This document shows positions 1-64,000 of a DNA stretch of 64,000 nt, one piece after another. Each line of letters starts with the position of its first letter. Position 1 is the stretch's first letter. The notes beneath the pieces were generated by a model that was not told the origin of the DNA, ran no database searches, and saw nothing but the letters and a program-made list of their open reading frames with translations. A program made the translations under genes and the position numbers. The DNA is from Ruminococcus sp. Its GTDB lineage: Bacteria; Bacillota; Clostridia; Oscillospirales; Acutalibacteraceae. The DNA is taken from NCBI GenBank assembly GCA_017457955.1, contig JAFTGL010000012.1, positions 1-64,000 on the forward strand, written 5' to 3'.

Positions 1-326
1 GCAGCGGAAACTACGAGGATAGCACCGTCCATCTGAGCAGCACCGGTGATCATGTTCTTAACGTAGTCAGCATGTCCGGGGCAGTCAACGTGAGCATAGT
101 GACGCTTAGCGGTCTCGTACTCAACGTGTGCGGTGTTGATTGTGATACCACGCTCGCGCTCCTCGGGAGCCTTATCGATGTTAGCGTAGTCAACGAAGTC
201 AGCAGCGCCGCCAAAGTTCAGGACCTTGGTGATAGCAGCGGTCAGAGTGGTCTTACCATGGTCAACGTGGCCGATGGTACCGATGTTTACATGCGGTTTA
301 TTTCTTTCAAACTTTTGTCTTGCCAT
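1..326 (-). CDS. tuf: Elongation factor Tu, N-terminal part (cut by window edge)
   Basis: GTPase that delivers aminoacyl-tRNA to the ribosome. The visible 108 residues carry the G1 loop GHVDHGKTT, the effector segment ERERGITI and the G3 motif DCPGHADYV, in the expected order. The start is the ATG at 326 behind an AGGAGG-like site (about 333-340). It is the last gene of the str operon, about 320 bp downstream of fusA, an unusually long gap filled by a duplicated fusA tail and two hairpins. The rest of the gene lies left of the window. Confidence 0.97.
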
Positions 327-490
327 TGGGAATTTTCCTCCTTTAAATAGTAACTAAAAATTACCGATTACAGTTATTGTAACAATTCTGGGAAAGAATT
401 GCAATAGCTTTTTGCAAATTTTCACAACAAATAGTAGTTTTATTTTGGATAAACGTCAATCTGTTGTGTCGATTGCTGTTGAAAAAGGAA

Positions 491-533
491 TTAATCCTTC
501 TTGTTGCACTCGGACATAATCTCTTCACCGGCG
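491..533 (-). repeat. Second, diverged copy of the 3' end of fusA
   Basis: Read on the minus strand this stretch encodes GEEIMSECNKKD and a stop, nearly the same as the true EF-G end [12 protein letters not shown] at 645-687. The two 43-bp copies differ at only about seven bases. No EF-G body is attached to this copy. It looks like the remnant left when a short element arrived at, or recombined with, the end of fusA. Confidence 0.8.
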
Positions 534-644
534 GCGTCGCGAACTCTGCTCAATGAAAATGATTGTTAAAAATCATTTTCGAATCACTCCGTTGCTCCGC
601 CTTTCCCCAAAACGCAGGGGCGTTTCGGGGACCCCGCGCCTTAA
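534..644. other. Inserted segment with two hairpins between the fusA tail copies
   Basis: No gene is visible. The segment holds a perfect 10-bp inverted repeat (555-564 with 571-580) and an 11-bp inverted repeat with one wobble (605-615 with 620-630, CCCCAAAACGC against GCGTTTCGGGG). Neither is followed by a clear U-run, so they are not obvious terminators. Flanked by the two fusA tail copies, it resembles a small palindromic intergenic element. Confidence 0.6.
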
Positions 645-2723
645 TTAGTCCTTCTTATTTCTTTCGGACATAATCTCTTCACCGACGTTTTTGGGAACCT
701 CCGCGTGGTGAGAGGGCTCCATAACATAGTTGCCGCGGCCCTGTGTCTTAGAACGCAGGTCGGTCGCGTAACCGAACATGTTAGAGAGCGGAACGTCCGC
801 AACGATACGTGCTACGCCGTTGTCGATCTCCTGACCTCTTACGGCGCCGCGGCGCGCGTTGAAGTCGCCGAATACGGTACCTGCGTACTCTTCGGGAACA
901 ACGACGCTGACCTTCATGATCGGCTCAAGCAGAACGGGATCAGCCTTCTTCATAGCCTCCTTGAACGCCATGGAACCGGCGATCTTGAACGCCATTTCAG
1001 AGGAGTCGACCTCGTGATAAGAACCGTCATATACTTCGCACTTAACGTCAACTACGTTGTAGCCTGCCAGAACACCGCTGAGCATTGCGCCCTGGATACC
1101 CTGATCGACAGCAGGGATGTATTCCTTCGGGATCGCACCGCCGACAACGGAGTTAACGAACTCGTAGCCTTTACCGGGGTTGGGGGCGATACGCATCTTA
1201 ACGTGACCGTACTGACCCTTACCGCCCGACTGACGAGCGTACTTCTGATCGACGTCCGCTTCACGGCGGATCGTCTCTTTGTAAGCGACCTGAGGCTTAC
1301 CGATGTTCGCCTCGACCTTGAACTCACGCAGGAGTCGGTCGACGATGATCTCGAGGTGAAGCTCACCCATACCGGCGATGATGGTCTGACCGGTCTCTTC
1401 ATCGGTGTATGCCTTGAAGGTGGGGTCTTCCTCAGCGAGCTTCGCGAGGGCGATACCCATCTTCTCCTGACCTGCTTTGGTCTTGGGCTCGATCGCAACC
1501 TTGATAACAGGCTCCGGGAACTCCATGGACTCGAGGATAACAGGATGATTCTCGTCGCAGAGAGTGTCGCCGGTGGTGGTGTTCTTCAAACCTACTGCAG
1601 CGGCGATATCGCCGGAGTAACAGACGTCGATGTCCTTACGGTCATTGGCGTGCATCTGAAGGATACGGCCGATACGCTCGTTCTTGCCCTTGGTGGAGTT
1701 GTACACCGCGGTGCCCTTCTCGACTTTACCGGAGTAAACGCGGAAGAAGCAGAGCTTACCGACATAGGGGTCGGTCGCGATCTTGAAAGCGAGAGCGGAG
1801 AACGGCTCGTCATCGCTGGCGTGGCGTTCGGTCTCTTCGCCTGTGTTGACGTCCTCGCCCTTGATGGCGGGGATGTCGGTGGGAGCGGGCATATAATCAA
1901 CGATAGCGTCTAAGAGCTTCTGTACGCCCTTGTTGCGGTAGGAAGTACCGCAGCATACGGGAACCATCTCGTTGGCGATCGTCGCCTTGCGGATCGCCGT
2001 CTTGATCTCGTCGATCGTAAGCTCCTCGCCCGCAAAATATTTTTCCATCAGCTCGTCGCTGGTCTCAGCAACGGACTCGATGAGAGCGTCATGATACTCC
2101 TGAGCCTTGTCCTTCATATCCTCGGGGATCTCGATGGTCTCGCGTTTCTCGCCATTGGGACCGGTGTAGGTCTCGGCGGTCATCTCGACCAGGTCAATGA
2201 TACCGGTGAAGGTATCCTCAAAGCCGATAGGCAGCTGGATCGGGACAGCGTTACACTTGAGTCTGTCCTTCATCATCTGCAGAACATGGTAGAAGTCCGC
2301 GCCCGTAATGTCCATCTTGTTGACGTAGACCATGCGGGGAACGTGATAGTTATCCGCCTGACGCCAAACAGTCTCGGACTGGGGCTCAACACCGCCCTTG
2401 GCGCACAGAACGGTTACGGAACCGTCCAGTACACGCAGGGAACGCTCGACCTCAACGGTGAAGTCGACGTGTCCGGGGGTGTCGATAATGTTGATACGGT
2501 TATCCTTCCAGAAACAGGTGGTAGCGGCGGAGGTGATGGTGATACCTCTCTCCTTCTCCTGATCCATCCAGTCCATGGTGGAGGCGCCGTCGTGCGTCTC
2601 ACCGATTTTGTGGTTGATACCTGTATAGTAAAGGATACGCTCTGTGGTAGTAGTTTTACCGGCATCGATATGAGCCATGATGCCGATATTTCTTGTCATT
2701 TCAAGTGATACCTGCCTGGGCAT
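645..2723 (-). CDS. fusA: Elongation factor G
   Basis: Translocation GTPase, 692 residues, the full length for the family. Visible are [15 protein letters not shown] (G1), DTPGHVDFT (G3) and NKMD (G4), with the C-terminal EF-G domains IV-V at the end. The ATG at 2723 follows a GGAGGATATT site. It lies in the str operon after rpsG (131-bp gap). Its last 14 codons are partly duplicated 110 bp downstream. Confidence 0.98.
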
Positions 2724-2854
2724 AATATCCTCCTTAGTGCGTCTGCATGATCAAAACGATCATGCCTTCATCTTAACTTCATATACCTTAACTTGCCATA
2801 AGCAAGTCCATAACGCTGGGACAGGCATAAGCCGTCCCTGCGGCAGCGTTCCTA

Positions 2855-3325
2855 TTACCAAGAATAGTGAGCGAACGCCTTGTTAGCCTCAGCCATCTTA
2901 TGGGTATCCTCACGCTTCTTGAACGCGCCGCCGGCGCCGTTCACCGCGTCAAGGATCTCACCGGCGAGTCTCTCCTTCATGGTTCTCTCGGAACGAGCTC
3001 TGGAATAAGTGGTGATCCAACGAAGACCGAGAGTCTGCTTTCTGGCATCTCTGACCTTGATCGGAACCTGGTAGGTAGCACCGCCGACACGGCGAGCCTT
3101 TACCTCCAGCTCAGGCATACAGTTTTCCATAGCCTGCTCGAAAACCTCGAGAGCGTCCTTACCTGTCTTATCGGCAATAATATCAAATGCACCGTAAACG
3201 ATCTTCTGGGCTACGCCCTTCTTGCCGTCGAGCATGATGTTGTTGATCAGACGGGTAACGAGCTTGGAGTTATAAACCGGATCCGGCAAAACGTCACGTT
3301 TTGCGATCTGACCTCTTCTGGGCAT
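2855..3325 (-). CDS. rpsG: Small ribosomal subunit protein uS7
   Basis: 156 residues, standard length. It starts [16 protein letters not shown] and contains GGATYQVPI and the [10 protein letters not shown] segment typical of bacterial S7, which nucleates assembly of the 30S head. The ATG at 3325 is preceded by a GGAGGGAAG site. Second gene of the str operon, between rpsL and fusA. Confidence 0.98.
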
Positions 3326-3504
3326 CTTTACTTCCCTCCTTCACAATAATTGAGAAATCATTGGTACTCGAAAGTGACAAACTCCCGTAGTGCCGCAGAG
3401 GTCTGAGCTGTCACGCCTTGTTCACCTTCGGTGCTCGGCGCTTCTATAATACTCTGCAACAATACAGATGTTAATATCAAATATTAACGGAGCGTGTCAA
3501 TTCC

Positions 3505-3921
3505 TTACTTTTTCTTCGGACGCTTAGCGCCGTACTTTGATCTGGCCTGCATACGACCGTTGACACCCTGAGTATCAAGCGTACCGCGGATGATGTGGTA
3601 ACGTACACCAGGTAAGTCCTTTACACGACCGCCACGGATCAGAACAACGGAGTGTTCCTGCAGGTTGTGGCCGACGCCCGGGATATAGGAACTGACCTCG
3701 ATACCGTTAGAAAGACGAACTCTGGCGATCTTACGGAGCGCGGAGTTAGGCTTCTTAGGCGTCGCAGTCTTGACGGCGGTACAAACGCCGCGCTTCTGAG
3801 GAGAAGTCTGATCGATGGCACGATTTTTCTGAGAGTTCCAGCCCTTTAAAAGTGCGGGAGCCTTCGCCTTCTTCTCGGAAACCTGTCTGCCCTTGCGGAC
3901 TAACTGATTAAAGGTTGGCAT
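3505..3921 (-). CDS. rpsL: Small ribosomal subunit protein uS12
   Basis: 138 residues. The conserved decoding-centre segments KKPNSALRK and [12 protein letters not shown] are present, the latter including the lysine and proline positions linked to streptomycin resistance, here in the usual sensitive form. The ATG at 3921 sits behind AAGGAGG. First gene of the str operon; its promoter is at 4135-4164, leaving a leader of roughly 200 nt. Confidence 0.98.
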
Positions 3922-4134
3922 GTTTTTCCTCCTTTCAAAGAATCATAAAGAATTGAACAGTCGCGAAGCAGCCGCCTCGCGGACTTTATGAAAAACACCC
4001 GTCTCTTGACAAAGTGTTTAACACACTAAAACGATGAATGTCATTTTGCACGAAAAGCGCCGATGGAATCAGGGCTTTTCACACATTTTGACGGTGAAAA
4101 AGAGGCATAGTGACGCACTCTTCCACAATTAGTT

Positions 4135-4164
4135 ATATTACCATATACAGGGGCGATTTGTCAA
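4135..4164 (-). promoter_or_regulatory. str operon promoter
   Basis: On the minus strand TTGACA (4164-4159), an 18-bp spacer and TAATAT (4140-4135) form a good housekeeping promoter about 210 bp upstream of rpsL. No other promoter of this quality is seen before rpsL. Confidence 0.75.
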
Positions 4165-4200
4165 TATTTTTTTCGTCTGTATGGATGGATTGATTTTGTC

Positions 4201-4227
4201 ACCTCTCTCCCCCGTTCGCATAGTATA
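4201..4227 (+). promoter_or_regulatory. Possible sporulation sigma-K-type promoter
   Basis: AC at 4201-4202, 16 bp, then CATAGTATA at 4219-4227 fits the sigma-K pattern (AC, 16-17 bp, CATANNNTA). No good TTGACA/TATAAT pair is found for the micropeptide gene starting at 4294. The match is short, so this is an inference only. Confidence 0.35.
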
Positions 4228-4293
4228 AGGTGTAGCTGATGTCGCGGCAACCGCCGCGCGTCACTAATAACTAATATAGGAGGCAACACACAT

Positions 4294-4413
4294 ATGTGTA
4301 ACAACAACGGTTTATTCGGCGGCAACAGCTGCTGCGGTATCATCATCCTGCTGATCGTTCTGTGGGCTTGCTGCGGCAACAACAGCAACAACGACTGCGG
4401 CTGCGGCTGTTAA
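4294..4413 (+). CDS. Cys/Asn/Gly-rich membrane micropeptide (39 aa)
   Basis: The ATG at 4294 follows a strong TAGGAGG site. The 39-residue product begins MCNNNGLFGGNSCC, has one hydrophobic span (GIIILLIVLWA) and ends NNSNNDCGCGC; seven of 39 residues are cysteine. Composition resembles the very small Gly-rich, single-span sporulation peptides of Firmicutes (YjcZ-like), but homology cannot be shown from the sequence alone. A sigma-K-like promoter upstream would fit a spore-coat role. A terminator follows. Confidence 0.75.
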   Translation: MCNNNGLFGGNSCCGIIILLIVLWACCGNNSNNDCGCGC

Positions 4414-4430
4414 TCAATCAGATCGCATAA

Positions 4431-4458
4431 GAAAAGGGCGCTTCTTCGGAAGCGCCCC
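4431..4458 (-). terminator. Terminator between convergent genes
   Basis: A perfect 9-bp stem GGGCGCTTC/GAAGCGCCC with a TTCG loop (4436-4457). On the minus strand it is followed by TTTTC, so it ends the acyltransferase transcript and probably also the micropeptide transcript. Confidence 0.8.
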
Positions 4459-4473
4459 GTATTCTTATAAAAA

Positions 4474-5550
4474 CTATGGAACGATATGACGCAGGATCGG
4501 TATCTTGCGCAATATCCATGTTGTCAGTACAGAAAGCAGCAGTGCCAGCAGCGTGGCCCCTGCCACATACAGCAGCGACGCCGTCGTCCAGTGGAGCAGC
4601 GGAACATACTTCTCAAAAACGTCAAGATAGTACCGATGGATCAGATAGATCGGAAAACTGTATCCCTGAAACCACATCAGAAAACGCAGAACCTTCTCGC
4701 TTTTGATTTTTACGGAAATGTTTTTCAGAAAGAGGAACATTCCTGCAGAATACAGCACACACGGCAGGCTGTAGTATCCTCTGAACGTACCGACCAGCTT
4801 GCCTTGACTGCGTGTATCAAAATAGGTACCGAGCATAAACGTCAGTAACCCTGCTATCGCGGTGCCGTAGATGATAAAGCGATATTTTCGCTCCAGCTCC
4901 TTCTTGTGCAGCACGTAGCCGATCAAAGGGTAGATCAAATACTGATGGCTGATAAACACCGTCAGCGTTGACGTCATAGAAAAGTCAGTATACGCGCTCA
5001 GCAATCCCAGCACAAATGGTATCGAGTAATTGAACACCAGCGAAGCGGCGATTGCATAGGTATAGACTTTGACACGCTTTTTTTCGGGGATCGCAGCGTA
5101 AAACGGAATCGTCAGATAAATGCAGAACAGCGGAATAAAGAACCAGTAGATAGAATAGATCTGTGTATTGACGATACCCTTTATGACCGAACCGACAGTC
5201 CAGTCAAGTCCGTTGTTCGGCGCTCCTGTGATCATCGCCCATATCGTCTCACGCGACTTCCAGAACAAGGCGAAAATGCTCCATGCCAAAAACGGTATAA
5301 CGGTTTTGAGAAAGCGCTTTTTAAAGAAGGTTTTTGTCGAATAACGCTTCTGATAGTCGATCAGCGTTGCGCCGGTAAGCATAAAGAAAACAGGCACCGC
5401 ACAATAAAAGACCGATTCGATTACATTGGTAATGCCCCAATAGGAATCTGTACTATAATGCCAGAAGCTGCTGTTGGCATGCATGATCACAACCGCAACG
5501 GTTGCCGCTACATACATAAAAGAGATATACTTTACCCTGCCGTTACTCAT
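4474..5550 (-). CDS. Membrane acyltransferase, acyltransferase-3 family
   Basis: 358 residues with about ten hydrophobic spans. The N-terminal KYISFMYVAATVAVVIMHAN and the following FMLTGATL match the family that O-acetylates cell-surface sugars using acyl donors at the membrane (OafA/WecH-like); the His in the first span is the expected catalytic residue. The ATG at 5550 has AGGATCAG upstream. It ends next to a terminator and lies 22 bp downstream of the ArsC/Spx-like gene, so the two may be cotranscribed. The acceptor is unknown. Confidence 0.8.
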   Translation of the reverse strand: MSNGRVKYISFMYVAATVAVVIMHANSSFWHYSTDSYWGITNVIESVFYCAVPVFFMLTGATLIDYQKRYSTKTFFKKRFLKTVIPFLAWSIFALFWKSRETIWAMITGAPNNGLDWTVGSVIKGIVNTQIYSIYWFFIPLFCIYLTIPFYAAIPEKKRVKVYTYAIAASLVFNYSIPFVLGLLSAYTDFSMTSTLTVFISHQYLIYPLIGYVLHKKELERKYRFIIYGTAIAGLLTFMLGTYFDTRSQGKLVGTFRGYYSLPCVLYSAGMFLFLKNISVKIKSEKVLRFLMWFQGYSFPIYLIHRYYLDVFEKYVPLLHWTTASLLYVAGATLLALLLSVLTTWILRKIPILRHIVP

Positions 5551-5572
5551 TTCTGATCCTCAAAATCTCGTT

Positions 5573-5926
5573 TTATCCATTCAGTGTATCTTCCCACTCG
5601 TTTTCCTTGAAGCCGACCAGCAAAAAATCATCGCCGACAAGGATCGGGCGTTTGACCAGCAGACCGTCGCCCGAAAGCAAAGCGAGCTTTTCTTCTACGG
5701 TCATAGAGGGCAGCTTATCTTTCAGCGCCATGCTCTTATAAAGCTGACCTGAGGTATTGAAAAAGCGCTTGATATCGAGACCGCTTTTTTCGTACCACGC
5801 AGAAAGCTCCTCTAAAGAGGGATTATTCTCTTTGATATCGCGGTAGGTATACCCGATATTCTTCTCATCCAGCCACTTCTGCGCTTTTTTGCAGGTGGAG
5901 CATTTAGGATAACAGATGAATAACAT
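5573..5926 (-). CDS. ArsC/Spx-family thioredoxin-fold protein
   Basis: 117 residues, MLFICYPKCSTCKKAQKWLD at the N-terminus with the CSTC redox motif, followed by a fold typical of the ArsC/Spx/YffB group (IKRFFNTSGQLYK, KRPILVGDDFLLVGF). The residues between the motifs do not allow a choice between arsenate reductase, Spx regulator or orphan. The ATG at 5926 is chosen because the family N-terminus begins there; it starts one base after the stop codon of the upstream flavoprotein, so translation is coupled. Confidence 0.85.
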   Translation of the reverse strand: MLFICYPKCSTCKKAQKWLDEKNIGYTYRDIKENNPSLEELSAWYEKSGLDIKRFFNTSGQLYKSMALKDKLPSMTVEEKLALLSGDGLLVKRPILVGDDFLLVGFKENEWEDTLNG

Positions 5927-5927
5927 A

Positions 5928-7487
5928 TCAGTTCTCCTTGCTCTCCTCGTGGTACTCCTTCTCGGTATTGACGTTCCAGATTGCGGATTTGTCGGTGCTG
6001 CCCGCGAGGATCGCTCTGACCGTTTCAAAGGAAGTGCACATAGAGTGGTCGATGTTGTTGTAGCGGTGCTGACCGTTTCGACCGACGCAGAAGAGGTTCG
6101 GGATGGTGTCAAGGTATTCTCTCAGGTCGTCCATGTGATCGTAGGTGTCAAAGTATGCGGGATACGCCTTCTTGACGCGCTCGACATGGAAGTCGATGAC
6201 GTCGCTCTCGCTGTCGATCAATCCCATCGTGACCATCTCTTTGATACCCATACGACCGAATTCTTCATCGGTCATGGACCACATCTGATCGCCCTCGTTG
6301 CAGAAGTACTCGAGACCCATCCATACGGTATCGGCGACCTTCTCGACCATGTACGGCGACCAGTTGTTGTAGATCTGGAAACGTCCCATCTGCACGCTTC
6401 TGTCATGGACATAGACCCAGTTATCGGGTACGATGTTGCCCATGGTTTTTGTCTTTGTTTCATTTTTAAGGTTCAGGTGCGGGATCAGTACGCCGACGGT
6501 CATATAATCGCGGTACGGCAGACCGCTCGCGATCGCGGCGATATCCTTCGGCACATCGTTCATGCCCTCGACCAGATCCTTGACGGGCATGGAAGAGATC
6601 ACATAATCGCCGTGTATTTCAACTTCTTGTCCGTCTTTCTCATAAATAAGACCGACAAGTCGGTTATCATCGTTTTTGATGATCTTGGTGACCTTGGCGT
6701 TCTTGATGATGGTGCCGCCCATCTTCTCAAAATCAGCCGCGGTGATCTCCCAGAGTTCGCCGGGGCCGAGCTTCGGATAAGCAAATTCCTCGATCAAAGA
6801 GGTCTCGACCTTACGGTTCTTCTTATTGAACATCTTGCCGAAGATATCCTTGAGCACCGCGCGGATGGACAAGCCCTTGACGCGCTGAGCGCCCCATTCA
6901 GGAGAGATCTCGGACGGATGTCTGCCCCACAGGTTCTCGGTATAGCGCTCAAAGAACATGGAATAGAGCTTCTTGCCGAAGCGGTTGATATAGAAATCCT
7001 CGAGGGATTTTTCCTCGCGCTTATGGAACACGGTCTTGAGATAGCTGAAGCCGACGACGATCGTGGTGCCCAGTCCCATGTTCTTGATGGTATCAAATTT
7101 CAGAGTGACGGGATAGTCAAAGAATTTGTTGTTGAAGAAGATCCTCGACAGACGGTTGCGGCGGAGCATGACGCGGTCGACCTTCTCGGGATCGGGACCG
7201 CCTTCTTTGACGGTAGAGGTTCTGCCAAGCTCGCGGTCGTCGAAGGGCATCGCGCCCTGGGTCGGGAGCATCTTCTCCCACCATTCGTTGACCTCGGGAA
7301 CCTTACTGAAGAAGCGGTGACCGCCCATGTCCATGCGGTTGCCCTTATAGTTGACGGTGCGGGAAATGCCGCCGAACACACCGCTCTCTTCGAGGACGGT
7401 GACTTCAAACTCCTTTGATTTATCCAGCAATTCGTAAGCGGCGGTCAGTCCCGCGGGACCTGCGCCGATGATCAGTACTTTTTTCAT
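5928..7487 (-). CDS. FAD-dependent oxidoreductase, UDP-galactopyranose-mutase/amine-oxidase-like
   Basis: 519 residues. The N-terminal Rossmann motif VLIIGAGPAGLTAAYEL binds FAD, followed by GGISRTVNYKGNRMDMGGHRF, as in the NAD_binding_8 group (UDP-galactopyranose mutases and protoporphyrinogen-oxidase-like enzymes). Near the C-terminus NLFCVGRNGQHRYNNIDHS is the second FAD contact. A role in surface-sugar metabolism is plausible beside a membrane acyltransferase, but the substrate cannot be read from sequence. The ATG at 7487 follows CAGGAGTT. Confidence 0.8.
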   Translation of the reverse strand: MKKVLIIGAGPAGLTAAYELLDKSKEFEVTVLEESGVFGGISRTVNYKGNRMDMGGHRFFSKVPEVNEWWEKMLPTQGAMPFDDRELGRTSTVKEGGPDPEKVDRVMLRRNRLSRIFFNNKFFDYPVTLKFDTIKNMGLGTTIVVGFSYLKTVFHKREEKSLEDFYINRFGKKLYSMFFERYTENLWGRHPSEISPEWGAQRVKGLSIRAVLKDIFGKMFNKKNRKVETSLIEEFAYPKLGPGELWEITAADFEKMGGTIIKNAKVTKIIKNDDNRLVGLIYEKDGQEVEIHGDYVISSMPVKDLVEGMNDVPKDIAAIASGLPYRDYMTVGVLIPHLNLKNETKTKTMGNIVPDNWVYVHDRSVQMGRFQIYNNWSPYMVEKVADTVWMGLEYFCNEGDQMWSMTDEEFGRMGIKEMVTMGLIDSESDVIDFHVERVKKAYPAYFDTYDHMDDLREYLDTIPNLFCVGRNGQHRYNNIDHSMCTSFETVRAILAGSTDKSAIWNVNTEKEYHEESKEN

Positions 7488-7572
7488 GTTTAACTCCTGA
7501 AGAATTCTTGTAAAATTTTCTCATACTAAATTATTTTATCATAATCCGCATAGTTTGTAAATAGCAAAAAGA

Positions 7573-7596
7573 AAAAGCCGACAACGGTCGGCTTTT
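7573..7596 (-). terminator. Terminator of the zinc-ribbon gene
   Basis: Perfect 10-bp stem AAAAGCCGAC/GTCGGCTTTT with a 4-nt loop. The minus-strand 3' arm supplies a U-rich tail. It lies 14 bp past the stop at 7611. Confidence 0.8.
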
Positions 7597-7610
7597 CGTA
7601 TGCTGAGAGT

Positions 7611-8342
7611 TTATTCCGCGGCTTCCGCTTCGGTCGGGGCGGGAGCTTCGGTCTCTATCGGCGCTTCGGTAGGCGGATCGGTAGGCTTGGGCGCTTCCGT
7701 GATCGGAGGAGCCTCGGTCGCGGGCGGATCGGTCGGCGCAGGAGCTTCGGTCGCGGGAGGCTGGGTCGCGGGCGCTTCGGTAGGCTTCGGCGCATCGGTG
7801 GGCTTTTCGGTGGGCTTCACCGTAGCGACGACCGTAGGGGCGGTAGTGGGAGCCGCGTTCTTCTTCGCGTTGCCTGACTTCACGGCTAAAACGATGATGA
7901 CAGCCGCCACGATCACTACGACAACCGCAACAACGATCCATACCCATGCCATGCCGCCGCGTTTTTTTCTGTTGTCGTCATCGCGTCTGAACTTCTCGTC
8001 CATCTTATCCATGAAGGTGCGGTCATCCTCACCGTCGGAGTAATTGTCATAGGAATCATCGATGAACTCACGGTCGTCATAAGGGTCCTGCGGAGCGGGC
8101 GTTTCATAGCCCTCAAAATTCTCAAAGTTGTACACCTTTGTCTCGTCGTCAACTCCGGGAGTCCCCGCAGGCTCGAACACTTTGGTGCTGTCATCCGCAA
8201 ACTGATCGGAAAAAGAATAGATCTCCTCGGGCTCTTCCTCATCGCGCGCGTGACGGGGCGCTTTCTCGGGCGTAGGAGCGCCGCAGTAATTGCAGAACTT
8301 CGCGTCGTCGGGGATCTCATTTCCGCATTTTGTACAGAACAT
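7611..8342 (-). CDS. Zinc-ribbon membrane protein with Pro/Thr/Ala-rich C-terminal tail
   Basis: 243 residues. It starts MFCTKCGNEIPDDAKFCNYC, a double-CxxC zinc ribbon. An acidic low-complexity stretch follows, then one membrane span (WVWIVVAVVVVIVAAVIIVLAV, about residues 128-149) and a tail of repeated TEAP/TDPP units. The topology suggests a cytoplasmic zinc ribbon and an outside, wall-spanning tail. ATG 8342 is preferred over the in-frame TTG at 8345 because AAAGGATG lies properly upstream. Function unknown. Confidence 0.85.
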   Translation of the reverse strand: MFCTKCGNEIPDDAKFCNYCGAPTPEKAPRHARDEEEPEEIYSFSDQFADDSTKVFEPAGTPGVDDETKVYNFENFEGYETPAPQDPYDDREFIDDSYDNYSDGEDDRTFMDKMDEKFRRDDDNRKKRGGMAWVWIVVAVVVVIVAAVIIVLAVKSGNAKKNAAPTTAPTVVATVKPTEKPTDAPKPTEAPATQPPATEAPAPTDPPATEAPPITEAPKPTDPPTEAPIETEAPAPTEAEAAE

Positions 8343-8408
8343 CAAATCATCCTTTCAGATTCGGTCTTTATCTTTTATTATAACACAATACAGCTCATAT
8401 TGTCTATA

Positions 8409-8433
8409 GAAAAGGCGCAGAAAAACCGCGCCT
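8409..8433 (-). terminator. Terminator of the sortase gene
   Basis: Stem AGGCGC/GCGCCT (8413-8418 with 8428-8433), with TTTTC following on the minus strand, 15 bp after the sortase stop codon. Confidence 0.65.
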
Positions 8434-8447
8434 GTTTCATCGTATCT

Positions 8448-9683
8448 TTATATCCTCTTTGCCACAACGACAAATCTGCCGTCGGACGTATGATAGTTAC
8501 AGGTCGACAGCGTGATCAGCTGATCGCCGTAGGCCGGCGTGACGCCTGTATCATAGAGCGACATCGCCTTGACGTTGGCGACATAGGTGTCGAAGGTGTA
8601 CTCATCATCCAGATTCTTGTATTCGTAATACTTGAACACATCGTCATCGTCGTCATAGACCTGGCTGAGGAATACAGCGCAGATCTCGTAATCGCCGATA
8701 GAATTTAAGGTATCGAAATGGATGATGTTGTGCTGTGTATAGAAGTCATAATCCTCATAATCGGGCAGGGAACCGAACATGGTGCCGTTGATCATGTGGT
8801 GACCGTAGATCAGATAGTGATTGCCGTCGGGATTGCACTCAGCGTCCATGAACAGACAGCCGCTGTCGGAATAATCGCCGTCGAAATCGGTGTGCAGATA
8901 ATACTCGGGATCGTTCGGTGTATGCATGACGGGATAGTTGACGACCGTATCGTCGATCTTGATCCATCCGAAGAAATCGCTGTTCATATTGTACAGCTCC
9001 TGATAATTCTGACGGTCGGGATCGACAAGGGACGCCAGCTGATCGAACGCTTTTCTCGCGTCAAAGGACAGCCACAAGGTCCTGCCGATCATCACCAGCG
9101 CGACGATCAGCGCAATGATCATGATAACGCGGGCAATAACAGCGCCTTTGCCCGCACGCTTCTTGCGGGGCGCTCTCTCATAATCATCATCGTACTGAGG
9201 ATACTGATTGCGGGAATTGCGGTACTGACGGCTCTGCCTTTGGGTATAGCGATCGTCTGGGTAACGGTTCCTCTGCTGATAACTCTGACGGTCGTCATAC
9301 TGCGGATAGCCGCCTTGACGGGGACGCTGCTCGGAATAGCGCCGCTGAGAATACTGCTGTTCGCCGTAATAGCCGTCGGAATACTGATCGCGGTCATAAT
9401 ACTCTCGCTGCGGATTGCGCTCCTGACGGTAATCGTTATAAAAACCATTATCCTGACGGTATCCGTTTTGCGGATAGCTTCTCTGCGGCTGACGCTCACC
9501 GTAATACCGCTCGTTCTGAGGGCGGTACTGGCGGGGGGTCTCGGAATAGCCGCGGTTGGACGCGGCGGTATCCTGATAAGGGCTGTCGACGTCAAAGCTG
9601 TCCCGCTCGGTTACGGAAGGCTCGGGTTCTTCGCGGAAACGGCGTCCGCGATAATTGGGATCGTTGAAATCTTGATAACTCAT
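8448..9683 (-). CDS. srtB: Class B sortase with long disordered cytoplasmic N-terminus
   Basis: Transpeptidase that links surface proteins to the wall. 411 residues. The first ~175 are Tyr/Gln/Arg/Pro-rich (repeats like YPQYDDRQ, QRRYSEQ), then one span (AVIARVIMIIALIVALVMIG), then the catalytic domain with NYPVMHTPNDPEYYL, the His in YLIYGHHM, the Cys in LITLSTCNYH and the Arg in GRFVVVAKR. Length is far above typical SrtB because of the N-terminal tail. ATG 9683 (MSYQDFND) is chosen, though no clear Shine-Dalgarno precedes it. A terminator ends only 21 bp upstream, so expression may depend on readthrough from the anchored-protein gene. Confidence 0.88.
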   Translation of the reverse strand: MSYQDFNDPNYRGRRFREEPEPSVTERDSFDVDSPYQDTAASNRGYSETPRQYRPQNERYYGERQPQRSYPQNGYRQDNGFYNDYRQERNPQREYYDRDQYSDGYYGEQQYSQRRYSEQRPRQGGYPQYDDRQSYQQRNRYPDDRYTQRQSRQYRNSRNQYPQYDDDYERAPRKKRAGKGAVIARVIMIIALIVALVMIGRTLWLSFDARKAFDQLASLVDPDRQNYQELYNMNSDFFGWIKIDDTVVNYPVMHTPNDPEYYLHTDFDGDYSDSGCLFMDAECNPDGNHYLIYGHHMINGTMFGSLPDYEDYDFYTQHNIIHFDTLNSIGDYEICAVFLSQVYDDDDDVFKYYEYKNLDDEYTFDTYVANVKAMSLYDTGVTPAYGDQLITLSTCNYHTSDGRFVVVAKRI

Positions 9684-9704
9684 AAGCAATACATCCAATA
9701 CATC

Positions 9705-9738
9705 AAAAAAGACGGCGGCGGGAAATCCCGTCACCGCC
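9705..9738 (-). terminator. Terminator after the anchored-protein gene
   Basis: A 12-bp stem (9711-9722 with 9727-9738; one mismatch, two wobbles) with an AT-only loop and TTTTTT on the minus strand. It separates the wall-anchored protein from its likely sortase and may set their ratio. Confidence 0.75.
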
Positions 9739-9753
9739 TTTCGGTTCAGTCAA

Positions 9754-10206
9754 TTATTTCTGTGCTTTCTTCTTCTTGCTGACTACGATAGAGATGATGA
9801 TACCGACAACAGCAACGACCGCGATACCGATCCAAACAAAGATCATAAAGTTATCGCTGGTCTTGGGGGTGTTAGCGGTCTTAGCGGCGGTAGTAGCGGC
9901 AACGGTAGCGGCGACAGTCTCAGCCTCGGTAGCAGCTGCGGTCTCGGCAGCGGTCTCAACGGTAGTCTCAGCCGCTGTCTCTTCAACGGTCTCTTCGGCT
10001 GCAGTCTCAGCCTCGGTCTCAGCGGGAGCCTCGGTCTCTTCAGCCTGATTGTCGTCGGTAGGCTGCTCGCCCTCGTTATCGCCGACATCGGTCAGAATCT
10101 CGTTGCCGTTATCGTCATAAGCGACAGCAGCATTGGCGGGAATGGTCAAAGCAAACATAGAAGCTGCGATCATGACACAGAATAAGATAGATAATACACG
10201 TTTCAT
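9754..10206 (-). CDS. Small secreted protein with LPXTG-like anchor (TPKTSD)
   Basis: 150 residues: a signal peptide (MKRVLSILFCVMIAASMFA, cleavage likely after ANA), a 90-residue acidic stretch rich in Glu/Thr/Ala/Val repeats (ETAAE, TVEETAA), then NTPKTSD, a membrane span (FMIFVWIGIAVVAVVGIIIS) and a KKKK tail. This is the layout of a sortase substrate; TPKTS resembles class B motifs (NPxTx). The sortase gene is next downstream. It looks like a spacer or scaffold rather than an enzyme. Confidence 0.85.
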   Translation of the reverse strand: MKRVLSILFCVMIAASMFALTIPANAAVAYDDNGNEILTDVGDNEGEQPTDDNQAEETEAPAETEAETAAEETVEETAAETTVETAAETAAATEAETVAATVAATTAAKTANTPKTSDNFMIFVWIGIAVVAVVGIIISIVVSKKKKAQK

Positions 10207-10369
10207 TGTTCATGTTCCTTTCTTAAATCAGTATTCCGTAACATTGTCACGGTTTTATCAGGATCAATGATCCCGATTCCTGTCTTCACGGATATCGCGA
10301 AATACAGGGAGTCATCGGGAAGCCCCTTAACTCACGTCGAATCATAGCACAATCAAATCCTCATTTCAA
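10207..10369 (-). promoter_or_regulatory. Promoter and structured leader of the anchored-protein gene
   Basis: TTGAAA (10369-10364), 17 bp and TATGAT (10346-10341) form a clear promoter, giving a leader of about 128 nt. The leader can fold a strong hairpin with closing arms CCTGT/ACAGG and inner TTCGCG/CGTGAA, and a second one with arms ATCGGGATCA/TGATCCTGAT. I do not recognise a known riboswitch class. From 10370 to 10660 I see no gene. Confidence 0.6.
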
Positions 10370-10660
10370 TACAAAAAGTGTAAAATTTGCAAATTCTTAA
10401 CTTTTGTCGGACTTTCATTGGTGAAAGCCGGAAACGTTTGACACTTTTGCACAAGGGAAAAAAATAAGATTTATCCAAAGCGCAAAAAAGGGATATGATA
10501 ACAGATGATCATATAATTGTGCCGCTTTCGATATCCGCCTTCTCTACGTTGCTTGTCGATATCAACGGGATAGGGACAGTTTTCACCATCGCTTGCCCGT
10601 TCACTACACTGTTTTGTTTTCAGGGTTTACCCCGACTATTGACAGAGATCCTAAATATAC

Positions 10661-10687
10661 AGCCCATAGCTGTCACAGCTATGGGCT
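10661..10687 (-). terminator. Hairpin ending the PqqD/PFIP operon
   Basis: A perfect 11-bp stem AGCCCATAGCT/AGCTATGGGCT with a 5-nt loop, 30 bp past the lipoprotein stop. The U-run on the minus strand is weak. Confidence 0.55.
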
Positions 10688-10716
10688 ACGTTTACCTATT
10701 TAATTTTAGTCAACGA

Positions 10717-11196
10717 TCAACGCGGGATAAAGGGGAGCTCATACTCATCCGGGACTAATGTAGGCGCTACAACATCCGATTCGGAAGAACTGCTTTGCGA
10801 CTGAGAGGAACTGCTCTTCGATCCTTCGTCCTTCGGCTGAGAGACAGCGCCGCTCCCCGGATCAGAGTCACCATGCTGCGATTGAGGAGCGGAGTCATTG
10901 TCCTCGTCATCAGGCTGATAACCTGTTTGCTCATCGCCGGCATTTGACTGCTGATCGCTTTGAACGGAAGATGAGGCTTTATCCTCAGACTTCTTATCCT
11001 CAGCGGTGGTTTCCGCTTGTGTAGGCTTTTGATCGGATTTCGCCTCAGTTGCCTTAGCGTTAACCGTTTCTGTGGCGGACTGCGTCGCGGTATCCGGCGT
11101 AGCCTTAGCGTCTTCTTTTTTATCTTCTCCGCAGCCCGCAAGCATACAAACGCTTAACGCAAGCGCGGATAAAAACAACAATATTCTTTTAACCAT
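10717..11196 (-). CDS. Low-complexity lipoprotein ending in ELPFIPR
   Basis: 159 residues. The signal ends in the lipobox LAGC (cysteine at residue 22), so the protein is predicted to be lipid-anchored outside the cell. The mature part is a Lys/Glu/Thr then Ser/Gln/Asp-rich linker (KSSSSQSQSSSSES) without a folded domain. The last residues, DEYELPFIPR, match the ends of two other proteins of this locus. The ATG at 11196 has GGAG six bases upstream. It follows the dockerin gene by 23 bp, probably in the same transcript. Confidence 0.85.
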   Translation of the reverse strand: MVKRILLFLSALALSVCMLAGCGEDKKEDAKATPDTATQSATETVNAKATEAKSDQKPTQAETTAEDKKSEDKASSSVQSDQQSNAGDEQTGYQPDDEDNDSAPQSQHGDSDPGSGAVSQPKDEGSKSSSSQSQSSSSESDVVAPTLVPDEYELPFIPR

Positions 11197-11219
11197 TATT
11201 TCTCCATTATTATCTATGA

Positions 11220-11582
11220 TTATTTTTTGGGGATAAACGGCAATTCATACGGATCCGTGGCTTTCGGCGTTGTCGGATCGGGAATCGTTACAGTTTCTCC
11301 GATGTGATAAGGATCCTCAGATCCTGCCAAATGGCGCTGGATCCATGTTACGTCTTTGATATCCACACCGTCGCCGTCAACATCAGCGGCTCTTTCATCA
11401 AAAACAGCGGGTTCGAGAAAACCGAGCTTTCTCTGGATCAAGGTCGCGTCTATGATTTCTACTTCACCGTTGCCGTCAACGTCTCCGCGAATATAACTGC
11501 TCGCGGCAGACACCGAAAGGGCCACGCCCATTACGGACAAAAGACAAATTACAGCTAAAATGATCGCACAGATTTTTTTCAT
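11220..11582 (-). CDS. Small secreted type I dockerin protein ending in ELPFIPKK
   Basis: 120 residues: signal peptide (to about VSAAS), then a dockerin made of two calcium-loop helices, DVDGNGEVEIIDATLIQRKL and DVDGDGVDIKDVTWIQRHL. The second loop is one residue shorter than the standard 12-residue loop, so its calcium binding may be altered. There is no catalytic module. After a short Pro/Thr linker the protein ends DPYELPFIPKK. Dockerins bind cohesins or act as simple calcium folds; no cohesin is in the window. The ATG at 11582 follows AGGAGG. Confidence 0.9.
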   Translation of the reverse strand: MKKICAIILAVICLLSVMGVALSVSAASSYIRGDVDGNGEVEIIDATLIQRKLGFLEPAVFDERAADVDGDGVDIKDVTWIQRHLAGSEDPYHIGETVTIPDPTTPKATDPYELPFIPKK

Positions 11583-11649
11583 GATAAAACCTCCTGAAAA
11601 AGATATTAATTACTCAGCTTAAGGCAGAAAGGGTTCACCCGCAATCCGC

Positions 11650-12330
11650 CTATATCACTAAATCGATCTCATTATCGTCTTCCTCTGAAAAAACAAATTC
11701 GCCTATTTTGTGATCCACCGCAACCAAAAGAGCAGGCAGCATCAGGCAAACCGCTGTACCGGCAAAGCCAAAGAAATACAGAAATCTGCTGAGGAAGGTG
11801 AGCTTTAGGCTCATTTCGATATTCGCGCGGTATTTGATCAACATGATACATTCCATGATCAGACACGCGAGATAGAACACAACGATGATGCTCGACAAAA
11901 CCACCTTGAGCGTCTGTTTTTTCCTGAATTCCTCACTGCTTCTGAGGGTAATGAAATAAAATACCAAAGCGATCGCGCCGAGCTGGGATAACACATATAC
12001 AACGCAGTTCAAAACGGAAGCAGTATCGGAAGCTTTCAGATTTCCGAACAGAAAAGGTATGTTGATCAGCTTAACGAAAAAAAGAAGTATCATACCGCCT
12101 AAGAACAGTATCGTACGCGCGGCGGCGGCTTTGCGGTTGTCGGCAAACATCAAAAACGAAGCTACAGTGAGCACCAGATAGAAGGGCAGTCCAATCAGTC
12201 TGCCTAATCTGTTCGTCTCCATAAATATCATCAAATAAACCTGGTAGGCTGTAAACAAACCAAAGGACAGCGCCGTTAACAATCTGACGAAGAACTGAAA
12301 TTTTTCGTTGTATAAAAGTGATTCTTTCAA
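11650..12330 (-). CDS. Six-span integral membrane protein of the PqqD locus
   Basis: 226 residues, about six hydrophobic segments (for example LLTALSFGLFTAYQVYLMIF, ILFLGGMILLFFVKLI, VVLSSIIVVFYLACLIMECI) and an acidic C-terminus. I do not recognise the family. The start is TTG at 12330, supported by GAAGGGAAAATA just upstream and the lack of a nearby ATG. It lies 31 bp after the PqqD gene. A transport, protease or sensor role in handling the short peptide is possible but unproven. Confidence 0.75.
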   Translation of the reverse strand: MKESLLYNEKFQFFVRLLTALSFGLFTAYQVYLMIFMETNRLGRLIGLPFYLVLTVASFLMFADNRKAAAARTILFLGGMILLFFVKLINIPFLFGNLKASDTASVLNCVVYVLSQLGAIALVFYFITLRSSEEFRKKQTLKVVLSSIIVVFYLACLIMECIMLIKYRANIEMSLKLTFLSRFLYFFGFAGTAVCLMLPALLVAVDHKIGEFVFSEEDDNEIDLVI

Positions 12331-12361
12331 TATTTTCCCTTCTTTTTACAGTTTTTTGCGG

Positions 12362-12622
12362 TCAATCATCGATCGCGCCGATTTCCCTGAGCCTGTTGAC
12401 GGCTTCGGCGACATCGGCTTTGATCACTTCTCTGTCGCCGTCAAAGCGCGCACAGAGGGCGTCAACGATTCTTTCTTCGGTGGTGTCCTGCAGCAGGCAT
12501 CCGGCGATCGCCGAGAGGGTCTTGTTGCCCTGTATCAAGCCATGAAAATCCGCATCTCCGGTGGGGACGATCAAGGTCTCGCCGCCGACCTGATGGCGGA
12601 TAAAGTTTTCGTTCAACTTCAT
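12362..12622 (-). CDS. PqqD-family protein (RiPP recognition element)
   Basis: 86 residues, the normal size of a stand-alone PqqD fold: LIVPTGDADFHGLIQGNKT, then TTEERIVDALCARF and an end VAEAVNRLREIGAIDD. Family members bind the leader part of short precursor peptides and present them to modifying enzymes. The ATG at 12622 is chosen because AAAGGATG precedes it and the PqqD fold begins there. The 47-aa peptide gene is 196 bp upstream on the same strand and is the obvious candidate client. No radical SAM or other maturase is in the window. Confidence 0.88.
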   Translation of the reverse strand: MKLNENFIRHQVGGETLIVPTGDADFHGLIQGNKTLSAIAGCLLQDTTEERIVDALCARFDGDREVIKADVAEAVNRLREIGAIDD

Positions 12623-12645
12623 GATAGCACATCCTTTATACTGAC

Positions 12646-12745
12646 ATTCAACAAAAGCCCGATACCGTCGCGCTTTGGCTTCTGTTGAATACCGGTATAA
12701 TATCATCTGCGCCGCCGTTTCAAGCGCAACGCTCAAAACGGCGGC
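12646..12745 (-). promoter_or_regulatory. Two long hairpins between the peptide gene and the PqqD gene
   Basis: A 14-bp stem with one mismatch pairs 12646-12659 with 12677-12690, and a perfect 10-bp stem pairs GCCGCCGTTT (12711-12720) with AAACGGCGGC. No U-run follows either. They could be processing or mRNA-stability elements that give different amounts of peptide and PqqD. Confidence 0.5.
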
Positions 12746-12818
12746 GTGATAATACATTATGTTCGATTTGATCTTTGTTCAGCGGTCAAAAAGACCATCC
12801 TACTAAAAGATGAGGATC

Positions 12819-12962
12819 TTACGGGATAAAGGGCATTTCGTTATCGCCGGGATTAAGAGGGGGACGAGTAGGTGTAGGGGTCTCACCCGAAGTGGTGATG
12901 ATATCCTCCGCATCGAACTGTGTCACGTCCATATACAGACGCTCATAGGTTTCTTTATTCAT
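12819..12962 (-). CDS. 47-residue precursor-like peptide ending in EMPFIP
   Basis: The start ATG at 12962 comes 21 bp after the stop of the surface-protein gene, with GGAAAGGA upstream. The N-terminal half, MNKETYERLYMDVTQFDAED, looks like a helical leader. IITTSG follows, then a Thr/Pro-rich part and the end NPGDNEMPFIP. There is no signal peptide. It resembles the many short 'Tyr-x-x-…-Phe-Asp-x-Glu-Asp-(V/I)-I-T-T-S-G' peptides of gut Firmicutes. The PqqD neighbour suggests a modified peptide; the modification is unknown. Confidence 0.8.
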   Translation of the reverse strand: MNKETYERLYMDVTQFDAEDIITTSGETPTPTRPPLNPGDNEMPFIP

Positions 12963-12983
12963 CGTTTATCATATCCTTTCCAA

Positions 12984-15900
12984 TTAAGCTTTAAAGAACT
13001 CGTTAGCCGCCTGGTTGTACAGGTAGAGCGCGGAAACGAGAGCCTTAGCGGATTCACTTGCGCTGCCGCTTTCCAATACTGTCTTAGCATAATCGAGAGC
13101 GGAATAGTGGAATTCTACGCCGTTGACCTCAAAATACTGCTGATTGTCGAGTTCTGCCGCAGGGATATCGGTTACATCCACCCAGTAGTACCAGTTGGAC
13201 TGGCTGCCGTCGTATGCGGTCTCATCTGCCGAACCGGCGCCTGTAGGAATCTCAAAGTACATTCTGAGGGTAGTCTTGGACAGGTAGATAACACTGGGAC
13301 CGTAGAAATTCGCGTCTGCCTCGGGATGAATGGTAGACATGTCGGTAGCAGTTCCTTGGATAGCATCGCCGATCATCTCAGGTGTAACAGTAGCCATCTC
13401 GTAACCGGGAATGTTGTCATAAACAGCAGGAGCGTTCATCTGAGCCTGGAAGACATCCTGTGCCTTTGCGCCGTAGTTGAGCATTTCCTTCATCAGAGTC
13501 TTAGCCGCGTCAGCCTTGTCAGCGGGAATATTGCAGCCTACAGGATCGTCAATGATTCTCTGTGCATACTGCTGTACGCTATAGGTGTCGGTATCATCCT
13601 GTGCTGCGCCGTTGATGACAACGTCATAAGCTTTGATGTCATGCGCCATGTACGCAGCGGGAACAAAGCAGGTAACCTTGATGTAATCGCCGGACCGTTC
13701 GAAGTCGGTGACTGTGTTGTTAGTGTACTTGTCACAGTCGAAGGTCACGGATACAGAATTAACATCCGCAGCAGCGATGCCCGCGGCAGCAGGATCGAGG
13801 TAGAAGATCAGGCCGATATCGCCGTGCAGGGTAAGACCGTAACCGACGAAGAGTTCGGGAGCCTCGCCTACAGTATAGACACCGGGTGTCTGGGTCTCGA
13901 TCCAAGCAAGACCCTCAGGCAGGGTCATGGTGTTGGAAGTAGCAGTGACCTCGGGAGCTTCGTTCTCCTGATAGGTGTAATCGCCGATCTGTACGCCGTT
14001 GGTGCTGGTGATAGTCGGATTACCGGAGATGGTCAGAGTGGGTGTGCCGCCGGGATAGTTGCAGCTCTCTACTACGATCGCGTCGCCGGTCGCGTTAGCG
14101 CCGTTGCCGTTGTGGGTGTAATCAGCCTTTGCGCCGTTACCGATGATGGTACCGCCCTTGACGTCCAGAGTACCGGACTTCTGATAGATACCTGTTGCGC
14201 CGGTGATCTCGCCTCCATTGATGGTGGTGGTGCCGGTGCCGGGCAGATAGATAGCGGTTACATTGGAAGTAATGACCGCGCCGTCGTTGACGGTGATGGT
14301 CGCGTTCTTGGTATAAGAACCGTTGGTAGCAATTGCAAAGTCGTTGCCGCCGTTGATGGTACCGTTTACGGTCAGGCTCTGGTTCTCAGAAGTCAGAGCA
14401 ACACAACCTTCAACCGTTACGCCTTCGCCGATGGTAACATTATTGTACTTGCCGCTTACACCAATAGCCTGATCTGCGGAAGAAGCTACGAGCTTGCCGC
14501 CCTTCTCAGCGCTGGTGTCAACCAAAGCAAAGTTCTTGGGAGAAGATGCAGAGCCGGCTCTGGTAAGCAGGATACCGTAATCGGAAGCGGTAGAGGTCAG
14601 AGTATGACCGTTCAGGTCAAGAGTAATATTGGAAGCCAGGACTGTAGGAGCGATGCGCGCGGTTGCGTTAATGTCCTTGAGCAGCTTATAAGTGCCGTTG
14701 GCGCTTAATATGGTAGAACTAAAGGTCTTGTAGCTTACCTTACCGGCAGTTGTGGTATACTCGATATCTGCTTCTACAGTGGTGTAGGTTGTTACGCCTT
14801 CTGCTGTTGTAGATTTTACAACATAAGCGCCCTCAACAGTAGGATTGCTGAACTTGAAGCCGTTCTTAGCAACCTTGAGAGTCTCATCGGGGGTCATAAC
14901 GTAAGCGGGAGCGTCCTTAAGCAGGGTGATAACGTCGCCGTTAGCAGCCGCCGCAGCCTCAGCGAAGGTCATATATCCGGTGCCGTTGACCTCTGCCGCA
15001 TAATCAGGAGCCAGAGTCTGCGCGCCCTCTCCGTCGTCTACCCACTTGTAGCCTTCGGGAGCAGCCTGAGCAAAGTCGTTAGCCTTGGTGACTGTGAGCT
15101 TTTCGGGGGTTGCAGCGAGTACGTTCTTAGCGGTCTGGTCAAGAACGATATCACCGTTCAGAGTGCCGCTCTCCAGAGTCAGGGAGAAGCCGTCCTTCGC
15201 GTCGCTCTTGGAAGCGTAAACCTCAACGTTGCCGTTGATGACGCTGTTGCCCTTAACGGTTACGTTAACGGACGGATAAGAAGCGTAGCGGCATACATCG
15301 AAAGCGATTTTGCCTTCTCTTGCATTGATGGTAGTATCGTTGATAACTACGTTACCGTTGTTGTTGGACAGAACATAGTTGCCGTCGCCTGCCATATTGG
15401 TACCGTCAATTACCATGTTATCCAGAGTCAGGTTGCTGTAGTTCTGGATGATCATCTGAGCCTTGTCAGAGGTGAGCTTACCATTCTTAAAGGTGATGGT
15501 GTTGCCCTTCAGAAGCTGGAACGCCTGTGTCTCTGTACCGGTAGAACCAACAGTAGTACCGTCTACAGTGTAGGTGTGGCCAGCAAAGTCAACGGTCAGA
15601 CCTGTAGCAAACTTGCCCTGAGGAGCCTTGATACCGTTGCCTGTGCTGTCAGCCAGAACAGTGATGGTATCGCCGTCAACAGCTGCCGCAAACGCAGCCT
15701 CGAGGGTCTCATACTTGGTGGAGCCGATCTGTGCTACATAGTCGACAGGAACCAGAACGCCGTTGTCGTCCCACTTGTAGTCAGCAGGAGCATCCTGAGC
15801 GAAAGCAGCAGCCTTAGTGATAACAGCTTTTTCGGGAGTTGCAGCGAGTACGTTCTTTGCAGTCTGGTCAAGAACGATATCGCCGTTCAGCGTGCCGCTC

Positions 15901-16856
15901 TCCAGAGTCAGGGAGAAGCCGTCCTTCGCGTCGCTCTTAGAAGCATAAACCTCAACGTTGCCGTTGATCTCGCTGTCGCCCTTAACAGTTACGTTAACGG
16001 ACGGATAGCTGCTGTAGCGGCATACGTCAAACGCAATGCAGCCTTCTCTTGCAGTGATGGTAGTATCGTCGATAACGACGTTACCGTTGTTGTTAGACAG
16101 AACATAGTTGCCGTCGCCTGCCATATTGGTACCGTCGAGTACCATGTTATCCAGAGTCAGGTTGCTGTAGTTCTGAACAAGGATCTGAGCCTTTGTAGAT
16201 GTGATGGTACCGTTCTTGAAGGTGATCGTGTTGTCCTTCAGAAGCTGGAAGCCGTTGGTTTCAGTACCGGTAGAACCGACTGTGTCGCCGTCTATGGTGT
16301 AAGTGTAACCTGCAAAGTCAACGGTCAGACCGGTAGCGTACTTAGCCTTTGCGACTTTGATACCGTTGCCTGCGCAATCAGCCAGCAGAGTAATGGTCTC
16401 GCCGTCAGCAGCTGCCGCAAACGCATCCTCGAGGGTCTTGTACTGGGTGCCGCTGATCTCAGCAACGTATACAGGGTTGATTGTCAATAAGCCTGTGCCG
16501 CCATCATAGTTCAGTACATAGTTACCGCCAGTCGCCTCAAACAAAGCGTGTCCACCGTTGTCGTGCATGAGCTGGGAGTAGGTCTCTGTTGAGCTACCTG
16601 CCTGTGCATTACCGCGGTAATAATCTGTAGATCCATCATTAGCGACAATCTCGAACTCATAGTTACCTGCAGGAATAGTCAAGTTGAAATCTGTGGAAGA
16701 CTCGATATCTTCCATTGCCCAAGAACCACTGAAATTGCTGTTCAGCTTAAAAGTCCATGTCGCAGCGCCTGCCGAAATCGGCAGAACCGAGAACATGCCA
16801 ACGATCATCAGCACTGCGAGCAGTATACTGATCGGTCGTTTGGTTTTTTGAATCAT
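12984..16856 (-). CDS. Giant secreted surface protein with tandem 244-residue beta-helix-like modules
   Basis: 1290 residues. A signal peptide ends near SAGAATW. Residues about 130-620 hold two near-identical 244-residue modules, each starting YxTLExAFAAA and rich in ITFKNG, LTLDNMV and GTLNGDIVLD, as in right-handed beta-helix proteins; a third, shorter module starts near residue 630. The C-terminal ~250 residues form a separate domain (from FVGYGLTLHGDIGLIFYL). No LPXTG, dockerin or SLH motif is seen. The ATG at 16856 follows AAGGAGGAAT. First gene of the operon that includes the peptide and PqqD. Confidence 0.88.
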   Translation of the reverse strand: MIQKTKRPISILLAVLMIVGMFSVLPISAGAATWTFKLNSNFSGSWAMEDIESSTDFNLTIPAGNYEFEIVANDGSTDYYRGNAQAGSSTETYSQLMHDNGGHALFEATGGNYVLNYDGGTGLLTINPVYVAEISGTQYKTLEDAFAAAADGETITLLADCAGNGIKVAKAKYATGLTVDFAGYTYTIDGDTVGSTGTETNGFQLLKDNTITFKNGTITSTKAQILVQNYSNLTLDNMVLDGTNMAGDGNYVLSNNNGNVVIDDTTITAREGCIAFDVCRYSSYPSVNVTVKGDSEINGNVEVYASKSDAKDGFSLTLESGTLNGDIVLDQTAKNVLAATPEKAVITKAAAFAQDAPADYKWDDNGVLVPVDYVAQIGSTKYETLEAAFAAAVDGDTITVLADSTGNGIKAPQGKFATGLTVDFAGHTYTVDGTTVGSTGTETQAFQLLKGNTITFKNGKLTSDKAQMIIQNYSNLTLDNMVIDGTNMAGDGNYVLSNNNGNVVINDTTINAREGKIAFDVCRYASYPSVNVTVKGNSVINGNVEVYASKSDAKDGFSLTLESGTLNGDIVLDQTAKNVLAATPEKLTVTKANDFAQAAPEGYKWVDDGEGAQTLAPDYAAEVNGTGYMTFAEAAAAANGDVITLLKDAPAYVMTPDETLKVAKNGFKFSNPTVEGAYVVKSTTAEGVTTYTTVEADIEYTTTAGKVSYKTFSSTILSANGTYKLLKDINATARIAPTVLASNITLDLNGHTLTSTASDYGILLTRAGSASSPKNFALVDTSAEKGGKLVASSADQAIGVSGKYNNVTIGEGVTVEGCVALTSENQSLTVNGTINGGNDFAIATNGSYTKNATITVNDGAVITSNVTAIYLPGTGTTTINGGEITGATGIYQKSGTLDVKGGTIIGNGAKADYTHNGNGANATGDAIVVESCNYPGGTPTLTISGNPTITSTNGVQIGDYTYQENEAPEVTATSNTMTLPEGLAWIETQTPGVYTVGEAPELFVGYGLTLHGDIGLIFYLDPAAAGIAAADVNSVSVTFDCDKYTNNTVTDFERSGDYIKVTCFVPAAYMAHDIKAYDVVINGAAQDDTDTYSVQQYAQRIIDDPVGCNIPADKADAAKTLMKEMLNYGAKAQDVFQAQMNAPAVYDNIPGYEMATVTPEMIGDAIQGTATDMSTIHPEADANFYGPSVIYLSKTTLRMYFEIPTGAGSADETAYDGSQSNWYYWVDVTDIPAAELDNQQYFEVNGVEFHYSALDYAKTVLESGSASESAKALVSALYLYNQAANEFFKA
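15006..16470 (-). repeat. Two tandem coding repeats of about 732 bp
   Basis: Within the surface-protein gene, about 16470-15739 and 15738-15006 are close copies with a period of about 732 bp (244 codons). Identity is high over long stretches, including synonymous sites, so the duplication is fairly recent or kept alike by gene conversion. Outer boundaries are approximate. Confidence 0.8.
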
Positions 16857-17268
16857 AAATTATTCCTCCTTAATGAATTTGAAAAAATGCCAAAAGATTG
16901 TTTTCATTTGGGTCTGCCCGCTGACCATTATATTGTAACAATATCAGGCATTGGCTCCGTTCTGAGCCAAACAAATCAAAAACAAAAGATAACAAACCCG
17001 AACGCGCAAAGCGCACGTTCTGCTATTCATCGCCCGATTTGCAGAGCAAAACGGACGGAGAATACATTTTAATCACTAAGCAGCCAATGATCAATTCACG
17101 CCTTGCGGCTGGGCGCATAATATTTGTACACCCGAATTAATCTTGTCTACTTAACAGGCGTTTGCCTGCCAGATCACATGTTCCCCTATCATAATTCTTT
17201 TATGAAAACTATATATTATTTTTTGGTAATCTTGGATTTATTATCTAATATTTTAACGAAAATGTCAA
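16857..17268 (-). promoter_or_regulatory. Promoter and ~375-nt leader of the surface-protein/peptide operon
   Basis: TTGACA (17268-17263), 17 bp and GATAAT (17245-17240) form a promoter far upstream of the start codon at 16856. The intervening ~375 nt hold no convincing gene, but several inverted repeats (for example AGGCAAACGCCT near 17157 and AACGTGCGCTTTGCGCGTT near 17010). A second TATAAT at about 16930 has only a poor -35. I recognise no known riboswitch. Confidence 0.55.
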
Positions 17269-17506
17269 GGGAATTTCAGATATTCATATGCAGTTTTAAA
17301 AAAATTTTAAGACGGTCACGCTTGATTTCATTATGCAGTCGATCTGTTCGAGCATATACGACATAAACAGACGCATTTCGCCGAACAACGGTCGCCATAT
17401 TTTATAACCGTTTAGATCGTCGCTGTCAAGCGCGCAAAATCCACCGACGTCAAACCGGCGGATCGTTTTTGCAGCAGTGATGCAACGGATTGCGCTACGG
17501 TCGCCT

Positions 17507-17523
17507 TCGATTCCCGCCATCTA
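17507..17523 (+). repeat. Inverted 17-bp copy of the tmRNA 3' end
   Basis: TTCGATTCCCGCCATCT here on the plus strand equals the tmRNA 3' T-arm/acceptor sequence, which lies on the minus strand at 17606-17590. The two copies flank the 19-bp terminator stem. From 17269 to 17506 I see no supported gene. Confidence 0.7.
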
Positions 17524-17539
17524 AACTGATCGGTCAAAT

Positions 17540-17582
17540 GTTAATGAGGTGGGGTATCTTAACGATACCCCACCTCATTAAC
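17540..17582 (-). terminator. Very long perfect hairpin after tmRNA
   Basis: Perfect 19-bp inverted repeat (17540-17558 with 17564-17582) and a 5-nt loop, starting 3 bp beyond the tmRNA CCA end. The U-run is short; it probably terminates or protects the tmRNA transcript. Confidence 0.75.
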
Positions 17583-17584
17583 AA

Positions 17585-17925
17585 TGGTGGAGATGGCGGG
17601 AATCGAACCCGCGTCCGAAAACAGTTCCACAAGGTTTTCTCCGAGTGCAGTTATTGGTTTAGGATTCCCCCGACGCAGCGCCCAATAACAGGCTCTGCGC
17701 TTCGGTAGCCTTTTGTGTGTGACAGCTTAAAGGCGTGGGCTGTTCACAGAAACCGCTGTCGACGCCTTGTCCCGGGGCGCGGTAAACCCGGGCAGACGAG
17801 CTGCATTAAGCAGCTAAAGCAACTTTATTGTTGTCGTTTGTTTTTAAGTTGAGGAGTTTATAGCGGTTCCTCGCCGCTACTCGCTTACCAAGCTTCGCCG
17901 TCTCCGTCGAAACCTTTACATCCCC
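17585..17925 (-). ncRNA. ssrA: Transfer-messenger RNA (tmRNA)
   Basis: About 341 nt. The 5' end GGGGATGTAAAGGTTTCGAC pairs through a 7-bp acceptor stem with CATCTCC, followed by the encoded ACCA. The tag reading frame ends NDNNKVALAA and a stop (17806), matching the conserved ALAA degradation tag. It rescues stalled ribosomes together with SmpB, whose gene lies just upstream (170 bp). Confidence 0.96.
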
Positions 17926-18098
17926 ATAAGGCAACGCTATCGCGTTGCAAGGATTAAAAAATAATGAATATAGAATAATGAATAAAAACGGGAAACGCTG
18001 GCGCGTTTTGGATTTGTATCCGGTTGGATGATTCATTTATCATCGGGAGCGGGTGTCCCCGCCCTTCATAATTATTATCTATTCTTTATTCTTTTTAT
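17926..18098. other. Intergenic segment between smpB and ssrA
   Basis: No gene. It has a short perfect hairpin (GCAACGC/GCGTTGC, 17931-17948) and an AT-rich stretch with repeats of AATAATGAATA on one side and ATTATTATCTATTCTTTATT on the other, which can pair loosely. It resembles a dispersed palindromic intergenic repeat. Confidence 0.45.
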
Positions 18099-18557
18099 TT
18101 ATCTTCCCTGTTCCTTCATGGCGCGGTCGATATCGCGCTTCGCGCTCTTTTTTGCGGCGTCCTCGCGCTTATCATAGAGCTTTTTGCCCTTGCAAAGCCC
18201 CAGCTCCAGCTTCACGAAACTACCCTTGAAGTAGATCGAAAGCGGTATCAGGGACAATCCCTGCTGCTGGAGCGTGCCGAAGAGCTTGTTGATCTCACGC
18301 TTATGCATGAGGAGCTTACGCACGCGCATGGGGTCTTTGCCCCAGATATTGCCGTGGTCATAGGGGCTGATATGCATACCGTTGACGAACATCTCGCCTT
18401 TGACGATACTGCACCAGCTGTCCTTGAGATTGACTCTCCCCTGCCGCAGCGACTTCACCTCGGTACCGGCAAGCTCAATGCCCGCCTCGTACTTTTCGAG
18501 GATGAAATAATCGTGATACGCCTTTTTATTATTGGCGATCGTTTTGATATTATCCAT
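18099..18557 (-). CDS. smpB: SsrA-binding protein SmpB
   Basis: 152 residues, the usual length. AYHDYFILEKYEAGIELAGT and EVKSLRQGRVNLKDSW are family signatures, and the C-terminus carries the Lys/Arg-rich tail that enters the empty mRNA channel. ATG 18557 is preferred over the adjoining GTG at 18560; it overlaps the recR stop (TGATG) and has GGAG nine bases upstream. It works with the tmRNA directly downstream. Confidence 0.96.
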   Translation of the reverse strand: MDNIKTIANNKKAYHDYFILEKYEAGIELAGTEVKSLRQGRVNLKDSWCSIVKGEMFVNGMHISPYDHGNIWGKDPMRVRKLLMHKREINKLFGTLQQQGLSLIPLSIYFKGSFVKLELGLCKGKKLYDKREDAAKKSAKRDIDRAMKEQGR

Positions 18558-19159
18558 CACAGCTCACTCCTGCCCTCAAGCGCTCTTGCGAGGGTGACGT
18601 CGTCGGCATACTCCAGATCGCCGCCTACAGGAATGCCGTACGCAAGGCGGGTGATCTTGATGCCTAAGGGCTTTAACAGGCGGGAAATGTACATTGCGGT
18701 CGCTTCGCCCTCAACGGTGGGATTGGTCGCCATGATGACCTCTTCGACCTCGCCGTTGTTCAGGCGGGTCAGCAGCTGTTTGATACACAGCTGGTCGGGA
18801 CCGATACCGTTGAGCGGAGAGATAACGCCGTGGAGCACATGATAGGCGCCCTTGTACTCGCCCGTACCCTCGATCGCGATCGCGTCGCGGGGCGTTTCCA
18901 CCACGCAGATGACCGTATGGTCGCGCGCTTCATTGCGGCAGATCGGACAGCGCTCCTGATCGGAAAAATTACAGCAGATCTCACAGCGGCGGATCTTTTT
19001 GTGCGCGTCCATAATGGCGTCGGAGAATTCGCGCACTCTGTCCTCAGGCAGATTCAGCACGAAATACGCGAGGCGCTGGGCTGTTTTACTGCCGATACCC
19101 GGCAGGCGCTCAAACTGCTCGATCAGGCGCTGTAAGGGAGCGACATTGTAATTTGCCAT
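18557..19159 (-). CDS. recR: Recombination mediator RecR
   Basis: 200 residues, full length. An N-terminal helix-hairpin-helix (LPGIGSKTAQRLA), the four-cysteine zinc finger (CEIC…CPIC) and the TOPRIM domain starting VICVVETPRDAIAIE are in order. It acts in RecFOR-type gap repair. Start ATG 19159 overlaps the stop of ebfC (ATGA), so the genes are translationally coupled. Confidence 0.97.
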   Translation of the reverse strand: MANYNVAPLQRLIEQFERLPGIGSKTAQRLAYFVLNLPEDRVREFSDAIMDAHKKIRRCEICCNFSDQERCPICRNEARDHTVICVVETPRDAIAIEGTGEYKGAYHVLHGVISPLNGIGPDQLCIKQLLTRLNNGEVEEVIMATNPTVEGEATAMYISRLLKPLGIKITRLAYGIPVGGDLEYADDVTLARALEGRSEL

Positions 19160-19518
19160 CAGAATAAGCCGCCCAGACCACCGAGATTCATCCCGCCGGA
19201 GATCTTGTTCATTGTCTCTTCCTTATCGGTGTTGGCGTTGCGGATTGCCTCGTTGACAGCGGCTGTCACAAGGTCCTGCAGCATTTCGATATCGTCGGGA
19301 TCGACAACGTCGGGAGAGATCTCCATCTGCTTGATCTCCAGCTCGCCGGATACGGTCACCTTGACCATACCGCCGCCGGAGGACGCGGTGTATTCCTTCG
19401 CGTTCAGCTCCTCGGTAGCCGCCTCCATCTGATCCTGCATCTTCTGCGCCTGACGCGCGAGCTGCTGCAGATTCTGTCCGCCGCCACCGCCGTAGCCCTG
19501 GGGTAATCTTGCTTTCAT
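19159..19518 (-). CDS. ebfC: YbaB/EbfC nucleoid-associated protein
   Basis: 119 residues. NLQQLARQAQKMQDQMEAAT forms the N-terminal helix, VKVTVSGELEIKQMEISP the sheet, and Gly-rich tails flank the core. Members bind DNA as dimers and usually sit between dnaX and recR, as here. The ATG at 19518 follows AGGAAG. Confidence 0.95.
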   Translation of the reverse strand: MKARLPQGYGGGGGQNLQQLARQAQKMQDQMEAATEELNAKEYTASSGGGMVKVTVSGELEIKQMEISPDVVDPDDIEMLQDLVTAAVNEAIRNANTDKEETMNKISGGMNLGGLGGLF

Positions 19519-19532
19519 ATGAATCTTCCTTT

Positions 19533-21266
19533 CTATTCCTCGGTCACGTTCACGCCCGAGTCTTTGAGTTTATTGATAAAGTTATTGAGCACGTCGTCTT
19601 TGCTCACCTTTTTCTCAGGGAGCTTATACGGCCCGAGCTTGTAGACACGGCCCGTGACCTCCTGCACCGCCTTGCGGATCTCTTCGCGCTGGGCGGACTT
19701 TTTGAGTAAGGAGAAGGCGATCTCGTGATTGGTCTCTATCAGCAGATAATCGCCGCTGACATAGGCATTGGTATCCTCAAACGCCGCGGAGATCGCGCGT
19801 GAATAATGGCGCAGATTCGACACAACGTCCGGCCACAGGGCGAAGGGTTCGGCGTTATAGTACAGCGCTTCCATATCGACGCTCTGCTTTTTTGCCGAGG
19901 GCTGTTGGACAGGCTGAGCGGGTCGCGGCGTCTGCGGTTCAGTTGGTTTTGCCTGCTCTTTCACAGGCTCGGGCTCAGGCTGAGACTTAGGCTGCTCAGC
20001 AGGCTTTTCCTCGACAGGCGCGGGAGCTTCTTCCTGCGGTAATACAGGCTTCTTCTCCTCTTCCGGCTCAGGGATAACCGTCTGCGGCGCCGCGGGAACA
20101 GTTGCTACTGCGCCGCTTTGCAGCAGCTTCACAGCCTTTTCGAGCGCCGTCACGCGGGCAAAGAGCGCGTCGTCGGTTTGATCCAGCTCGGGAGCGCAGA
20201 GCTTCACAAGAGCCATCTCAAGCTCCGTGCGGGGAGAACCGCTTTCCCTCATCGCCGCACGCGCGCGGGTCAGTACGTCCATATCGTAGAGGATATCGGC
20301 AAGAGACAGATAATCCGCCTGCGCAAGCGCGGCGTCAAACTCGCGGTCGCTCATGACCACCAGATCGCGCGGCGCGCTGACCGTCTTAATCAGCATGAGC
20401 GAACGGAAATGCCCCTGCAATTCTTCACACAGCGACGCCATGTCCTTGCTGTCTTTATACAGGCTGTCGATGATCTCGAGAGCCTTTTTCACATTCTTGT
20501 TGATCGTGCAGTTGGCAAGCCCGAAGATGTGCCCCTGTGCCGCGAGACCTGCCGCGGAACGTACCACCTCAGCGGTAACGTCGGACGAAATGCCGATACA
20601 GCGGTCGAGCAGGGAGATCGCGTCGCGCATGGCGCCGTCGGCGATCACGGAGATCAGCAGAGCCGCTTCATCCGTCAGGCTGACGTTCTCTTTTGCGGCA
20701 ATCTCCATAAGCCGTGCGGAAATATCCGCAGGGCTGATACGGTGGAAGTCAAAGCGCTGACAGCGCGAGAGGATCGTCTCGGGGATCTTGTTGACCTCGG
20801 TGGTGGCGAGGATGAACACGACATGCGCGGGAGGCTCTTCCAGCGTTTTCAAAAGAGCGTTCCACGCGTCGCGGGACAGCATATGCACCTCGTCAATGAT
20901 GTAGACGCGGTACTTGGCTCTTGCGGGAGCGAATGCGACCTCGTCGATGATCGCGCGGATATCGTCGATACCGCGGTTGGAGGCAGCGTCCATCTCCACG
21001 ACGTCGAGGATCTCGCCGCTGTCGATACCGCAGCAGTTGGCGCACTCGCCGCAGGGATCGCCGTCACGGATATCAAGACAGTTGACCGCCTTGGAAAGGA
21101 TCTTCGCGCAGGTGGTCTTGCCCGTTCCGCGTGAACCTGTGAAGAGATAGGCGTGGTGGATACGGTTCAGCCGCAGTTCGTTGCGCAGGGTCTGCGTCAC
21201 ATGATCCTGTCCGTAAACGTCGTCAAAGGAACGCGGACGGTATTTGCGATATAAAACCTGATACAC
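19533..21266 (-). CDS. dnaX: DNA polymerase III subunit gamma/tau
   Basis: Clamp-loader ATPase, 577 residues from the GTG at 21266, which is preceded by GGAGGGATATCC and gives the canonical start VYQVLYRKYRPRSFDDVYGQ. Walker A GSRGTGKTTCAK, a zinc-binding CGECANC cluster and Walker B VYIIDEVHML are visible. A Pro/Glu/Gln-rich linker (about residues 390-480) leads to the tau-type C-terminal domain. No obvious slippery A-run was searched out. It follows the SRP RNA. Confidence 0.96.
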   Translation of the reverse strand: MYQVLYRKYRPRSFDDVYGQDHVTQTLRNELRLNRIHHAYLFTGSRGTGKTTCAKILSKAVNCLDIRDGDPCGECANCCGIDSGEILDVVEMDAASNRGIDDIRAIIDEVAFAPARAKYRVYIIDEVHMLSRDAWNALLKTLEEPPAHVVFILATTEVNKIPETILSRCQRFDFHRISPADISARLMEIAAKENVSLTDEAALLISVIADGAMRDAISLLDRCIGISSDVTAEVVRSAAGLAAQGHIFGLANCTINKNVKKALEIIDSLYKDSKDMASLCEELQGHFRSLMLIKTVSAPRDLVVMSDREFDAALAQADYLSLADILYDMDVLTRARAAMRESGSPRTELEMALVKLCAPELDQTDDALFARVTALEKAVKLLQSGAVATVPAAPQTVIPEPEEEKKPVLPQEEAPAPVEEKPAEQPKSQPEPEPVKEQAKPTEPQTPRPAQPVQQPSAKKQSVDMEALYYNAEPFALWPDVVSNLRHYSRAISAAFEDTNAYVSGDYLLIETNHEIAFSLLKKSAQREEIRKAVQEVTGRVYKLGPYKLPEKKVSKDDVLNNFINKLKDSGVNVTEE

Positions 21267-21286
21267 GGATATCCCTCCCAAAATAC

Positions 21287-21466
21287 AAAATGCAAGCCGC
21301 AGCCATAAAGTACGGCTGTGTGGTATAGATAAGTGAACGACAGACTTACTGCATCGCATCCTCAAGAACACTTAATGCTGCTTGCTTCCGCACCTGACAT
21401 GATTCATGACCGAGAATCGTACAGGGCCTGTCGCTCGCTTATCCACACCGTGAACGGCTTGCGAAC
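21287..21466 (-). ncRNA. ffs: Signal recognition particle RNA
   Basis: The domain IV core GTCAGGTGCGGAAGCAAGCAGC on the minus strand (split here as GTCAGG, TGCGGAAG, CAAGCAGC) is diagnostic. The ends pair through GCAAGCCG (21462-21455) and CGGCTTGC (21299-21292), with further long-helix pairing inside, giving roughly 180 nt. Its place directly before dnaX is common in Firmicutes. Exact ends are estimated from the promoter and the T-rich 3' flank. Confidence 0.92.
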
Positions 21467-21472
21467 ATGGTT

Positions 21473-21501
21473 ATTATAGCATATGGTCATCATAAAAGCA
21501 A
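21473..21501 (-). promoter_or_regulatory. Promoter of SRP RNA and the dnaX operon
   Basis: TTGCTT (21501-21496), 17 bp, then an extended -10 TGCTATAAT ending at 21473. It starts transcription near 21466, right at the base-paired end of SRP RNA. Confidence 0.8.
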
Positions 21502-21528
21502 GTGTTTTATTTTGTCGTTTTCGGCGGC

Positions 21529-21557
21529 TTGACCGCAGGCGGCAGACTTGGTATAAT
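21529..21557 (+). promoter_or_regulatory. Promoter of the acetyltransferase gene
   Basis: TTGACC (21529-21534), 17 bp, TATAAT (21552-21557), 30 bp before the start codon. Confidence 0.85.
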
Positions 21558-21587
21558 CATCATACATCAACAACATGAGGTGATCAT

Positions 21588-22208
21588 ATGACGCAAAAGG
21601 AAAGAATGCTCAAGGGACTGCCGTACGACAGCTTCGCGGACGGTCTGCCCGAGGACAGAAAAAGAGCGAAAATTCTTTGTAAGAAAATTAATGAAGCGAA
21701 TGAATACGATACCGAGGCGACCTGTGCAGTCCTGCATGAGCTGCTCGGAGCGCACAAGGAACACTACTACATCGAACCGCCGTTTCGGTGCGACTACGGC
21801 TATAATATCAAGATCGGTGAGAACTTGTATGCCAATTACAATCTCAGCGTGCTGGACTGTGCCGAGGTCGTCATCGGCGACAATGTGCTGATCGGTCCGA
21901 ACGTCTGCATCAGCACGGCAGGGCATCCCATTCATCCCGCGTCCCGCTACAAATACGAATATGCGATGGAGATCACCATCGGCGACAGAGTATGGATCGG
22001 GGCGAACGTTGTCATCAATCCGGGCGTCCATATCGGCTCGGGGTCGGTCATCGGCTCGGGGTCGGTGGTGACAAAGGATATCCCCGAGAATGTGATCGCG
22101 GTCGGAAATCCCTGTCGGGTGCTCAGAGAGATCACCGACGAGGATAAGGACTGTTACTACAAGGACAGAAAGTTCGATGTGGACGATTATCTGGAGAGTA
22201 AATCCTAA
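21588..22208 (+). CDS. Sugar O-acetyltransferase, maltose/galactoside acetyltransferase family
   Basis: 206 residues. The N-terminal TQKERMLKGLPYDSFADGL is the Mac domain, followed by left-handed beta-helix hexapeptide repeats (IGDNVLIGPNVCISTAGHPI, GDRVWIGANVVINPGVHIG). The histidine of TAGHP is the catalytic residue of the family. It transfers acetyl from acetyl-CoA to sugars in the cytosol. The ATG at 21588 has GAGGTGATC upstream. Monocistronic, with its own promoter and terminator. Confidence 0.93.
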   Translation: MTQKERMLKGLPYDSFADGLPEDRKRAKILCKKINEANEYDTEATCAVLHELLGAHKEHYYIEPPFRCDYGYNIKIGENLYANYNLSVLDCAEVVIGDNVLIGPNVCISTAGHPIHPASRYKYEYAMEITIGDRVWIGANVVINPGVHIGSGSVIGSGSVVTKDIPENVIAVGNPCRVLREITDEDKDCYYKDRKFDVDDYLESKS

Positions 22209-22222
22209 TATATCGATAAAGA

Positions 22223-22250
22223 AAAGGACGTCGGGTGACGTCCTTTTTTC
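22223..22250 (+). terminator. Terminator of the acetyltransferase gene
   Basis: Stem AAGGACGTC/GACGTCCTT with a short loop followed by TTTTTT, 15 bp past the stop codon. Confidence 0.85.
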
Positions 22251-22260
22251 TATAACAGAA

Positions 22261-22722
22261 TTATTCGTATAATCCGCGGATCTTTGTCGCGAGATCGGTA
22301 ATCGAACCGTTTGCGTCATCTTTGCCGACCGTCGCGACGGTGCAGTCGTCATTAAGCGTGGCGTTGCCGACAGTCTCGCCGTTGAAGGTGATGAAATAAC
22401 TGCCGCTCGGCTCGACTCCTGTCAGCTTTGCCGCCATCTCATCGCTTAGGCGGAAACGAAGCTCCTGACTGCCGTCGGTGTTGCTGACGATGGCAAAGTA
22501 CAGGATATCCGTATTCTCGGCAATCACTCCCGTGCTGTCACTGAGCTGCAGTTCGCCTTCCGCCAACGTCCACTCGGGCTCGTCAAGCTGTGTATCGATA
22601 TATGGCGCGTCGGTCGGCGCCTGGGTAGGAGGCTCGGTCGCGGTCGCTATAGAACCGCTGTTACAGCCCGCCGATACAGCCATCAGACAAACAACCGCCA
22701 GGATCAAACATACTCTTTTCAT
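22261..22722 (-). CDS. Small lipoprotein
   Basis: 153 residues from ATG 22722 (GGGGGAG upstream). The signal ends in the lipobox VSAGC. A Thr/Pro linker (TEPPTQAPTDAP) is followed by a compact ~115-residue domain (WTLAEGELQLSDSTGVI, GSYFITFNGETVG) that I do not recognise. An earlier in-frame ATG pair at 22737 would overlap the upstream stop codon and spoil the signal peptide. It follows the DUF2079 gene and may be cotranscribed. Confidence 0.8.
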   Translation of the reverse strand: MKRVCLILAVVCLMAVSAGCNSGSIATATEPPTQAPTDAPYIDTQLDEPEWTLAEGELQLSDSTGVIAENTDILYFAIVSNTDGSQELRFRLSDEMAAKLTGVEPSGSYFITFNGETVGNATLNDDCTVATVGKDDANGSITDLATKIRGLYE

Positions 22723-22733
22723 ACTCTCCCCCA

Positions 22734-24554
22734 TCATTTGTGCTGATACAGCTCGGCGAAGCCAGCCGTCCGGATCAGATCATAGTTACTGCCCATCGCC
22801 GTCTTCATTTCCTGAGCTAAGTCGCTGTAGCGCGTATCGATCACAAAATAGTCGGTATCGGTCGGCTTGTCGCGATTGGCAGTATAATAGTCGGGCATGG
22901 TATAGAGCCACTCGACCTTGTACAAATGCGGCACAAGGCTGTGCGCCGCGGTCACGGTCGCGTCAGACGGTACGCTGTCGATCAGCTCGTCCACCTGCTG
23001 ACGGGTACCCTCGGTGTTTTTCATATAGCTTGCGGCGCTGCCCATCTTCGGGTAGACCAGCGATACCGTCATCACCGCGCACATGCACAGAGCAGTCAGC
23101 ACAACAATGCGCTTTTTGTCAGTCTTGAGCTTCGCGATCACGAAGATCGCGCTGACGATGATCAGAGCCGCGACGCCGTAGGTGTACTGGTAGTCGACGT
23201 CATACTGGTACTTCCAGCTCTGCATGAGGTTGATCGGGATGATCGGGAACAGCAGGATCAGGGAGGAGATCTTCTTCGTCATGAACGGCGCGAACAGCAC
23301 CGGCACGAACATCCAGAGGATGAACGGGATCTTCTCAGCGGTGAACATTTGCTTCAAAAGGAAACCGATATCGAAGAATACCGCCTTAAACACGGAACCG
23401 AAGGTGCTCTCGCCGTTGATGAAGTAATCGGACAGGCGGCTGATCATGACGCCCTCGGTGCCGGAAGCGGCAACGATCTGCTGGGCGATAATGAAGTAGA
23501 CGACCGCCATGCCGAGCATAGCCGCTCCGCGCCGGATCTCTTTGCGGTTGATCATCACAAAGAGCGCGATCACGATCAGGTAGATCGCGGCGTCCTCCTT
23601 GACCGAGAGGAGCAGGAGCGCGAAGATGAATTCCCACAGCGTGTTCTTGGAGATGATAAAGTAGAACAGGAACAGGATGATGGTGGTCAGGAATTTATTT
23701 TCATGGAAATCATAGAACGTGCCGTTGAACAGGCAGGGATAAAAGGCATAGATGAACTCGAGCGCCAGCGTCAGCTTGCCCGACAGTCCCAGCTTGCCCG
23801 CGATCAACCAGACCGCGAAGATACCTGCCGCGACCGCCGCGCTTTGGATATAGAACAGATAGATCGGCGAGCGGAAGATGTAATATCCAGGCAGGAACAG
23901 GTAGAAGATCGGCGAGAAATGGACGCCGAAATGGGACATCATATGAGAGCGTTCGACGGTGGTGTTGGGCGCAAAAGACGAAGCCATACGCTCATACATC
24001 TGGGCAAAGATACCGAAATCAAAGGTAAAGTTCGAGTAACTTTGGTACTTCATCGAGGTGTAATAGCCAAACACGAAGGTAGTCGCGGCAAATAATACCG
24101 CGGCGACGATCAGCGCCGCCTTGCGGCTGACGGAGAACCCGGAAATGCCGAGCTTGTCGCCCCTGACCTGCCAGAGAATGACGATCAGATCGACCACGCC
24201 GATACCGACGCAGAAATACGCCCCGCCGTCCTTATAGTTCGCGGCAAAGAGGATCGACACCATGAACGCGGTAATCATGAGCGACCACGGAATGATGTAC
24301 TTCTGCTTGAAGAGATAGGTCAATCCTGCCAACACCGCAAAAGCGAGTATCGCAATCACGAAAAATCCCGCGAAGCTGATACTGTTATAGTAAACGCTCA
24401 GGTTGGTGAAGTCGCCGTGGGACAACAGCTGGTAGACATACGCGAGCAGTACCGACGACATCAGCGCCGCTACGATGCGTTCGAGCGTCATATACCGTTC
24501 CCCGAGCCGCCTGATGAACGCGGGCTTTTCGGGGGATTTCGGTTGATTATCCAT
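22734..24554 (-). CDS. Large membrane protein, DUF2079 type
   Basis: 606 residues with about twelve spans. SYSNFTFDFGIFAQMYERMA, SHFGVHFSPIFYLFLPGYYI and FYDFHENKFL are typical of DUF2079, which resembles GT-C membrane glycosyltransferases. The last 120 residues form a soluble domain (ATVTAAHSLVPHL). ATG 24554 is chosen because AAGGAG lies seven bases upstream; an in-frame start 13 codons earlier lacks a site. A role in surface-polymer assembly is likely but the substrate is unknown. Confidence 0.82.
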   Translation of the reverse strand: MDNQPKSPEKPAFIRRLGERYMTLERIVAALMSSVLLAYVYQLLSHGDFTNLSVYYNSISFAGFFVIAILAFAVLAGLTYLFKQKYIIPWSLMITAFMVSILFAANYKDGGAYFCVGIGVVDLIVILWQVRGDKLGISGFSVSRKAALIVAAVLFAATTFVFGYYTSMKYQSYSNFTFDFGIFAQMYERMASSFAPNTTVERSHMMSHFGVHFSPIFYLFLPGYYIFRSPIYLFYIQSAAVAAGIFAVWLIAGKLGLSGKLTLALEFIYAFYPCLFNGTFYDFHENKFLTTIILFLFYFIISKNTLWEFIFALLLLSVKEDAAIYLIVIALFVMINRKEIRRGAAMLGMAVVYFIIAQQIVAASGTEGVMISRLSDYFINGESTFGSVFKAVFFDIGFLLKQMFTAEKIPFILWMFVPVLFAPFMTKKISSLILLFPIIPINLMQSWKYQYDVDYQYTYGVAALIIVSAIFVIAKLKTDKKRIVVLTALCMCAVMTVSLVYPKMGSAASYMKNTEGTRQQVDELIDSVPSDATVTAAHSLVPHLYKVEWLYTMPDYYTANRDKPTDTDYFVIDTRYSDLAQEMKTAMGSNYDLIRTAGFAELYQHK

Positions 24555-24676
24555 AGAAATTCTCCTTTTCGATGAATTCACAGATTCTTTCATGTTACAT
24601 CATACCACATAATCTGCCCTACGACAAGAGGAATTATTTTTCTGTTGTAGAATAATAATTGTTTCTGAAAACAGTA

Positions 24677-24702
24677 AGAGCGAAGCCGGATGACTTCGCT
24701 CT
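24677..24702 (-). terminator. Hairpin after the small secreted peptide gene
   Basis: A 9-bp stem AGAGCGAAG/CTTCGCTCT with an 8-nt loop; the U-run is weak. Confidence 0.5.
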
Positions 24703-24801
24703 CGCCGGGGAGTTGTATGCGGAAATACAGTGCTTCCGATGCATAAGAGAACAATCGGTTAATAAACGTTTCGGAATACCAATTCGTAGTTTTGTATTTC
24801 C

Positions 24802-24963
24802 TCACCGCGTCTGTTCATCGCGGTGACCGATCGTTTGTTTGTAGTCGTCAAAGACGAGATAGTAGCCGCCTTCGGCTTTTTCCTCGGTCAGAGCGCTTGC
24901 GGTTACAGCGAACACCGCCGCAATCATCGCAAAGCAGAGAAATAACGCAACAACTTTTTTCAT
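24802..24963 (-). CDS. 53-residue secreted peptide
   Basis: The ATG at 24963 follows a perfect AGGAGG. It encodes a signal peptide (MKKVVALFLCFAMIAAVFAV, cleavage expected after TASA), then a 29-residue mature part beginning LTEEKAEGGYYLVFDDY and ending HRDEQTR. There are no cysteines in the mature part. The family is not recognised; it may be a signal or inhibitor peptide. It lies between the anti-sigma gene and the DUF2079 gene, same strand. Confidence 0.7.
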   Translation of the reverse strand: MKKVVALFLCFAMIAAVFAVTASALTEEKAEGGYYLVFDDYKQTIGHRDEQTR

Positions 24964-25020
24964 GTTGATTCCTCCTATTCATATAGTCTATTCTAAGTGA
25001 TAAGAACAAACCATTCCTGT

Positions 25021-26025
25021 TTAGTATTCTTTGATATAAAACTGTCCCCGGTCGAGCACGGTACCTTTGTCGTTGTAAAAAACATAGGTATAATACCCTT
25101 CCGTGTGTAATAATTCATCGGAAACGTAATAATATACCTCTGTCACAGCCAAGTTCTGATAACTCACATATGCACGATGGCTCGCATCATACAGGTCTGT
25201 ACTGCCAAACAGCACGCCATCATCGTCATAGATCTTACAGAACACATCATTATTGCTGTTCAAAAGGCTTGTTTTGACATATGCAGTAATATCCGCATCT
25301 CCGGATTCTCCTTCGCCCGGATAGGGAGAACTTCCATGACCGCCTTCAGTCGGCGGCGTTAGCCACGGATCAGGATCATCTCCGCTGCCTTCTGTTGGAT
25401 CGTTTGACGGCGGATCAATGGGAATTGTCGGCTTCGGCGGCTCAGTCGGTCGTACGGGAGCTTGCGTTGGCTGCACATCAGGCTGGGTCGGCTGAATGAT
25501 CGGCAGAGTCGGACTTGATGAAGGCTTCTGAGCCGCGCTCTGTGTCTCAGAGATCTTTGTCGTTTCCGACGGCTGTGTACGCCCGTTGCTTTTCCCTTTT
25601 TCGGTAGGAGATACGATGGTCGGGGAGGTGCTGTTACTCCGGGTTTCGGACGGCTTTCTGAAAATGCTGTTGATGATTTGCTGAAGGACGGAAGGAGCTT
25701 CTGTCGCTTCGGCGTTGTCCTGCGTATCATTGGGGAAAACGCTGTCGCTCTCTCCTGTCGGCGCTGAAGGGGTGGTTGCGCTTTGGGGAGAGGGCGCGAC
25801 AGCGATAGGGGTGCTTATTTTATTTCCCAAAAGGAAATATATGGTAATACTCAGCACGCTGACGAGTACCAGACTCGCCGCGGCGACGAGCTGTTTACGG
25901 TACCGTACAAAAGGGATGATCTTCTCCCCTTCCCGATCGGGGTCATAAACAAAGGACTGTTCCGGCTGGGCTTCGCAGTAATCGGTCAGCAGCTGTTCAA
26001 ATTTTTCATCGCTGAGATTCTTCAT
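25021..26025 (-). CDS. Membrane anti-sigma-like protein with Pro-rich extracellular stalk
   Basis: 334 residues: a short cytoplasmic segment (MKNLSDEKFEQLLTDYCEAQ), one span (LVAAASLVLVSVLSITIYFL, about residues 46-65), a ~180-residue Pro/Thr/Ser stalk (PTQAPVRPTEPPKP) and a ~90-residue external domain (ADITAYVKTSLLNSN … GQFYIKEY). It overlaps the ECF sigma gene by 20 bp, the usual arrangement for a sigma and its inhibitor; the external domain would sense the signal. No classic zinc anti-sigma motif is visible. Confidence 0.78.
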   Translation of the reverse strand: MKNLSDEKFEQLLTDYCEAQPEQSFVYDPDREGEKIIPFVRYRKQLVAAASLVLVSVLSITIYFLLGNKISTPIAVAPSPQSATTPSAPTGESDSVFPNDTQDNAEATEAPSVLQQIINSIFRKPSETRSNSTSPTIVSPTEKGKSNGRTQPSETTKISETQSAAQKPSSSPTLPIIQPTQPDVQPTQAPVRPTEPPKPTIPIDPPSNDPTEGSGDDPDPWLTPPTEGGHGSSPYPGEGESGDADITAYVKTSLLNSNNDVFCKIYDDDGVLFGSTDLYDASHRAYVSYQNLAVTEVYYYVSDELLHTEGYYTYVFYNDKGTVLDRGQFYIKEY

Positions 26026-26536
26026 GTGAAAGCCTCCTTTTCAACAGTTTCTTTGCGGTGTTCAGGCGGGACTTGACCGTGCCCTCGGGGATCTCGAGCA
26101 TCAGGGCGATCTCGCTCAGGCTGAACTCACGGAAGTAGAACAGTACGATGACGACCCTGTGCTTCTTTTGCAGAGTTTGCATGGCGGCATGCAGATCGAG
26201 GTAGGCGTCGACGTCCTGCTCCTTATCGGGGATCGAACGGATGAAACGCTCCTTTTCCTCGTCTGTGGCAAACACCGCCTTCGACGAATTGTACTTTGAT
26301 TTCTTCGTATTCTTGAAGATGTTCGCGCAGATGGCGAACAGCCAGCTTTTGAAGCTGCGGTCGGGCTCATACTGCCCGAATTTATCGAACGCACGCGCCC
26401 AGGTATCCTGAAACAGATCCTCGGCGTCATGGATATTGCCGCACAGCTTCATGCAAAACCGCGTCAGGTCGGGCGAATAAACCGCCACGTACCGCTCAAA
26501 ATCGGTCAAGTTCTCACCCCCTGCCTTGACCCTCAT
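26006..26536 (-). CDS. ECF-type RNA polymerase sigma factor
   Basis: 176 residues. Region 2 reads DAEDLFQDTWARAFDKFGQY and region 4 LSEIALMLEIPEGTVKSRLN. It directs RNA polymerase to the promoters of a stress or surface regulon. ATG 26536 is used; a TTG at 26509 (giving LTDFERYVAVYS) has a better ribosome site, GGGGGTGAG, and may be the true start. Its anti-sigma partner overlaps the 3' end. Confidence 0.9.
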   Translation of the reverse strand: MRVKAGGENLTDFERYVAVYSPDLTRFCMKLCGNIHDAEDLFQDTWARAFDKFGQYEPDRSFKSWLFAICANIFKNTKKSKYNSSKAVFATDEEKERFIRSIPDKEQDVDAYLDLHAAMQTLQKKHRVVIVLFYFREFSLSEIALMLEIPEGTVKSRLNTAKKLLKRRLSHEESQR

Positions 26537-26666
26537 CAGAAAGCTTTCACCCTATATACATCCGAAAGCCGTGAAAGGTTCATTTTTTCAAAAATATCAT
26601 AACATTTTTTGTGTCTCTTGTATATAGAAAAAGCAGCGCCCGCTATCGCAGACGCCGCAAGATATG

Positions 26667-27839
26667 TTATTTGAAGGAGTCCCCCATCACGCCGTTGCAC
26701 TCGGGCGGAAGATTTTCGCTCTCGGGGACGATACCGTCGTCGGGCTCAGCACCGGTAGAAGCATAGGACTGTAACAGCGGTTCAAAATTATTGTAGCCGT
26801 AAGCCTTGATGATCATCGGGTAGTTTTTGTAGGAATAATCCTTGTCAAACATTCCGCTCAGACCGCTGATATAAGGTGATTCGAGATAGTTGGTTTCACC
26901 GCCGTACTGCCACATCCCGATGGGACGGTCTTTGTAATCGTAGGTCTTTGCCCACTGCGCGAGCCAGATATCGTTTTTGTCGAGGAAGGTCTTATCGTTG
27001 AACGCTCCCTTGAGCCAATAGTAGCCGGTGTAGATGATCGGGTAGTAGCCCGCGCTGCGGATACCGTCCATATAGGTGCTCGCGATCTTCAGGACTTCCG
27101 CGTTGGACGGCATGCCCATGCGCTGCTTATAGCTGTCGTCCTCCCAATCAAAGGCGATCGGCATGGTCGGGTGCTTGCCTTTGAGCAGGCGCAGGGTATG
27201 ATTGACTTCGCTCTTTGCCTCCCCCGCGCTCAGCGCGTAGGAGTAGATGTATGCGCCCCAGTCGAGACCCGCGGCTTCCGCTTTTTTGACGTTCGTCTCA
27301 AACATCGAGTCGTCCTGATCCGTTTCGTCATCGCCGTAACCCAGACGGATGATGACAAAGCTGTAGCCCTCGGCTTTGAGCCTGTTCATATCGACATTGC
27401 CGTTGAATACGGAGATATCGACGCCCTTGGAGCGGGTAAAGTTCTCGATCTCGTCGATGATGCGCTGCCGTCTTTGTCGAGCTTCGACGATCGCCTGCGC
27501 TTCATCGACGTCGAAGCCTATGTAATGGTCGCCAACATAGCCTACCAGAAAGCGCTGGAGATAGGTGACGTCGATCGACTCGACCGCGCCGTTCAGCTCA
27601 ACATCCGCGCGGCGCTGACCTGAATCGCTCAGGCGGCTAAGTCCGGCTAAATAAAGCTGAAGATAGACGACGTCCATCACATTGAACTCGCCGTCGCCAT
27701 CAATATCGCCGATCAGCGTAGAATAATCGGAAACTGTCCAATTCTCGCCCAAAAGCGAAGGACTCTGAACTTCAGCCGCGCATACAGCGGATGACGTCAT
27801 CATGATAAGTATTAATATTATAGCTAAAAAACGTTTCAT
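26667..27839 (-). CDS. Secreted GH25 lysozyme with N-terminal dockerin
   Basis: 390 residues. After the signal peptide, residues about 43-108 form a dockerin (DIDGDGEFNVMDVVYLQLYL and DVELNGAVESIDVTYLQRFL; the second loop lacks some calcium ligands). Residues about 135-345 are a GH25 muramidase: KGVDISVFNGNVD, SFVIIRLGYGDDET, WGAYIYSYAL, AFDWEDDSY with the catalytic acids, and DIWLAQWAKTY. It cleaves peptidoglycan outside the cell. The ATG at 27839 follows AAAGAGGAAT. A dockerin on a lysozyme, and at the N-terminus, is uncommon. Confidence 0.92.
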   Translation of the reverse strand: MKRFLAIILILIMMTSSAVCAAEVQSPSLLGENWTVSDYSTLIGDIDGDGEFNVMDVVYLQLYLAGLSRLSDSGQRRADVELNGAVESIDVTYLQRFLVGYVGDHYIGFDVDEAQAIVEARQRRQRIIDEIENFTRSKGVDISVFNGNVDMNRLKAEGYSFVIIRLGYGDDETDQDDSMFETNVKKAEAAGLDWGAYIYSYALSAGEAKSEVNHTLRLLKGKHPTMPIAFDWEDDSYKQRMGMPSNAEVLKIASTYMDGIRSAGYYPIIYTGYYWLKGAFNDKTFLDKNDIWLAQWAKTYDYKDRPIGMWQYGGETNYLESPYISGLSGMFDKDYSYKNYPMIIKAYGYNNFEPLLQSYASTGAEPDDGIVPESENLPPECNGVMGDSFK

Positions 27840-27902
27840 TCATTCCTCTTTCTTTTTGTATGGTGTAATTATGCATGCGTTAATGTGTTTGAATCATTCT
27901 GT

Positions 27903-27945
27903 AAAAACTGATAGGAATACCGCTGACACGATATTCCTATCAGTT
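27903..27945 (-). terminator. Terminator of tRNA-Arg
   Basis: Perfect 14-bp stem (27906-27919 with 27932-27945), followed on the minus strand by TTTTTAC, directly after the CCA end of the tRNA. Confidence 0.85.
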
Positions 27946-28022
27946 TGGTCCGCCCGAAGAGATTTGAACTCCCGTTCTCCGGAATCGGAATCCGTTGCGT
28001 TATCCAGCTGCGCCACGGGCGG
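27946..28022 (-). tRNA. tRNA-Arg (anticodon CCG)
   Basis: Cloverleaf with acceptor arms CCGCCCG/CGGGCGG, D-arm GCGCAGCTGGATAACGC, anticodon loop TTCCGAT, T-arm GGGAGTTCAAATCTC and an encoded CCA. Reads CGG codons. Confidence 0.9.
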
Positions 28023-28082
28023 ATATGATATTGCATACGGAAGCTCCGTATAGTTTTATTATACACTTAATCCATCAATTAA

Positions 28083-28397
28083 TCAAGCCCCGAGATGCAA
28101 TATCAAAAAATCCGCGATATGAATGGCGCATAATGCCGTATATAGTGCTATCACAAACGCGATAAACCGATCCACAAGCGGGAAATCCTCCGCCCCCAAC
28201 GCGATGCACATTCTGTAAATCAGAAACAACAGAACCGCGGGCAAAATGCATTTGACCAGAATCCCGGACGGAATACTGCCGATGATCGGGCTCATCAGGG
28301 GATTCGCTTCATAAAAGTCTCCTGTACGCAGGAGGATAACCGTACAGACCCAATCCGTCACGTTGAGCAGATAAATCAGGCTCAGCTTATGTCTCAA
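28083..28397 (-). CDS. Small membrane protein (DUF5658-like)
   Basis: 104 residues with three hydrophobic spans. LSLIYLLNVTDWVCTVILLR and the EANPLM motif followed by a second span resemble DUF5658. The start is TTG 28397 with GGAGAGG just upstream; no ATG lies nearby. Function unknown. Confidence 0.65.
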   Translation of the reverse strand: MRHKLSLIYLLNVTDWVCTVILLRTGDFYEANPLMSPIIGSIPSGILVKCILPAVLLFLIYRMCIALGAEDFPLVDRFIAFVIALYTALCAIHIADFLILHLGA

Positions 28398-28496
28398 GCC
28401 TCTCCGGAATATGAAATTCTCCGTAAAACCACCTCGGTTTTAGCATAACCGAAGCGGTATGTGATATGAAAAAATCTTTGATTTTAAGAAAAACTG

Positions 28497-28525
28497 TTGA
28501 CAAACCCCATCGGTTATGATATTAT
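28497..28525 (+). promoter_or_regulatory. Promoter of the tRNA-Thr/tRNA-Tyr unit
   Basis: TTGACA (28497-28502), 17 bp, TATTAT (28520-28525), 30 bp before tRNA-Thr. Confidence 0.85.
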
Positions 28526-28554
28526 ATTTGAGCACGAAAAAGTGTTGGTAAAAT

Positions 28555-28630
28555 GCTGGTGTAGCTCAGTTGGTAGAGCAGCTGATTTGTAATCAGCAGG
28601 TCGGGGGTTCGAGTCCGTCCACCAGCTCCA
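28555..28630 (+). tRNA. tRNA-Thr (anticodon TGT)
   Basis: Acceptor GCTGGTG/CACCAGC, anticodon stem-loop CTGATTTGTAATCAG, T-arm GGGGGTTCGAGTCC, and an encoded CCA. Confidence 0.96.
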
Positions 28631-28637
28631 TAGATAT

Positions 28638-28722
28638 GGGAGAGTTCCCGAGTGGCCAAAGGGGGCAGACTGTAAATCTGTTGTCAGTGACTTCGGTGGT
28701 TCGAATCCACCCTCTCCCACCA
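28638..28722 (+). tRNA. tRNA-Tyr (anticodon GTA)
   Basis: 85 nt with a long variable arm (class II), acceptor GGGAGAG/CTCTCCC, anticodon loop CTGTAAA and an encoded CCA. It lies 7 bp after tRNA-Thr. Confidence 0.96.
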
Positions 28723-28730
28723 TATGAATG

Positions 28731-28759
28731 AAGACGATATCATTTGATATCGTCTTTTT
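28731..28759 (+). terminator. Terminator of the tRNA unit
   Basis: Stem AAGACGATATCA/TGATATCGTCTT followed by TTTT. Confidence 0.9.
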
Positions 28760-28940
28760 TCATTATTACAAGTGGGAGGGGCGGATCCGAAGGCGAGTGT
28801 GTCAAGCCGTAAGCTGTGCGCACGGCGCAGACAAAAACGCCATGGCATGGCGTTTTTAACGAGAGCGCAGATCGACCCGCATATCATACACAGAGCGCTC
28901 CGAAGACGAAGTATTACATGACTAAATAGCCGACATAACC
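28760..28940. other. Inserted-looking segment between two copies of the tRNA-Tyr 3' end
   Basis: No gene is seen. It contains a perfect palindrome, AAAAACGCCAT/ATGGCGTTTTT (about 28832-28857), and GC-rich text. It is bounded by the tRNA-Tyr end/terminator and its duplicate, as in an element that copied its target's 3' end. Confidence 0.6.
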
Positions 28941-28989
28941 CTTTCCCACCATACGAATGAAGACGATATCATTTGATATCGTCTTTTTC
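28941..28989 (+). repeat. Duplicate of the tRNA-Tyr 3' end plus terminator
   Basis: CTTTCCCACCATACGAATGA and the following terminator hairpin match 28711-28759 with about three differences over 49 bp. The rest of the tRNA is absent. Confidence 0.9.
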
Positions 28990-29045
28990 TCTTTCGAGGT
29001 GTAAAACAGCGCCGCATACAGAATGATATCAGGCGTTTCGTTTTT

Positions 29046-29555
29046 TTAAATCCGCTCTGCTTTTCTGCTCAGCATAAAGCCCATGGAGACAGGAAATCCC
29101 AGCAGACTGAGCACCAGTTCCTCTTTATCCTGCATCCTAGCTTTGTCGCGGCGGTGAGAAGACTCGTAGCCAAGCAGTCCGAGAACGCCATGAGCCGTGA
29201 GGTAGCAGATCTCATGCTCGACCGTCCTGCCGAGAAACTCCGCTCTGCTCCTGGCTTTTTCCAGTGAGATCATCACATTGCCGAGGATCCGCGCGCCGGT
29301 CGACGCGTCCTCAAAGCTGCCGCCGTTCTCACATGACGGCAATGATACGACGCCTATCGCCTCGTTTGCGTCAGGCGCTCGGTTGACGGACATCAAGCCA
29401 TGATCGTCCGTAAAGGTCACGAAAATGACCGCGTCATCCTTCAGCTTTTCCGTCTGAAGGACCGCGTTACAGCAGCGCCTGACCAACATGCGGGAGCCTC
29501 TGGGCAGCTCCGCCTTTTTCTTGTCGTTCGAGATCACAACATTGATTTTTTTCAT
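29046..29555 (-). CDS. YbeY-like protein with altered metal site
   Basis: 169 residues. The core, VTFTDDHGLMSVNR, VVSLP, ILGNVMISLEKARSRAEFLG and VEHEICYLTAHGVLGLLGYE, aligns with YbeY rRNA-maturation endoribonucleases. The zinc motif HGxLHLLGYDH is changed to HGVLGLLGYESSH: the second His is Gly and the third is displaced. PTDVLSFP has also become AIGVVSLP. Start ATG 29555 follows AAGGTGGG. It may be a non-catalytic paralogue or a diverged enzyme. Probably cotranscribed with marR (22-bp gap). Confidence 0.75.
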   Translation of the reverse strand: MKKINVVISNDKKKAELPRGSRMLVRRCCNAVLQTEKLKDDAVIFVTFTDDHGLMSVNRAPDANEAIGVVSLPSCENGGSFEDASTGARILGNVMISLEKARSRAEFLGRTVEHEICYLTAHGVLGLLGYESSHRRDKARMQDKEELVLSLLGFPVSMGFMLSRKAERI

Positions 29556-29577
29556 CAAAACCCACCTTTATATAAGA

Positions 29578-30018
29578 TTATCTGTATTTTTCATCCCAAT
29601 CGGCATTGATTTTCTCGAGCAGCGAGATCAGCGTATCCTGCTCACCGTCGGACAGACAGCGGAACATCTCGTCATGCCGCTTCTGCCTTTGCTCACCATA
29701 ATGGACCGCGACCGCCTCGCCGGTGTTCGTCAGCGAGAGGATCAGCATGCGGCGGTCAGCCTTGCTCGGTCTGCGTACGATCATGCCGTTGTTTTCCAGC
29801 TTTGTCAGCAGCTCCGAAACCGACGCCGGCTTGATGCCCATGCGCAATGTCAGCTCGCGCTGGGTGATCTCCCCCATCTCACGGATCAGAATCAGCACGC
29901 GCTTCTGACTGCTTTTTCCCTCATAAAGATCGAGCATGGTGCGGCTGATGTCACGGATGTTGTGGATGATTCTTTCATTTTTGTCCGTCATCTCATTTTC
30001 ATGTGTTTTGGTTGTCAT
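29578..30018 (-). CDS. MarR-family transcriptional regulator
   Basis: 146 residues from ATG 30018 (AGAAGGA upstream). The winged helix reads ITQRELTLRMGIKPASVSEL and NNGMIVRRPSKADRRMLILS, as in MarR. Two palindromic TAGGTACCTT-type sites flank its own promoter, so it probably represses itself and the downstream ybeY-like gene. Confidence 0.92.
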   Translation of the reverse strand: MTTKTHENEMTDKNERIIHNIRDISRTMLDLYEGKSSQKRVLILIREMGEITQRELTLRMGIKPASVSELLTKLENNGMIVRRPSKADRRMLILSLTNTGEAVAVHYGEQRQKRHDEMFRCLSDGEQDTLISLLEKINADWDEKYR

Positions 30019-30042
30019 AACGTTCATTTCCTTCTGTAAATC

Positions 30043-30095
30043 GTTAGGTACCTTAATATTATAACGCACATAAATTATTTGTCAAGGTACCTAAC
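30043..30095 (-). promoter_or_regulatory. marR promoter between two operators
   Basis: TTGACA (30085-30080), 16 bp, TATAAT (30063-30058). CAAGGTACCTAAC (30083-30095) overlaps the -35 and GTTAGGTACCTTAA (30043-30056) covers the start region; they are inverted copies with an AGGTACCT core. Confidence 0.85.
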
Positions 30096-30124
30096 TATTT
30101 TCTGAAATCATTATTTTATTACAT

Positions 30125-30156
30125 AAAAAACCGTACCGCTTTAGAAAACGGTACGG
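30125..30156 (-). terminator. Terminator of the metQNI operon
   Basis: Stem CCGTACCG/CGGTACGG followed by TTTTTT on the minus strand. Confidence 0.85.
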
Positions 30157-30163
30157 AGACTTC

Positions 30164-30865
30164 TTACTTTTTCAACCGCTTGTCCGAAACAACAGACAGC
30201 TTGGTGCCGATCGACTGAAAGATCTGAACCAGTATGATCAGCAGAATGACGGTAATGATCATCACGAGATATTTGTAGCGATAATAGCCGTAGTTGATGG
30301 CGAGCTTGCCCAGTCCGCCGCCGCCGATGGCGCCGCTCATGGCGGTATAGCCGAGGATGGTGGTCAGCGCGATGGTGATGTTGGAGATCAGGCTGGGAAC
30401 GCTCTCGGGGATCAGCACCTTTGTGATGATCTGGAAGGGCGACGCGCCGGTGCTCTGCGCCATCTCCACGATGTTCGGATTGACCTCGCGGATGGAGCCC
30501 TCCACCAGTCTTGCGATGAATGGGAATGCCGCGATGACCAGCGGAACGATGGACGCCGCCGTGCCGAACGCCTTGCCGATGATCACCCGCGTCAGCGGAG
30601 CAACCACGACGATCAGGATCAGGAATGGTACGGAACGCAAAAGGTTGATCAGCACATTGAGAAAATGCCGCAGCGGAGCGGGCAGAGGGACGATGCCGTC
30701 CTTATCGCCGACCGCGAGCAGTACGCCCAGCGGCAGACCGATCGCAAGGGCGATCAGAGTGGAGATCAGGGTGACGTAGACCGTTTCCCAGATCGCCAGC
30801 GGCACCTCGGTCTTGACGATGTCCAGCGTGTCAAGCCAATCCTGTGACGCAAAAAACTCACTCAT
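30164..30865 (-). CDS. metI: Methionine ABC transporter permease MetI
   Basis: 233 residues with about five spans. It has the permease coupling motif EMAQSTGASPFQIITKVLIPE. The cognate ATPase MetN ends in an ATGA overlap with its start (30865), and MetQ heads the operon. Together they import methionine. Confidence 0.93.
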   Translation of the reverse strand: MSEFFASQDWLDTLDIVKTEVPLAIWETVYVTLISTLIALAIGLPLGVLLAVGDKDGIVPLPAPLRHFLNVLINLLRSVPFLILIVVVAPLTRVIIGKAFGTAASIVPLVIAAFPFIARLVEGSIREVNPNIVEMAQSTGASPFQIITKVLIPESVPSLISNITIALTTILGYTAMSGAIGGGGLGKLAINYGYYRYKYLVMIITVILLIILVQIFQSIGTKLSVVSDKRLKK

Positions 30866-31860
30866 ACCTCTACCTCCTCTACCGAAATATCATTGACGGT
30901 TCTCAAAAATTCAACCGCCTGATCTTTGCTTGCCTCATCCGCGAAGGACAGCAGCATATTGCCGTAAGCCTTATCTCCGACAGCCTTGGTGGACGCGCCG
31001 AGGATGTTGGCTTCGATTCCTTTTTCCCTGGCAAGCTGAGCGATCAGCGGCGTTCCTGCCGCCTTGGCGCCGCCGAAGATCACACGCAGGCGGTAGTCTG
31101 CGTTTTCGACCAGGATCTCCTGCTCGCCCTCGGGGAACACCAGACGCTTTGCGGCCTTGCTCTGCGGATGGGTGAAGATATCGACCACTCTCCCCTGCTC
31201 AGCAACTTCGCCGTGATCGAGGATCGCGACGTTGCTGCACACCTCCTCGATGACGCTCATCTGGTGGGTGATGATGATGACGGTGATACCTGTCTTTTCG
31301 TTGATCTCGCGGATCAGGTCGAGGATCGCGTGGGATGTTTTCGGGTCGAGAGCGGAGGTCGCCTCGTCGCACAGCAGTACCTTTGGATCGGTCGCAAGAG
31401 CACGGGCGATCGCGACGCGCTGCTGCTGACCGCCCGAAAGCTGAGCGGGATAGGCGTTCGCCTTGTCGGGGAGACCGACGATTTCAAGTAATTCCAAAGC
31501 GCGCTTTTTGGCGTCTGCCTTTTTCACGCCCTCCAGCTCCAGCGGGAACATGACGTTTTTCAGACAAGTCCTCTGCATCAGCAGATTGAAGCCCTGAAAG
31601 ATCATCGTCACCTCGCGGCGGGTATTGCGCAGTTCTTTATTTTTCAGCTTGCCGACGTCCACGCCGTCGATCAGCACCTCGCCCGAATCGGGGCGCTCGA
31701 GCATGTTGATACAGCGCACAAGGGTCGATTTACCCGCGCCGGACATGCCGATGATGCCGAAGATATCGCCGTCGCCGACAGTGATGCTGACGTTTTTCAG
31801 CGCTTCAACGGTCGTATCGGCGGTATGAAAGGTTTTGGTCAAATTTCTGAGTTCTATCAT
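30862..31860 (-). CDS. metN: Methionine ABC transporter ATPase MetN
   Basis: 332 residues. Walker A GMSGAGKSTLVR, signature LSGGQQQRVAIARAL, Walker B VLLCDEATSALDP, and the C-terminal NIL/ACT-like regulatory domain (residues about 255-332) that in E. coli MetN senses methionine. ATG 31860; AAAGGAC lies upstream. Confidence 0.94.
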   Translation of the reverse strand: MIELRNLTKTFHTADTTVEALKNVSITVGDGDIFGIIGMSGAGKSTLVRCINMLERPDSGEVLIDGVDVGKLKNKELRNTRREVTMIFQGFNLLMQRTCLKNVMFPLELEGVKKADAKKRALELLEIVGLPDKANAYPAQLSGGQQQRVAIARALATDPKVLLCDEATSALDPKTSHAILDLIREINEKTGITVIIITHQMSVIEEVCSNVAILDHGEVAEQGRVVDIFTHPQSKAAKRLVFPEGEQEILVENADYRLRVIFGGAKAAGTPLIAQLAREKGIEANILGASTKAVGDKAYGNMLLSFADEASKDQAVEFLRTVNDISVEEVEV

Positions 31861-31968
31861 TTTCTCTGTCCTTTAGATACAATTAGGGCAACTGCGGTCG
31901 AACCGATAGAGGTTCGGCTACAGTCACCCTGTGCACCGGGCAAAGGCTCGGTGCGTACTATATGCTAA

Positions 31969-32868
31969 TTATTTCAACGCGTCAAGCGTAGTCTGCTTGC
32001 CGCCGTAGAGACCGATAGGCTCTACGTGGATGCCCGCGGCGGATACCAGAGCGGTGCCGTTCTCGGCGTTGAAGTCGTCCAGATACGGAACGTGCTGGAA
32101 GTAGTTCGCGTCCAGTTCGCCGTTATCGACGACGAGGTTGGGCTGTACATAGTCGGTGAACTCGGTGATCTCAAGGGTGATGTCCTTCTCGGCGAGGATG
32201 TCCTTGACGATCGCGAGGATCTCAGCGTGAGGTGTGGGAGAAGCCGCGATGGTGATGGTCTCGCCCTTTAACGCGTCGTAATCAACGGAAGAATCATAAC
32301 CGTCGGTAGGATTCTCAACAACGGGAACGACAGCGCCGTCATAGTTCTCGGTGATAAAGTCAACGACCTTCTGAGACTCAGTCGCGGCAACCAGCGCCTT
32401 GATCTTCGGTTCGTTCTCATTGCCCTCCTTGACCGCAATAATGTTGACATACGCGGAAGCAGAGCCCTCGATACCCAGCGAATCCTTGACGGGGTTCAGA
32501 CCCGCGTCGATGGCGTAGTTGGAGTTGATGACCGCATAGTCATAGTCCTTCAGCGCGGAAGGCAGCTGCGCGGCTTCGATCTCGGCAAATTCAATGTTCT
32601 TGGGATTGTCCTCGATATCTCTGGGAGTCGCGGTGATACCTGCGTCAGCCTTTAAGGTGATGTAGCCAAGCTCCTGTAAGAGCAGAAGTGCGCGGGCTTC
32701 GTTGGTGGTGTCGTTCGGGATAGCGATAGAGATGGAAGAGGTGTTCGCAGCAGCGGCTTCGGTAGAATCGCTGTCAGCGCTTTGAGTGCTGCCGGAGCAG
32801 GCTGTCAGAGCGAATACGGACGTGAGTGCAAGTGCAAGAATGAGAAGTGCGGATACAAATTTTTTCAT
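31969..32868 (-). CDS. metQ: Methionine-binding lipoprotein MetQ
   Basis: 299 residues. The lipobox LTACS gives membrane anchoring, then a NlpA/MetQ fold (ITIAASPTPHAEIL, LDANYFQHVPYLDDF). First structural gene of the operon; the leader upstream holds a Met-rich peptide and a terminator. ATG 32868 follows AAAAGGAG. Confidence 0.94.
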   Translation of the reverse strand: MKKFVSALLILALALTSVFALTACSGSTQSADSDSTEAAAANTSSISIAIPNDTTNEARALLLLQELGYITLKADAGITATPRDIEDNPKNIEFAEIEAAQLPSALKDYDYAVINSNYAIDAGLNPVKDSLGIEGSASAYVNIIAVKEGNENEPKIKALVAATESQKVVDFITENYDGAVVPVVENPTDGYDSSVDYDALKGETITIAASPTPHAEILAIVKDILAEKDITLEITEFTDYVQPNLVVDNGELDANYFQHVPYLDDFNAENGTALVSAAGIHVEPIGLYGGKQTTLDALK

Positions 32869-32890
32869 AATAATATCTCCTTTTAATGAA

Positions 32891-32964
32891 AATGTGACTG
32901 TGAAATGAATGTTGTAAATGTTTATAAAGGCTTCCGGTATTTCGGTTCAAATCACAGCCACATT
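32891..32964 (-). promoter_or_regulatory. Long-range stem just before metQ
   Basis: AATGTGGCTGTGA (32964-32952) can pair with TCACAGTCACATT (32903-32891), 12 of 13 matches, enclosing a ~48-nt loop. The 5' arm includes the stop of the 19-codon frame at 32952-33011, so translation of that frame would open the stem. Confidence 0.5.
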
Positions 32965-33011
32965 CGTTTGCTGTAAAGGTTGGAGGATATCAGGAATCGG
33001 GTAGTATTCAT
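32952..33011 (-). CDS. Possible second leader peptide (19 aa)
   Basis: ATG 33011 has a perfect AAAGGAG seven bases upstream and encodes MNTTRFLISSNLYSKRMWL. It lies between the attenuator terminator and metQ, and its stop falls in the 5' arm of a stem that ends near the metQ ribosome site. It could couple translation or unfold that stem. Its own product is not recognised. Confidence 0.45.
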   Translation of the reverse strand: MNTTRFLISSNLYSKRMWL

Positions 33012-33032
33012 AACAATCTCCTTTGATAACAA

Positions 33033-33061
33033 AAAATTAAGGGGAGCGCATTACGCTCCCC
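33033..33061 (-). terminator. Attenuator terminator upstream of metQ
   Basis: Stem GGGGAGCG/CGCTCCCC with a short loop and TTAATTTTTT after it on the minus strand. The 5' arm can instead pair with TATGCTCCT (33096-33088) inside the leader peptide gene, giving an antiterminator of eight to nine pairs. Confidence 0.85.
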
Positions 33062-33075
33062 GTCGCTTACATACA

Positions 33076-33171
33076 TCAACGCTTTTCAGGAGCATAACGA
33101 ACCACAGCACGGCACATCATACCGCACATCCACATCATGGTCATAGTACAAGTGAGCATCATGGTGGTCAT
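33076..33171 (-). CDS. Methionine-rich leader peptide (31 aa) of the metQNI attenuator
   Basis: ATG 33171 with AAAGGAG eight bases upstream. The peptide has nine Met (positions 1, 4, 5, 10, 12, 13, 15, 18, 19) and three Cys among 31 residues, with MMWMCGMMC at its centre. A terminator starts 15 bp after the stop, and codons 26-28 hold the antiterminator arm. This is the layout of an amino-acid attenuator: stalling on Met codons when charged Met-tRNA is short would free codons 26-28 to block the terminator. No S-box or T-box is seen. Confidence 0.8.
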   Translation of the reverse strand: MTTMMLTCTMTMMWMCGMMCRAVVRYAPEKR

Positions 33172-33203
33172 GGTCGTTTCTCCTTTCGCTTGATTACAGG
33201 CAC

Positions 33204-33232
33204 ATTATAGCCCTACTTACCTACTTTGTCAA
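33204..33232 (-). promoter_or_regulatory. metQNI operon promoter
   Basis: TTGACA (33232-33227), 17 bp, TATAAT (33209-33204): a perfect consensus pair, so regulation must lie mainly in the leader. Transcription would start near 33197, 26 nt before the leader peptide. Confidence 0.9.
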
Positions 33233-33419
33233 TAGGGGATTTATGTTTTTGTCATTCTGTCTAAATGTTTTGCACAATATACGGATAAACCTTGATGAAA
33301 AGTGATCAAATTCAATTAATCCGTATCCATATTTCGCCATATTGCTTTTGAACGACGCGCAATGCAACAACGATTTGCCGCTCACGCTTAGCACAAACAC
33401 GATACCTTCTCTTCGGGAC

Positions 33420-33448
33420 TTGCTAAACAACATAAAATATGGTATTCT
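33420..33448 (+). promoter_or_regulatory. Promoter of the glycosyltransferase gene
   Basis: TTGCTA (33420-33425), 17 bp, TATTCT (33443-33448), 34 bp before the start codon. Confidence 0.6.
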
Positions 33449-33482
33449 TCCTATAGAGTATGAACGGAAACGAGGTGAGAAG

Positions 33483-34484
33483 ATGAACAGGATCGCGCTG
33501 ATCCCCGCCTATCAGCCGGAAGAAAAGCTTCCCGCTTTAGCTGAGGAATTAACAGAACTTGGGTTTATGACCATCGTCATCGACGACGGCAGCGGTAAGG
33601 ACTATGACGATATCTTTGGCAGCACAGAAAAAAGCGCGGTCGTCCTGCGGTATGAACCGAACCGCGGCAAGGGCGAGGCGCTCAGACACGGACTGCGCTA
33701 TATCAAAGAGCATTTTGAAGCGCCGTATACGGTCGTCACCGCCGACTCGGACGGTCAGCACCGCACGCAGGATATCATCAAGGTCAGCGATATCGCCGCG
33801 GAGAATCCCGACAGCCTTGTGATCGGGAAAAGGCTCCTCGACAAGTCCTCCCCTATCAAAAGCAGGATCGGCAATGGGCTGACGCGCGGATTCTATCATC
33901 TTTTCACAGGAAGGAAAATATACGAAACACAGACGGGTCTGAGGGCGTTTTCCGACAGACAGATCGAACGCTTTTTGAAACTGCCCGGGCACCGCTACGA
34001 GTATGAGATCGACATGATGCTCGTCGCGTCGGACATCGACATCATCGAAACGGAGATCAAAACGGTATATTTCAACAACAACGCCAACACACATTTCAGA
34101 CCGATCGAGGACACGGTTTCGCTGAATAAAGAGTTTTTCCGCTACAAAATTCCGTCTGTTATCTCAGCCGCTTTTGACTATCTGCTGTTCGTGCTGTTCT
34201 ATCTCCTGTCAGGCGTACTGCTGACATCCAACGTAAAAGCGAGGATCCTGAGCATGGCGCTCAAATACCTGCTGAACAGAAATGTTTTCTTCGCGGAAAA
34301 AGCAACCGCGGTACGGTATCTGATCACGTCAATCATCGTTATCATTCTCGATACCTTGGCGCTGTGGGGTTTGAGCGCGATCGGCGTGAACGTCTATATC
34401 GCGAAACTGCTGTCGGGCGTTCTGATGATCTGCGTCAGCATCCTGATCCGAAAAATATTCATGACGATTCAATTCCGCAAATGA
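33483..34484 (+). CDS. Family 2 glycosyltransferase fused to a GtrA-like membrane domain
   Basis: 333 residues from ATG 33483 (GAGGTGAGAAG upstream). Residues 1-220 are a GT2 domain: IALIPAYQPEEKL, IVIDDGSG, VVTADSDGQHR (metal-binding DxD). The last ~115 residues form four spans, as in GtrA flippase-like proteins (YLITSIIVIILDTLALWGLS). The pair makes and moves a lipid-linked sugar. Confidence 0.88.
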   Translation: MNRIALIPAYQPEEKLPALAEELTELGFMTIVIDDGSGKDYDDIFGSTEKSAVVLRYEPNRGKGEALRHGLRYIKEHFEAPYTVVTADSDGQHRTQDIIKVSDIAAENPDSLVIGKRLLDKSSPIKSRIGNGLTRGFYHLFTGRKIYETQTGLRAFSDRQIERFLKLPGHRYEYEIDMMLVASDIDIIETEIKTVYFNNNANTHFRPIEDTVSLNKEFFRYKIPSVISAAFDYLLFVLFYLLSGVLLTSNVKARILSMALKYLLNRNVFFAEKATAVRYLITSIIVIILDTLALWGLSAIGVNVYIAKLLSGVLMICVSILIRKIFMTIQFRK

Positions 34485-34488
34485 AAAC

Positions 34489-34512
34489 GGGAGGAGCTTT
34501 TCAGCCCCTCCC
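34489..34512. terminator. Shared terminator of convergent genes
   Basis: Interrupted stem GGGAGG-GC/GC-CCTCCC with TATTTTT on the plus side; it separates the glycosyltransferase gene from the beta-propeller gene. Confidence 0.75.
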
Positions 34513-34518
34513 CTATTT

Positions 34519-36597
34519 TTATTGATATTTTACACTGTCGATTTTGATCTCGTCCCCGTAATAGGAACCGTGCGTCATATAAACGGTGTCGTCGATGTAG
34601 ACGCAGCGCTCAACGTCATCCTCATAGTCCGCCTTGTATTGGCTGATGATATTCAGCTTGCCGTTCTCCACCTTGAAGTTCAGCATGCCGCCGCGGTACT
34701 CATACCGAGAATCATAATAATAATCGTCATCATAGGTATACTCATAATGATGATAGTTCAGCGGGATGACATAATCGTTGCGGTCGGGATTGTACACCAG
34801 CGCCTTCGGATCATTCTGCACCGAAGAATCATAGTCGACAAACGAAACGCTGTCGAGCACCTGCGGATTCGCCTTATCGCTGACGTCAAAGAGCGCGAGC
34901 TTGAAGCCCTCCTGCACCTCGATGTCGATATAGTCCTCTTCCTCGGTATGATAGCCGAGACCTAAGATGGTGTTTTCATCGATGGGAACGAGCATGGTCG
35001 AGAAGCCGGAGATCTTCACCTCGCCGAGGATCGCGGGAGAAGCAGGAGCGCTCAGGTCGATCACAAAGAGCGGATCGGTCTGCTCATAGGTGATGACGTA
35101 GGCGGTATCTCCCATATAACGCACTGCTTGGATGCTTTCGTTCTCGGCAAAGCCGGTGACAGAGCCGATCGTGTTCAGGTTTTCGTCGAGGACAAAGAGG
35201 TTGTTGACGTCCCTGTCGTCTTCATAACTTGTGGTCGCGACGCGAAGATTACTGTTGTACTCATCGAGGGCGTACTGGTCGCGGATATAACCGTCGATCT
35301 CTGTATAGGCGGTGAAGCTGATACCGTCGGTCAGATTGACCTTGAGGATTCGGGACTTTGCGCTGTCGGAATAATAGCCGCCGTCCCAATAGTTCGCGTA
35401 GCTATAGCTGTAATCCGTGGAATAGATATACATGTTCTCGAGGTTGCAGTAGATATCCTGAGCGCCGCCGAACACCGCCTTGCTCTCGGTCTGAGCGTCA
35501 TAATTGACCGTATCATAGGCGCTTACGACCAGGAAATTCTCCGAGACAGGGTCCTTGACGGCATAGATGCAGTCGGCAGGGATCTGATCGGGAGAAGCGC
35601 TCTCGCCGCAGCAGGGAATATACTCGTCATCGTACGCATAGTAGGAAGTGACGGTATAGAGCGTGTCACCGATCATGCGGGAAGAATTATAGTAGCCGCT
35701 CTGGATCATGCTGTCGAGCAGGGTGATGTTGTTGATATCGGACACGTCATAGACCTGCACCATCGTATCACCCTGATCGTCGCACAGAACGACCAAGCGA
35801 CCGTCTTTAAGGTAGATATCGCTGATGTAGCGCATGCCATAGTAGCCTTCATAATCGAAATCATCGGGATACTCCGCTTCATCCGCTGTCGCGGCAGTCT
35901 GCGTCGAGCTGCTCAGCACAGCGACCTTGCGGGCGTTCTCGCCGTCAGCGGAGAAGATCACGACGTCGGAACCGCTGACGCAGTAGATATATCTGCCGTC
36001 GGTCTTGATGATGTCGGCTTCATCGACGCCGTCGACCTGCTTGTAGGTCTCGCTGTGAGAACTGCTGAAAGCGCCGTCGGCACTGCCGCCCGCGCTGCCG
36101 GTCTTGCTGCCGGAGGAACTGCCGGTACTGCTGCCGGAACTGCCGACATCAGATGAACCGGACGCTGCCTCATAGTTGTCCTCTGTCATATAGTAATCCA
36201 ATCCCGCTGAGTAATTGCCGTATAAATAATCCGTCACACCGTTTATCAGGTTGGATTTTTCGCGTTCGGAACGCATTTTGTCGATCTGCACCTTCAGCTG
36301 GGCATGGCTTTGAAACTGTTTGAGGCTGAGTCCGCCGGGTAAGGAAACGGTTTTGCCGCCGATCGCGTTCTGCTGGAAGATGTACATGCCGACGACAACG
36401 CCGATGATCGCGACAAATACAAATGCCGCCGCAGATACCGCCACCGTTTTCCAGACGCGTTTCTTCTTAGGGACAGGCACGGGCTTCGGATAAACGTTCT
36501 CAACGGTTTTCAGAACATAGTTTTCATCCATATCCTCGGGCGCTTTCACGCCGCTGTTTTCTATCTTTTCCTTCAAAAAATCCAGTTCGTTTTTCAT
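34519..36597 (-). CDS. Membrane-anchored beta-propeller protein (PF09826 type)
   Basis: 692 residues from ATG 36597 (GGAG eight bases upstream). A 48-residue cytoplasmic part, one span (AVSAAAFVFVAIIGVVVGMY), a Ser/Gly linker (SSGSSTGSSSGSKTGSAGG), then a ~500-residue propeller starting QVDGVDEADIIKTDGRYIY, the signature of this family. It is coded just after an ECF sigma factor, so the cytoplasmic tail may hold that sigma. The external ligand is unknown. Confidence 0.85.
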   Translation of the reverse strand: MKNELDFLKEKIENSGVKAPEDMDENYVLKTVENVYPKPVPVPKKKRVWKTVAVSAAAFVFVAIIGVVVGMYIFQQNAIGGKTVSLPGGLSLKQFQSHAQLKVQIDKMRSEREKSNLINGVTDYLYGNYSAGLDYYMTEDNYEAASGSSDVGSSGSSTGSSSGSKTGSAGGSADGAFSSSHSETYKQVDGVDEADIIKTDGRYIYCVSGSDVVIFSADGENARKVAVLSSSTQTAATADEAEYPDDFDYEGYYGMRYISDIYLKDGRLVVLCDDQGDTMVQVYDVSDINNITLLDSMIQSGYYNSSRMIGDTLYTVTSYYAYDDEYIPCCGESASPDQIPADCIYAVKDPVSENFLVVSAYDTVNYDAQTESKAVFGGAQDIYCNLENMYIYSTDYSYSYANYWDGGYYSDSAKSRILKVNLTDGISFTAYTEIDGYIRDQYALDEYNSNLRVATTSYEDDRDVNNLFVLDENLNTIGSVTGFAENESIQAVRYMGDTAYVITYEQTDPLFVIDLSAPASPAILGEVKISGFSTMLVPIDENTILGLGYHTEEEDYIDIEVQEGFKLALFDVSDKANPQVLDSVSFVDYDSSVQNDPKALVYNPDRNDYVIPLNYHHYEYTYDDDYYYDSRYEYRGGMLNFKVENGKLNIISQYKADYEDDVERCVYIDDTVYMTHGSYYGDEIKIDSVKYQ

Positions 36598-36602
36598 CAC
36601 AA

Positions 36603-37106
36603 TCACTCCAAAAACTGTTTCATTTTCGCAAGCGCTCTGGAAAGACGCGAGCGCACGGTGGTAGCTTTGAGACCTGTTATCACAGCGATCTCAGAGCTGT
36701 TGTAGCCCGCTATCACCGAAAGCAGGACGATGTTTCTGTCCTCTGAGGAAAGAACGCTGAAGGCTTCTTTCAGCTCCGGTGAAAGGGTATTGTTTTCGGC
36801 GGGCAGATGATCCAGCTCTTCGATATCGGCACGGTGGCGCTGAGCGCTCTGCTGAGCCATCAGCTTACAGCAGCAGCGGTACAAGATACGGAAAATCCAG
36901 TTTTTGAATGCCGCCGCGGCACGTAAGGTGTAGATACTCTCAAAAGCCGCTACAATACAGGAAGATACCGCGTCGCGCGCATCCTCGGGGTGCCCGAGCT
37001 GAAAATAGGCATAGCGGTACAAATCGTCCTTGTAGCGTGTATACAGCGCGGCGAACGCCTCACGGTCACCGCCTGCCGCTCTCATAACAAGCATTTTCTC
37101 ATCCAT
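36603..37106 (-). CDS. ECF-type RNA polymerase sigma factor
   Basis: 167 residues from ATG 37106 (AGGAGGGACATT upstream). Region 2 DREAFAALYTRYKDDLYRYA and region 4 YNSSEIAVITGLKATTVRSR. Its stop is five bases before the propeller protein start, the expected layout for a sigma and its membrane regulator. Confidence 0.9.
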   Translation of the reverse strand: MDEKMLVMRAAGGDREAFAALYTRYKDDLYRYAYFQLGHPEDARDAVSSCIVAAFESIYTLRAAAAFKNWIFRILYRCCCKLMAQQSAQRHRADIEELDHLPAENNTLSPELKEAFSVLSSEDRNIVLLSVIAGYNSSEIAVITGLKATTVRSRLSRALAKMKQFLE

Positions 37107-37360
37107 AATGTCCCTCCTGCGACGTCGTTCAATGATACAGTGCGAAAAAGGAATGAAAGTGTTGCAAGATTTTTCAATATTTTTTATTTTATCATAATAA
37201 TAAGAGGTTTTCATCCTTTATGATAAGATTGTAATACTATTTTTATCTTCATAAAAATTTCATAAAATAACCCAAATTATTCTACAAATTTCGCGCTAAA
37301 AACAGTATATTATAAGATACAGGAAAGCAAACACAAGAATGTTTAAAAAGGAGGAAAACC

Positions 37361-37657
37361 ATGAAAATCAAAGAACTGATGATTCGAAAAAACAATGCCG
37401 CAAAACTGGACGTTTCCTGGAAAATATCCGACGGCGACCAATCCTCCTATGAGCTGTTCCTGATACGGGAGGGCTCGATCGTAGAGAGGGTCAAAACGCC
37501 GTCAGCCGCGATGCGGTGCAGTCTGCGCACCATCGTCGAGCCGATGAAACAATACGCCCTGCTCCTGACGGTGAAAAGCGGTCAGCTGCTGTCATCTGTC
37601 TGCACCGGCTTCTATTCGGGCAAGGGCGCGGAGCTGAGCCAGAATATCTCCTATTAA
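37361..37657 (+). CDS. Small protein with fibronectin-III-like fold
   Basis: 98 residues, no signal peptide. The ATG at 37361 follows AAAAGGAGG. KLDVSWKISDGDQSSYELFL and a run of alternating hydrophobic strands suggest a single Ig/FN3-like domain, like the N-terminal part of rhamnosidases. Function unknown. It stands alone, with a terminator at 37663-37698. Confidence 0.65.
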   Translation: MKIKELMIRKNNAAKLDVSWKISDGDQSSYELFLIREGSIVERVKTPSAAMRCSLRTIVEPMKQYALLLTVKSGQLLSSVCTGFYSGKGAELSQNISY

Positions 37658-37662
37658 CAAAC

Positions 37663-37698
37663 AACCACCTGCTTTTTTACAAAAGCGGGTGGTTTTCG
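37663..37698 (+). terminator. Terminator after the FN3-like gene
   Basis: Stem AACCACCTGCTTTT/AAAAGCGGGTGGTT (one wobble) followed by TTCG. Confidence 0.75.
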
Positions 37699-37706
37699 TA
37701 TGCAAG

Positions 37707-38303
37707 TTATAATTCATCCGTATCGATCACACAGTAATCAAAGGCGTTCACGACGGTCGTTTTGCCGCGGGTGCAAACCTGCGGGAGCTTGTGATTATAA
37801 GACCGATGAACATGTCCGTGCACAAACAGCTTTGGCTGATACTTGTCCAGAAGGCTGTTAAAGCACTCGAAGCCCCTATGCGGGATCGTCTCAAGATCGT
37901 TCAGATGACGGGCGGGAGCATGGGTCAGCAAAACGTCTATTCCCCCGTGCTTTTTGATCGAGAGCCATCTGCGGCGGATACGGTTCTGCATCTGCTGTTC
38001 GGTATACATATACTTTCCGTCGCGGTATTTGTAAGAACCGCCGAAGCCGAGGATACGCAGACCGTTCACCTCGACCAGCTCATCATCCGCGCAGATACAG
38101 CCGGTGGGAACACGCTTATGGTTCTCGTCATGATTGCCGTGGATGTAAACCAGCGGACAGTCCGCCATCGTCACAAGGAATTCGAGATACTCGACGCTCA
38201 GATCGCCGCAGGCGAGGATCAGATCGAAATTGCTGAGTTTGCCGGGACGATAGTAGTCATAGAGATACTTTGACTCCTCGTCCGCGACCGCTAAGATTCT
38301 CAT
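37707..38303 (-). CDS. Calcineurin-like metallophosphoesterase
   Basis: 198 residues. LILACGDLS, VYIHGNHDE, LLTHAPA and FVHGHVHRSY are the metal-binding motifs in order, although the usual first motif (DxHG) reads VADEES. The start at 38303 overlaps the stop of the ParB-BMP gene (ATGA), so they are coupled. Substrate unknown. Confidence 0.85.
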   Translation of the reverse strand: MRILAVADEESKYLYDYYRPGKLSNFDLILACGDLSVEYLEFLVTMADCPLVYIHGNHDENHKRVPTGCICADDELVEVNGLRILGFGGSYKYRDGKYMYTEQQMQNRIRRRWLSIKKHGGIDVLLTHAPARHLNDLETIPHRGFECFNSLLDKYQPKLFVHGHVHRSYNHKLPQVCTRGKTTVVNAFDYCVIDTDEL

Positions 38304-40270
38304 GACTCATCACCGGCTTTCTTCTTCGCCTCCTTGACGATGTCGTTCTGTGACTTTTCGATACCGGCGGTATCGACGGTCGCCTTGCCCATCGGGCTGA
38401 GCTCGTCATACTTCGGTATCTCGCCGATGACATTGTCGACCAGATAATCCATGTTGATGATCTGATCGAGGGTGAGGGACTTCTGACCCTCCCCTATGAT
38501 CTCGCCCGACTGGGTCCTTAAGGGCGTCAGGAACGGGATACAGATATTCTGCTTGATGCTTTCTTTCAAAAAGTCTACCAGACGGCGGGTCGGCGCTTTC
38601 AGCGTATCGGCGCACCAAACGTCGACAACGCCCGTGGACATGCCCCAATAGTAATTGAGCGCCTTATCGACGTTACGATACTCCGTCTGCAAGGACTTAT
38701 CAAAGATCCTGTTGAGGATCTCCTCATAATACTTGCCCCAGCACCATACGGAGTCGACCAGCACCTCACGCTTGTCGCCGTTGACATAGGAAAGTCCGTA
38801 GGTATCGCGGTCATCTTCAAGGAACTTCGCGGTATCCTGTGAGGAAATGAAGTGGATATCCTGTTCGGCAAGGGCTTTTGCCGCTTCATCCGCGCCTTTG
38901 ACCGAGGACCATTCCAGATAGACATGCGCGCGGGGATTGGTCAACTGAGCGCCTAAGGCAAAGGCGTTGATACCCGCGATCTGACCGTAGATCGGATAAT
39001 CGCAGACATAGCCCAACTTGCCGCTGTCGGACAATGAACCTGCCACGGCGCCGAGAATGAACTTGGTCTCATACATGCGCGCGTAATAGGTCAGGATATA
39101 ACGGTGGCTGAGATTCAGCGAACAGTTGAGGATGATGGCGTCGGGGTATTCGACCGCCGCCTTGACGCTCGCCTGGATCAAACGGGGCGAGGTGGTAAAG
39201 ATCACGGAACAGCCGTCCTCGATTGCATGCACGATCACCTCATAGGGATCGTCTTCAAGGGCGTTGGGATAGGTGATCGTGTCGATCTTATCCTCAAACA
39301 TTTTCTGGACATACAGTCTGCCCTCTTCATGCTCATGCACCCAGCCGGACTTTGCGGGAGTGCCGTCATAGATAAAAGCGACCTGCAGGACATCGGGTTC
39401 CGGTGCGGATAACACGCGGGAGAGCAAGCCCTGTCTCTGGGGCTTTGTCTCCTCGGGCGGATCTGTTTTCAGCTCAATAGGATCATCCTCGTCCTTCAGC
39501 GCAACGTCCTCCCACATCTTGCTGAGATTGCTCTTGATATCGGCAGGATCGGAAGCGACCAGCTCATTATAATCATAGATCTGCAGGTAGCTGAGCATCG
39601 CGTCGCCGATGGTGGACTGGAGCTTCTTGCCGCCGCTTTGCATATACGCTTTTTCAAACTTATGATATGCCGCGGCAAAGGTGCGCTGTTCGTCTACCGA
39701 CCATTCCTCGTCAAGCTCTTTGCCGAGCAGGGTCAGAAGCTCGGTATAGCCGCCGCGTTTACTGAATTCTATGAAATTGATCTTGCTGTTCTGATAAAAG
39801 GTGATGAACTCGTAGTAAAGCTCTACTTCGTCGCTGCCGTCGCGCTCGGGCATGATACGGGTGACGACGCCTTCGATGGTATCCGCTCCGAAAAACTTCA
39901 GGACGCTGACGCGCTTGTTGCCCTCGAGGACATAGAAGCGGTTCATATACTCATACGCCTTGATCGGATCGTGGATGCCCTCGGTGAGATGGGCATCGCA
40001 CAGATGCTTCCACTTGACGGCAAACTCGGTATTCTCTTCCAGGATCGGCATGAAATTCGGCGCAAATGCCGAGGAACGGCCGCTGGTTTTGGTACCCACG
40101 ATCTGTTTCAGCGGGATCGGAACCAGACCGAGATTGACGGTGGTCGTGTTTTGGTCGGCAGGGATGATCTCATCCAGTACCGGCAAAAGCGGCGAAGTGC
40201 CGTTTGACTTTGCGCTCTGCACCTCTTTAAGTCCCTGTTTCAATGCGTCCTTGTAGTAATTTTCAGCCAT
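38300..40270 (-). CDS. ParB-like domain fused to a BMP-type ligand-binding domain
   Basis: 656 residues from ATG 40270. Residues about 100-170 resemble the ParB/sulfiredoxin fold (FYVLEGNKRVSVLKFFGA). Residues about 310-560 resemble BMP-type nucleoside-binding proteins (VAFIYDGTPAKSGWVHEHEE, IILNCSLNLSHRYILTYYAR). No signal peptide or lipobox is present, so the binding domain must work in the cytosol, unlike transporter binding proteins. Its partner is a coupled phosphoesterase. Confidence 0.8.
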   Translation of the reverse strand: MAENYYKDALKQGLKEVQSAKSNGTSPLLPVLDEIIPADQNTTTVNLGLVPIPLKQIVGTKTSGRSSAFAPNFMPILEENTEFAVKWKHLCDAHLTEGIHDPIKAYEYMNRFYVLEGNKRVSVLKFFGADTIEGVVTRIMPERDGSDEVELYYEFITFYQNSKINFIEFSKRGGYTELLTLLGKELDEEWSVDEQRTFAAAYHKFEKAYMQSGGKKLQSTIGDAMLSYLQIYDYNELVASDPADIKSNLSKMWEDVALKDEDDPIELKTDPPEETKPQRQGLLSRVLSAPEPDVLQVAFIYDGTPAKSGWVHEHEEGRLYVQKMFEDKIDTITYPNALEDDPYEVIVHAIEDGCSVIFTTSPRLIQASVKAAVEYPDAIILNCSLNLSHRYILTYYARMYETKFILGAVAGSLSDSGKLGYVCDYPIYGQIAGINAFALGAQLTNPRAHVYLEWSSVKGADEAAKALAEQDIHFISSQDTAKFLEDDRDTYGLSYVNGDKREVLVDSVWCWGKYYEEILNRIFDKSLQTEYRNVDKALNYYWGMSTGVVDVWCADTLKAPTRRLVDFLKESIKQNICIPFLTPLRTQSGEIIGEGQKSLTLDQIINMDYLVDNVIGEIPKYDELSPMGKATVDTAGIEKSQNDIVKEAKKKAGDES

Positions 40271-40382
40271 AATCATCAGCCTCTCTGACAGGATTTTGAC
40301 ACTTTCAGTATATAACATTCCGCAAATATTGTCTACTGTAAGTTTCGAGGATTTACGCGGAATTCTTCACGGTTTTTTGTGC

Positions 40383-40412
40383 AAAAATAAGGCGCGGGAA
40401 AGCACCCGCGCC
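40383..40412 (-). terminator. Terminator of the fru-pts operon
   Basis: Perfect stem GGCGCGGG/CCCGCGCC followed by TTATTTTT on the minus strand, 12 bp past the ptsI stop. Confidence 0.88.
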
Positions 40413-40424
40413 TTTGCGTAATCA

Positions 40425-42125
40425 TCAGATAACGGTTTTCAGATAATCCGTGATCTCCTTTTCGGTAGCCATCGCCATGACCTTGGCGGCGACTTCATCT
40501 GCCTCTGCCTTTGTCCACTTGGCGATATTCTTGCGCACCTTCAATACCGATACAGCGGACACGGAGAACTCGGTCAGACCGAAACTCATCAAAAGCGGTA
40601 TCATCATCGGATTGGCGGCAGCCTCGCCGCACATGCCGACAGGGATTCCGGCGCGCACGCCGTTCTCGATAATACTCTTGATCAGACGAAGAACGGACGG
40701 CTGGAACGGAGAGTAGAGATAACCCACGTCGGAATTGCCGCGGTCACATGCCATCGTGTAACCTGTCAGGTCGTTGGTGCCGATGGAGAAGAAATCCGCT
40801 TCCTTCGCCAGCAGATCGGCGATCACGCCGGAGGCGGAGGTCTCGGTCATCACGCCGACGGGGATGTTCTCATTGAACGCGATACCGGAAGTGCGCAGGT
40901 CGGATTTCGCTTCTTCCACCAGCGCCTTGCCCGCCCGCAGTTCCTCAACGGCAGTAATCAGCGGGAACATGATGCGGACGTCGCCGAACGCGGACGCGCG
41001 CAGGATCGCCTTGATCTGCGACTTGAACATGTCGCGGTTTTTCAGGCAATAGCGGATCGCGCGGAAGCCCATGAAGGGATTCTCTTCCTTTTCAAGCCCG
41101 AGATACGGGATCTCCTTGTCGCCGCCGATATCCAGCGTACGGATGATAAGGGGCTTGCCCTTTAGGACGACAGCGGCAGTCTTATACGCCTCGAACTGCT
41201 CGTCCTCGGTCGGCAGAGAGGTACGGTCCATAAAGAGGAACTCGGTACGGAACAGTCCTACGCCCTCGCCGTCCTTCTCCATCGCTTTTGCCGCGTCCTT
41301 CGGTGTGCCGATATTACAGCAAAGCTCATATTCTTCGCCCGACGCGGAAACGGTGGGCTTGCCGCGGTAGAGCTCCAGCTCACGCTTCTCTCTGAGATAG
41401 GTGTCGCGCTTGGCGGTATACTCGCCGATCTGCGCTTCATCGGGAGCGGTGACAACGTCGCCCGTGAAGCCGTCGACGATGATCTGCTCGCCCGAGCTGA
41501 GCTGGCTGAGCGCGTTTGGAACGCTCAGGACAGCGGGGATCTCCATCGCTCTCGCGAGAATCGCCGAGTGGGATGTCTGGGAACCGGTCTCGGCAATGAT
41601 ACCGACGATATTCTCTTTCTTGATGCCGGCGGTCATGGACGGCGTCAGTTCCTTGACGACCAGAACCGTACCCTCGGGAGCGTCACTGATCTTGATCTCC
41701 TGTACGCCCAGTAGGATCGCGAGCAGGCTGTCGCGGATATCCTTGACGTCAGCCGCGCGCTGCATGGTCAGGTCGTCGCCTGTCGCCGTAAACATATCAA
41801 TAAACATCTGACAAATCTGCTCGACCGACGCCTCGGCGCACTGGTGAGCCTTGATCAGATTCTCGATTTCACCTTTCATGAACGGGTCGCTGATGATCGC
41901 GATATGACCCTCTAAGATCTCCGCTTCCTTGTCGCCCGTAGACTTGCGCACCGCGTCTGCCTGTTCAAGCGTATTGGCGGTAAACTGCTCGACAGCGCCA
42001 TGAAAACGCGCTATCTCCGCGTCGACGTCGGCGATCTCTTTGGCAACGTATTCTAATTTCTGATCGACGATCAGCATGACTCTGCCGATACCGTAGCCTT
42101 CGGAAACGCCTAAACCTTTCATCAT
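40425..42125 (-). CDS. ptsI: PTS enzyme I
   Basis: 566 residues from ATG 42125 (GAGGTG upstream). The active-site His lies in ETGSQTSHSAILARAM (the phosphohistidine swivel domain), and the PEP-binding barrel has FRTEFLFMDR and PVGMCGEAA. It phosphorylates HPr, whose gene is next upstream. Confidence 0.96.
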   Translation of the reverse strand: MMKGLGVSEGYGIGRVMLIVDQKLEYVAKEIADVDAEIARFHGAVEQFTANTLEQADAVRKSTGDKEAEILEGHIAIISDPFMKGEIENLIKAHQCAEASVEQICQMFIDMFTATGDDLTMQRAADVKDIRDSLLAILLGVQEIKISDAPEGTVLVVKELTPSMTAGIKKENIVGIIAETGSQTSHSAILARAMEIPAVLSVPNALSQLSSGEQIIVDGFTGDVVTAPDEAQIGEYTAKRDTYLREKRELELYRGKPTVSASGEEYELCCNIGTPKDAAKAMEKDGEGVGLFRTEFLFMDRTSLPTEDEQFEAYKTAAVVLKGKPLIIRTLDIGGDKEIPYLGLEKEENPFMGFRAIRYCLKNRDMFKSQIKAILRASAFGDVRIMFPLITAVEELRAGKALVEEAKSDLRTSGIAFNENIPVGVMTETSASGVIADLLAKEADFFSIGTNDLTGYTMACDRGNSDVGYLYSPFQPSVLRLIKSIIENGVRAGIPVGMCGEAAANPMMIPLLMSFGLTEFSVSAVSVLKVRKNIAKWTKAEADEVAAKVMAMATEKEITDYLKTVI

Positions 42126-42204
42126 AGTATTCACCTCGTATAGTAAAGTTGAACTGCCGCCGCAAGCGCTTTGTACACGCCCGCGGCGGCAGTGTGTTCA
42201 TGCG

Positions 42205-42468
42205 TTATTCGCCGAAGCCGCTCTCGATCATCTCTACTGCTTCAGCCAGTGCCGCTTCTTCATCGGCGCCGTTGCAGACGACTTCTACCTCGTTGCCGCA
42301 CTTGATGCAGGCAGCGATAATGTTCATCAGGCTCTTCGCGTTGACATCCTTGCCGTTGACCTTCAGGGTCACGTCGCAGGAATGTTTCATCATCGCGGCG
42401 GCAAATACATTGGCGGGGCGCATATGGAAGCCCTGCGCGTTAACGATAGTCACTTTCTTTGATACCAT
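42205..42468 (-). CDS. ptsH: PTS phosphocarrier protein HPr
   Basis: 87 residues. His-15 lies in AQGFHMRPA and the regulatory Ser-46 in NAKSLMNIIA, so it can be both an EI substrate and an HprK target. It lies between fruA and ptsI. Confidence 0.95.
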   Translation of the reverse strand: MVSKKVTIVNAQGFHMRPANVFAAAMMKHSCDVTLKVNGKDVNAKSLMNIIAACIKCGNEVEVVCNGADEEAALAEAVEMIESGFGE

Positions 42469-42525
42469 AGTACATCTCTCCTTTATGGTTTATGCGTGGA
42501 ATGGTTCACGCTGAATTAAAATTGA

Positions 42526-44466
42526 TTATGCTTCTTTCTTGATGGGTCTCTTGAGGATAGCGAGCATCAGCATACCGAGCACGGAGCCGATCACCAGCGC
42601 TAAGAAGTACATCAGCGGGTTGCCGATGGTGGGCAGTACGAAGATACCGCCGTGGGGAGCCATCAGCGTGCAGCCGAACAGAGCGGACAGAGCGCCTGCG
42701 GCGGCAGAGCCTACGATACAGGACGGGATGACCTGCAGCGGATGACCCGCGGCGTAAGGGATCGCGCCCTCGGTGATGAAGGATAAGCCCATGATGAAGT
42801 TGACGGGACCGTTCTTCTTCTCCTCGGCAGTCCATCTGTTTCTGAAGATGGTGGTGGAGAGAGCGATCGCGATCGGGGGAACCATACCGCCGATCATAAC
42901 GGCAGCCATGATCATGTAGGTCGCATCGTTGGGGGAGTTCGCCAGAAGACCTGCGGCGGTAACATAAGCAGCCTTGTTGAAGGGACCGCCCATATCGATC
43001 GCCATCATGCCCGCGAGAAGTGCGCACAGCGGAACGATCAGAGCAGGATTCTTCGCCATTTCGGTAACGCCGTTGGTCATACCGGTGTTGATGATACCCA
43101 TGATCGGGTTGACAGCGCACATCATGACGCCGACGATACCGAGACCTGCGAGCGGGTAGATCAGAACGGGCTTTATACCTTCAAGCGCGTGCGGCAGATG
43201 GTCGCATGCCTTCTCGAGTATCTTTAAGAGCCAGCCTGCAAGGAAGCCCGCGAGCAGAGCGCCCAAGAAGCCGGAAACGGAGGTGGAGTCGCCGCCGGGA
43301 GCCGCGAAGGTGGAACCGACCGCGGCAAGAGAACCGCCGACAAAACCGACGAGCAGACCGGGACGGTCAGCAATGGATTGGGCGATGAAGCCCGCAAGGA
43401 TCGGGAGCATGAAGTTGAACGCTACGCCGCCGATCGCCTTGAACCACGCGGCTACGGGAGTCGCGGAACCGAAGTTGCCGTCCTGGGGAGCGCCTGCGGC
43501 GGCGTCGATCAGGAACGCGATAGCGATGAAGATACCGCCCGCGACAACGAACGGAAGCATGTGGCTGACACCGTTCATTAGGTGCTTATAAAGTTTACGT
43601 CCGAAGCTCTCGCCTTCACCCGCGGAAGCGCTTGAATCAGCCTTCTTGTCGCTGTGGAATACGGGGACTTCTTTGTTGACGATCTTATTGATCAGTTCCT
43701 TCGGCTTGTGGATGCCGTCGGCAACCTTGGTGGAATATACGGGCTTGCCGTCAAAGCGGGCTGTCTCAACGCTCTTGTCAGCCGCGATGATAATACCGTC
43801 GCAGTTCGCGATCTCTTCAGCGGTGAGGACGTTCTTCGCGCCGCCGGAGCCATTGGTCTCGACCTTGACGGAGATACCCATTTCGTCGCCTGCCTTCTGC
43901 AGCGCTTCGGCTGCCATGTAGGTATGCGCGATACCGGTCGGGCATGCGGTGACCGCGAGGACCTGATAACCTTCCTTCTTCGCGGCGGGAGCGGCAGCTT
44001 CCTCGGGGAACTGCGCGGCTTCCTGCTTGTCGATGATGTCAAGGAACTCCTTAGGAGTCTTGGCAGCCTTCAGCTTCGCGGTAAAGTCCTCGTGCATGAG
44101 CATCTGCATGAGTCGGGCAAGAACCTCCAGGTGAACGTCGCCGTCCATGGTAGCCGCGATCATGAAGATCAGCTTGCAGGGAGCGCCGTCGGGAGACTCA
44201 TAGTCAACGCCGTCGGGAACGGTGATCGCCGAGAGCGCCGGAGCCTTGACCGCTTCGCTCTTTGCGTGCGGGATGGCGACCTCCATACCGATGGCGGTGG
44301 TGCCCATCTCTTCACGCTTGAGGATGCCCTCTTTGTAAGCGGCTACGTCCTTTAAGTTGTCGCACTTGTCATGCAGCTTCACCAAAATCTCGATCGCGTC
44401 GCTTTTTGTTGAGACCTTAGCACCCAGCTGGATACCGTCAGCCTTCAGCAAATCAGTAATACGCAT
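42526..44466 (-). CDS. fruA: PTS fructose transporter, EIIABC
   Basis: 646 residues. IIA has the active His in AIPHAKSEAVKAPALS, IIB the Cys in AVTACPTGIAHTYMAAEAL, and IIC is a multi-span domain from about residue 290. It imports and phosphorylates fructose to fructose-1-phosphate, the substrate of FruK next to it. ATG 44466 follows AAGGAGAG. Confidence 0.95.
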   Translation of the reverse strand: MRITDLLKADGIQLGAKVSTKSDAIEILVKLHDKCDNLKDVAAYKEGILKREEMGTTAIGMEVAIPHAKSEAVKAPALSAITVPDGVDYESPDGAPCKLIFMIAATMDGDVHLEVLARLMQMLMHEDFTAKLKAAKTPKEFLDIIDKQEAAQFPEEAAAPAAKKEGYQVLAVTACPTGIAHTYMAAEALQKAGDEMGISVKVETNGSGGAKNVLTAEEIANCDGIIIAADKSVETARFDGKPVYSTKVADGIHKPKELINKIVNKEVPVFHSDKKADSSASAGEGESFGRKLYKHLMNGVSHMLPFVVAGGIFIAIAFLIDAAAGAPQDGNFGSATPVAAWFKAIGGVAFNFMLPILAGFIAQSIADRPGLLVGFVGGSLAAVGSTFAAPGGDSTSVSGFLGALLAGFLAGWLLKILEKACDHLPHALEGIKPVLIYPLAGLGIVGVMMCAVNPIMGIINTGMTNGVTEMAKNPALIVPLCALLAGMMAIDMGGPFNKAAYVTAAGLLANSPNDATYMIMAAVMIGGMVPPIAIALSTTIFRNRWTAEEKKNGPVNFIMGLSFITEGAIPYAAGHPLQVIPSCIVGSAAAGALSALFGCTLMAPHGGIFVLPTIGNPLMYFLALVIGSVLGMLMLAILKRPIKKEA

Positions 44467-44555
44467 AAATACTCTCCTTTCGATTTATTTTCAGTATTTA
44501 CTAATTTCTATCTGATACCGCTTTTATCACACGACACGAAAACGGTATAAAACCA

Positions 44556-45461
44556 TTATAACTTCGCGAAAACCTCGTCGATCTTCTCTCTGGTCGCGAG
44601 GCCCGGGAGGAAGGAAGTCGCGTTGCCGCACGCGGAACCGAGCTTCAGGGCATAGCCGTAGTCGCCGGTTTTCTGATAGCCCGCGATAAAGCCCGCTACC
44701 ATGGAGTCGCCCGCGCCGACGGTATTCAGCACCGGCTGCTTCAAGGTACCGCAGGTGTGAACACTGCCCTGCTCATCAAGGAGCAAAGCGCCCTTGCGTC
44801 CGAGGGAAACGATAACATTGCGAGCGCCCATCTCCTGCAGTTTCCCCGCATATTTGATGACGTCGTCCTGATTCTCAACTTCCTTATGGAAGATCTCGGC
44901 AAGCTCCAGACGGTTGGGCTTGATGAGGAACGGATGCATGCTCAGGGAATTGACGAGGAGCTGACGCGTCGCGTCGACAACGATCATGATATTCTTATGC
45001 TTAACACGGTCGAGCATGCGCTCATAGATATCGTCGGGGCAGGTCTTGGGGATACTGCCCGCAAGGACGAGCGTATCGCCGTCTCTGAGATTGTCGAGCT
45101 TCTTCATCAGTTCTTCCAGAGCGGCAGCCGGAATATCGGGACCCTGACCGTTGATCTCGGTTTCGCCGCCGGACTTGATCTTGATATTGATACGCGTGAA
45201 GCCTTCATTCAAACGGATAAAATCCGTGCGGATGCGGCTGTTCTTGATACCCTTCTCGATCGCGTCGCCGGTGAAGCCCGCGATAAAGCCGAGCGCGGTG
45301 CTGTCTAAATCCAGCTCCGCAAGTACCTGCGATACGTTGATGCCCTTACCGCCGTAGTAGAATTCCTCGCTGTCGGAACGGTTCGTGATATTGAAACGCA
45401 TCGCTCCCGAAAAATGCACCACATAGTCGATCGACGGACTGAGTGTCACGGTATAAATCAT
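44556..45461 (-). CDS. fruK: 1-phosphofructokinase
   Basis: 301 residues, PfkB family. TLSPSIDYVVHF at the start, GGKGINVSQVLAEL, and the C-terminal NTVGAGDSMVAGFI with the catalytic Asp. It turns fructose-1-phosphate into fructose-1,6-bisphosphate. It overlaps the fruR stop by 4 bp. Confidence 0.95.
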   Translation of the reverse strand: MIYTVTLSPSIDYVVHFSGAMRFNITNRSDSEEFYYGGKGINVSQVLAELDLDSTALGFIAGFTGDAIEKGIKNSRIRTDFIRLNEGFTRINIKIKSGGETEINGQGPDIPAAALEELMKKLDNLRDGDTLVLAGSIPKTCPDDIYERMLDRVKHKNIMIVVDATRQLLVNSLSMHPFLIKPNRLELAEIFHKEVENQDDVIKYAGKLQEMGARNVIVSLGRKGALLLDEQGSVHTCGTLKQPVLNTVGAGDSMVAGFIAGYQKTGDYGYALKLGSACGNATSFLPGLATREKIDEVFAKL

Positions 45462-46207
45462 TTCTTTACCTCCTTGACAATGGTTTTCTCACTGTATTTG
45501 TTATCCGGACATGCATCGGTGATGATGCATCCGATCTTTAACGGTGCAAAGGTCGCGGCACACACCTTGCGGAACTTGGTGTGATCCGCTAACACAAAGG
45601 TCATATAGCTGCTTTGGACAGCGGCTTCTTTGATCCGCGCTTCATCGATATCGGGGGTGGTGAAGCCCGCGTTCAAGTCGATACCGTTCGTGCCCATAAA
45701 GGCTTTGGTGAAATTCAGACCGCTGAGACTCTTCATGCCGGTGGTGCCGACCACCGCTTCGGTCAAAGGCTTGATCTTACCGCCGATGATATATGCGTTC
45801 AGGCGTTTTTGGATCAGCTTTTGTCCGTGGATGATACCGTTCGTCACGTAGGTCGCTTTGCGGTTTTCAATAAAGTCGATCAGCCGTGCGGTCGTCGTAC
45901 CGGCGTCGATATAAATGAAGTCGTCGTCATGGATCAGGGTCGCGGCATACTGAGCGATCGCCGTTTTTTCCTCGCTCATGGTCGACGCGCGATTTGCCAC
46001 GTCGGTTTCGTAGATTCCGGAGCTTTGGGTCAGCGCGGTCGCACCGCCGAACACCTTGTTCAGCTTGCCCATCTCAGCCAGCGCGTTCAGATCGCGCCGG
46101 ATGGTGGATTCCGAGATATGCAAAAGCCCCGACAACTCCGATACCGTGACGGCGTTGCGGTCTTTGAGAAGCTGTAAAATCAGTTGATACCTTTCTTCGG
46201 TCAACAT
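45458..46207 (-). CDS. fruR: DeoR-family regulator of the fructose operon
   Basis: 249 residues from ATG 46207 (GAGGTGAG upstream). N-terminal helix-turn-helix VSELSGLLHISESTIRRDLN and a C-terminal sugar-phosphate sensor (FIYIDAGTTTARLIDFI). First gene of the operon; inverted TGACTGAATT sites flank its promoter, pointing to autoregulation released by fructose-1-phosphate. Confidence 0.92.
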   Translation of the reverse strand: MLTEERYQLILQLLKDRNAVTVSELSGLLHISESTIRRDLNALAEMGKLNKVFGGATALTQSSGIYETDVANRASTMSEEKTAIAQYAATLIHDDDFIYIDAGTTTARLIDFIENRKATYVTNGIIHGQKLIQKRLNAYIIGGKIKPLTEAVVGTTGMKSLSGLNFTKAFMGTNGIDLNAGFTTPDIDEARIKEAAVQSSYMTFVLADHTKFRKVCAATFAPLKIGCIITDACPDNKYSEKTIVKEVKK

Positions 46208-46220
46208 GAAACTCACCTCT

Positions 46221-46268
46221 TGACTGAATTATACCACTAAAGCAATCAAAGTCAAGCAAATTCAGTCA
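46221..46268 (-). promoter_or_regulatory. fru operon promoter with FruR operators
   Basis: TTGACT (46255-46250), 16 bp, TATAAT (46233-46228). A 10-bp inverted repeat, TGACTGAATT (46221-46230) and AATTCAGTCA (46259-46268), brackets it. Confidence 0.85.
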
Positions 46269-46386
46269 TTTTCTTTCATTTCATATCCGATTTGTGAATA
46301 GTATTTAATTTTGTTGATGAATTTTATCAATAGTGCACAATCCATCTTTCAGTTGCTTGCGCGAGTTTGCTCATTTTATGTCGTAA

Positions 46387-46413
46387 AAGAAAAACCCGTG
46401 AAGCATCACGGGT
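46387..46413 (-). terminator. Terminator of dinB
   Basis: Perfect stem ACCCGTGA/TCACGGGT with TTTTTC after it on the minus strand. Confidence 0.85.
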
Positions 46414-47675
46414 CAGTTATGACAATTCTTTTGCAGATCCGTCTCACCGTTGAATTTGCGGGCGACGTTCAGCCCCGATTTCATGACGGTTCCACGCTGA
46501 ACAATGGACGAGCCGAATTTGCCGCGCAGGGCGTCGACGGTTTTATCCAGCGCTTCATCGCGCTTGTTGTCGAGCTGCTGTTCTTCACCGAACAGCGACA
46601 GCTGTACCCCTGCAGATTCCTCTTTTGACAGGTTAGTCAGGGATATCCCCATCAGCCTCAGCGGACGATGATCGCGCCACAGCTCAGCTAAAAGCTGCTT
46701 TGCGACCTCATAGACGGCGTTGGTCGTGTCGATCGCCGCGCTCAGCTGGCGCTGGTGAGAGCGGGTCTTGAAATCGAGATAGCGGATGGTAACGCCTACG
46801 TTGAACGCGCGGGCGCCGTCACGCCGCATGTGGCGGGTCACGCTGTCCGAAAGCGCGAGCAGGATCGCGTTGGCAGTCTCCGCATCCCGCACATCGTCCT
46901 CCAGCGTCACGGAGTTGCTGTAGCCCTTCGGCTCTTCCGGCTGGGAACGCACGGGGGACTGGTCAATTCCGTTGGCGTAGTTGTGCATTTGTATGCTGTT
47001 TTTGTTTCCTAATATTCCTTTAAGGAAATTTATATCCGCTTTCGCCAGCTCGCCGATGGTGCGGATACCGACGTCGTTGAGCTTCTTTGTCGCAGAGCCG
47101 CCGACAAACAGCAGATCGCGGACGGGGAGTCCACACATCTTCTGCGGGATCTCACTATTATATAAGGTGTGCACCTTATCGGGCTTTTCGAAGTCGCTTG
47201 CCATCTTCGCGCACAGCTTGCTCTCCCCTATCCCGACATTCACGGTGAAGCCCAGTTCATCGCGGATCTTGTCCTTGATCTCATACGCGAGAGCGATCGG
47301 GTCGGGATAGATGCGCTCAGTGCCAGTAAAATCGAGAAAGCACTCGTCGATGGAGAACTCCTCCACCACAGGCGCGTAGGCGCGGCAGATATCCTTGAAC
47401 GCTTTTGAGCAAGCGGAATAGAGCTTGAAGTCGGGCGGCGCGATCGTCAGCGACGGGCACTTGCGCAGCGCCAGCGCGATCGGTTCGCCTGTCTTGATAT
47501 TGAATTTTTTCGCGGGGATGGATTTTGCCAGGACAACGCCTTTACGCGACTCGGGACTGCCGCCGATACAGGAAGGGATCAGACGCAGATCGGGCTCGCC
47601 GCGCTTGACCCGCCGCATGGCTTCCCAGGAAAGGAAAGCGCTGTTGACGTCCACATGAAAAATCAATCTGTCCAT
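46413..47675 (-). CDS. dinB: Y-family DNA polymerase IV
   Basis: 420 residues from ATG 47675 (GGAG seven bases upstream). Motifs LIFHVDVNSAFLSWEA, EEFSIDECFLDFTG and FTVNVGIGESKLCAKMASD show an active translesion polymerase. The chain ends in a little-finger domain without a clear clamp-binding motif. It stands alone before tRNA-Val. Confidence 0.93.
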   Translation of the reverse strand: MDRLIFHVDVNSAFLSWEAMRRVKRGEPDLRLIPSCIGGSPESRKGVVLAKSIPAKKFNIKTGEPIALALRKCPSLTIAPPDFKLYSACSKAFKDICRAYAPVVEEFSIDECFLDFTGTERIYPDPIALAYEIKDKIRDELGFTVNVGIGESKLCAKMASDFEKPDKVHTLYNSEIPQKMCGLPVRDLLFVGGSATKKLNDVGIRTIGELAKADINFLKGILGNKNSIQMHNYANGIDQSPVRSQPEEPKGYSNSVTLEDDVRDAETANAILLALSDSVTRHMRRDGARAFNVGVTIRYLDFKTRSHQRQLSAAIDTTNAVYEVAKQLLAELWRDHRPLRLMGISLTNLSKEESAGVQLSLFGEEQQLDNKRDEALDKTVDALRGKFGSSIVQRGTVMKSGLNVARKFNGETDLQKNCHN

Positions 47676-47794
47676 AAGATACTCCGAGAATTTGCTGAGT
47701 CTATTATAGAACATATTTTCTATCTTTGCAAGTGGTTTTTGATCGTTTTTTCATCTTTCCCATTTGTCGAAAACGGATTTATCGCGCCTGCATC

Positions 47795-47823
47795 TTGACA
47801 GGAGCGACGGAATGGAGTACAAT
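47795..47823 (+). promoter_or_regulatory. Promoter of tRNA-Val
   Basis: TTGACA (47795-47800), 17 bp, TACAAT (47818-47823), 16 bp before the tRNA. Confidence 0.85.
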
Positions 47824-47839
47824 AACGATAGTCAAATAC

Positions 47840-47916
47840 GGAGGCTTAGCTCAGCTGGTGAGAGCGCCTGCTTCACACGCAGGAGGTCACTGGTTCAAGT
47901 CCAGCAGTCTCCACCA
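47840..47916 (+). tRNA. tRNA-Val (anticodon CAC), likely integration site
   Basis: Acceptor GGAGGCT/AGTCTCC, anticodon loop TTCACAC, T-arm CTGGTTCAAGTCCAG and an encoded CCA. All genes to the right are of mobile-element type and the base composition shifts, so its 3' end is the probable attachment site. Confidence 0.95.
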
Positions 47917-48320
47917 TTGTATCAAGTTCGGTGTTACCTATAGTAGCACTGAGCTTGTTACAACAATAACGTGTAATAAATTGTCCCCCGAAGGGACAGT
48001 TTATGAAAAGCAGAACGCACCGTTCTCCCCGTTCTAACAGCGTCTACATAGTAGCACTATTACCCCGGACGTCTCCCGACGTGAAGGCTGAGCTGTGACG
48101 TAGTAACAAGACAAGGGCGCTTTATCATACTTAGCATACCTTGCAGGATGGTTTAAGTCCTTTCGCCTTTTTTGTTGGATCTTATCAGACAACAGTATGT
48201 GCTGCGTCGCTTTCCTATGCGGCAACATAGGTTCCGGCTGCTAACGCGCCGGAGATCATCGCGGACTCTTCAAAGAACTGGCTGTATATTCGGTGCTGTC
48301 CCTATTTAATTTTTTATGAT
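47917..48320. other. Element end next to tRNA-Val (attL-like region)
   Basis: No supported gene. TAGTAGCACT occurs twice in direct orientation (47941, 48049) and a related CGTAGTAAC lies near 48099, spaced like integrase arm sites. A GTCCC/GGGAC hairpin is at 47982-47998. A possible terminator-like stretch ends in TTTTTT near 48172. Confidence 0.5.
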
Positions 48321-48321
48321 A

Positions 48322-48493
48322 AAAAAAGTCAAGACCCACACCGAGCTACAGTACGGGTCTTGACAGAAAATCAAAAAGCGTTTACAATGAAACGCAGAAT
48401 GAACTCCACAAGTGTTGAGTACTCGTAATACTCGATGCGCAAGCGGTGTCGTTGTTGGTAGCAACGGCGCCGCTGTGGGGCTTTATTTTTTAT
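48322..48493 (-). ncRNA. Candidate RNA, minus-strand member of an overlapping pair
   Basis: Promoter TTGACA (48528-48523), 17 bp, TATAAT (48505-48500) on the minus strand; terminator hairpin GTCAAGACCC/GGGTCTTGAC (48364-48355 with 48337-48328) followed by TTTTTTT. About 170 nt. It contains an open frame without ATG ending YYEYSTLVEFILRFIVNAF (stop near 48373) that could start at a TTG, but no ribosome site is seen. Confidence 0.55.
48395..48490 (+). ncRNA. Candidate antisense RNA, plus-strand member of an overlapping pair
   Basis: Promoter TTGACA (48360-48365), 17 bp, TACAAT (48383-48388). Terminator stem AGCGGTGTCGTTG/CAACGGCGCCGCT (48442-48454 with 48462-48474) and then TTATTTTTTAT. About 95 nt, wholly complementary to the minus-strand RNA. 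Confidence 0.6.
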
Positions 48494-48576
48494 AGTTTTA
48501 TTATAAATCCTGTGGTTAAATTTGTCAATAGGATTTTTCTGCTGATAGTTCTAATACAATCATCTTACCCGACATC

Positions 48577-48605
48577 TTGACATTGCGACAATTATATTAT
48601 ATAAT
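48577..48605 (+). promoter_or_regulatory. Promoter of the type I antitoxin RNA
   Basis: TTGACA (48577-48582), 17 bp, TATAAT (48600-48605); transcription expected to begin at GTAGAAAG (48612). Confidence 0.85.
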
Positions 48606-48611
48606 GTGAAC

Positions 48612-48716
48612 GTAGAAAGACAGTTTTGACTGTTTTGCTCACCGAACCGCTTTGATTGCTTAAAATTGGCGATCATAACCGCTCTGTATCGCAACTACAG
48701 GGCGGTTATTTCTTTA
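48612..48716 (+). ncRNA. Candidate type I antitoxin RNA
   Basis: About 105 nt. It begins GTAGAAAGACAG, the same way as the toxin mRNA, and ends at a 14-bp hairpin (48675-48688 with 48696-48709) followed by TTCTTT. The last ~40 nt are complementary to the 3' end of the toxin mRNA, including its final codons. Confidence 0.72.
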
Positions 48717-48786
48717 TGTCCTCAATGACTTTAGCAAAAGCTACAAGGAGTAATACAAACGCTAATACGCTGTATAACTCAGTCAT
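48706..48786 (-). CDS. 26-residue hydrophobic toxin of a type I toxin-antitoxin pair
   Basis: ATG 48786 behind GGGGG nine bases upstream. One membrane span (YSVLAFVLLLVAFAKV) with an acidic N-terminal residue and a charged end IEDIKK, as in Fst/TxpA/holin-like toxins. The stop codon lies inside the right arm of a hairpin shared with the convergent antitoxin RNA. The mRNA would start near 48847. Too short for similarity proof; the RNA architecture makes the case. Confidence 0.72.
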   Translation of the reverse strand: MTELYSVLAFVLLLVAFAKVIEDIKK

Positions 48787-48815
48787 TGTCACAATCCCCC
48801 TTTCGTTCACATAAA

Positions 48816-48847
48816 GGGGAGCAAAACAGCCGCCGCTGCCTTTCTAC
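48816..48847 (-). repeat. Toxin-mRNA leader, inverted copy of the antitoxin RNA 5' end
   Basis: GTAGAAAGGCAG…CTGTTTTGCTCCCC matches 48612-48643 on the other strand (25 of 32 bases). Both fold a CAG/CTG hairpin with different loops (CGGCGG here, TTTTGA there). Confidence 0.85.
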
Positions 48848-48854
48848 AAATATT

Positions 48855-48883
48855 ATTATAACATATTGTTTATAGAGTGTCCA
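48855..48883 (-). promoter_or_regulatory. Promoter of the type I toxin
   Basis: TGGACA (48883-48878), 17 bp, TATAAT (48860-48855); the first transcribed bases should be GTAGAAAG at 48847. Confidence 0.8.
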
Positions 48884-48911
48884 GTAATACTGTCCTTTCA
48901 AGGGACACTTA

Positions 48912-49310
48912 TTATTTCACTCCCAAATACTCCATCAAGGCAGTTTGAAAGATTTTGGAGCAGTTGACGCCGTCTCTATCTGCGAGATCGGCAAGCCACG
49001 CAGGGAGCGACAATGTTTTCTTCACAAAACGGTTATTCAGCTTATCTCTGAACGTAGGCATAAATACGTCGATAACAGCAACCGCTTGATTTCGGTCACA
49101 CTTCACCTGATCAAACGGCGTAGGCGCAGGCAGCTCTTCGCCGTCCTTTTCAAGTCCCCAGATATGAAGTCCGAGGGCTTCACGTGCATTTTCTATTGCC
49201 TCTTCGAGCGTGTCGGCACAAGGAAGGCAACCCGGAAGATCGGGAAAAGAAATAGAAATGCCGTCATCTGCAATATCGAACAAGGCAACATAAGCGTATC
49301 TGTCTTTCAT
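48912..49310 (-). CDS. hicB: HicB-family antitoxin
   Basis: 132 residues from ATG 49310 (GGAGGATATT upstream). Residues 1-70 are the partial RNase-H-like HicB domain (ISISFPDLPGCLPCADTLEE), and the C-terminal part is a ribbon-helix-helix (KTLSLPAWLADLADRDG) for DNA binding. It neutralises the HicA toxin coded 40 bp upstream. Confidence 0.93.
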   Translation of the reverse strand: MKDRYAYVALFDIADDGISISFPDLPGCLPCADTLEEAIENAREALGLHIWGLEKDGEELPAPTPFDQVKCDRNQAVAVIDVFMPTFRDKLNNRFVKKTLSLPAWLADLADRDGVNCSKIFQTALMEYLGVK

Positions 49311-49350
49311 AATATCCTCCCACAATACAAAACGGTAAGGGGTGCGGATA

Positions 49351-49548
49351 TCAAGGAAACTTGACATCCGCTTGAGCCTCAATACTCTTTAAAGTCTTTA
49401 GCGGTATATCCTTTCGGGGATGGGTAATGGTTACTCTTCCCTTCTTTGTCGGATGTTTAAGCTGTAGATGGTCACCAACACAGCCTACTTCAAACCATCC
49501 ATCGGCTTTTAGAATTTTGAGGACTTCCCTTGATGAATAACTCTTCAT
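49351..49548 (-). CDS. hicA: HicA-family mRNA interferase toxin
   Basis: 65 residues: SSREVLKILKADGWFEVGCV, then GDHLQLKHPTKKGRVTITHP with the catalytic His, the double-stranded-RNA-binding-like HicA fold. ATG 49548 follows AAGGAGGAC. Toxin first, antitoxin second, the usual hicAB order. Confidence 0.93.
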   Translation of the reverse strand: MKSYSSREVLKILKADGWFEVGCVGDHLQLKHPTKKGRVTITHPRKDIPLKTLKSIEAQADVKFP

Positions 49549-49645
49549 TGAATGTCCTCCTTGAGTATTCCCCTTACGTTATATATTATAATACATAATT
49601 TATTATGTGTCAACCTTTTTGCAATAATAATTTTACTTTTCAGTA

Positions 49646-50233
49646 TTAATTGCCAAAATGAATACCCCCGATGTTATTTGTCATCGAGGGTACTTGATTA
49701 GGCAACACCGACTGCTGTGCGTTATTCTGTGTCGGAGCGTTTATATACTCCTGTGCCTTTTCCTCTAACAGAGTAAAATTGCAGCACCGTTTTTCGTGAT
49801 TCGGGTATAGAGTCCCTTTTTTATGGTAATGATAGAGATTTCTTGCTTTTTTGAGGATTATCTGCCGATTTTGTGATTGATTGCACCAAAACAGTTGGTT
49901 TTTCAATAGTTCTGAATATTCCCGATTAATAATTGGAGCGTTTAAGTTAATCATCTTTGCAATTCCTTTGGGGACAGGGATCATATTATTTAGATTGATC
50001 ACACCAAGCTTTCCCCCTTTTATCTTGATAAAATCCACCGTTTCCTTCATTTTAATATGTTTCGGCTTCGGTGAGCTTAAAGGAGCCATATAATTGAATC
50101 CATCTATTTCAATGCCAACGCCGATGAACGGACGTGTGATCTTATCAGGTGAAGCAGCATATGGAACACGATTGTCAAACTGTTGCAGATAGCCGCAATA
50201 GTCCGGTTCAATTCTATATATATTAAATCTCAT
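49646..50233 (-). CDS. toxN: ToxN/AbiQ-family endoribonuclease of a type III toxin-antitoxin system
   Basis: 195 residues. YCGYLQQFDNRVPYAASPDK, YMAPLSSPKPKHIKMK and GVINLNNMIPVP are hallmark segments of ToxN/AbiQ. A ~35-residue Gln/Asn-rich tail (NAPTQNNAQQSVLPNQ) extends beyond the fold. The gene follows a promoter, a short RNA and a terminator, as in ToxIN loci, which act in phage defence by abortive infection. Confidence 0.92.
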   Translation of the reverse strand: MRFNIYRIEPDYCGYLQQFDNRVPYAASPDKITRPFIGVGIEIDGFNYMAPLSSPKPKHIKMKETVDFIKIKGGKLGVINLNNMIPVPKGIAKMINLNAPIINREYSELLKNQLFWCNQSQNRQIILKKARNLYHYHKKGTLYPNHEKRCCNFTLLEEKAQEYINAPTQNNAQQSVLPNQVPSMTNNIGGIHFGN

Positions 50234-50254
50234 TTCTTTTTCCTTCCTAAACAG

Positions 50255-50284
50255 AAAAGGACTGAGCCGAAACTCAGTCCTTTT
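50255..50284 (-). terminator. Intrinsic terminator between ToxI RNA and toxN
   Basis: Perfect 12-bp stem (50255-50266 with 50273-50284) followed by TTTTC and TTTAG. Partial readthrough would supply toxN mRNA, as in known type III systems. Confidence 0.88.
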
Positions 50285-50359
50285 CTCCCATTTGACGGTT
50301 GGGCACCCTTCTTTTCATTAGCTCGCACTCGGTAGCGTACACCACAGAAATACTCTGTA
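50285..50359 (-). ncRNA. toxI: Candidate ToxI antitoxin RNA
   Basis: About 75 nt between the promoter and the terminator. Known ToxI RNAs have tandem repeats of about 35 nt; here only a weak partial repeat (ACCG…AATG…AAAAG, twice) is seen. Identity rests on position next to toxN. Confidence 0.7.
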
Positions 50360-50365
50360 CTTTTA

Positions 50366-50393
50366 TTATATCCAATTATTCGGATTTGTCAAG
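50366..50393 (-). promoter_or_regulatory. ToxIN promoter
   Basis: TTGACA (50393-50388), 16 bp, TATAAT (50371-50366), starting just past the ssb stop codon. Confidence 0.88.
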
Positions 50394-50397
50394 TATT

Positions 50398-50802
50398 TTA
50401 AAAAGGCAAATCATCGTCCAAAGGCATAGCGGAATAATCCTCGGAATACATAGAAGGATCTTCACTCTCCCCCGACAGTTTTCTGCGCTCGCCGGTAAAG
50501 CTGACGTTTTCTGCAACAACTTCAATCACCGTACGGGTCTGACCGTCCTTCGTCTGATAATTGCGGGACTGGAGCTGACCATCGACAGCGATCAATGATC
50601 CCTTTGCAAAATTACGACATACAAACTCCGCACAGCCGCGCCACACTACGACGTCAAAGAAATCTGTCTGACGTTCAGTGCCCGCTTTGACATAGCTTCG
50701 ATCAACGGCAATCCGAAACGAAGTGACCGAAACACCGGAATTAGTTGTTTTGAGTTCGGGATCAGCCACAAGACGTCCCATTAAAACGATTCTATTAATC
50801 AT
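50398..50802 (-). CDS. ssb: Single-stranded DNA-binding protein
   Basis: 134 residues. MINRIVLMGRLVADPELKTT, then FFDVVVWRGCAEFVCRNFAKG: an OB-fold. The end is DDDLPF, the usual acidic tip for partner proteins. The ribosome site is supplied by the 30-nt repeat at 50811-50840. A second SSB is common on conjugative elements. Confidence 0.95.
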   Translation of the reverse strand: MINRIVLMGRLVADPELKTTNSGVSVTSFRIAVDRSYVKAGTERQTDFFDVVVWRGCAEFVCRNFAKGSLIAVDGQLQSRNYQTKDGQTRTVIEVVAENVSFTGERRKLSGESEDPSMYSEDYSAMPLDDDLPF

Positions 50803-50810
50803 AATATAAG

Positions 50811-50840
50811 CCTTTCTCCCCGTTTCACCGTTAGGACAGC
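50811..50840 (-). repeat. 30-nt start-site repeat, copy 1 (before ssb)
   Basis: Minus strand GCTGTCCTAACGG, five variable bases, then ACGGGGAGAAAGG with one base of overlap; the purine-rich end is the ribosome site of ssb. Confidence 0.85.
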
Positions 50841-50870
50841 TATTATTAAAAATGTCCCTTTGAGGGACAC

Positions 50871-51140
50871 TTAATTGTGTACACTATGCTTTACCCGATC
50901 CATAACCTCGGCATACTTTGCGTCATTGAATCTATCGAGGTCACCAACGAGATACCCTGTAATACGTCTGATCCTTTCAATTCGAATAGAATCATATTCA
51001 AATTTTACGCTCACAAAATCACCGTCAAGTGTGATCTCAACCGCCTTAATATCCTTTTCAGGATTATTGCGCTTGATCTGATCGACATAAACATCGATCT
51101 CCTTTTGAGGAATAGATCCATTAGTACATTTGATCAACAT
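50871..51140 (-). CDS. Small protein resembling the NrdD C-terminus
   Basis: 89 residues. The C-terminal RIERIRRITGYLVGDLDRFN and AKYAEVMDRVKH match the end of anaerobic ribonucleotide reductase (…RITGYL…RFN…K…E…RVKH), but the Gly-radical catalytic part is absent. Such proteins are seen in clostridial conjugative elements. ATG 51140 follows GGAAGTAACA, with the 30-nt repeat before it. Confidence 0.72.
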   Translation of the reverse strand: MLIKCTNGSIPQKEIDVYVDQIKRNNPEKDIKAVEITLDGDFVSVKFEYDSIRIERIRRITGYLVGDLDRFNDAKYAEVMDRVKHSVHN

Positions 51141-51148
51141 TGTTACTT

Positions 51149-51178
51149 CCTTTCTCCCCGTTTCACCGTTAGGACAGC
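51149..51178 (-). repeat. 30-nt start-site repeat, copy 2
   Basis: Identical to copy 1. It lies between the 74-aa gene and the NrdD-like gene and gives the latter its ribosome site. Confidence 0.85.
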
Positions 51179-51403
51179 TTACATCAAATGCTCAACACGA
51201 TATTCTTGATCAGTTTTGGGGTCAGATAAAGTGAAGCAGAAAATAACATTGTCCTTGATGGGCGGTTTACTGCTTTCACTCTGCACAACTCTCTTATCAT
51301 ATAATTTGAGGTAAACCTCTTCTGCCTCGTAAATATTCTTGAAGCCGCTGATCTTAATAAGGAGTTCACCATCTACATTCTTTAAGTTTAAATCATACAT
51401 CAT
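51179..51403 (-). CDS. Hypothetical protein of the element operon (74 aa)
   Basis: Starts MMYDLNLKNVDGELLIKISG and ends DQEYRVEHLM; mixed alpha/beta pattern, no known motif. ATG 51403 with AAAGGAAACA from the repeat upstream. Its stop codon abuts repeat copy 2. Confidence 0.6.
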   Translation of the reverse strand: MMYDLNLKNVDGELLIKISGFKNIYEAEEVYLKLYDKRVVQSESSKPPIKDNVIFCFTLSDPKTDQEYRVEHLM

Positions 51404-51408
51404 TGTTT

Positions 51409-51438
51409 CCTTTCTCCCCGTCGTGCCGATAGGTCAGC
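51409..51438 (-). repeat. 30-nt start-site repeat, copy 3
   Basis: GCTGACCTATCGG … ACGGGGAGAAAGG before the 74-aa gene. Confidence 0.85.
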
Positions 51439-51458
51439 TTATAATATAAAAGAGCCTA

Positions 51459-51911
51459 TTACTCAAAACGCCGTTCAAAGATAGTCATGTGACCTTCATA
51501 TGAATTAGTTGGATTTGTCGTAATATCCTTAACCTTCCTTATTCCTTCATCTGAAAAGATCATTTGCTCTTTTTCCTCAAGAGTTAACGGCTTCTTATTC
51601 ACAAAGACGGAACCTGTAACATGAACATACAAGTCGTAGTAAACCTCATAACAAGTTATACCGTTTTCTTGAGGCTTTACATTCGAAACAGTATCATCAT
51701 GTGTCTTTTCGTTTTTATGACAACTTTTTAGGGCAAGCCCCAATTCAGATAGAGCCGTTTCCACTTCACCGAGAGATTTAATACCGAAATCATGTATTGA
51801 CATCAGCTCGTCCTCTGTCTTGGTAGTTAAACTCTCCACAGTGTGAATCCCCACCCGGCTGAGAGCGTGTTGAGTTCTCACGCTAATGCCCCTTAAATCT
51901 GACGTTTTCAT
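51459..51911 (-). CDS. Stand-alone RNA-polymerase alpha-CTD-like protein
   Basis: 150 residues from ATG 51911 (GAAAGGTGGA upstream). Residues 3-60 read DLRGISVRTQHALSRVGIHT and MSIHDFGIKSLGEVETAL, the helix-hairpin-helix fold of the alpha C-terminal domain of RNA polymerase. The other 90 residues (YEVYYDLYVHVTGSVFVNKK) are unknown. It could bind DNA or contact host polymerase. Confidence 0.78.
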   Translation of the reverse strand: MKTSDLRGISVRTQHALSRVGIHTVESLTTKTEDELMSIHDFGIKSLGEVETALSELGLALKSCHKNEKTHDDTVSNVKPQENGITCYEVYYDLYVHVTGSVFVNKKPLTLEEKEQMIFSDEGIRKVKDITTNPTNSYEGHMTIFERRFE

Positions 51912-51918
51912 GAATCCA

Positions 51919-51948
51919 CCTTTCTCCCCGTGTAACCGATAGGTCAGT
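51919..51948 (-). repeat. 30-nt start-site repeat, copy 4
   Basis: ACTGACCTATCGG … ACGGGGAGAAAGG before the alpha-CTD-like gene. Confidence 0.85.
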
Positions 51949-51978
51949 TTATTGTAACCGTCCCTCAGAGGGACGGAA

Positions 51979-52206
51979 TTATAATGCTTCAAATATGTCT
52001 GTAGCGTTATCGAAATAACCTTCTTGGATTATGACACAATCAATAGTCGCCCCATCATCATAAACTTCTGTTCCTAAAATTTTGACTTTGTACTTTTCAG
52101 CTTCTTCAAGCGTTCTAAAGTAATCAGTAGAAACTGCACCATCATCTTTGGCGTTGGAATATGCTGAAACCTCTACAGCGTATTCTTTGGATGTTGTATT
52201 ACACAT
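51979..52206 (-). CDS. Hypothetical protein of the element operon (75 aa)
   Basis: MCNTTSKEYAVEVSAYSNAK at the start, then YFRTLEEAEKYKVKILGTEV; looks like a small alpha/beta domain with an acidic tail. ATG 52206. A GTCCCT/AGGGAC hairpin follows (51958-51976). Confidence 0.6.
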   Translation of the reverse strand: MCNTTSKEYAVEVSAYSNAKDDGAVSTDYFRTLEEAEKYKVKILGTEVYDDGATIDCVIIQEGYFDNATDIFEAL

Positions 52207-52215
52207 ATTTATTAC

Positions 52216-52245
52216 CCTTTCTCCCCGTTACGCCGATAGGACAGC
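52216..52245 (-). repeat. 30-nt start-site repeat, copy 5
   Basis: GCTGTCCTATCGG … ACGGGGAGAAAGG before the 75-aa gene. Confidence 0.85.
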
Positions 52246-52251
52246 AAGTTG

Positions 52252-52527
52252 TTATTTATCTTCTAATATGCCGTTGCGTTCGCCCAAATCCTCAAGGATA
52301 GTAGGCAGATGGGAATTGCCGTAGCCCCATGTTTCATAATCATAATAACCGTCGAATTTGTGCCAAATGTTAAAACAATGGCAGTTTTCGCCTTTGCCGC
52401 ATACGCAGCACTCAAAACCTCGTTGTCTGCCGTAGTAATAGCCAGTGTGGATTTCTCCGCGATCATCAAACTTGTACCAATGATTAGGTATCAACTTGAT
52501 TGCCTTTATCGTAGGATTCTTGTTCAT
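52252..52527 (-). CDS. Cys/Tyr-rich hypothetical protein (91 aa)
   Basis: NHWYKFDDRGEIHTGYYYGR is followed by CCVCGKGENCHC, a likely metal-binding knuckle, and a Tyr/Gly-rich stretch. ATG 52527. No known family recognised. Confidence 0.65.
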   Translation of the reverse strand: MNKNPTIKAIKLIPNHWYKFDDRGEIHTGYYYGRQRGFECCVCGKGENCHCFNIWHKFDGYYDYETWGYGNSHLPTILEDLGERNGILEDK

Positions 52528-52534
52528 GGTTTGT

Positions 52535-52564
52535 CCTCTCTCCCCGTCGCGCCGATAGGACAGC
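52535..52564 (-). repeat. 30-nt start-site repeat, copy 6
   Basis: GCTGTCCTATCGG … ACGGGGAGAGAGG before the 91-aa gene. Confidence 0.85.
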
Positions 52565-52570
52565 CTATGT

Positions 52571-52954
52571 TTAGATCAGTGAATTAACAAAATCTTTCAG
52601 AGTAGAATAGAAGCTATCGTTAACATATCCTGCAACGTAAGAGTGAAGCTCCCGAATCCACTGGTAAAGGAAGTGATCTTCATCTTTATAGTCGCGCTCC
52701 CAATGCTCTTTAGTGAAGTCTTTGAACTTTGACATGTTTTTTCTGATTAGATCCGACCACTCGCAGATAAGTGTATAGTCATCAATCTTCTTTATAATAT
52801 CGACCTTTTTCATGAGTCCGATAACAAAGAAGTCGTAATCGGTCTGGGGAGATTCGATCCAGCCGAGCGTTACGCTAAGTTCAATGGCGGCAAGCTCGCT
52901 GTCACAACAGTTATAACCCCCTTTGTCGATGGACAACCAATCGTATAGCTTCAT
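52571..52954 (-). CDS. Hypothetical protein, first gene of the element operon (127 aa)
   Basis: MKLYDWLSIDKGGYNCCDSE then a mostly helical chain with many aromatic and acidic residues (KEHWERDYKDEDHFLYQWIR). It is read from the promoter at 52986-53014 and has no copy of the 30-nt repeat; AAAGGAAT gives the ribosome site. Function unknown. Confidence 0.65.
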   Translation of the reverse strand: MKLYDWLSIDKGGYNCCDSELAAIELSVTLGWIESPQTDYDFFVIGLMKKVDIIKKIDDYTLICEWSDLIRKNMSKFKDFTKEHWERDYKDEDHFLYQWIRELHSYVAGYVNDSFYSTLKDFVNSLI

Positions 52955-52985
52955 TAATAAATATTCCTTTCATTAGGTTAATTAT

Positions 52986-53093
52986 ATTATACACCTATAT
53001 TCGGTGTATGTCTATTGACATTATACACAGATTTTTGGTGTATAATTTGTAAGCCTTATACACTTTACAAAAGTGTATATCGTGTGATATACT
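52986..53093. promoter_or_regulatory. Divergent promoters with three inverted-repeat operators
   Basis: Leftward: TAGACA (53014-53009), 17 bp, TATAAT (52991-52986). Rightward: TTTACA (53064-53069), 18 bp, TATACT (53088-53093). The region repeats TACACC/GGTGTA and TACACTT/AAGTGTA arms three times (about 52990-53008, 53021-53044, 53058-53078), sites for the XRE protein coded to the right. Confidence 0.72.
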
Positions 53094-53116
53094 TTTATCT
53101 AAAAGGAGTTGATTAA

Positions 53117-53335
53117 ATGGCAATTAGATATAAAACTGATATTTTGGCTGCTTTAAAAGAAAAAGGATATTCCACCTATAAGTTACGCAAAGAAAAAATA
53201 TTTGGCGAATCTACTATCCAAAAAATTAGAAGCGGTGAAATACTGATCGCAGGACAACTTTCACAAATTTGCAAATTGCTTGATTGTCAACCGGGTGATA
53301 TCATCGAGTATGTTCCTGATGACGAGGGTAATTGA
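53117..53335 (+). CDS. XRE/Cro-type repressor
   Basis: 72 residues: ALKEKGYSTYKLRKEKIFGE, then STIQKIRSGE and ISQICKLLDCQPGDIIEYV, the short Cro/C1 helix-turn-helix family. AAAGGAG precedes ATG 53117. It is divergent from the ssb-containing operon and likely controls both directions. Confidence 0.9.
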   Translation: MAIRYKTDILAALKEKGYSTYKLRKEKIFGESTIQKIRSGEILIAGQLSQICKLLDCQPGDIIEYVPDDEGN

Positions 53336-53358
53336 TTTATTCTTCTGCTTATAAATAA

Positions 53359-53380
53359 AAAGCGGAAGTGGTTCCGCTTT
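53359..53380 (+). terminator. Hairpin between the repressor and the zinc-binding gene
   Basis: Stem AAGCGGAA/TTCCGCTT with a GTGG loop. The next ribosome site follows at once, so it may tune rather than stop expression. Confidence 0.5.
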
Positions 53381-53391
53381 GGAGGATAACT

Positions 53392-54159
53392 ATGAGCCAA
53401 TCTGAATACGATAGCTTTTATTATGAAAAACAAATTGTAGAGTTAGCTGACGCACTCGATGATTCACAAATTGATTTATTGCCTTCTTATAAGAAAGATA
53501 AACTTTTTTGCCCCGAGTGTCATCTTGCAAAACTTAGATTCACAAGAAAAACTACTAAGCATAAACCCTATCTTGCGACTAAACAGCCATCTAAAGTTGA
53601 CAGCAATTGTCATGACCGTAATTGCAGCCATTTTTATGATACCGCGACAAAAGAGCAAGCAAAGGCATACTACACGAGTTTAACATCTGCACAAATAGAA
53701 GATAAGCTAAATGCAGCTATTAATTTATACTTAAAGAGCAGACACTCGTTAAATCACCCTTCTATCCTTCCTCAGCCTGATGATAATCCGTCTTTGGCGA
53801 AAATCAATCATAACGGCGTAGTAGAATACAAACGACTACCCAAACGAAGTATCTATACAATTTACAGTATTGAAGATGATTTACTGAATATCCCCATACT
53901 GTTGTATGGCATCGTTCGCTTGGAGTCACACGAAGAAATAAGATATCAAGATAGACCTCCATACTACAAAATAAACGTACTAAATAGTAAGACCGGCAAA
54001 AAAATACGCTTCTTTTATCGTGCAAGAAATAAAGATAAAGTTAGCCCTAATCAGCGGTATTATTTTGCGTGTATTGCAGTATTAAGACGAGATAAAGACT
54101 ACGGACTTAAAAGCGATTTGTATAACCAGCAGTCAATTAAATATATACCTTTTCAATAA
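53392..54159 (+). CDS. Hypothetical protein with N-terminal zinc-finger-like cysteines
   Basis: 255 residues from ATG 53392 (GGAGGATAACT upstream). CPECH (residues ~42-46) and CHDRNCSHF (~73-81) could bind zinc. A helical middle part and a C-terminal beta-rich domain (IPILLYGIVRLESHEEI) follow. It forms a pair with the repressor. Family not recognised. Confidence 0.7.
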   Translation: MSQSEYDSFYYEKQIVELADALDDSQIDLLPSYKKDKLFCPECHLAKLRFTRKTTKHKPYLATKQPSKVDSNCHDRNCSHFYDTATKEQAKAYYTSLTSAQIEDKLNAAINLYLKSRHSLNHPSILPQPDDNPSLAKINHNGVVEYKRLPKRSIYTIYSIEDDLLNIPILLYGIVRLESHEEIRYQDRPPYYKINVLNSKTGKKIRFFYRARNKDKVSPNQRYYFACIAVLRRDKDYGLKSDLYNQQSIKYIPFQ

Positions 54160-54479
54160 TCGCATACTTTGCTATACGACAACATAGTTCCGTATTTATC
54201 CATTTCTTCAAGATCTTCCGGAAGAAATATCTCTTCCCAATCATTAATATAATCATCAGATGTCACATCATCGAATTCAGGATCATCTAACGGTATTAAG
54301 TTATGCCGTTCAACACATTCATCGTAACGTTTTCGGGCTTCTTCTTCGTTGTTTGCCCGTATTATAATCTCTATGTCCCAATCTTCATGTTTAGATCCGG
54401 TTTTACCCGTATAATACCAATAATCAGTTCTCTTAGATTTTTTCTTTTGACTTGTTTTTGATTTTGTGTTGTGATTCAT
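54153..54479 (-). CDS. Acidic hypothetical protein (108 aa)
   Basis: From ATG 54479 (GAAAGGAA upstream): a Lys/Ser/Thr-rich start (NTKSKTSQKKKSKRT) then IIIRANNEEEARKRYDECVE and an acidic C-terminus. Its 3' end overlaps the convergent zinc-finger gene by 7 bp. Function unknown. Confidence 0.6.
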   Translation of the reverse strand: MNHNTKSKTSQKKKSKRTDYWYYTGKTGSKHEDWDIEIIIRANNEEEARKRYDECVERHNLIPLDDPEFDDVTSDDYINDWEEIFLPEDLEEMDKYGTMLSYSKVCDY

Positions 54480-54509
54480 TTCAAAATTTCCTTTCAAAAT
54501 ATGTTTCAT

Positions 54510-55243
54510 AGTTTCGGTCTTACATAACCGATCGAAGCTTTATACCCTCGATATACTCCGCAGCCCTTGTAATTACAGGGGCTGTTATTTTATTATCCGT
54601 TTCAAAAAAGAAATTCTTTTTTTTCTCGGTTTTGGGCGCAGTACATTTCCGATCAGCTGCTTCTGATTACCAGAGCTGTTATCTTTATTCAGTGTGACAA
54701 GCTCTCTCTGATCACCAGTGCGGGCAACTGCCGAGCTGAACCTTTAAGCAACAAAAGAATTCTTTTTTTCTCGGTTTTGGGCGCAGCCGTTCGGTCGACC
54801 GCACCGGGTCGGGTTCACCGCTGCAACGCAGCTTTGTCACATTCGCGTCACAACCACCAGACTTCGAAACCTGTAGTCTACGTGAAGATCAGACTAACCT
54901 ATACCTTCTCGACTGTTCAACTCCCATATTTCAACGAACTGCACCGACCTTTTCACATAGAACATATGTACATGTTATCCTAACGCTTTCACTCCTATTG
55001 CAAGGTTTCTACATTTGCAGGATAAAGGAGCGACGTCAAAAACGACGTCGCTCCGCTTACAAAGCCCGACAGTGTCGGTCTTTTGGAGACAGTCATAAAA
55101 GCGGTCACTTTTTTTAACTTGATGTCACTTTAGCAGTCGGTATAGCGAATTTATTAGATAATTAGTAGGTTTTTGATGACGGCTAATGTGACGCCGCTCA
55201 TTTTTGTACTCAAAAGAATAGTCAAAAAAATATTAACATGCAG
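54510..55243. other. Noncoding region with repeats and hairpins (possible oriT or replication region)
   Basis: No supported gene in 730 bp. It holds two copies of a ~34-bp repeat ending TCTCGGTTTTGGGCGCAG (54606-54641 and 54753-54786), hairpins of the form AGC…TTAC…GCTGTTAT (54562-54600, 54654-54690), a perfect 11-bp stem GGAGCGACGTC/GACGTCGCTCC (55026-55053) and the palindrome CCGACAGTGTCGG. Structured noncoding DNA next to a replication gene suggests an origin of transfer or replication. Confidence 0.5.
55026..55053. repeat. Perfect 11-bp inverted repeat
   Basis: GGAGCGACGTC, six-base loop, GACGTCGCTCC. No U-run on either side; candidate nick-site hairpin or protein site. Confidence 0.7.
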
Positions 55244-56569
55244 CTAATCCATCCACCAATCAGCGTCGAAGGAGAAGTTTTCGATATGTTGGATAAGGAG
55301 GGTTTTTATATAGCTGCATGGGTCATGAATCCGATACTTATTTTTGCAAATATCATAGTGATATACCGTTTCATGGATGATCTCTGATATCTCTTCTCCG
55401 CTCAAACCTGACAGCATGTCTATCAATCGATCTCGATTCATCTCAGTGCCGCGATAGATAAAAGGTGGAGCCTCCGATCGGAGAAGATCCTCGAGATATC
55501 GGCTGACTGACAAAACATTTTTCATAGCTGCGATCGAGCTTTGCACAAATGGGTTATCGGTATCAACAGTCTCCTTGAGAGTCCTTATGATATTTTCATA
55601 ATGAATCCATGAATTGATCTTGGCTCTGATAATCACATCATCGTCAGCCGTCTGTATAGGAGTAGATACGATAGGATTAGCAGTACATTTCATAGAGTCA
55701 ATGTTACTGTTATTCTTGATACTGTTATTAATGTCTTCATTTTTGAGACACGGTAATGTCTTCATTTTTGAGACACGGTGAGCGTCCGTATTGTCTCTAT
55801 TTTTGAGACACGGTGACGATTCACACTCTGAGCCGTTTTTCGTATTGTCTTCATTTTTGAGACACGGTGATTCAGCAGTTACAATCATCTCGGATTCGTT
55901 GATCTTTTCTTGATTGGGATTAGTGACCAGAGTATAGTCGTTGACAGTAAATCTACCTTTATTCTGTCGGCGCTGATGAACTTCTATATAGTTAAACTCG
56001 ATAAGCTGATTAAGCGCTTTATAGTATGTATTCTTTGAGATTCCCAGAGAAACACATAGCGTCTCTCTGTGCGGATAAGCACAAGTGCCCGCCGCTGTTA
56101 ATGAATACAGCAGGGCAATCAGCGCTTTGCTCTTCACTGAAAGACGAGGATCTATCATTATCAATTTAGGAATAAATCCGTAACCTTGCGCTGCAATGCC
56201 GTCTACTGTCAGCATACCTTCGGCGTCGTCACTGATGATCGGACGAGTAACGACCTTGCTTGATACGTTATTTATCACATAAATATTTTTATTGATATAT
56301 CCTTTTGCCTTACGGATAGATATATAGCCGTTATCAATCAGCGGTCGTAAAGCCTTGTAATAGGCGTTTTTGGAAAGATTAAGATAATTCAATATAGTTT
56401 CACGTTTTGGAAAAACAAACGTGCCAGAGCCTAAATGTGAGCAAAGCAGAGCATATAACGTCTTGCTGTTAATCGGTAAGTCCATATCAAACATTACCGC
56501 TTGAAAGATCATACCGAAGCCTTTTGCGTTTACACCTTCATTTTCTAAAACGGTCTTTATATTATCCAT
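55244..56569 (-). CDS. Replication initiator-like protein with two winged-helix domains
   Basis: 441 residues from ATG 56569 (AAGGAGTTACA upstream). Two homologous winged-helix units: residues ~16-95 (FGMIFQAVMFDMDLPINSKT … RETILNYLNLSKNAYYKALR) and ~130-215 (YGFIPKLIMIDPRLSVKSKA … GISKNTYYKALNQLIE), as in RepA-like initiators. A middle segment repeats PCLKNEDN. The C-terminal ~110 residues resemble the DUF6017 end of such proteins. Four DNA iterons lie inside the gene. Confidence 0.82.
   Translation of the reverse strand: MDNIKTVLENEGVNAKGFGMIFQAVMFDMDLPINSKTLYALLCSHLGSGTFVFPKRETILNYLNLSKNAYYKALRPLIDNGYISIRKAKGYINKNIYVINNVSSKVVTRPIISDDAEGMLTVDGIAAQGYGFIPKLIMIDPRLSVKSKALIALLYSLTAAGTCAYPHRETLCVSLGISKNTYYKALNQLIEFNYIEVHQRRQNKGRFTVNDYTLVTNPNQEKINESEMIVTAESPCLKNEDNTKNGSECESSPCLKNRDNTDAHRVSKMKTLPCLKNEDINNSIKNNSNIDSMKCTANPIVSTPIQTADDDVIIRAKINSWIHYENIIRTLKETVDTDNPFVQSSIAAMKNVLSVSRYLEDLLRSEAPPFIYRGTEMNRDRLIDMLSGLSGEEISEIIHETVYHYDICKNKYRIHDPCSYIKTLLIQHIENFSFDADWWMD
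55732..55868 (-). repeat. Four 23-bp iterons inside the initiator gene
   Basis: TGTCTTCATTTTTGAGACAC plus GGT occurs at 55732-55754, 55757-55779, 55792-55814 (two changes) and 55846-55868. Conservation at the DNA level, including synonymous positions, exceeds what the PCLKNEDN peptide would need. Initiator genes of the RepA_N type carry their origin this way. Confidence 0.75.
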
Positions 56570-56587
56570 TGTAACTCCTTGATAAAG

Positions 56588-56631
56588 AAAAAAAGCCCGC
56601 CAAGACATGAAGCTCTCACATCTTGGCGGGC
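56588..56631 (-). terminator. Terminator after the coupling-protein gene
   Basis: Long stem GCCCGCCAAGA/TCTTGGCGGGC (56595-56605 with 56621-56631) followed by TTTTTTT on the minus strand. Confidence 0.88.
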
Positions 56632-56637
56632 AAATAA

Positions 56638-58401
56638 TTATAAATAATCTACAGATACCTTTTTCTTATCTACATTAGTAGGGTGGGTAGATTTGGCAGT
56701 TTTAGCCGAATAATACTCTTGTATTTTTTCAAACAACTCTGATCGATCGGCATACTTAACCGTGCGGATCGCTCTTGGTTCAATTTTGAATTTCTCGTTG
56801 AATTCAATGCCCATCTGTCCGGCGGGAATGAGTTTCTGCTGAGAAGGATTCATCCCCGATTTCATCAATACCCAATCTCCTTTAGGCATTCTTGTAATTT
56901 TTTCGGGAGACATAAGATTTTTCTTTGTCATGCTCTTTGTGATCGAAGAAGATGACCGATTATTGCTTGTCTGCGAAGAAACCGATCCGACTTGAACGGT
57001 AGATGTACCGAGCGCCTTAGAAAAAGTGATGGCGTCGGAGCTGCCGGAACTCAGATATGAAAACATTGTGTTCTGACAGTTGGATTTAATATTAGTGGCG
57101 TCATCTTTTCCATAAGACACATCGAGCTGAGAAAGATTTTGAATCGGCAATACGGAAATGATATTTCTTGATCGTCCTGCCGACAGCATACGCGCAAGCC
57201 CATCTATTTTTCCGAATGTACCACACTCGTCCAGAATCTGATAAACTCGGTGCGGCAAACGGATATCCTGATACTCTTCTGCTTTACGCAGTAATTCTCC
57301 GTAGATCTGATTAAGGATCAGATTAACCATAAAGTTTTTTGCCTTAGATTTTTCATCAATGATAAAGAAAATAAAGCTATTGCCCGCTGTGAAATCATCA
57401 ATATTGAATCCATCGTCGAAGCAAAGGATCTGCTCCATTTCTTTATCAATAAACTTCAAAAGAAGCGACATAGCTGTTGACATAACAGAAGCGATCGTTT
57501 TAAACTCAGTCGTTGCTGTTGGCGCCAACAGATTTTTTGCTGTATGATCCTCTGGCAGCATTAGGTAAAGTTCAGTAATATATAATGTTGGCTGTTCATT
57601 TTTCTTGTTCAACGTAGAGGGGTCAACTTCCATGAGCTGCCTGATACATTTAAAAACAGAAGCAATGTGTCGTTCAGAAGGTTCACACAGTTCAGAAACC
57701 AACAGCGTAATCCCCGCTATAACTCCCTCACCCGCTGTATAGAAAAACTGATTTTGACCCGCATTAGTCAGACCATCCATATGAATGATAGAATATGCCA
57801 TATCCTTTGCGTAGTTTTCTGCAAGAGCAGCACTTCCTAAATTCCCGGTTAGCTTATATGAATCATAATACTTATTAATCAAATATAAAAAGTTATAGGA
57901 ATTAGACGCTTGAGGATATCGCAGATCGATTAGATACGAAGTAATATGATAGTATTTCCGCAGAACAGGAGCAAAATCCTGATATATGTTACCTTTAGTG
58001 TCTGTACTGAATACCGACATCCCGGCAGCTGCACAGTATTCGATCATCGGCTCAACAAACGACGTAGTCTTACCACCGCCCGACGCCGACACAACAAGCG
58101 TATGATTATCTGATGGATCGACAAGGATATAGTATTTCCTTCCAACCTTTTCTGTACCTATGATCGTCCCTTCTACTGTGGGTAGTTCAAGACCGTTTCG
58201 CCACTTTGCCGGCTCAAACTCAATCTTTATAAAATGATCTTTTAGTTCCTTCCTTGACGCAAATTGCGCGTCGCCGTACTGTCCGTCCCCTGTTTTTACG
58301 CCTTTTATCCTATTCAGATTCTTATTATAATTCATGAAATAAGGGACAAGCAGAACAATGATTATCAGTAAAGAAACCATAATTAATCCGGTAGAATTCA
58401 T
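56638..58401 (-). CDS. VirD4/TraG-type conjugative coupling ATPase
   Basis: 587 residues. One N-terminal span (IMVSLLIIIVLLVPYFM), Walker A SASGGGKTTSF, Walker B region VYQILDECGTFGKID (the usual DEF is DEC), and a Ser-rich stretch near residue 470. It links the relaxase-DNA complex to the transfer channel. Start overlaps the TOPRIM gene stop (ATGA). Confidence 0.92.
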   Translation of the reverse strand: MNSTGLIMVSLLIIIVLLVPYFMNYNKNLNRIKGVKTGDGQYGDAQFASRKELKDHFIKIEFEPAKWRNGLELPTVEGTIIGTEKVGRKYYILVDPSDNHTLVVSASGGGKTTSFVEPMIEYCAAAGMSVFSTDTKGNIYQDFAPVLRKYYHITSYLIDLRYPQASNSYNFLYLINKYYDSYKLTGNLGSAALAENYAKDMAYSIIHMDGLTNAGQNQFFYTAGEGVIAGITLLVSELCEPSERHIASVFKCIRQLMEVDPSTLNKKNEQPTLYITELYLMLPEDHTAKNLLAPTATTEFKTIASVMSTAMSLLLKFIDKEMEQILCFDDGFNIDDFTAGNSFIFFIIDEKSKAKNFMVNLILNQIYGELLRKAEEYQDIRLPHRVYQILDECGTFGKIDGLARMLSAGRSRNIISVLPIQNLSQLDVSYGKDDATNIKSNCQNTMFSYLSSGSSDAITFSKALGTSTVQVGSVSSQTSNNRSSSSITKSMTKKNLMSPEKITRMPKGDWVLMKSGMNPSQQKLIPAGQMGIEFNEKFKIEPRAIRTVKYADRSELFEKIQEYYSAKTAKSTHPTNVDKKKVSVDYL

Positions 58402-59339
58402 AACGGCAGTACAACCCCCAATTCAACTTTTAGATCTTCATTAAAGTCTTTTCTCATAGGTGTATGAATGGAAACGTCGTAGCAACTTTGTAATGAAATT
58501 TGTACCTGTTTGGCAAATCGCTGACCATGATTGATTCCATCTGAACTTTCTGTATCATTATCAGTACAAATAATGATCTTTTTTAAATGGCTATAACTAT
58601 CCAAAAGGTGTTTCAGCCTTTCGTATTTCAAACCGCCCATAGCTAAGTAGTTATAATCTTTCCAATTCTTATCCAATAAAAAGAGATCAATATAAGAGAA
58701 CATATCGATAAATGATTCAAACACATAAAGAGTATCAGACCTTCCAATATACTTAAACCCGTATTTCTTGTTTGGCGCTTTATACTCATTTTTGTACGTA
58801 TTGAAGGAAAGAGTCCCTTCCTGATATAGAAATTTTACGTTTCCCCTCTTGTCATAACCAAGACAGACAATATTGTGACGATCAGCAGATTCGTATATAA
58901 GCTTCTTATCCACGAAATACTTGACCGTGGAATACTGAATCCCCCTGTAATTGCAGAGATACCCAAACAACCTATCGTTATTATCGTTTTTCGGCGGTAA
59001 TACAATTCTTTCGCTTTTGTATTTTCTATCCGGCAAATCAGCATAATCCATCGCAGTTGTATTTCGGCTCGCCCGGTAGTCTCCCTTGAGAAGGTAAATC
59101 ACAGCCTCTTGAAAGCTGTACCCGAAGAATTCTTGCAGAAATGTAACAGCCGTACCGGAAGTCTTTTCAGAAAACCGATACCAAACAAATCCTCTTATCT
59201 TAACAGAATCATGCTTGACCCATTCGTATTGTGATCCCGAAGGTCTTACTTTCTCTCCGAAAGATTCCAAAACGCTTTTTATATCAGAGTGGTGAGCGCG
59301 GTACAGCTCGTCCGGCGTAAAAGGTATGTATTTACTCAT
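58398..59339 (-). CDS. TOPRIM-domain protein (DUF3991 type)
   Basis: 313 residues. KIRGFVWYRFSEKTSGTAVT resembles the primase zinc/DUF3991 part, and TLYVFESFIDMFSYI with IIICTDNDTESSDG is a TOPRIM core carrying the acidic residues. Typical of conjugative elements, with a likely role in primer or strand processing of transferred DNA. It overlaps the sortase gene by 8 bp. Confidence 0.85.
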   Translation of the reverse strand: MSKYIPFTPDELYRAHHSDIKSVLESFGEKVRPSGSQYEWVKHDSVKIRGFVWYRFSEKTSGTAVTFLQEFFGYSFQEAVIYLLKGDYRASRNTTAMDYADLPDRKYKSERIVLPPKNDNNDRLFGYLCNYRGIQYSTVKYFVDKKLIYESADRHNIVCLGYDKRGNVKFLYQEGTLSFNTYKNEYKAPNKKYGFKYIGRSDTLYVFESFIDMFSYIDLFLLDKNWKDYNYLAMGGLKYERLKHLLDSYSHLKKIIICTDNDTESSDGINHGQRFAKQVQISLQSCYDVSIHTPMRKDFNEDLKVELGVVLPL

Positions 59340-60096
59340 AATCGATTTCCCTTTCTGCTACAACCATATATCTCTTGGTACCGCGATCGGCACAAGTGAA
59401 TAGTGTAATTAAATCCTTATCGTGCTCGAGATAACACTGATCCACGTTATCGCTGTCAATTACCGAGCCGTAAACGACCCTATAATACAATGTGCCGAAA
59501 TAGTTGTTTATGATAATCTCGTCTCCTTCGGACAGCTTCCCAATATCATCGAAAAACACTTTTCCAAGATACCCTGTGTGTCCACAGATCACACTATTTG
59601 TACCGGATCCGCCGATCGGCAGCGATGTACTGAAAAGATGTGTTGCACCAAACGACATATTATACTCATTCGCACCTAAATAAATAGGCAGATTCAAATT
59701 AATAGACGGTATATCTATAATTGCATAGATTCCGCTTTGAATCCCGTAATCCTTTAAATCAAAAGGTGCGTATTCAAAATCATCTACGTGCTGATACGAC
59801 TTTAGATTATCATTATATTTTACACTGTCTTGATAAAGCCGATCCAAATCCTCTTGGCACATAATCGGAAGAGAAGATATTCGCTGTCCTTCCTCGTTAA
59901 TCAGATATCCTTCTTCGTCTGTCATATAGTCATCTGATGAACCTTCGTAAACATCACTTAGCTGCTGAACATATTGATCCGCAATCGTTTGATTATTATA
60001 GTTAACAACGGTTTTTGATACAGAAGGATAAACAGCGAAGCTTATACTCAACATTAGCAAGGTCGCCACCAAAACAACAATGCTTTTTCTTTTCAT
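59332..60096 (-). CDS. Class C (pilus-type) sortase of the element
   Basis: 254 residues. A single N-terminal span (VVLVATLLMLSISFAVYPSV), no C-terminal span, and the catalytic residues in SVICGHTGY, LITLFTCADRGTKR. TSLPIGGSGTNS before the His is class-C-like. On an element it may fix a mating-pair surface protein to the wall. ATG 60096 follows AAGGAGATAT. Confidence 0.86.
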   Translation of the reverse strand: MKRKSIVVLVATLLMLSISFAVYPSVSKTVVNYNNQTIADQYVQQLSDVYEGSSDDYMTDEEGYLINEEGQRISSLPIMCQEDLDRLYQDSVKYNDNLKSYQHVDDFEYAPFDLKDYGIQSGIYAIIDIPSINLNLPIYLGANEYNMSFGATHLFSTSLPIGGSGTNSVICGHTGYLGKVFFDDIGKLSEGDEIIINNYFGTLYYRVVYGSVIDSDNVDQCYLEHDKDLITLFTCADRGTKRYMVVAEREIDYE

Positions 60097-60127
60097 ACAG
60101 ATATCTCCTTTAATGTGGGTTTTTTAA

Positions 60128-63100
60128 TCAGTTTTGTGAATAATCGTCTATTGCTTGTCCCGCCTCAACCTTCAATTTCTTTTCTTGACGAAGGATCTTC
60201 TTATCAGAGTGAATACGACTCTGAGCCTTTGACACTGTATCATTTTGAAACATTCTTCCTAAATGTGCAGCCGTTGTAGCTATAGACATCATAGCTAACG
60301 ATTGCTCTTCTTGAATCTCATTTACTCTTTCCAACGAAGCGGAATATCCCAATTCGCTGGCTTTCGTATAATACTCAATCGCTTTATCAAAATCCCTTTC
60401 AACGCCCAGCCCATAATGATAGAATCTTCCTATCTTCATCGCGGTATATCCATCACTTGGATCTTCATGATAGATATTTATATACAACTGCAAAGAATCA
60501 GAAAAACATTTCTGAGACAAAGACGGATTATAGTACGGACTTGAACCGTCACGATATATATAACCCAACTGATACATCGCGTCCGGACTACCAATGTCAG
60601 CCGCTTTTGAGTACCATTCTATGGATTTTTTTATATCAATATCTGCACCAATGCCTTTTTGATACATATAGCCGATACGATATGCTGTAAATCCATCTTC
60701 ATGTTCAGAAAAATCCTTCTCAAAACCTTTCAGCGCTTTTGCATAATGGATCTGCGCTTGTTCGGTATTCAATGCCCCATATGTTTCAGATGAATAGATT
60801 TGCCCTAATTTATAGTCAGCATATGAAACATCACCTTCTGCTGCCTGTTTTAAATAAGAGACAGCTTTTTCTATGTTTCCTTCCTCAAGATACATACTGC
60901 CCAATTTAAAACCGGCAAATGAATTTCCGTGATCAGACGATAGTTGATAATACTTACGGGCAGTGTCCATATCCCGTAAAACGTATTGTCCTTCTTCATA
61001 TATTTTCGCTAACTGATACGCTGCAGCCGAGTGATTATGAATTGCAGCTTGCTCCAACCAATAAACCGCTTTGTCCATGTTTATCTTGTCCCCGGTCAGA
61101 CCATTCTGATATATTCTGGCGATTCTATACTCAGCGTTTGCATTTGAGTTCTCTTTTTCTTGCCCAAGATAACCTTCCAATGCTTTTTGGTAATACTCCT
61201 GAGATAATTTTGTATCGTTTAAACTGTATTTATCGGACGAATACATATATCCCAACTGATAAAAAGCGTCAGGATTATCATGTAAAGAGGATTTTTTCAT
61301 CCAGTCTATAGCTTTATCAACATCAACATCTGTTCCCTTACCCTCAAGATACAAACCCGCAATCCGCATTTCTGTAAAGCTATCTTGATACTTCTTCTCC
61401 TGATCTATCATTTGATTTAAAGAATCTTTGTACAGATCAAAAATTTCTTCGTTACTCTTTTGAAACATGTCCCGATTGCTCTCATACAAGCTTGCCAGTT
61501 CAAAACTTGCTGCTGCTACTTTGGATCTACATCTGAGCAGACAATCTTCCGCTTTGATAAGATTAAGATCAACACCTTCACCTTTCATATACATAGACGC
61601 CATTCTGTAAAGTCCGTAAGCATTCTCGGCTTTTTGATAATGGTGAAACGCCTCTTTAAAATCTTGTTCGACACCCAATCCATAATAGAATTGATTGCCG
61701 ATGTAATAATTCGCAGTCTTATAACCGTTATGAGCAGCGAGCAAAAAAGAATACATAGAGTTGGTATAATCCTGTGAAAGTCCTTCTCCCTTTAAATACA
61801 TTTTTCCAATCAAGAATTCCTTATAAGCTTCTGATTGGCTAACGTCATCGTACACTAAAGAAGGATTAATCAAATCGACGTCACCATGTTCTAACTTATC
61901 AAAATAATCAAAATTCTTTATACTCCATTTGAAAGAATAATAAGCTTGGCGACAATAATCATTTCCAAGTTCGGTATTCTTTTCATAACCGGATAATCCA
62001 TACAAATAGATTTGCCCTAATTTATACGCTGATAATCCGTCATCGAGCTGATCGGCAGCTATTCCATACCACATAGCTGCCATTTCAACGTCTTCATAGG
62101 ATGGGTTATATAAATAATAATCTGCCAATTTCCGTACAGAATAGGCGTCTCGCAAACCGATACTTTCCGCTTTATACTTTATTAGTTCAAAATCATCCGA
62201 CTGTCTATTGTGTGCTTTGAATTGATAATTATTAGAATATTTTAAAGGATTTGTATGCAGATCAACAGAAGGATTGTCCGAAAATTCAAACTGTGTCCCG
62301 CCTATCTCGCAGCACTGACGAATAATCATATTTCGGAAGAGGTTGAACTTTTCTCCCTGTTCATCAATTGGCACAGAGTTGGGATCTGAAATATAGATTT
62401 TTTCAATTGAAAACTGGTGTTCACACCATTGTTTATACAAATTCGAAAGATGGTCATTATCATAAACAATATGTCGAAGTATCTCATTTACTCGTTTCTT
62501 TAGCTCAGGCTTTAAATATCCGTATTTAGTATTTGAGCCTTGAAGGGAAGTTGACAGATCCATCATTCTATTTATGATAAACTGTTTGTCTTCGCCACTA
62601 TAGCCGGACAAAGGGTTATTTAATAAGCTTTTTAGCTCATAGTCCATACCGCTCTTAATCTCATTAAATACGTCATCCTTAAGAACATATTCGTTATACA
62701 TTTCATCGGCAAAAATATCATTTGCAAATGCAGATTTGCAACGAGATATAGATTGATATTTTTTCTCAGAAAAGAAACCTTCATCAGGATCTTTTGACAT
62801 TATAAAAAGGTGAATATGCGGATGATGGGATTCGTTGTGCATAGCCGCATACCACTCTAAATTTTCAAGTTTAATATTATGTGCTTTTGCAAGTACATCA
62901 AGCTTAGACATCACCAAATCTCGCCACGGTTCAGCTGATTCGTAGCCAAGCATATGTGCGTCTTCTCTTCTAAGAGAAACTATATGTGTCCAAATATTAC
63001 CTTCGTGTGAGGACACACGATCTTTAACCAATTCAAGATCCACGGTCTCTTCTGAAGAGAAAAGACCGTGAGACTGAATTATTTGTGCACCGGGACGTTT

Positions 63101-63487
63101 TGCAGCATACTCTATAAGGTTCGCTGTATATTCTTGACTGGCAGCTCCCGAGAAGCGTAAACGTTCTGAAAGATATGATATATATTCAGAAGCTGTTCCT
63201 TTTGAAGAAAAATCTGTGTAGTCTCTGTATTCAAAGGATTCCTTATAATCAATCCTCTGTTCAGAAAAGGCTTTTTCCAGATCTTTTATCAAACTCAACT
63301 GTTTCAATGTCGGAGGATCATTTAGGTGTTCATCGGCAATTCTTAAGGCTACACCTTCACGGCTTGCACAGTATTCAACCAAATTCACTACCTCGGTGGC
63401 TGACTTTGCATACTTTGTTGCTGCTTCACCCGGCTTTGCCACATGGAAATACTGTGTGTTCCATATAAAACGTGCTCCCTTTGACAC
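60128..63487 (-). CDS. MobP-type relaxase fused to a large Sel1-repeat domain
   Basis: 1119 residues from GTG 63487 (AAAGGAGAG upstream). Residues ~1-300 form the relaxase: FIWNTQYFHVAKPG, IWTHIVSLRREDA and the metal triad HNESHHPHIHLFI. Residues ~420-1060 are about sixteen Sel1-like repeats (for example AMWYGIAADQLDDGLSAYKL, DAMYQLGYIYRDG). A short charged tail follows. The nicked strand is carried to the recipient; the repeats probably bind partner proteins. Most relaxases lack such a domain. Confidence 0.85.
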   Translation of the reverse strand: MSKGARFIWNTQYFHVAKPGEAATKYAKSATEVVNLVEYCASREGVALRIADEHLNDPPTLKQLSLIKDLEKAFSEQRIDYKESFEYRDYTDFSSKGTASEYISYLSERLRFSGAASQEYTANLIEYAAKRPGAQIIQSHGLFSSEETVDLELVKDRVSSHEGNIWTHIVSLRREDAHMLGYESAEPWRDLVMSKLDVLAKAHNIKLENLEWYAAMHNESHHPHIHLFIMSKDPDEGFFSEKKYQSISRCKSAFANDIFADEMYNEYVLKDDVFNEIKSGMDYELKSLLNNPLSGYSGEDKQFIINRMMDLSTSLQGSNTKYGYLKPELKKRVNEILRHIVYDNDHLSNLYKQWCEHQFSIEKIYISDPNSVPIDEQGEKFNLFRNMIIRQCCEIGGTQFEFSDNPSVDLHTNPLKYSNNYQFKAHNRQSDDFELIKYKAESIGLRDAYSVRKLADYYLYNPSYEDVEMAAMWYGIAADQLDDGLSAYKLGQIYLYGLSGYEKNTELGNDYCRQAYYSFKWSIKNFDYFDKLEHGDVDLINPSLVYDDVSQSEAYKEFLIGKMYLKGEGLSQDYTNSMYSFLLAAHNGYKTANYYIGNQFYYGLGVEQDFKEAFHHYQKAENAYGLYRMASMYMKGEGVDLNLIKAEDCLLRCRSKVAAASFELASLYESNRDMFQKSNEEIFDLYKDSLNQMIDQEKKYQDSFTEMRIAGLYLEGKGTDVDVDKAIDWMKKSSLHDNPDAFYQLGYMYSSDKYSLNDTKLSQEYYQKALEGYLGQEKENSNANAEYRIARIYQNGLTGDKINMDKAVYWLEQAAIHNHSAAAYQLAKIYEEGQYVLRDMDTARKYYQLSSDHGNSFAGFKLGSMYLEEGNIEKAVSYLKQAAEGDVSYADYKLGQIYSSETYGALNTEQAQIHYAKALKGFEKDFSEHEDGFTAYRIGYMYQKGIGADIDIKKSIEWYSKAADIGSPDAMYQLGYIYRDGSSPYYNPSLSQKCFSDSLQLYINIYHEDPSDGYTAMKIGRFYHYGLGVERDFDKAIEYYTKASELGYSASLERVNEIQEEQSLAMMSIATTAAHLGRMFQNDTVSKAQSRIHSDKKILRQEKKLKVEAGQAIDDYSQN

Positions 63488-63506
63488 TTAGCAACTCTCC
63501 TTTAAA

Positions 63507-63541
63507 AGGTGTAAGTGTCCCTTCGAGGGACACTTACACCT
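63507..63541. repeat. Perfect 16-bp hairpin between the RHH gene and the relaxase gene
   Basis: AGGTGTAAGTGTCCCT, TCG, then its perfect complement. It overlaps the end of the ribbon-helix-helix gene. It is the strongest of five GTCCCT/AGGGAC hairpins on this element and could be a terminator-like or oriT structure. Confidence 0.75.
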
Positions 63542-63920
63542 GTGCTTCATATGCAGATATAATTCCTTTTGTGCTTTTGGCGTCTTCTACTGCACGACGT
63601 CGCAGGCTGTCATACTGATCCTTTGAGATATCAAGTTGAGACGCCAATAATCTTGATACTATATTCATTTCCACTGCCAGTTTAAACAGATTACTGTTGA
63701 TTCGCTTTGTGCTGTTGCCCACAACTCCTTCAACCTTTTGACCGTATATAGAACAAAGAAAATCCTGAGAAATCTCCGAGTTCTTGTAGCTATAATAAAA
63801 ATCTACAGCTGCTTCGATAACGGCATTTCTGCTCCCCGCACTTTCTGTCTTTTGTAAGGCTTCCAGTTTTCGGAGTTTATCCGGTGCTATATGCACCGTT
63901 ATTTTCTCCTTCTTTTCCAT
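63534..63920 (-). CDS. Ribbon-helix-helix mobilization accessory protein
   Basis: 128 residues. ITVHIAPDKLRKLEALQKTE and GSRNAVIEAAVDFYYSYK form a ribbon-helix-helix, and the C-terminal half is MobC-like (INSNLFKLAVEMNIVSRLLA). It likely binds oriT and recruits the relaxase coded next. Confidence 0.85.
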   Translation of the reverse strand: MEKKEKITVHIAPDKLRKLEALQKTESAGSRNAVIEAAVDFYYSYKNSEISQDFLCSIYGQKVEGVVGNSTKRINSNLFKLAVEMNIVSRLLASQLDISKDQYDSLRRRAVEDAKSTKGIISAYEAQV

Positions 63921-63923
63921 CCA

Positions 63924-64000
63924 TTACCCCCCTATCATGTCCCGGTAGTTGTCAACTGAGTTGATCAGCCACCCTCGATCAGGATCTTTCACAAGCTTAA
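63924..64000 (-). CDS. C-terminal end of an unidentified gene (cut by window edge)
   Basis: The last 24 codons read KDPDRGWLINSVDNYRDMIGG near the stop at 63924 and then overlap closely with the next start (TAATGGATGG). Too short to name. Confidence 0.6.
   Translation of the reverse strand, partial: KLVKDPDRGWLINSVDNYRDMIGG

Follow-up and report, generated by a model that had tools for sequence, protein, structure and literature searches.

An E[LM]PFIP-tailed peptide and surface-protein locus of Ruminococcus sp. as a candidate Clostridia branch of LPP-like RiPP systems

The window, a stretch of 64,000 nucleotides from Ruminococcus sp., encompasses six minus-strand genes (10717-16856) that encode, in order, a giant protein, a peptide, a PqqD-family protein, a membrane protein, a dockerin protein and a lipoprotein. 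This arrangement, with three products ending in E[LM]PFIP, is the one given in the original prediction and was confirmed from the open reading frames and from Pfam matches (PF05402 and PF00404). The features of the locus and of its neighbourhood are as follows.

12984..16856, minus strand: giant secreted surface protein, 1290 aa, with long repeats seen by eye
12984..13877, minus strand: unnamed C-terminal domain of the giant protein, its last 297 residues (about 300), compared by phmmer/hmmsearch and a Pfam scan
12819..12962, minus strand: precursor-like peptide, 47 aa, with leader MNKETYERLYMDVTQFDAEDIITTSG, variable core and the end GDNEMPFIP
12362..12622, minus strand: PqqD-family discrete RiPP recognition element (RRE), 86 aa (PF05402, 3.8e-9 on a 131-aa frame)
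11650..12330, minus strand: integral membrane protein, 226 aa, of a family present in 11 fetched tail loci
11220..11582, minus strand: secreted single-dockerin protein with the tail DPYELPFIPKK (PF00404, 1.7e-9)
10717..11196, minus strand: lipoprotein with a lipobox LAGC (by eye), a Ser/Gln/Thr-rich linker and the tail DEYELPFIPR
9754-10206: LPXTG-like protein beside the sortase
8448-9734: class B sortase

The start of the PqqD gene is most likely at 12622 (86 aa) and not at 12757, because relatives align from MKL; it thus lies 196 nt downstream of the end of the peptide gene. The dockerin segment scores above the Pfam cut-off (38.2 versus 22.9 bits), and the scan gives no other domain in this protein, which besides the dockerin has the ELPFIP tail alone, while the 226-aa membrane protein matches no Pfam family above the cut-off. 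Genes for a protease, kinase, nucleotidyltransferase or ABC transporter are missing from the locus, and no radical SAM gene was noticed there. The same reduced gene order is seen in two close relatives (L129 and L132).

The 47-aa peptide has the sequence pattern of a leader-core precursor and belongs to a large family, of which 18 aligned peptides show a conserved leader and a variable core. The family, which has no match in Pfam or NCBIfam, is present in 105 of the 161 genomes of the genus (E<=0.01) and in 32 of 291 genomes of the class, the window's genome included, with up to 12 copies per genome in the genus and up to 27 elsewhere in the class. We collected 95 distinct peptides, taken from the best-scoring or tail-linked fetched loci and so not a random sample. 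Most of them are encoded directly after surface proteins, many of which have one unnamed domain in common: at least 66 of the 95, among the matches listed, follow within 600 nt a surface protein with the C-terminal domain of the giant protein, and in at least 70 a same-strand open reading frame of 90 aa or more ends at most 30 nt upstream (-1 to 30 nt). The domain of about 300 residues recurs in numerous proteins whose genes directly precede those of family peptides; in a Pfam scan of eight copies, six had no match at all at 0.1 and the other two had sub-cutoff matches only. An E[LM]PxxP-like end is found in 17 of the 95 peptides and another E[LM]P end in 22 more, and the peptide at locus L028, likewise upstream of PqqD, ends in PNGM. 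Because the endings vary, we do not treat these peptides as a PFIP family.

The leaders depart from those of the linear polyphosphorylated peptides (LPPs), a class described in 2026, for which the consensus YxxPxVLxHQxIxFETxxS / Px9Fx[T/A] is given in the available text of the defining paper (PMC13381572). In the genus, 89 of 91 peptides contain a Tyr and 59 of 91 contain F.[TA], and none of the 91 peptides contains [YF]xxP; among class peptides, [YF]xxP is found in 14 of 17 by a strict count, 12 of them with Tyr. Up to the F-x-[T/A] step, the distance by eye is 6 residues here and 9 in LPP leaders.

Profile comparisons place the PqqD protein with discrete RiPP recognition elements. A profile of seven PqqD relatives matched two lasso RREs of solved structure, TbiB1 (5.3e-8) and TfuB1 (2e-5), but the LPP protein LppB (9x8z) only with an E-value of 0.83. 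A phmmer search of solved structures with the window PqqD alone returned TbiB1 at 0.026 together with one chance match; haemagglutinin matches obtained in the same kind of search with the L031 PqqD were discarded as chance. Two residues given for LppB, N33 and D70, have the same numbers in the window PqqD, a match of numbering only, to which we give no weight. At least 23 of the 90 best-scoring PqqD genes of the genus search (E<=9e-20) lie no more than 600 nt from a family peptide, which is always on the same strand and in 22 cases upstream. Both the peptide and a close PqqD occur in 51 of the 161 genomes, the peptide only in 10, PqqD only in 8 and neither in 92 (P 3e-23, not corrected for kinship). 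At a threshold of 0.001, PqqD is found nearly everywhere (144 of 161 genomes). There are also many family peptides with none of the best 90 PqqD genes nearby, and a PqqD that is 71% identical (L029) lies behind two ABC genes, with no peptide and no tail found at the locus. On this adjacency and co-occurrence, the predicted role of the peptide as the client of PqqD is very probably right.

The DNA pattern GARHTNCCNTTYATHCC was found at 98 listed places in 60 of the 161 genomes of the genus, against 11 matches for the reversed control, so that the tail exceeds chance in the genus. Of these places, 69 were judged by hand to be C-terminal tails, and a check upheld 68 (G035:C48:34440 failed); an aminotransferase with IELPFIP, a nucleotidyltransferase with EIPFIPLKG and several short frames were set aside as internal or chance matches. 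The collected set comprises 62 distinct tailed proteins, namely 31 dockerin-like proteins, 24 lipoproteins, 4 small peptides and 3 others, so that the tail, found on the first two kinds in 55 of 62 cases, chiefly marks secreted proteins of the dockerin and lipoprotein type. The three codings of the tail in the window differ pairwise at 3 to 5 of 18 bases and the 62 proteins use 47 different 18-mers, which indicates that the tail is kept at the level of protein sequence. It is followed by 0-7 residues (1 or 2 in 57 of the 62), in a set restricted by construction to tails no farther than 8 residues from the protein end. With so few residues after the motif, none of the 62 tails has the membrane span or basic end of an LPXTG-type sorting signal. 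The motif itself, like the peptide and domain families, gave no Pfam match above the cut-off.

Among 44 tailed genomes, chosen by hand from the 98 places in 60 genomes, 11 have no close PqqD (E<=1e-15) and 6 have no peptide match; among nine named PqqD loci, the tail was seen at L028 alone. Across 300 genomes of the family, the pattern was found at 76 listed places in 62 genomes; the reversed control already gives 31 matches, so most of these matches are probably due to chance. Four of the 76 places belong to the window's own genome. Two of the 30 loci read outside the genus (L276 and L294) have convincing tails. In genome G620, seven pattern places resemble one repeated element. The tail predicted from the window is thus real and recurrent and fits a putative recognition tag, but it does not define the peptide. 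Since PFIP ends recur at related loci and PqqD relatives adjoin and co-occur with such peptides, neither of the two findings that would have refuted the original prediction was made.

Candidate maturation enzymes are encoded next to PqqD in relatives, where a signal-peptidase-like protease of the SipW/archaeal type (Ser/His/Asp motifs SM.P, LHR and GDN by eye) and/or a PF14907 nucleotidyltransferase may come after it. In L028, PF14907 (6.5e-40) is fused to a TIGR02228-like peptidase (3.6e-9, below the cut-off of the model). The protease is encoded in cis in L028, L106 and L128, and a kinase-like gene in L031, L033 and L117. Tailed dockerin and lipoprotein genes are interleaved with PqqD and the protease and/or nucleotidyltransferase in L099, L106 and L128, and L117 encodes in a row a tailed lipoprotein, the kinase-like protein (3.2e-28), PqqD, the protease and an ABC ATPase-permease pair. 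The window's own genome has two loci with PqqD and the protease, an ABC transporter and a kinase-like gene, all away from the window locus: a protease beside a second PqqD on contig C7 (L142; TIGR02228 8.8e-7, sub-cutoff), an ABC exporter (PF00664 and PF00005) beside a third PqqD on the same contig (L145), and a kinase-like gene at C1:17281 (4.2e-34 to the L031 protein, with a GTGKST loop by eye). PF14907 had no match in this 74%-complete assembly. No Hpr kinase model matched the kinase-like proteins, which are so called from gene order and the ATP loop seen by eye; as 156 of the 161 genomes in the genus have the gene, it cannot be called specific to the peptide system. The predicted absence of a maturase holds for the window locus, with candidates elsewhere in the genome that would act in trans, although relatives do encode candidate maturation enzymes in cis.

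Taken together, these observations incline us, with modest confidence, to view the locus as the variable, surface-protein-linked part of a Clostridia branch of an LPP-like RiPP system, in which the tail is probably an epitope common to the peptide and the adaptors. In such a system, PqqD would bind the leader of the peptide, whose synthesis would directly follow that of the giant protein, the kinase-like protein would phosphorylate the core near a conserved Thr/Ser, a signal-peptidase-like protease would remove the leader and an ABC pump would export the core. Trimming and modification of the peptide thus probably take place inside the cell, a polyphosphorylated core being predicted by analogy with LPPs, and in the window's genome the maturation enzymes found so far would act in trans. 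At the surface, the E[LM]PFIP end of the core may bind a common partner, with the lipoprotein, tied to the membrane, and the dockerin protein, tied to a cohesin, perhaps serving as fixed adaptors that present the same epitope to it; the likeliest putative partner is the domain of about 300 residues in the giant proteins. We regard as rather unlikely the bolder proposal that E[LM]PFIP is an undescribed C-terminal surface address, carried by a membrane-tethered lipoprotein, a dockerin protein bound to a cohesin and an exported phosphopeptide, through which a single receptor, most likely this domain, recognises all three, with LPP-like peptides regulating or building the attachment of the giants to the cell.

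Many tailed genes stand alone, scattered over several genomes, without PqqD or peptide, and the tail is invariant while the linkers vary. Such a distribution would suit substrates of a genome-wide enzyme, so the tail might be a processing or ligation signal at which some extracellular enzyme cleaves or links proteins, in the manner of a sortase but with no membrane anchor, the peptide being a substrate or competitor. The shortness of what follows the tail, with neither span nor basic end, argues against this, as does the lack of a candidate enzyme linked to the tail. The neighbouring class B sortase already adjoins an LPXTG-like protein, its cluster shares no gene with the other tail loci compared, and it was rejected for this role for lack of a relative there. 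We therefore consider a processing signal improbable. The standalone genes would also agree with a PqqD and peptide that are LPP-like and tailed proteins that are unrelated adaptors, whose epitope the peptide copied by convergence or as a decoy. The low share of peptides with an E[LM]PxxP-like end points the same way, as does the position of 40 of the 68 checked tails, which are farther than 5 kb from all of the 90 best-scoring PqqD genes. However, the other 28 are within 5 kb of such a gene, 27 of them on the same strand, and four relatives (L099, L106, L117 and L128) have tailed genes set among those for PqqD, the protease, the nucleotidyltransferase or the kinase-like protein, which leaves this alternative doubtful.

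The peptide could also remain unmodified and, as a chaperone in the cytoplasm or after secretion, help to assemble the giant protein encoded upstream, with PqqD as its carrier. Its tight spacing after the upstream protein and the many peptides without a nearby PqqD would agree with this, but the leader-core pattern and the recurrence of protease, nucleotidyltransferase, kinase-like and ABC genes beside the same kind of PqqD make it very unlikely. The LPP-like reading, with the tail as a common epitope, turns the open role of LPPs into a testable question, whether a mature peptide binds a surface protein and the adaptors bind at the same site.

Cellulosomes and amylosomes employ small secreted dockerin proteins as adaptors, which are attached through dockerin-cohesin pairing. 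A small secreted dockerin protein is present here as well, but one that has only the ELPFIP tail and no other Pfam domain; cohesins score above the cut-off in 143 of the 161 genomes of the genus, and in 149 at an E-value of 0.001. With the SynChlorMet cassette, the likeness is limited to the L033 kinase-like protein, which matches ScmC (TIGR04249) at 3.1e-6 but with 26.8 bits against a cut-off of 125, and the window locus differs in its lack of a noticed radical SAM gene. Paeninodin-like lasso clusters, as described in the available text of PMC13381572, have an RRE, an HprK-like kinase, an NTP transferase and an ABC pump, a set with candidate counterparts here; however, the protease here is signal-peptidase-like, and inspection of the loci by eye showed neither a macrolactam cyclase nor a B2 protease.

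The system, a candidate new one in the original prediction, is not wholly new, as the gene set resembles the LPP clusters in the available text of PMC13381572. These are represented by lppA-K-B-S-D-N of Paenibacillus alginolyticus, for which binding of the leader by the RRE and the functions of the kinase and of the leader protease are given. The two have in common a discrete PqqD-type RRE beside short precursors with a conserved leader and a variable core, and no cyclase was noticed by eye at the loci inspected here. Candidates for a SipW-like leader protease, a kinase-like protein, a PF14907 NTP transferase and an ABC pump come here from relatives or from elsewhere in the genome. Our literature search found no LPP paper beyond PMC13381572, whose available text lacks the words Clostridia, surface and dockerin, and nothing relevant on an LPFIP tail, the leader motif, PqqD with dockerin, or the combination of PqqD, NTP_transf_5, HPr kinase and S24. 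In contrast to LPPs, the hosts here are Clostridia with many precursors per genome, mostly encoded after a surface protein with the unnamed domain, and the leader reads YxRx...F-x-[TA]-EDVI-x-TS, which departs from the LPP motif in its shorter spacing and, in the genus, its lack of Pro. In the window's genome the genes are distributed over separate loci, and the peptides of some genomes end like the secreted adaptors. The role of LPPs is stated as unknown in the available text of PMC13381572, and the Clostridia branch, by its link to surface proteins, hints at what LPP-like peptides may do.

All six genes of the locus at 10661..17268 share one strand, as the original prediction had it, this being the minus strand, and Pfam matches were obtained for its PqqD (3.8e-9) and dockerin (1.7e-9) proteins. 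PqqD probably starts at 12622, which would give a product of 86 aa, the same length as its close relatives. Three of the products end in the tail E[LM]PFIP:

Minus strand, 47-aa peptide: C-terminus NEMPFIP
Minus strand, dockerin protein: C-terminus YELPFIPKK
Minus strand, lipoprotein: C-terminus YELPFIPR

Over their 18 bases, the codings of any two of these tails differ at 3 to 5 positions and are therefore not recent duplicates of a single DNA segment.

Two other regions of the window are of note. At 8448-10206, a class B sortase (TIGR03064, 6e-42; 143.6 bits, slightly below the cut-off of 153.75) adjoins a small LPXTG-like protein with an NTPKTS motif; this pair has no relative among the other tail loci compared. 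At 48000-64000, where GC drops from ~52% to 39%, open reading frames named by eye as a TraG/VirD4-like ATPase, a relaxase with Sel1-like repeats, a second sortase and a DNA primase-like protein look like an integrative conjugative element.

The search for C-terminal PFIP proposed in the original prediction showed that the tail recurs. In 161 genus genomes, the E-x-PFIP DNA pattern occurs at 98 places in 60 genomes (reversed-pattern control, 11); 69 places in 44 genomes were judged C-terminal by hand, 68 of them confirmed by a later check, and the others are internal, chance or unread. The fetched surroundings yielded 62 distinct tailed proteins (E[LM]PF[IV]P no more than 8 residues from the C-terminal end): 31 dockerin-like proteins, 24 lipoproteins, 4 small peptides and 3 others, with 47 different codings. 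Tyr precedes the motif in 47 of them and one or two residues follow it in 57. Tailed dockerin protein and tailed lipoprotein occur together in 10 of 49 loci. In genomes of the same taxonomic family beyond the genus (76 pattern places versus 31 controls), the pattern is mostly chance, with convincing tails in 2 of the 30 loci read (L276 and L294). At ~1500-1540 of locus L043, a dockerin-type protein ends immediately ahead of an in-frame ELPFIPA; the tail seems either to have been lost in that genome or to be hidden by a record error.

Relatives of the 47-aa peptide align with a conserved N-terminal leader and a variable C-terminal part, and 18 of them had no Pfam or NCBIfam match below E 0.05. 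A profile search found such peptides in 105 of the 161 genus genomes, with no more than 12 copies in any of them, and a leader profile gave matches in 32 of the 291 class genomes, where the maximum is 27 copies. The window's own genome has additional copies on contigs C6 (ending DDELPFMPNR) and C3. Two other class genomes, G376 and G177, with 27 and 15 matches, respectively, display strong expansion of the family. PFIP is one among many endings, because only 17 of 95 distinct peptides, drawn from best-scoring or tail-linked loci, have E[LM]PxxP-like ends and 22 another E[LM]P end. The peptides of loci L188 and L194 end in EIPFMPIPFIPNL/GL, with the PFxP motif doubled.

For 70 of these 95 peptides, an ORF on the same strand, 90 aa or longer, ends -1 to 30 nt upstream. 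The 297-residue domain that forms the C-terminal end of the window's giant protein, eight copies of which had no above-cut-off Pfam match, is carried by a protein whose ORF ends no more than 600 nt ahead of the peptide in 66 cases; the remaining 29 include six at a locus end and several with only a fragment upstream. Peptides in two Bacilli loci (L031, L032) are likewise preceded by large proteins, and in 17 of 29 class loci scanned a family peptide was found, in all 17 after a same-strand ORF (longer than 400 aa in 16, within 25 nt in 14).

PqqD relatives (E 0.001) are present in 144 of the 161 genus genomes. The original prediction would have failed if PqqD orthologues never neighboured such peptides; a family peptide lies within 600 nt of at least 23 of the 90 best-scoring PqqD genes, on the same strand in all and upstream in 22. 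At the genome level, 51 genomes have both a family peptide (E<=1e-10) and a close PqqD (E<=1e-20), 10 have the peptide only, 8 PqqD only and 92 neither (P 3e-23, kinship ignored). The suggested co-occurrence of PFIP with PqqD was also recovered: of the 68 checked tails, 28 have one of these 90 genes no more than 5 kb away, in 27 cases on the same strand, and tail and PqqD (E<=1e-15) share 33 genomes, with tail only in 11, PqqD only in 33 and neither in 84 (P 1e-7, kinship ignored). Among nine named PqqD loci, a tail was found in L028 only; in L029, PqqD stands behind two ABC genes and neither peptide nor tail was found at the locus. At 8043-11639 of L035, PqqD adjoins a radical SAM protein, a 92-aa peptide and, by eye, kinase-like and nucleotidyltransferase-like proteins, which is another RiPP-type cluster.

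Candidate modification genes are found in several relatives:

L028 (named uncultured Clostridia record): peptide, PqqD, fused signal-peptidase-like protease and PF14907 nucleotidyltransferase, membrane protein, tailed dockerin protein
L106, L128: tailed genes interleaved with PqqD, protease and nucleotidyltransferase
L099: tailed genes interleaved with PqqD and nucleotidyltransferase
L117, consecutive: tailed lipoprotein, kinase-like gene, PqqD, protease, ABC ATPase-permease pair
L031 (Bacilli): surface protein, peptide, surface protein, peptide, kinase-like protein, PqqD, protease, unrelated gene, ABC, nucleotidyltransferase

L028 is identical to L140 of genus genome G150, and its peptide ends in PNGM instead of PFIP. 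Loci L129 and L132 have the reduced gene order of the window, without protease, nucleotidyltransferase, kinase-like or ABC genes.

The original prediction, partly supported overall, held that a maturase is absent and must act in trans, or that PqqD has another role. There is no modification gene among the window locus genes, and candidates were located elsewhere in the genome. Contig C7 carries two further PqqD genes, and behind each of them lies a gene for a signal-peptidase-like protease (TIGR02228, 8.8e-7 and 4e-4, both short of the cut-off). One of these loci (L145) additionally encodes an ABC exporter and, at 7857-8528 between the PqqD/protease and ABC genes, a kinase-position protein with no family match, which by eye seems to lack the ATP-binding loop. 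A relative on contig C1, a lone kinase-like protein, has an ATP loop (by eye); the kinase label itself was assigned by eye, and this protein may serve other purposes because its kind occurs in 156 of the 161 genus genomes. PF14907 was not found in the 74%-complete assembly. Since the C7 proteases and exporter and the C1 gene sit away from the window locus, the enzymes would act in trans.

On comparative evidence, the leader-core peptide, the RRE kind, the coupled surface protein and the tail shared at the protein level can be regarded as established. Peptide binding, phosphorylation, leader cleavage and export would follow as in linear polyphosphorylated peptides (LPP). More tentatively, the tail might be an epitope for one surface partner, which could be held at the membrane by the lipoprotein and on a cohesin by the dockerin protein (cohesins are present in 149 of the 161 genus genomes), while the exported peptide might occupy the same site of this putative partner.

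Counting against an LPP-like reading are the lack of a modification gene at the locus, the missing nucleotidyltransferase, the missing leader Pro, the by-eye kinase label, the tailed genomes without close PqqD (11/44) or peptide match (6/44), and the weak match of LppB itself to the PqqD profile (E 0.83). The gene set is similar to that of LPP as described in PMC13381572: there, the RRE protein LppB binds the leader via Tyr and Pro, LppK phosphorylates a core Ser, and the SipW-like LppS cuts the leader, helped by LppB, the role of LPP being stated as unknown. Tyr is present in 89 of 91 genus leaders and [YF]xxP in none of the 91, whereas 14 of 17 class peptides possess [YF]xxP. Because the genus leaders lack this motif, and with it the Pro of the LPP leader, and differ from LPP in spacing, the present system is best viewed as a probable variant that works like LPP rather than as a strict member.
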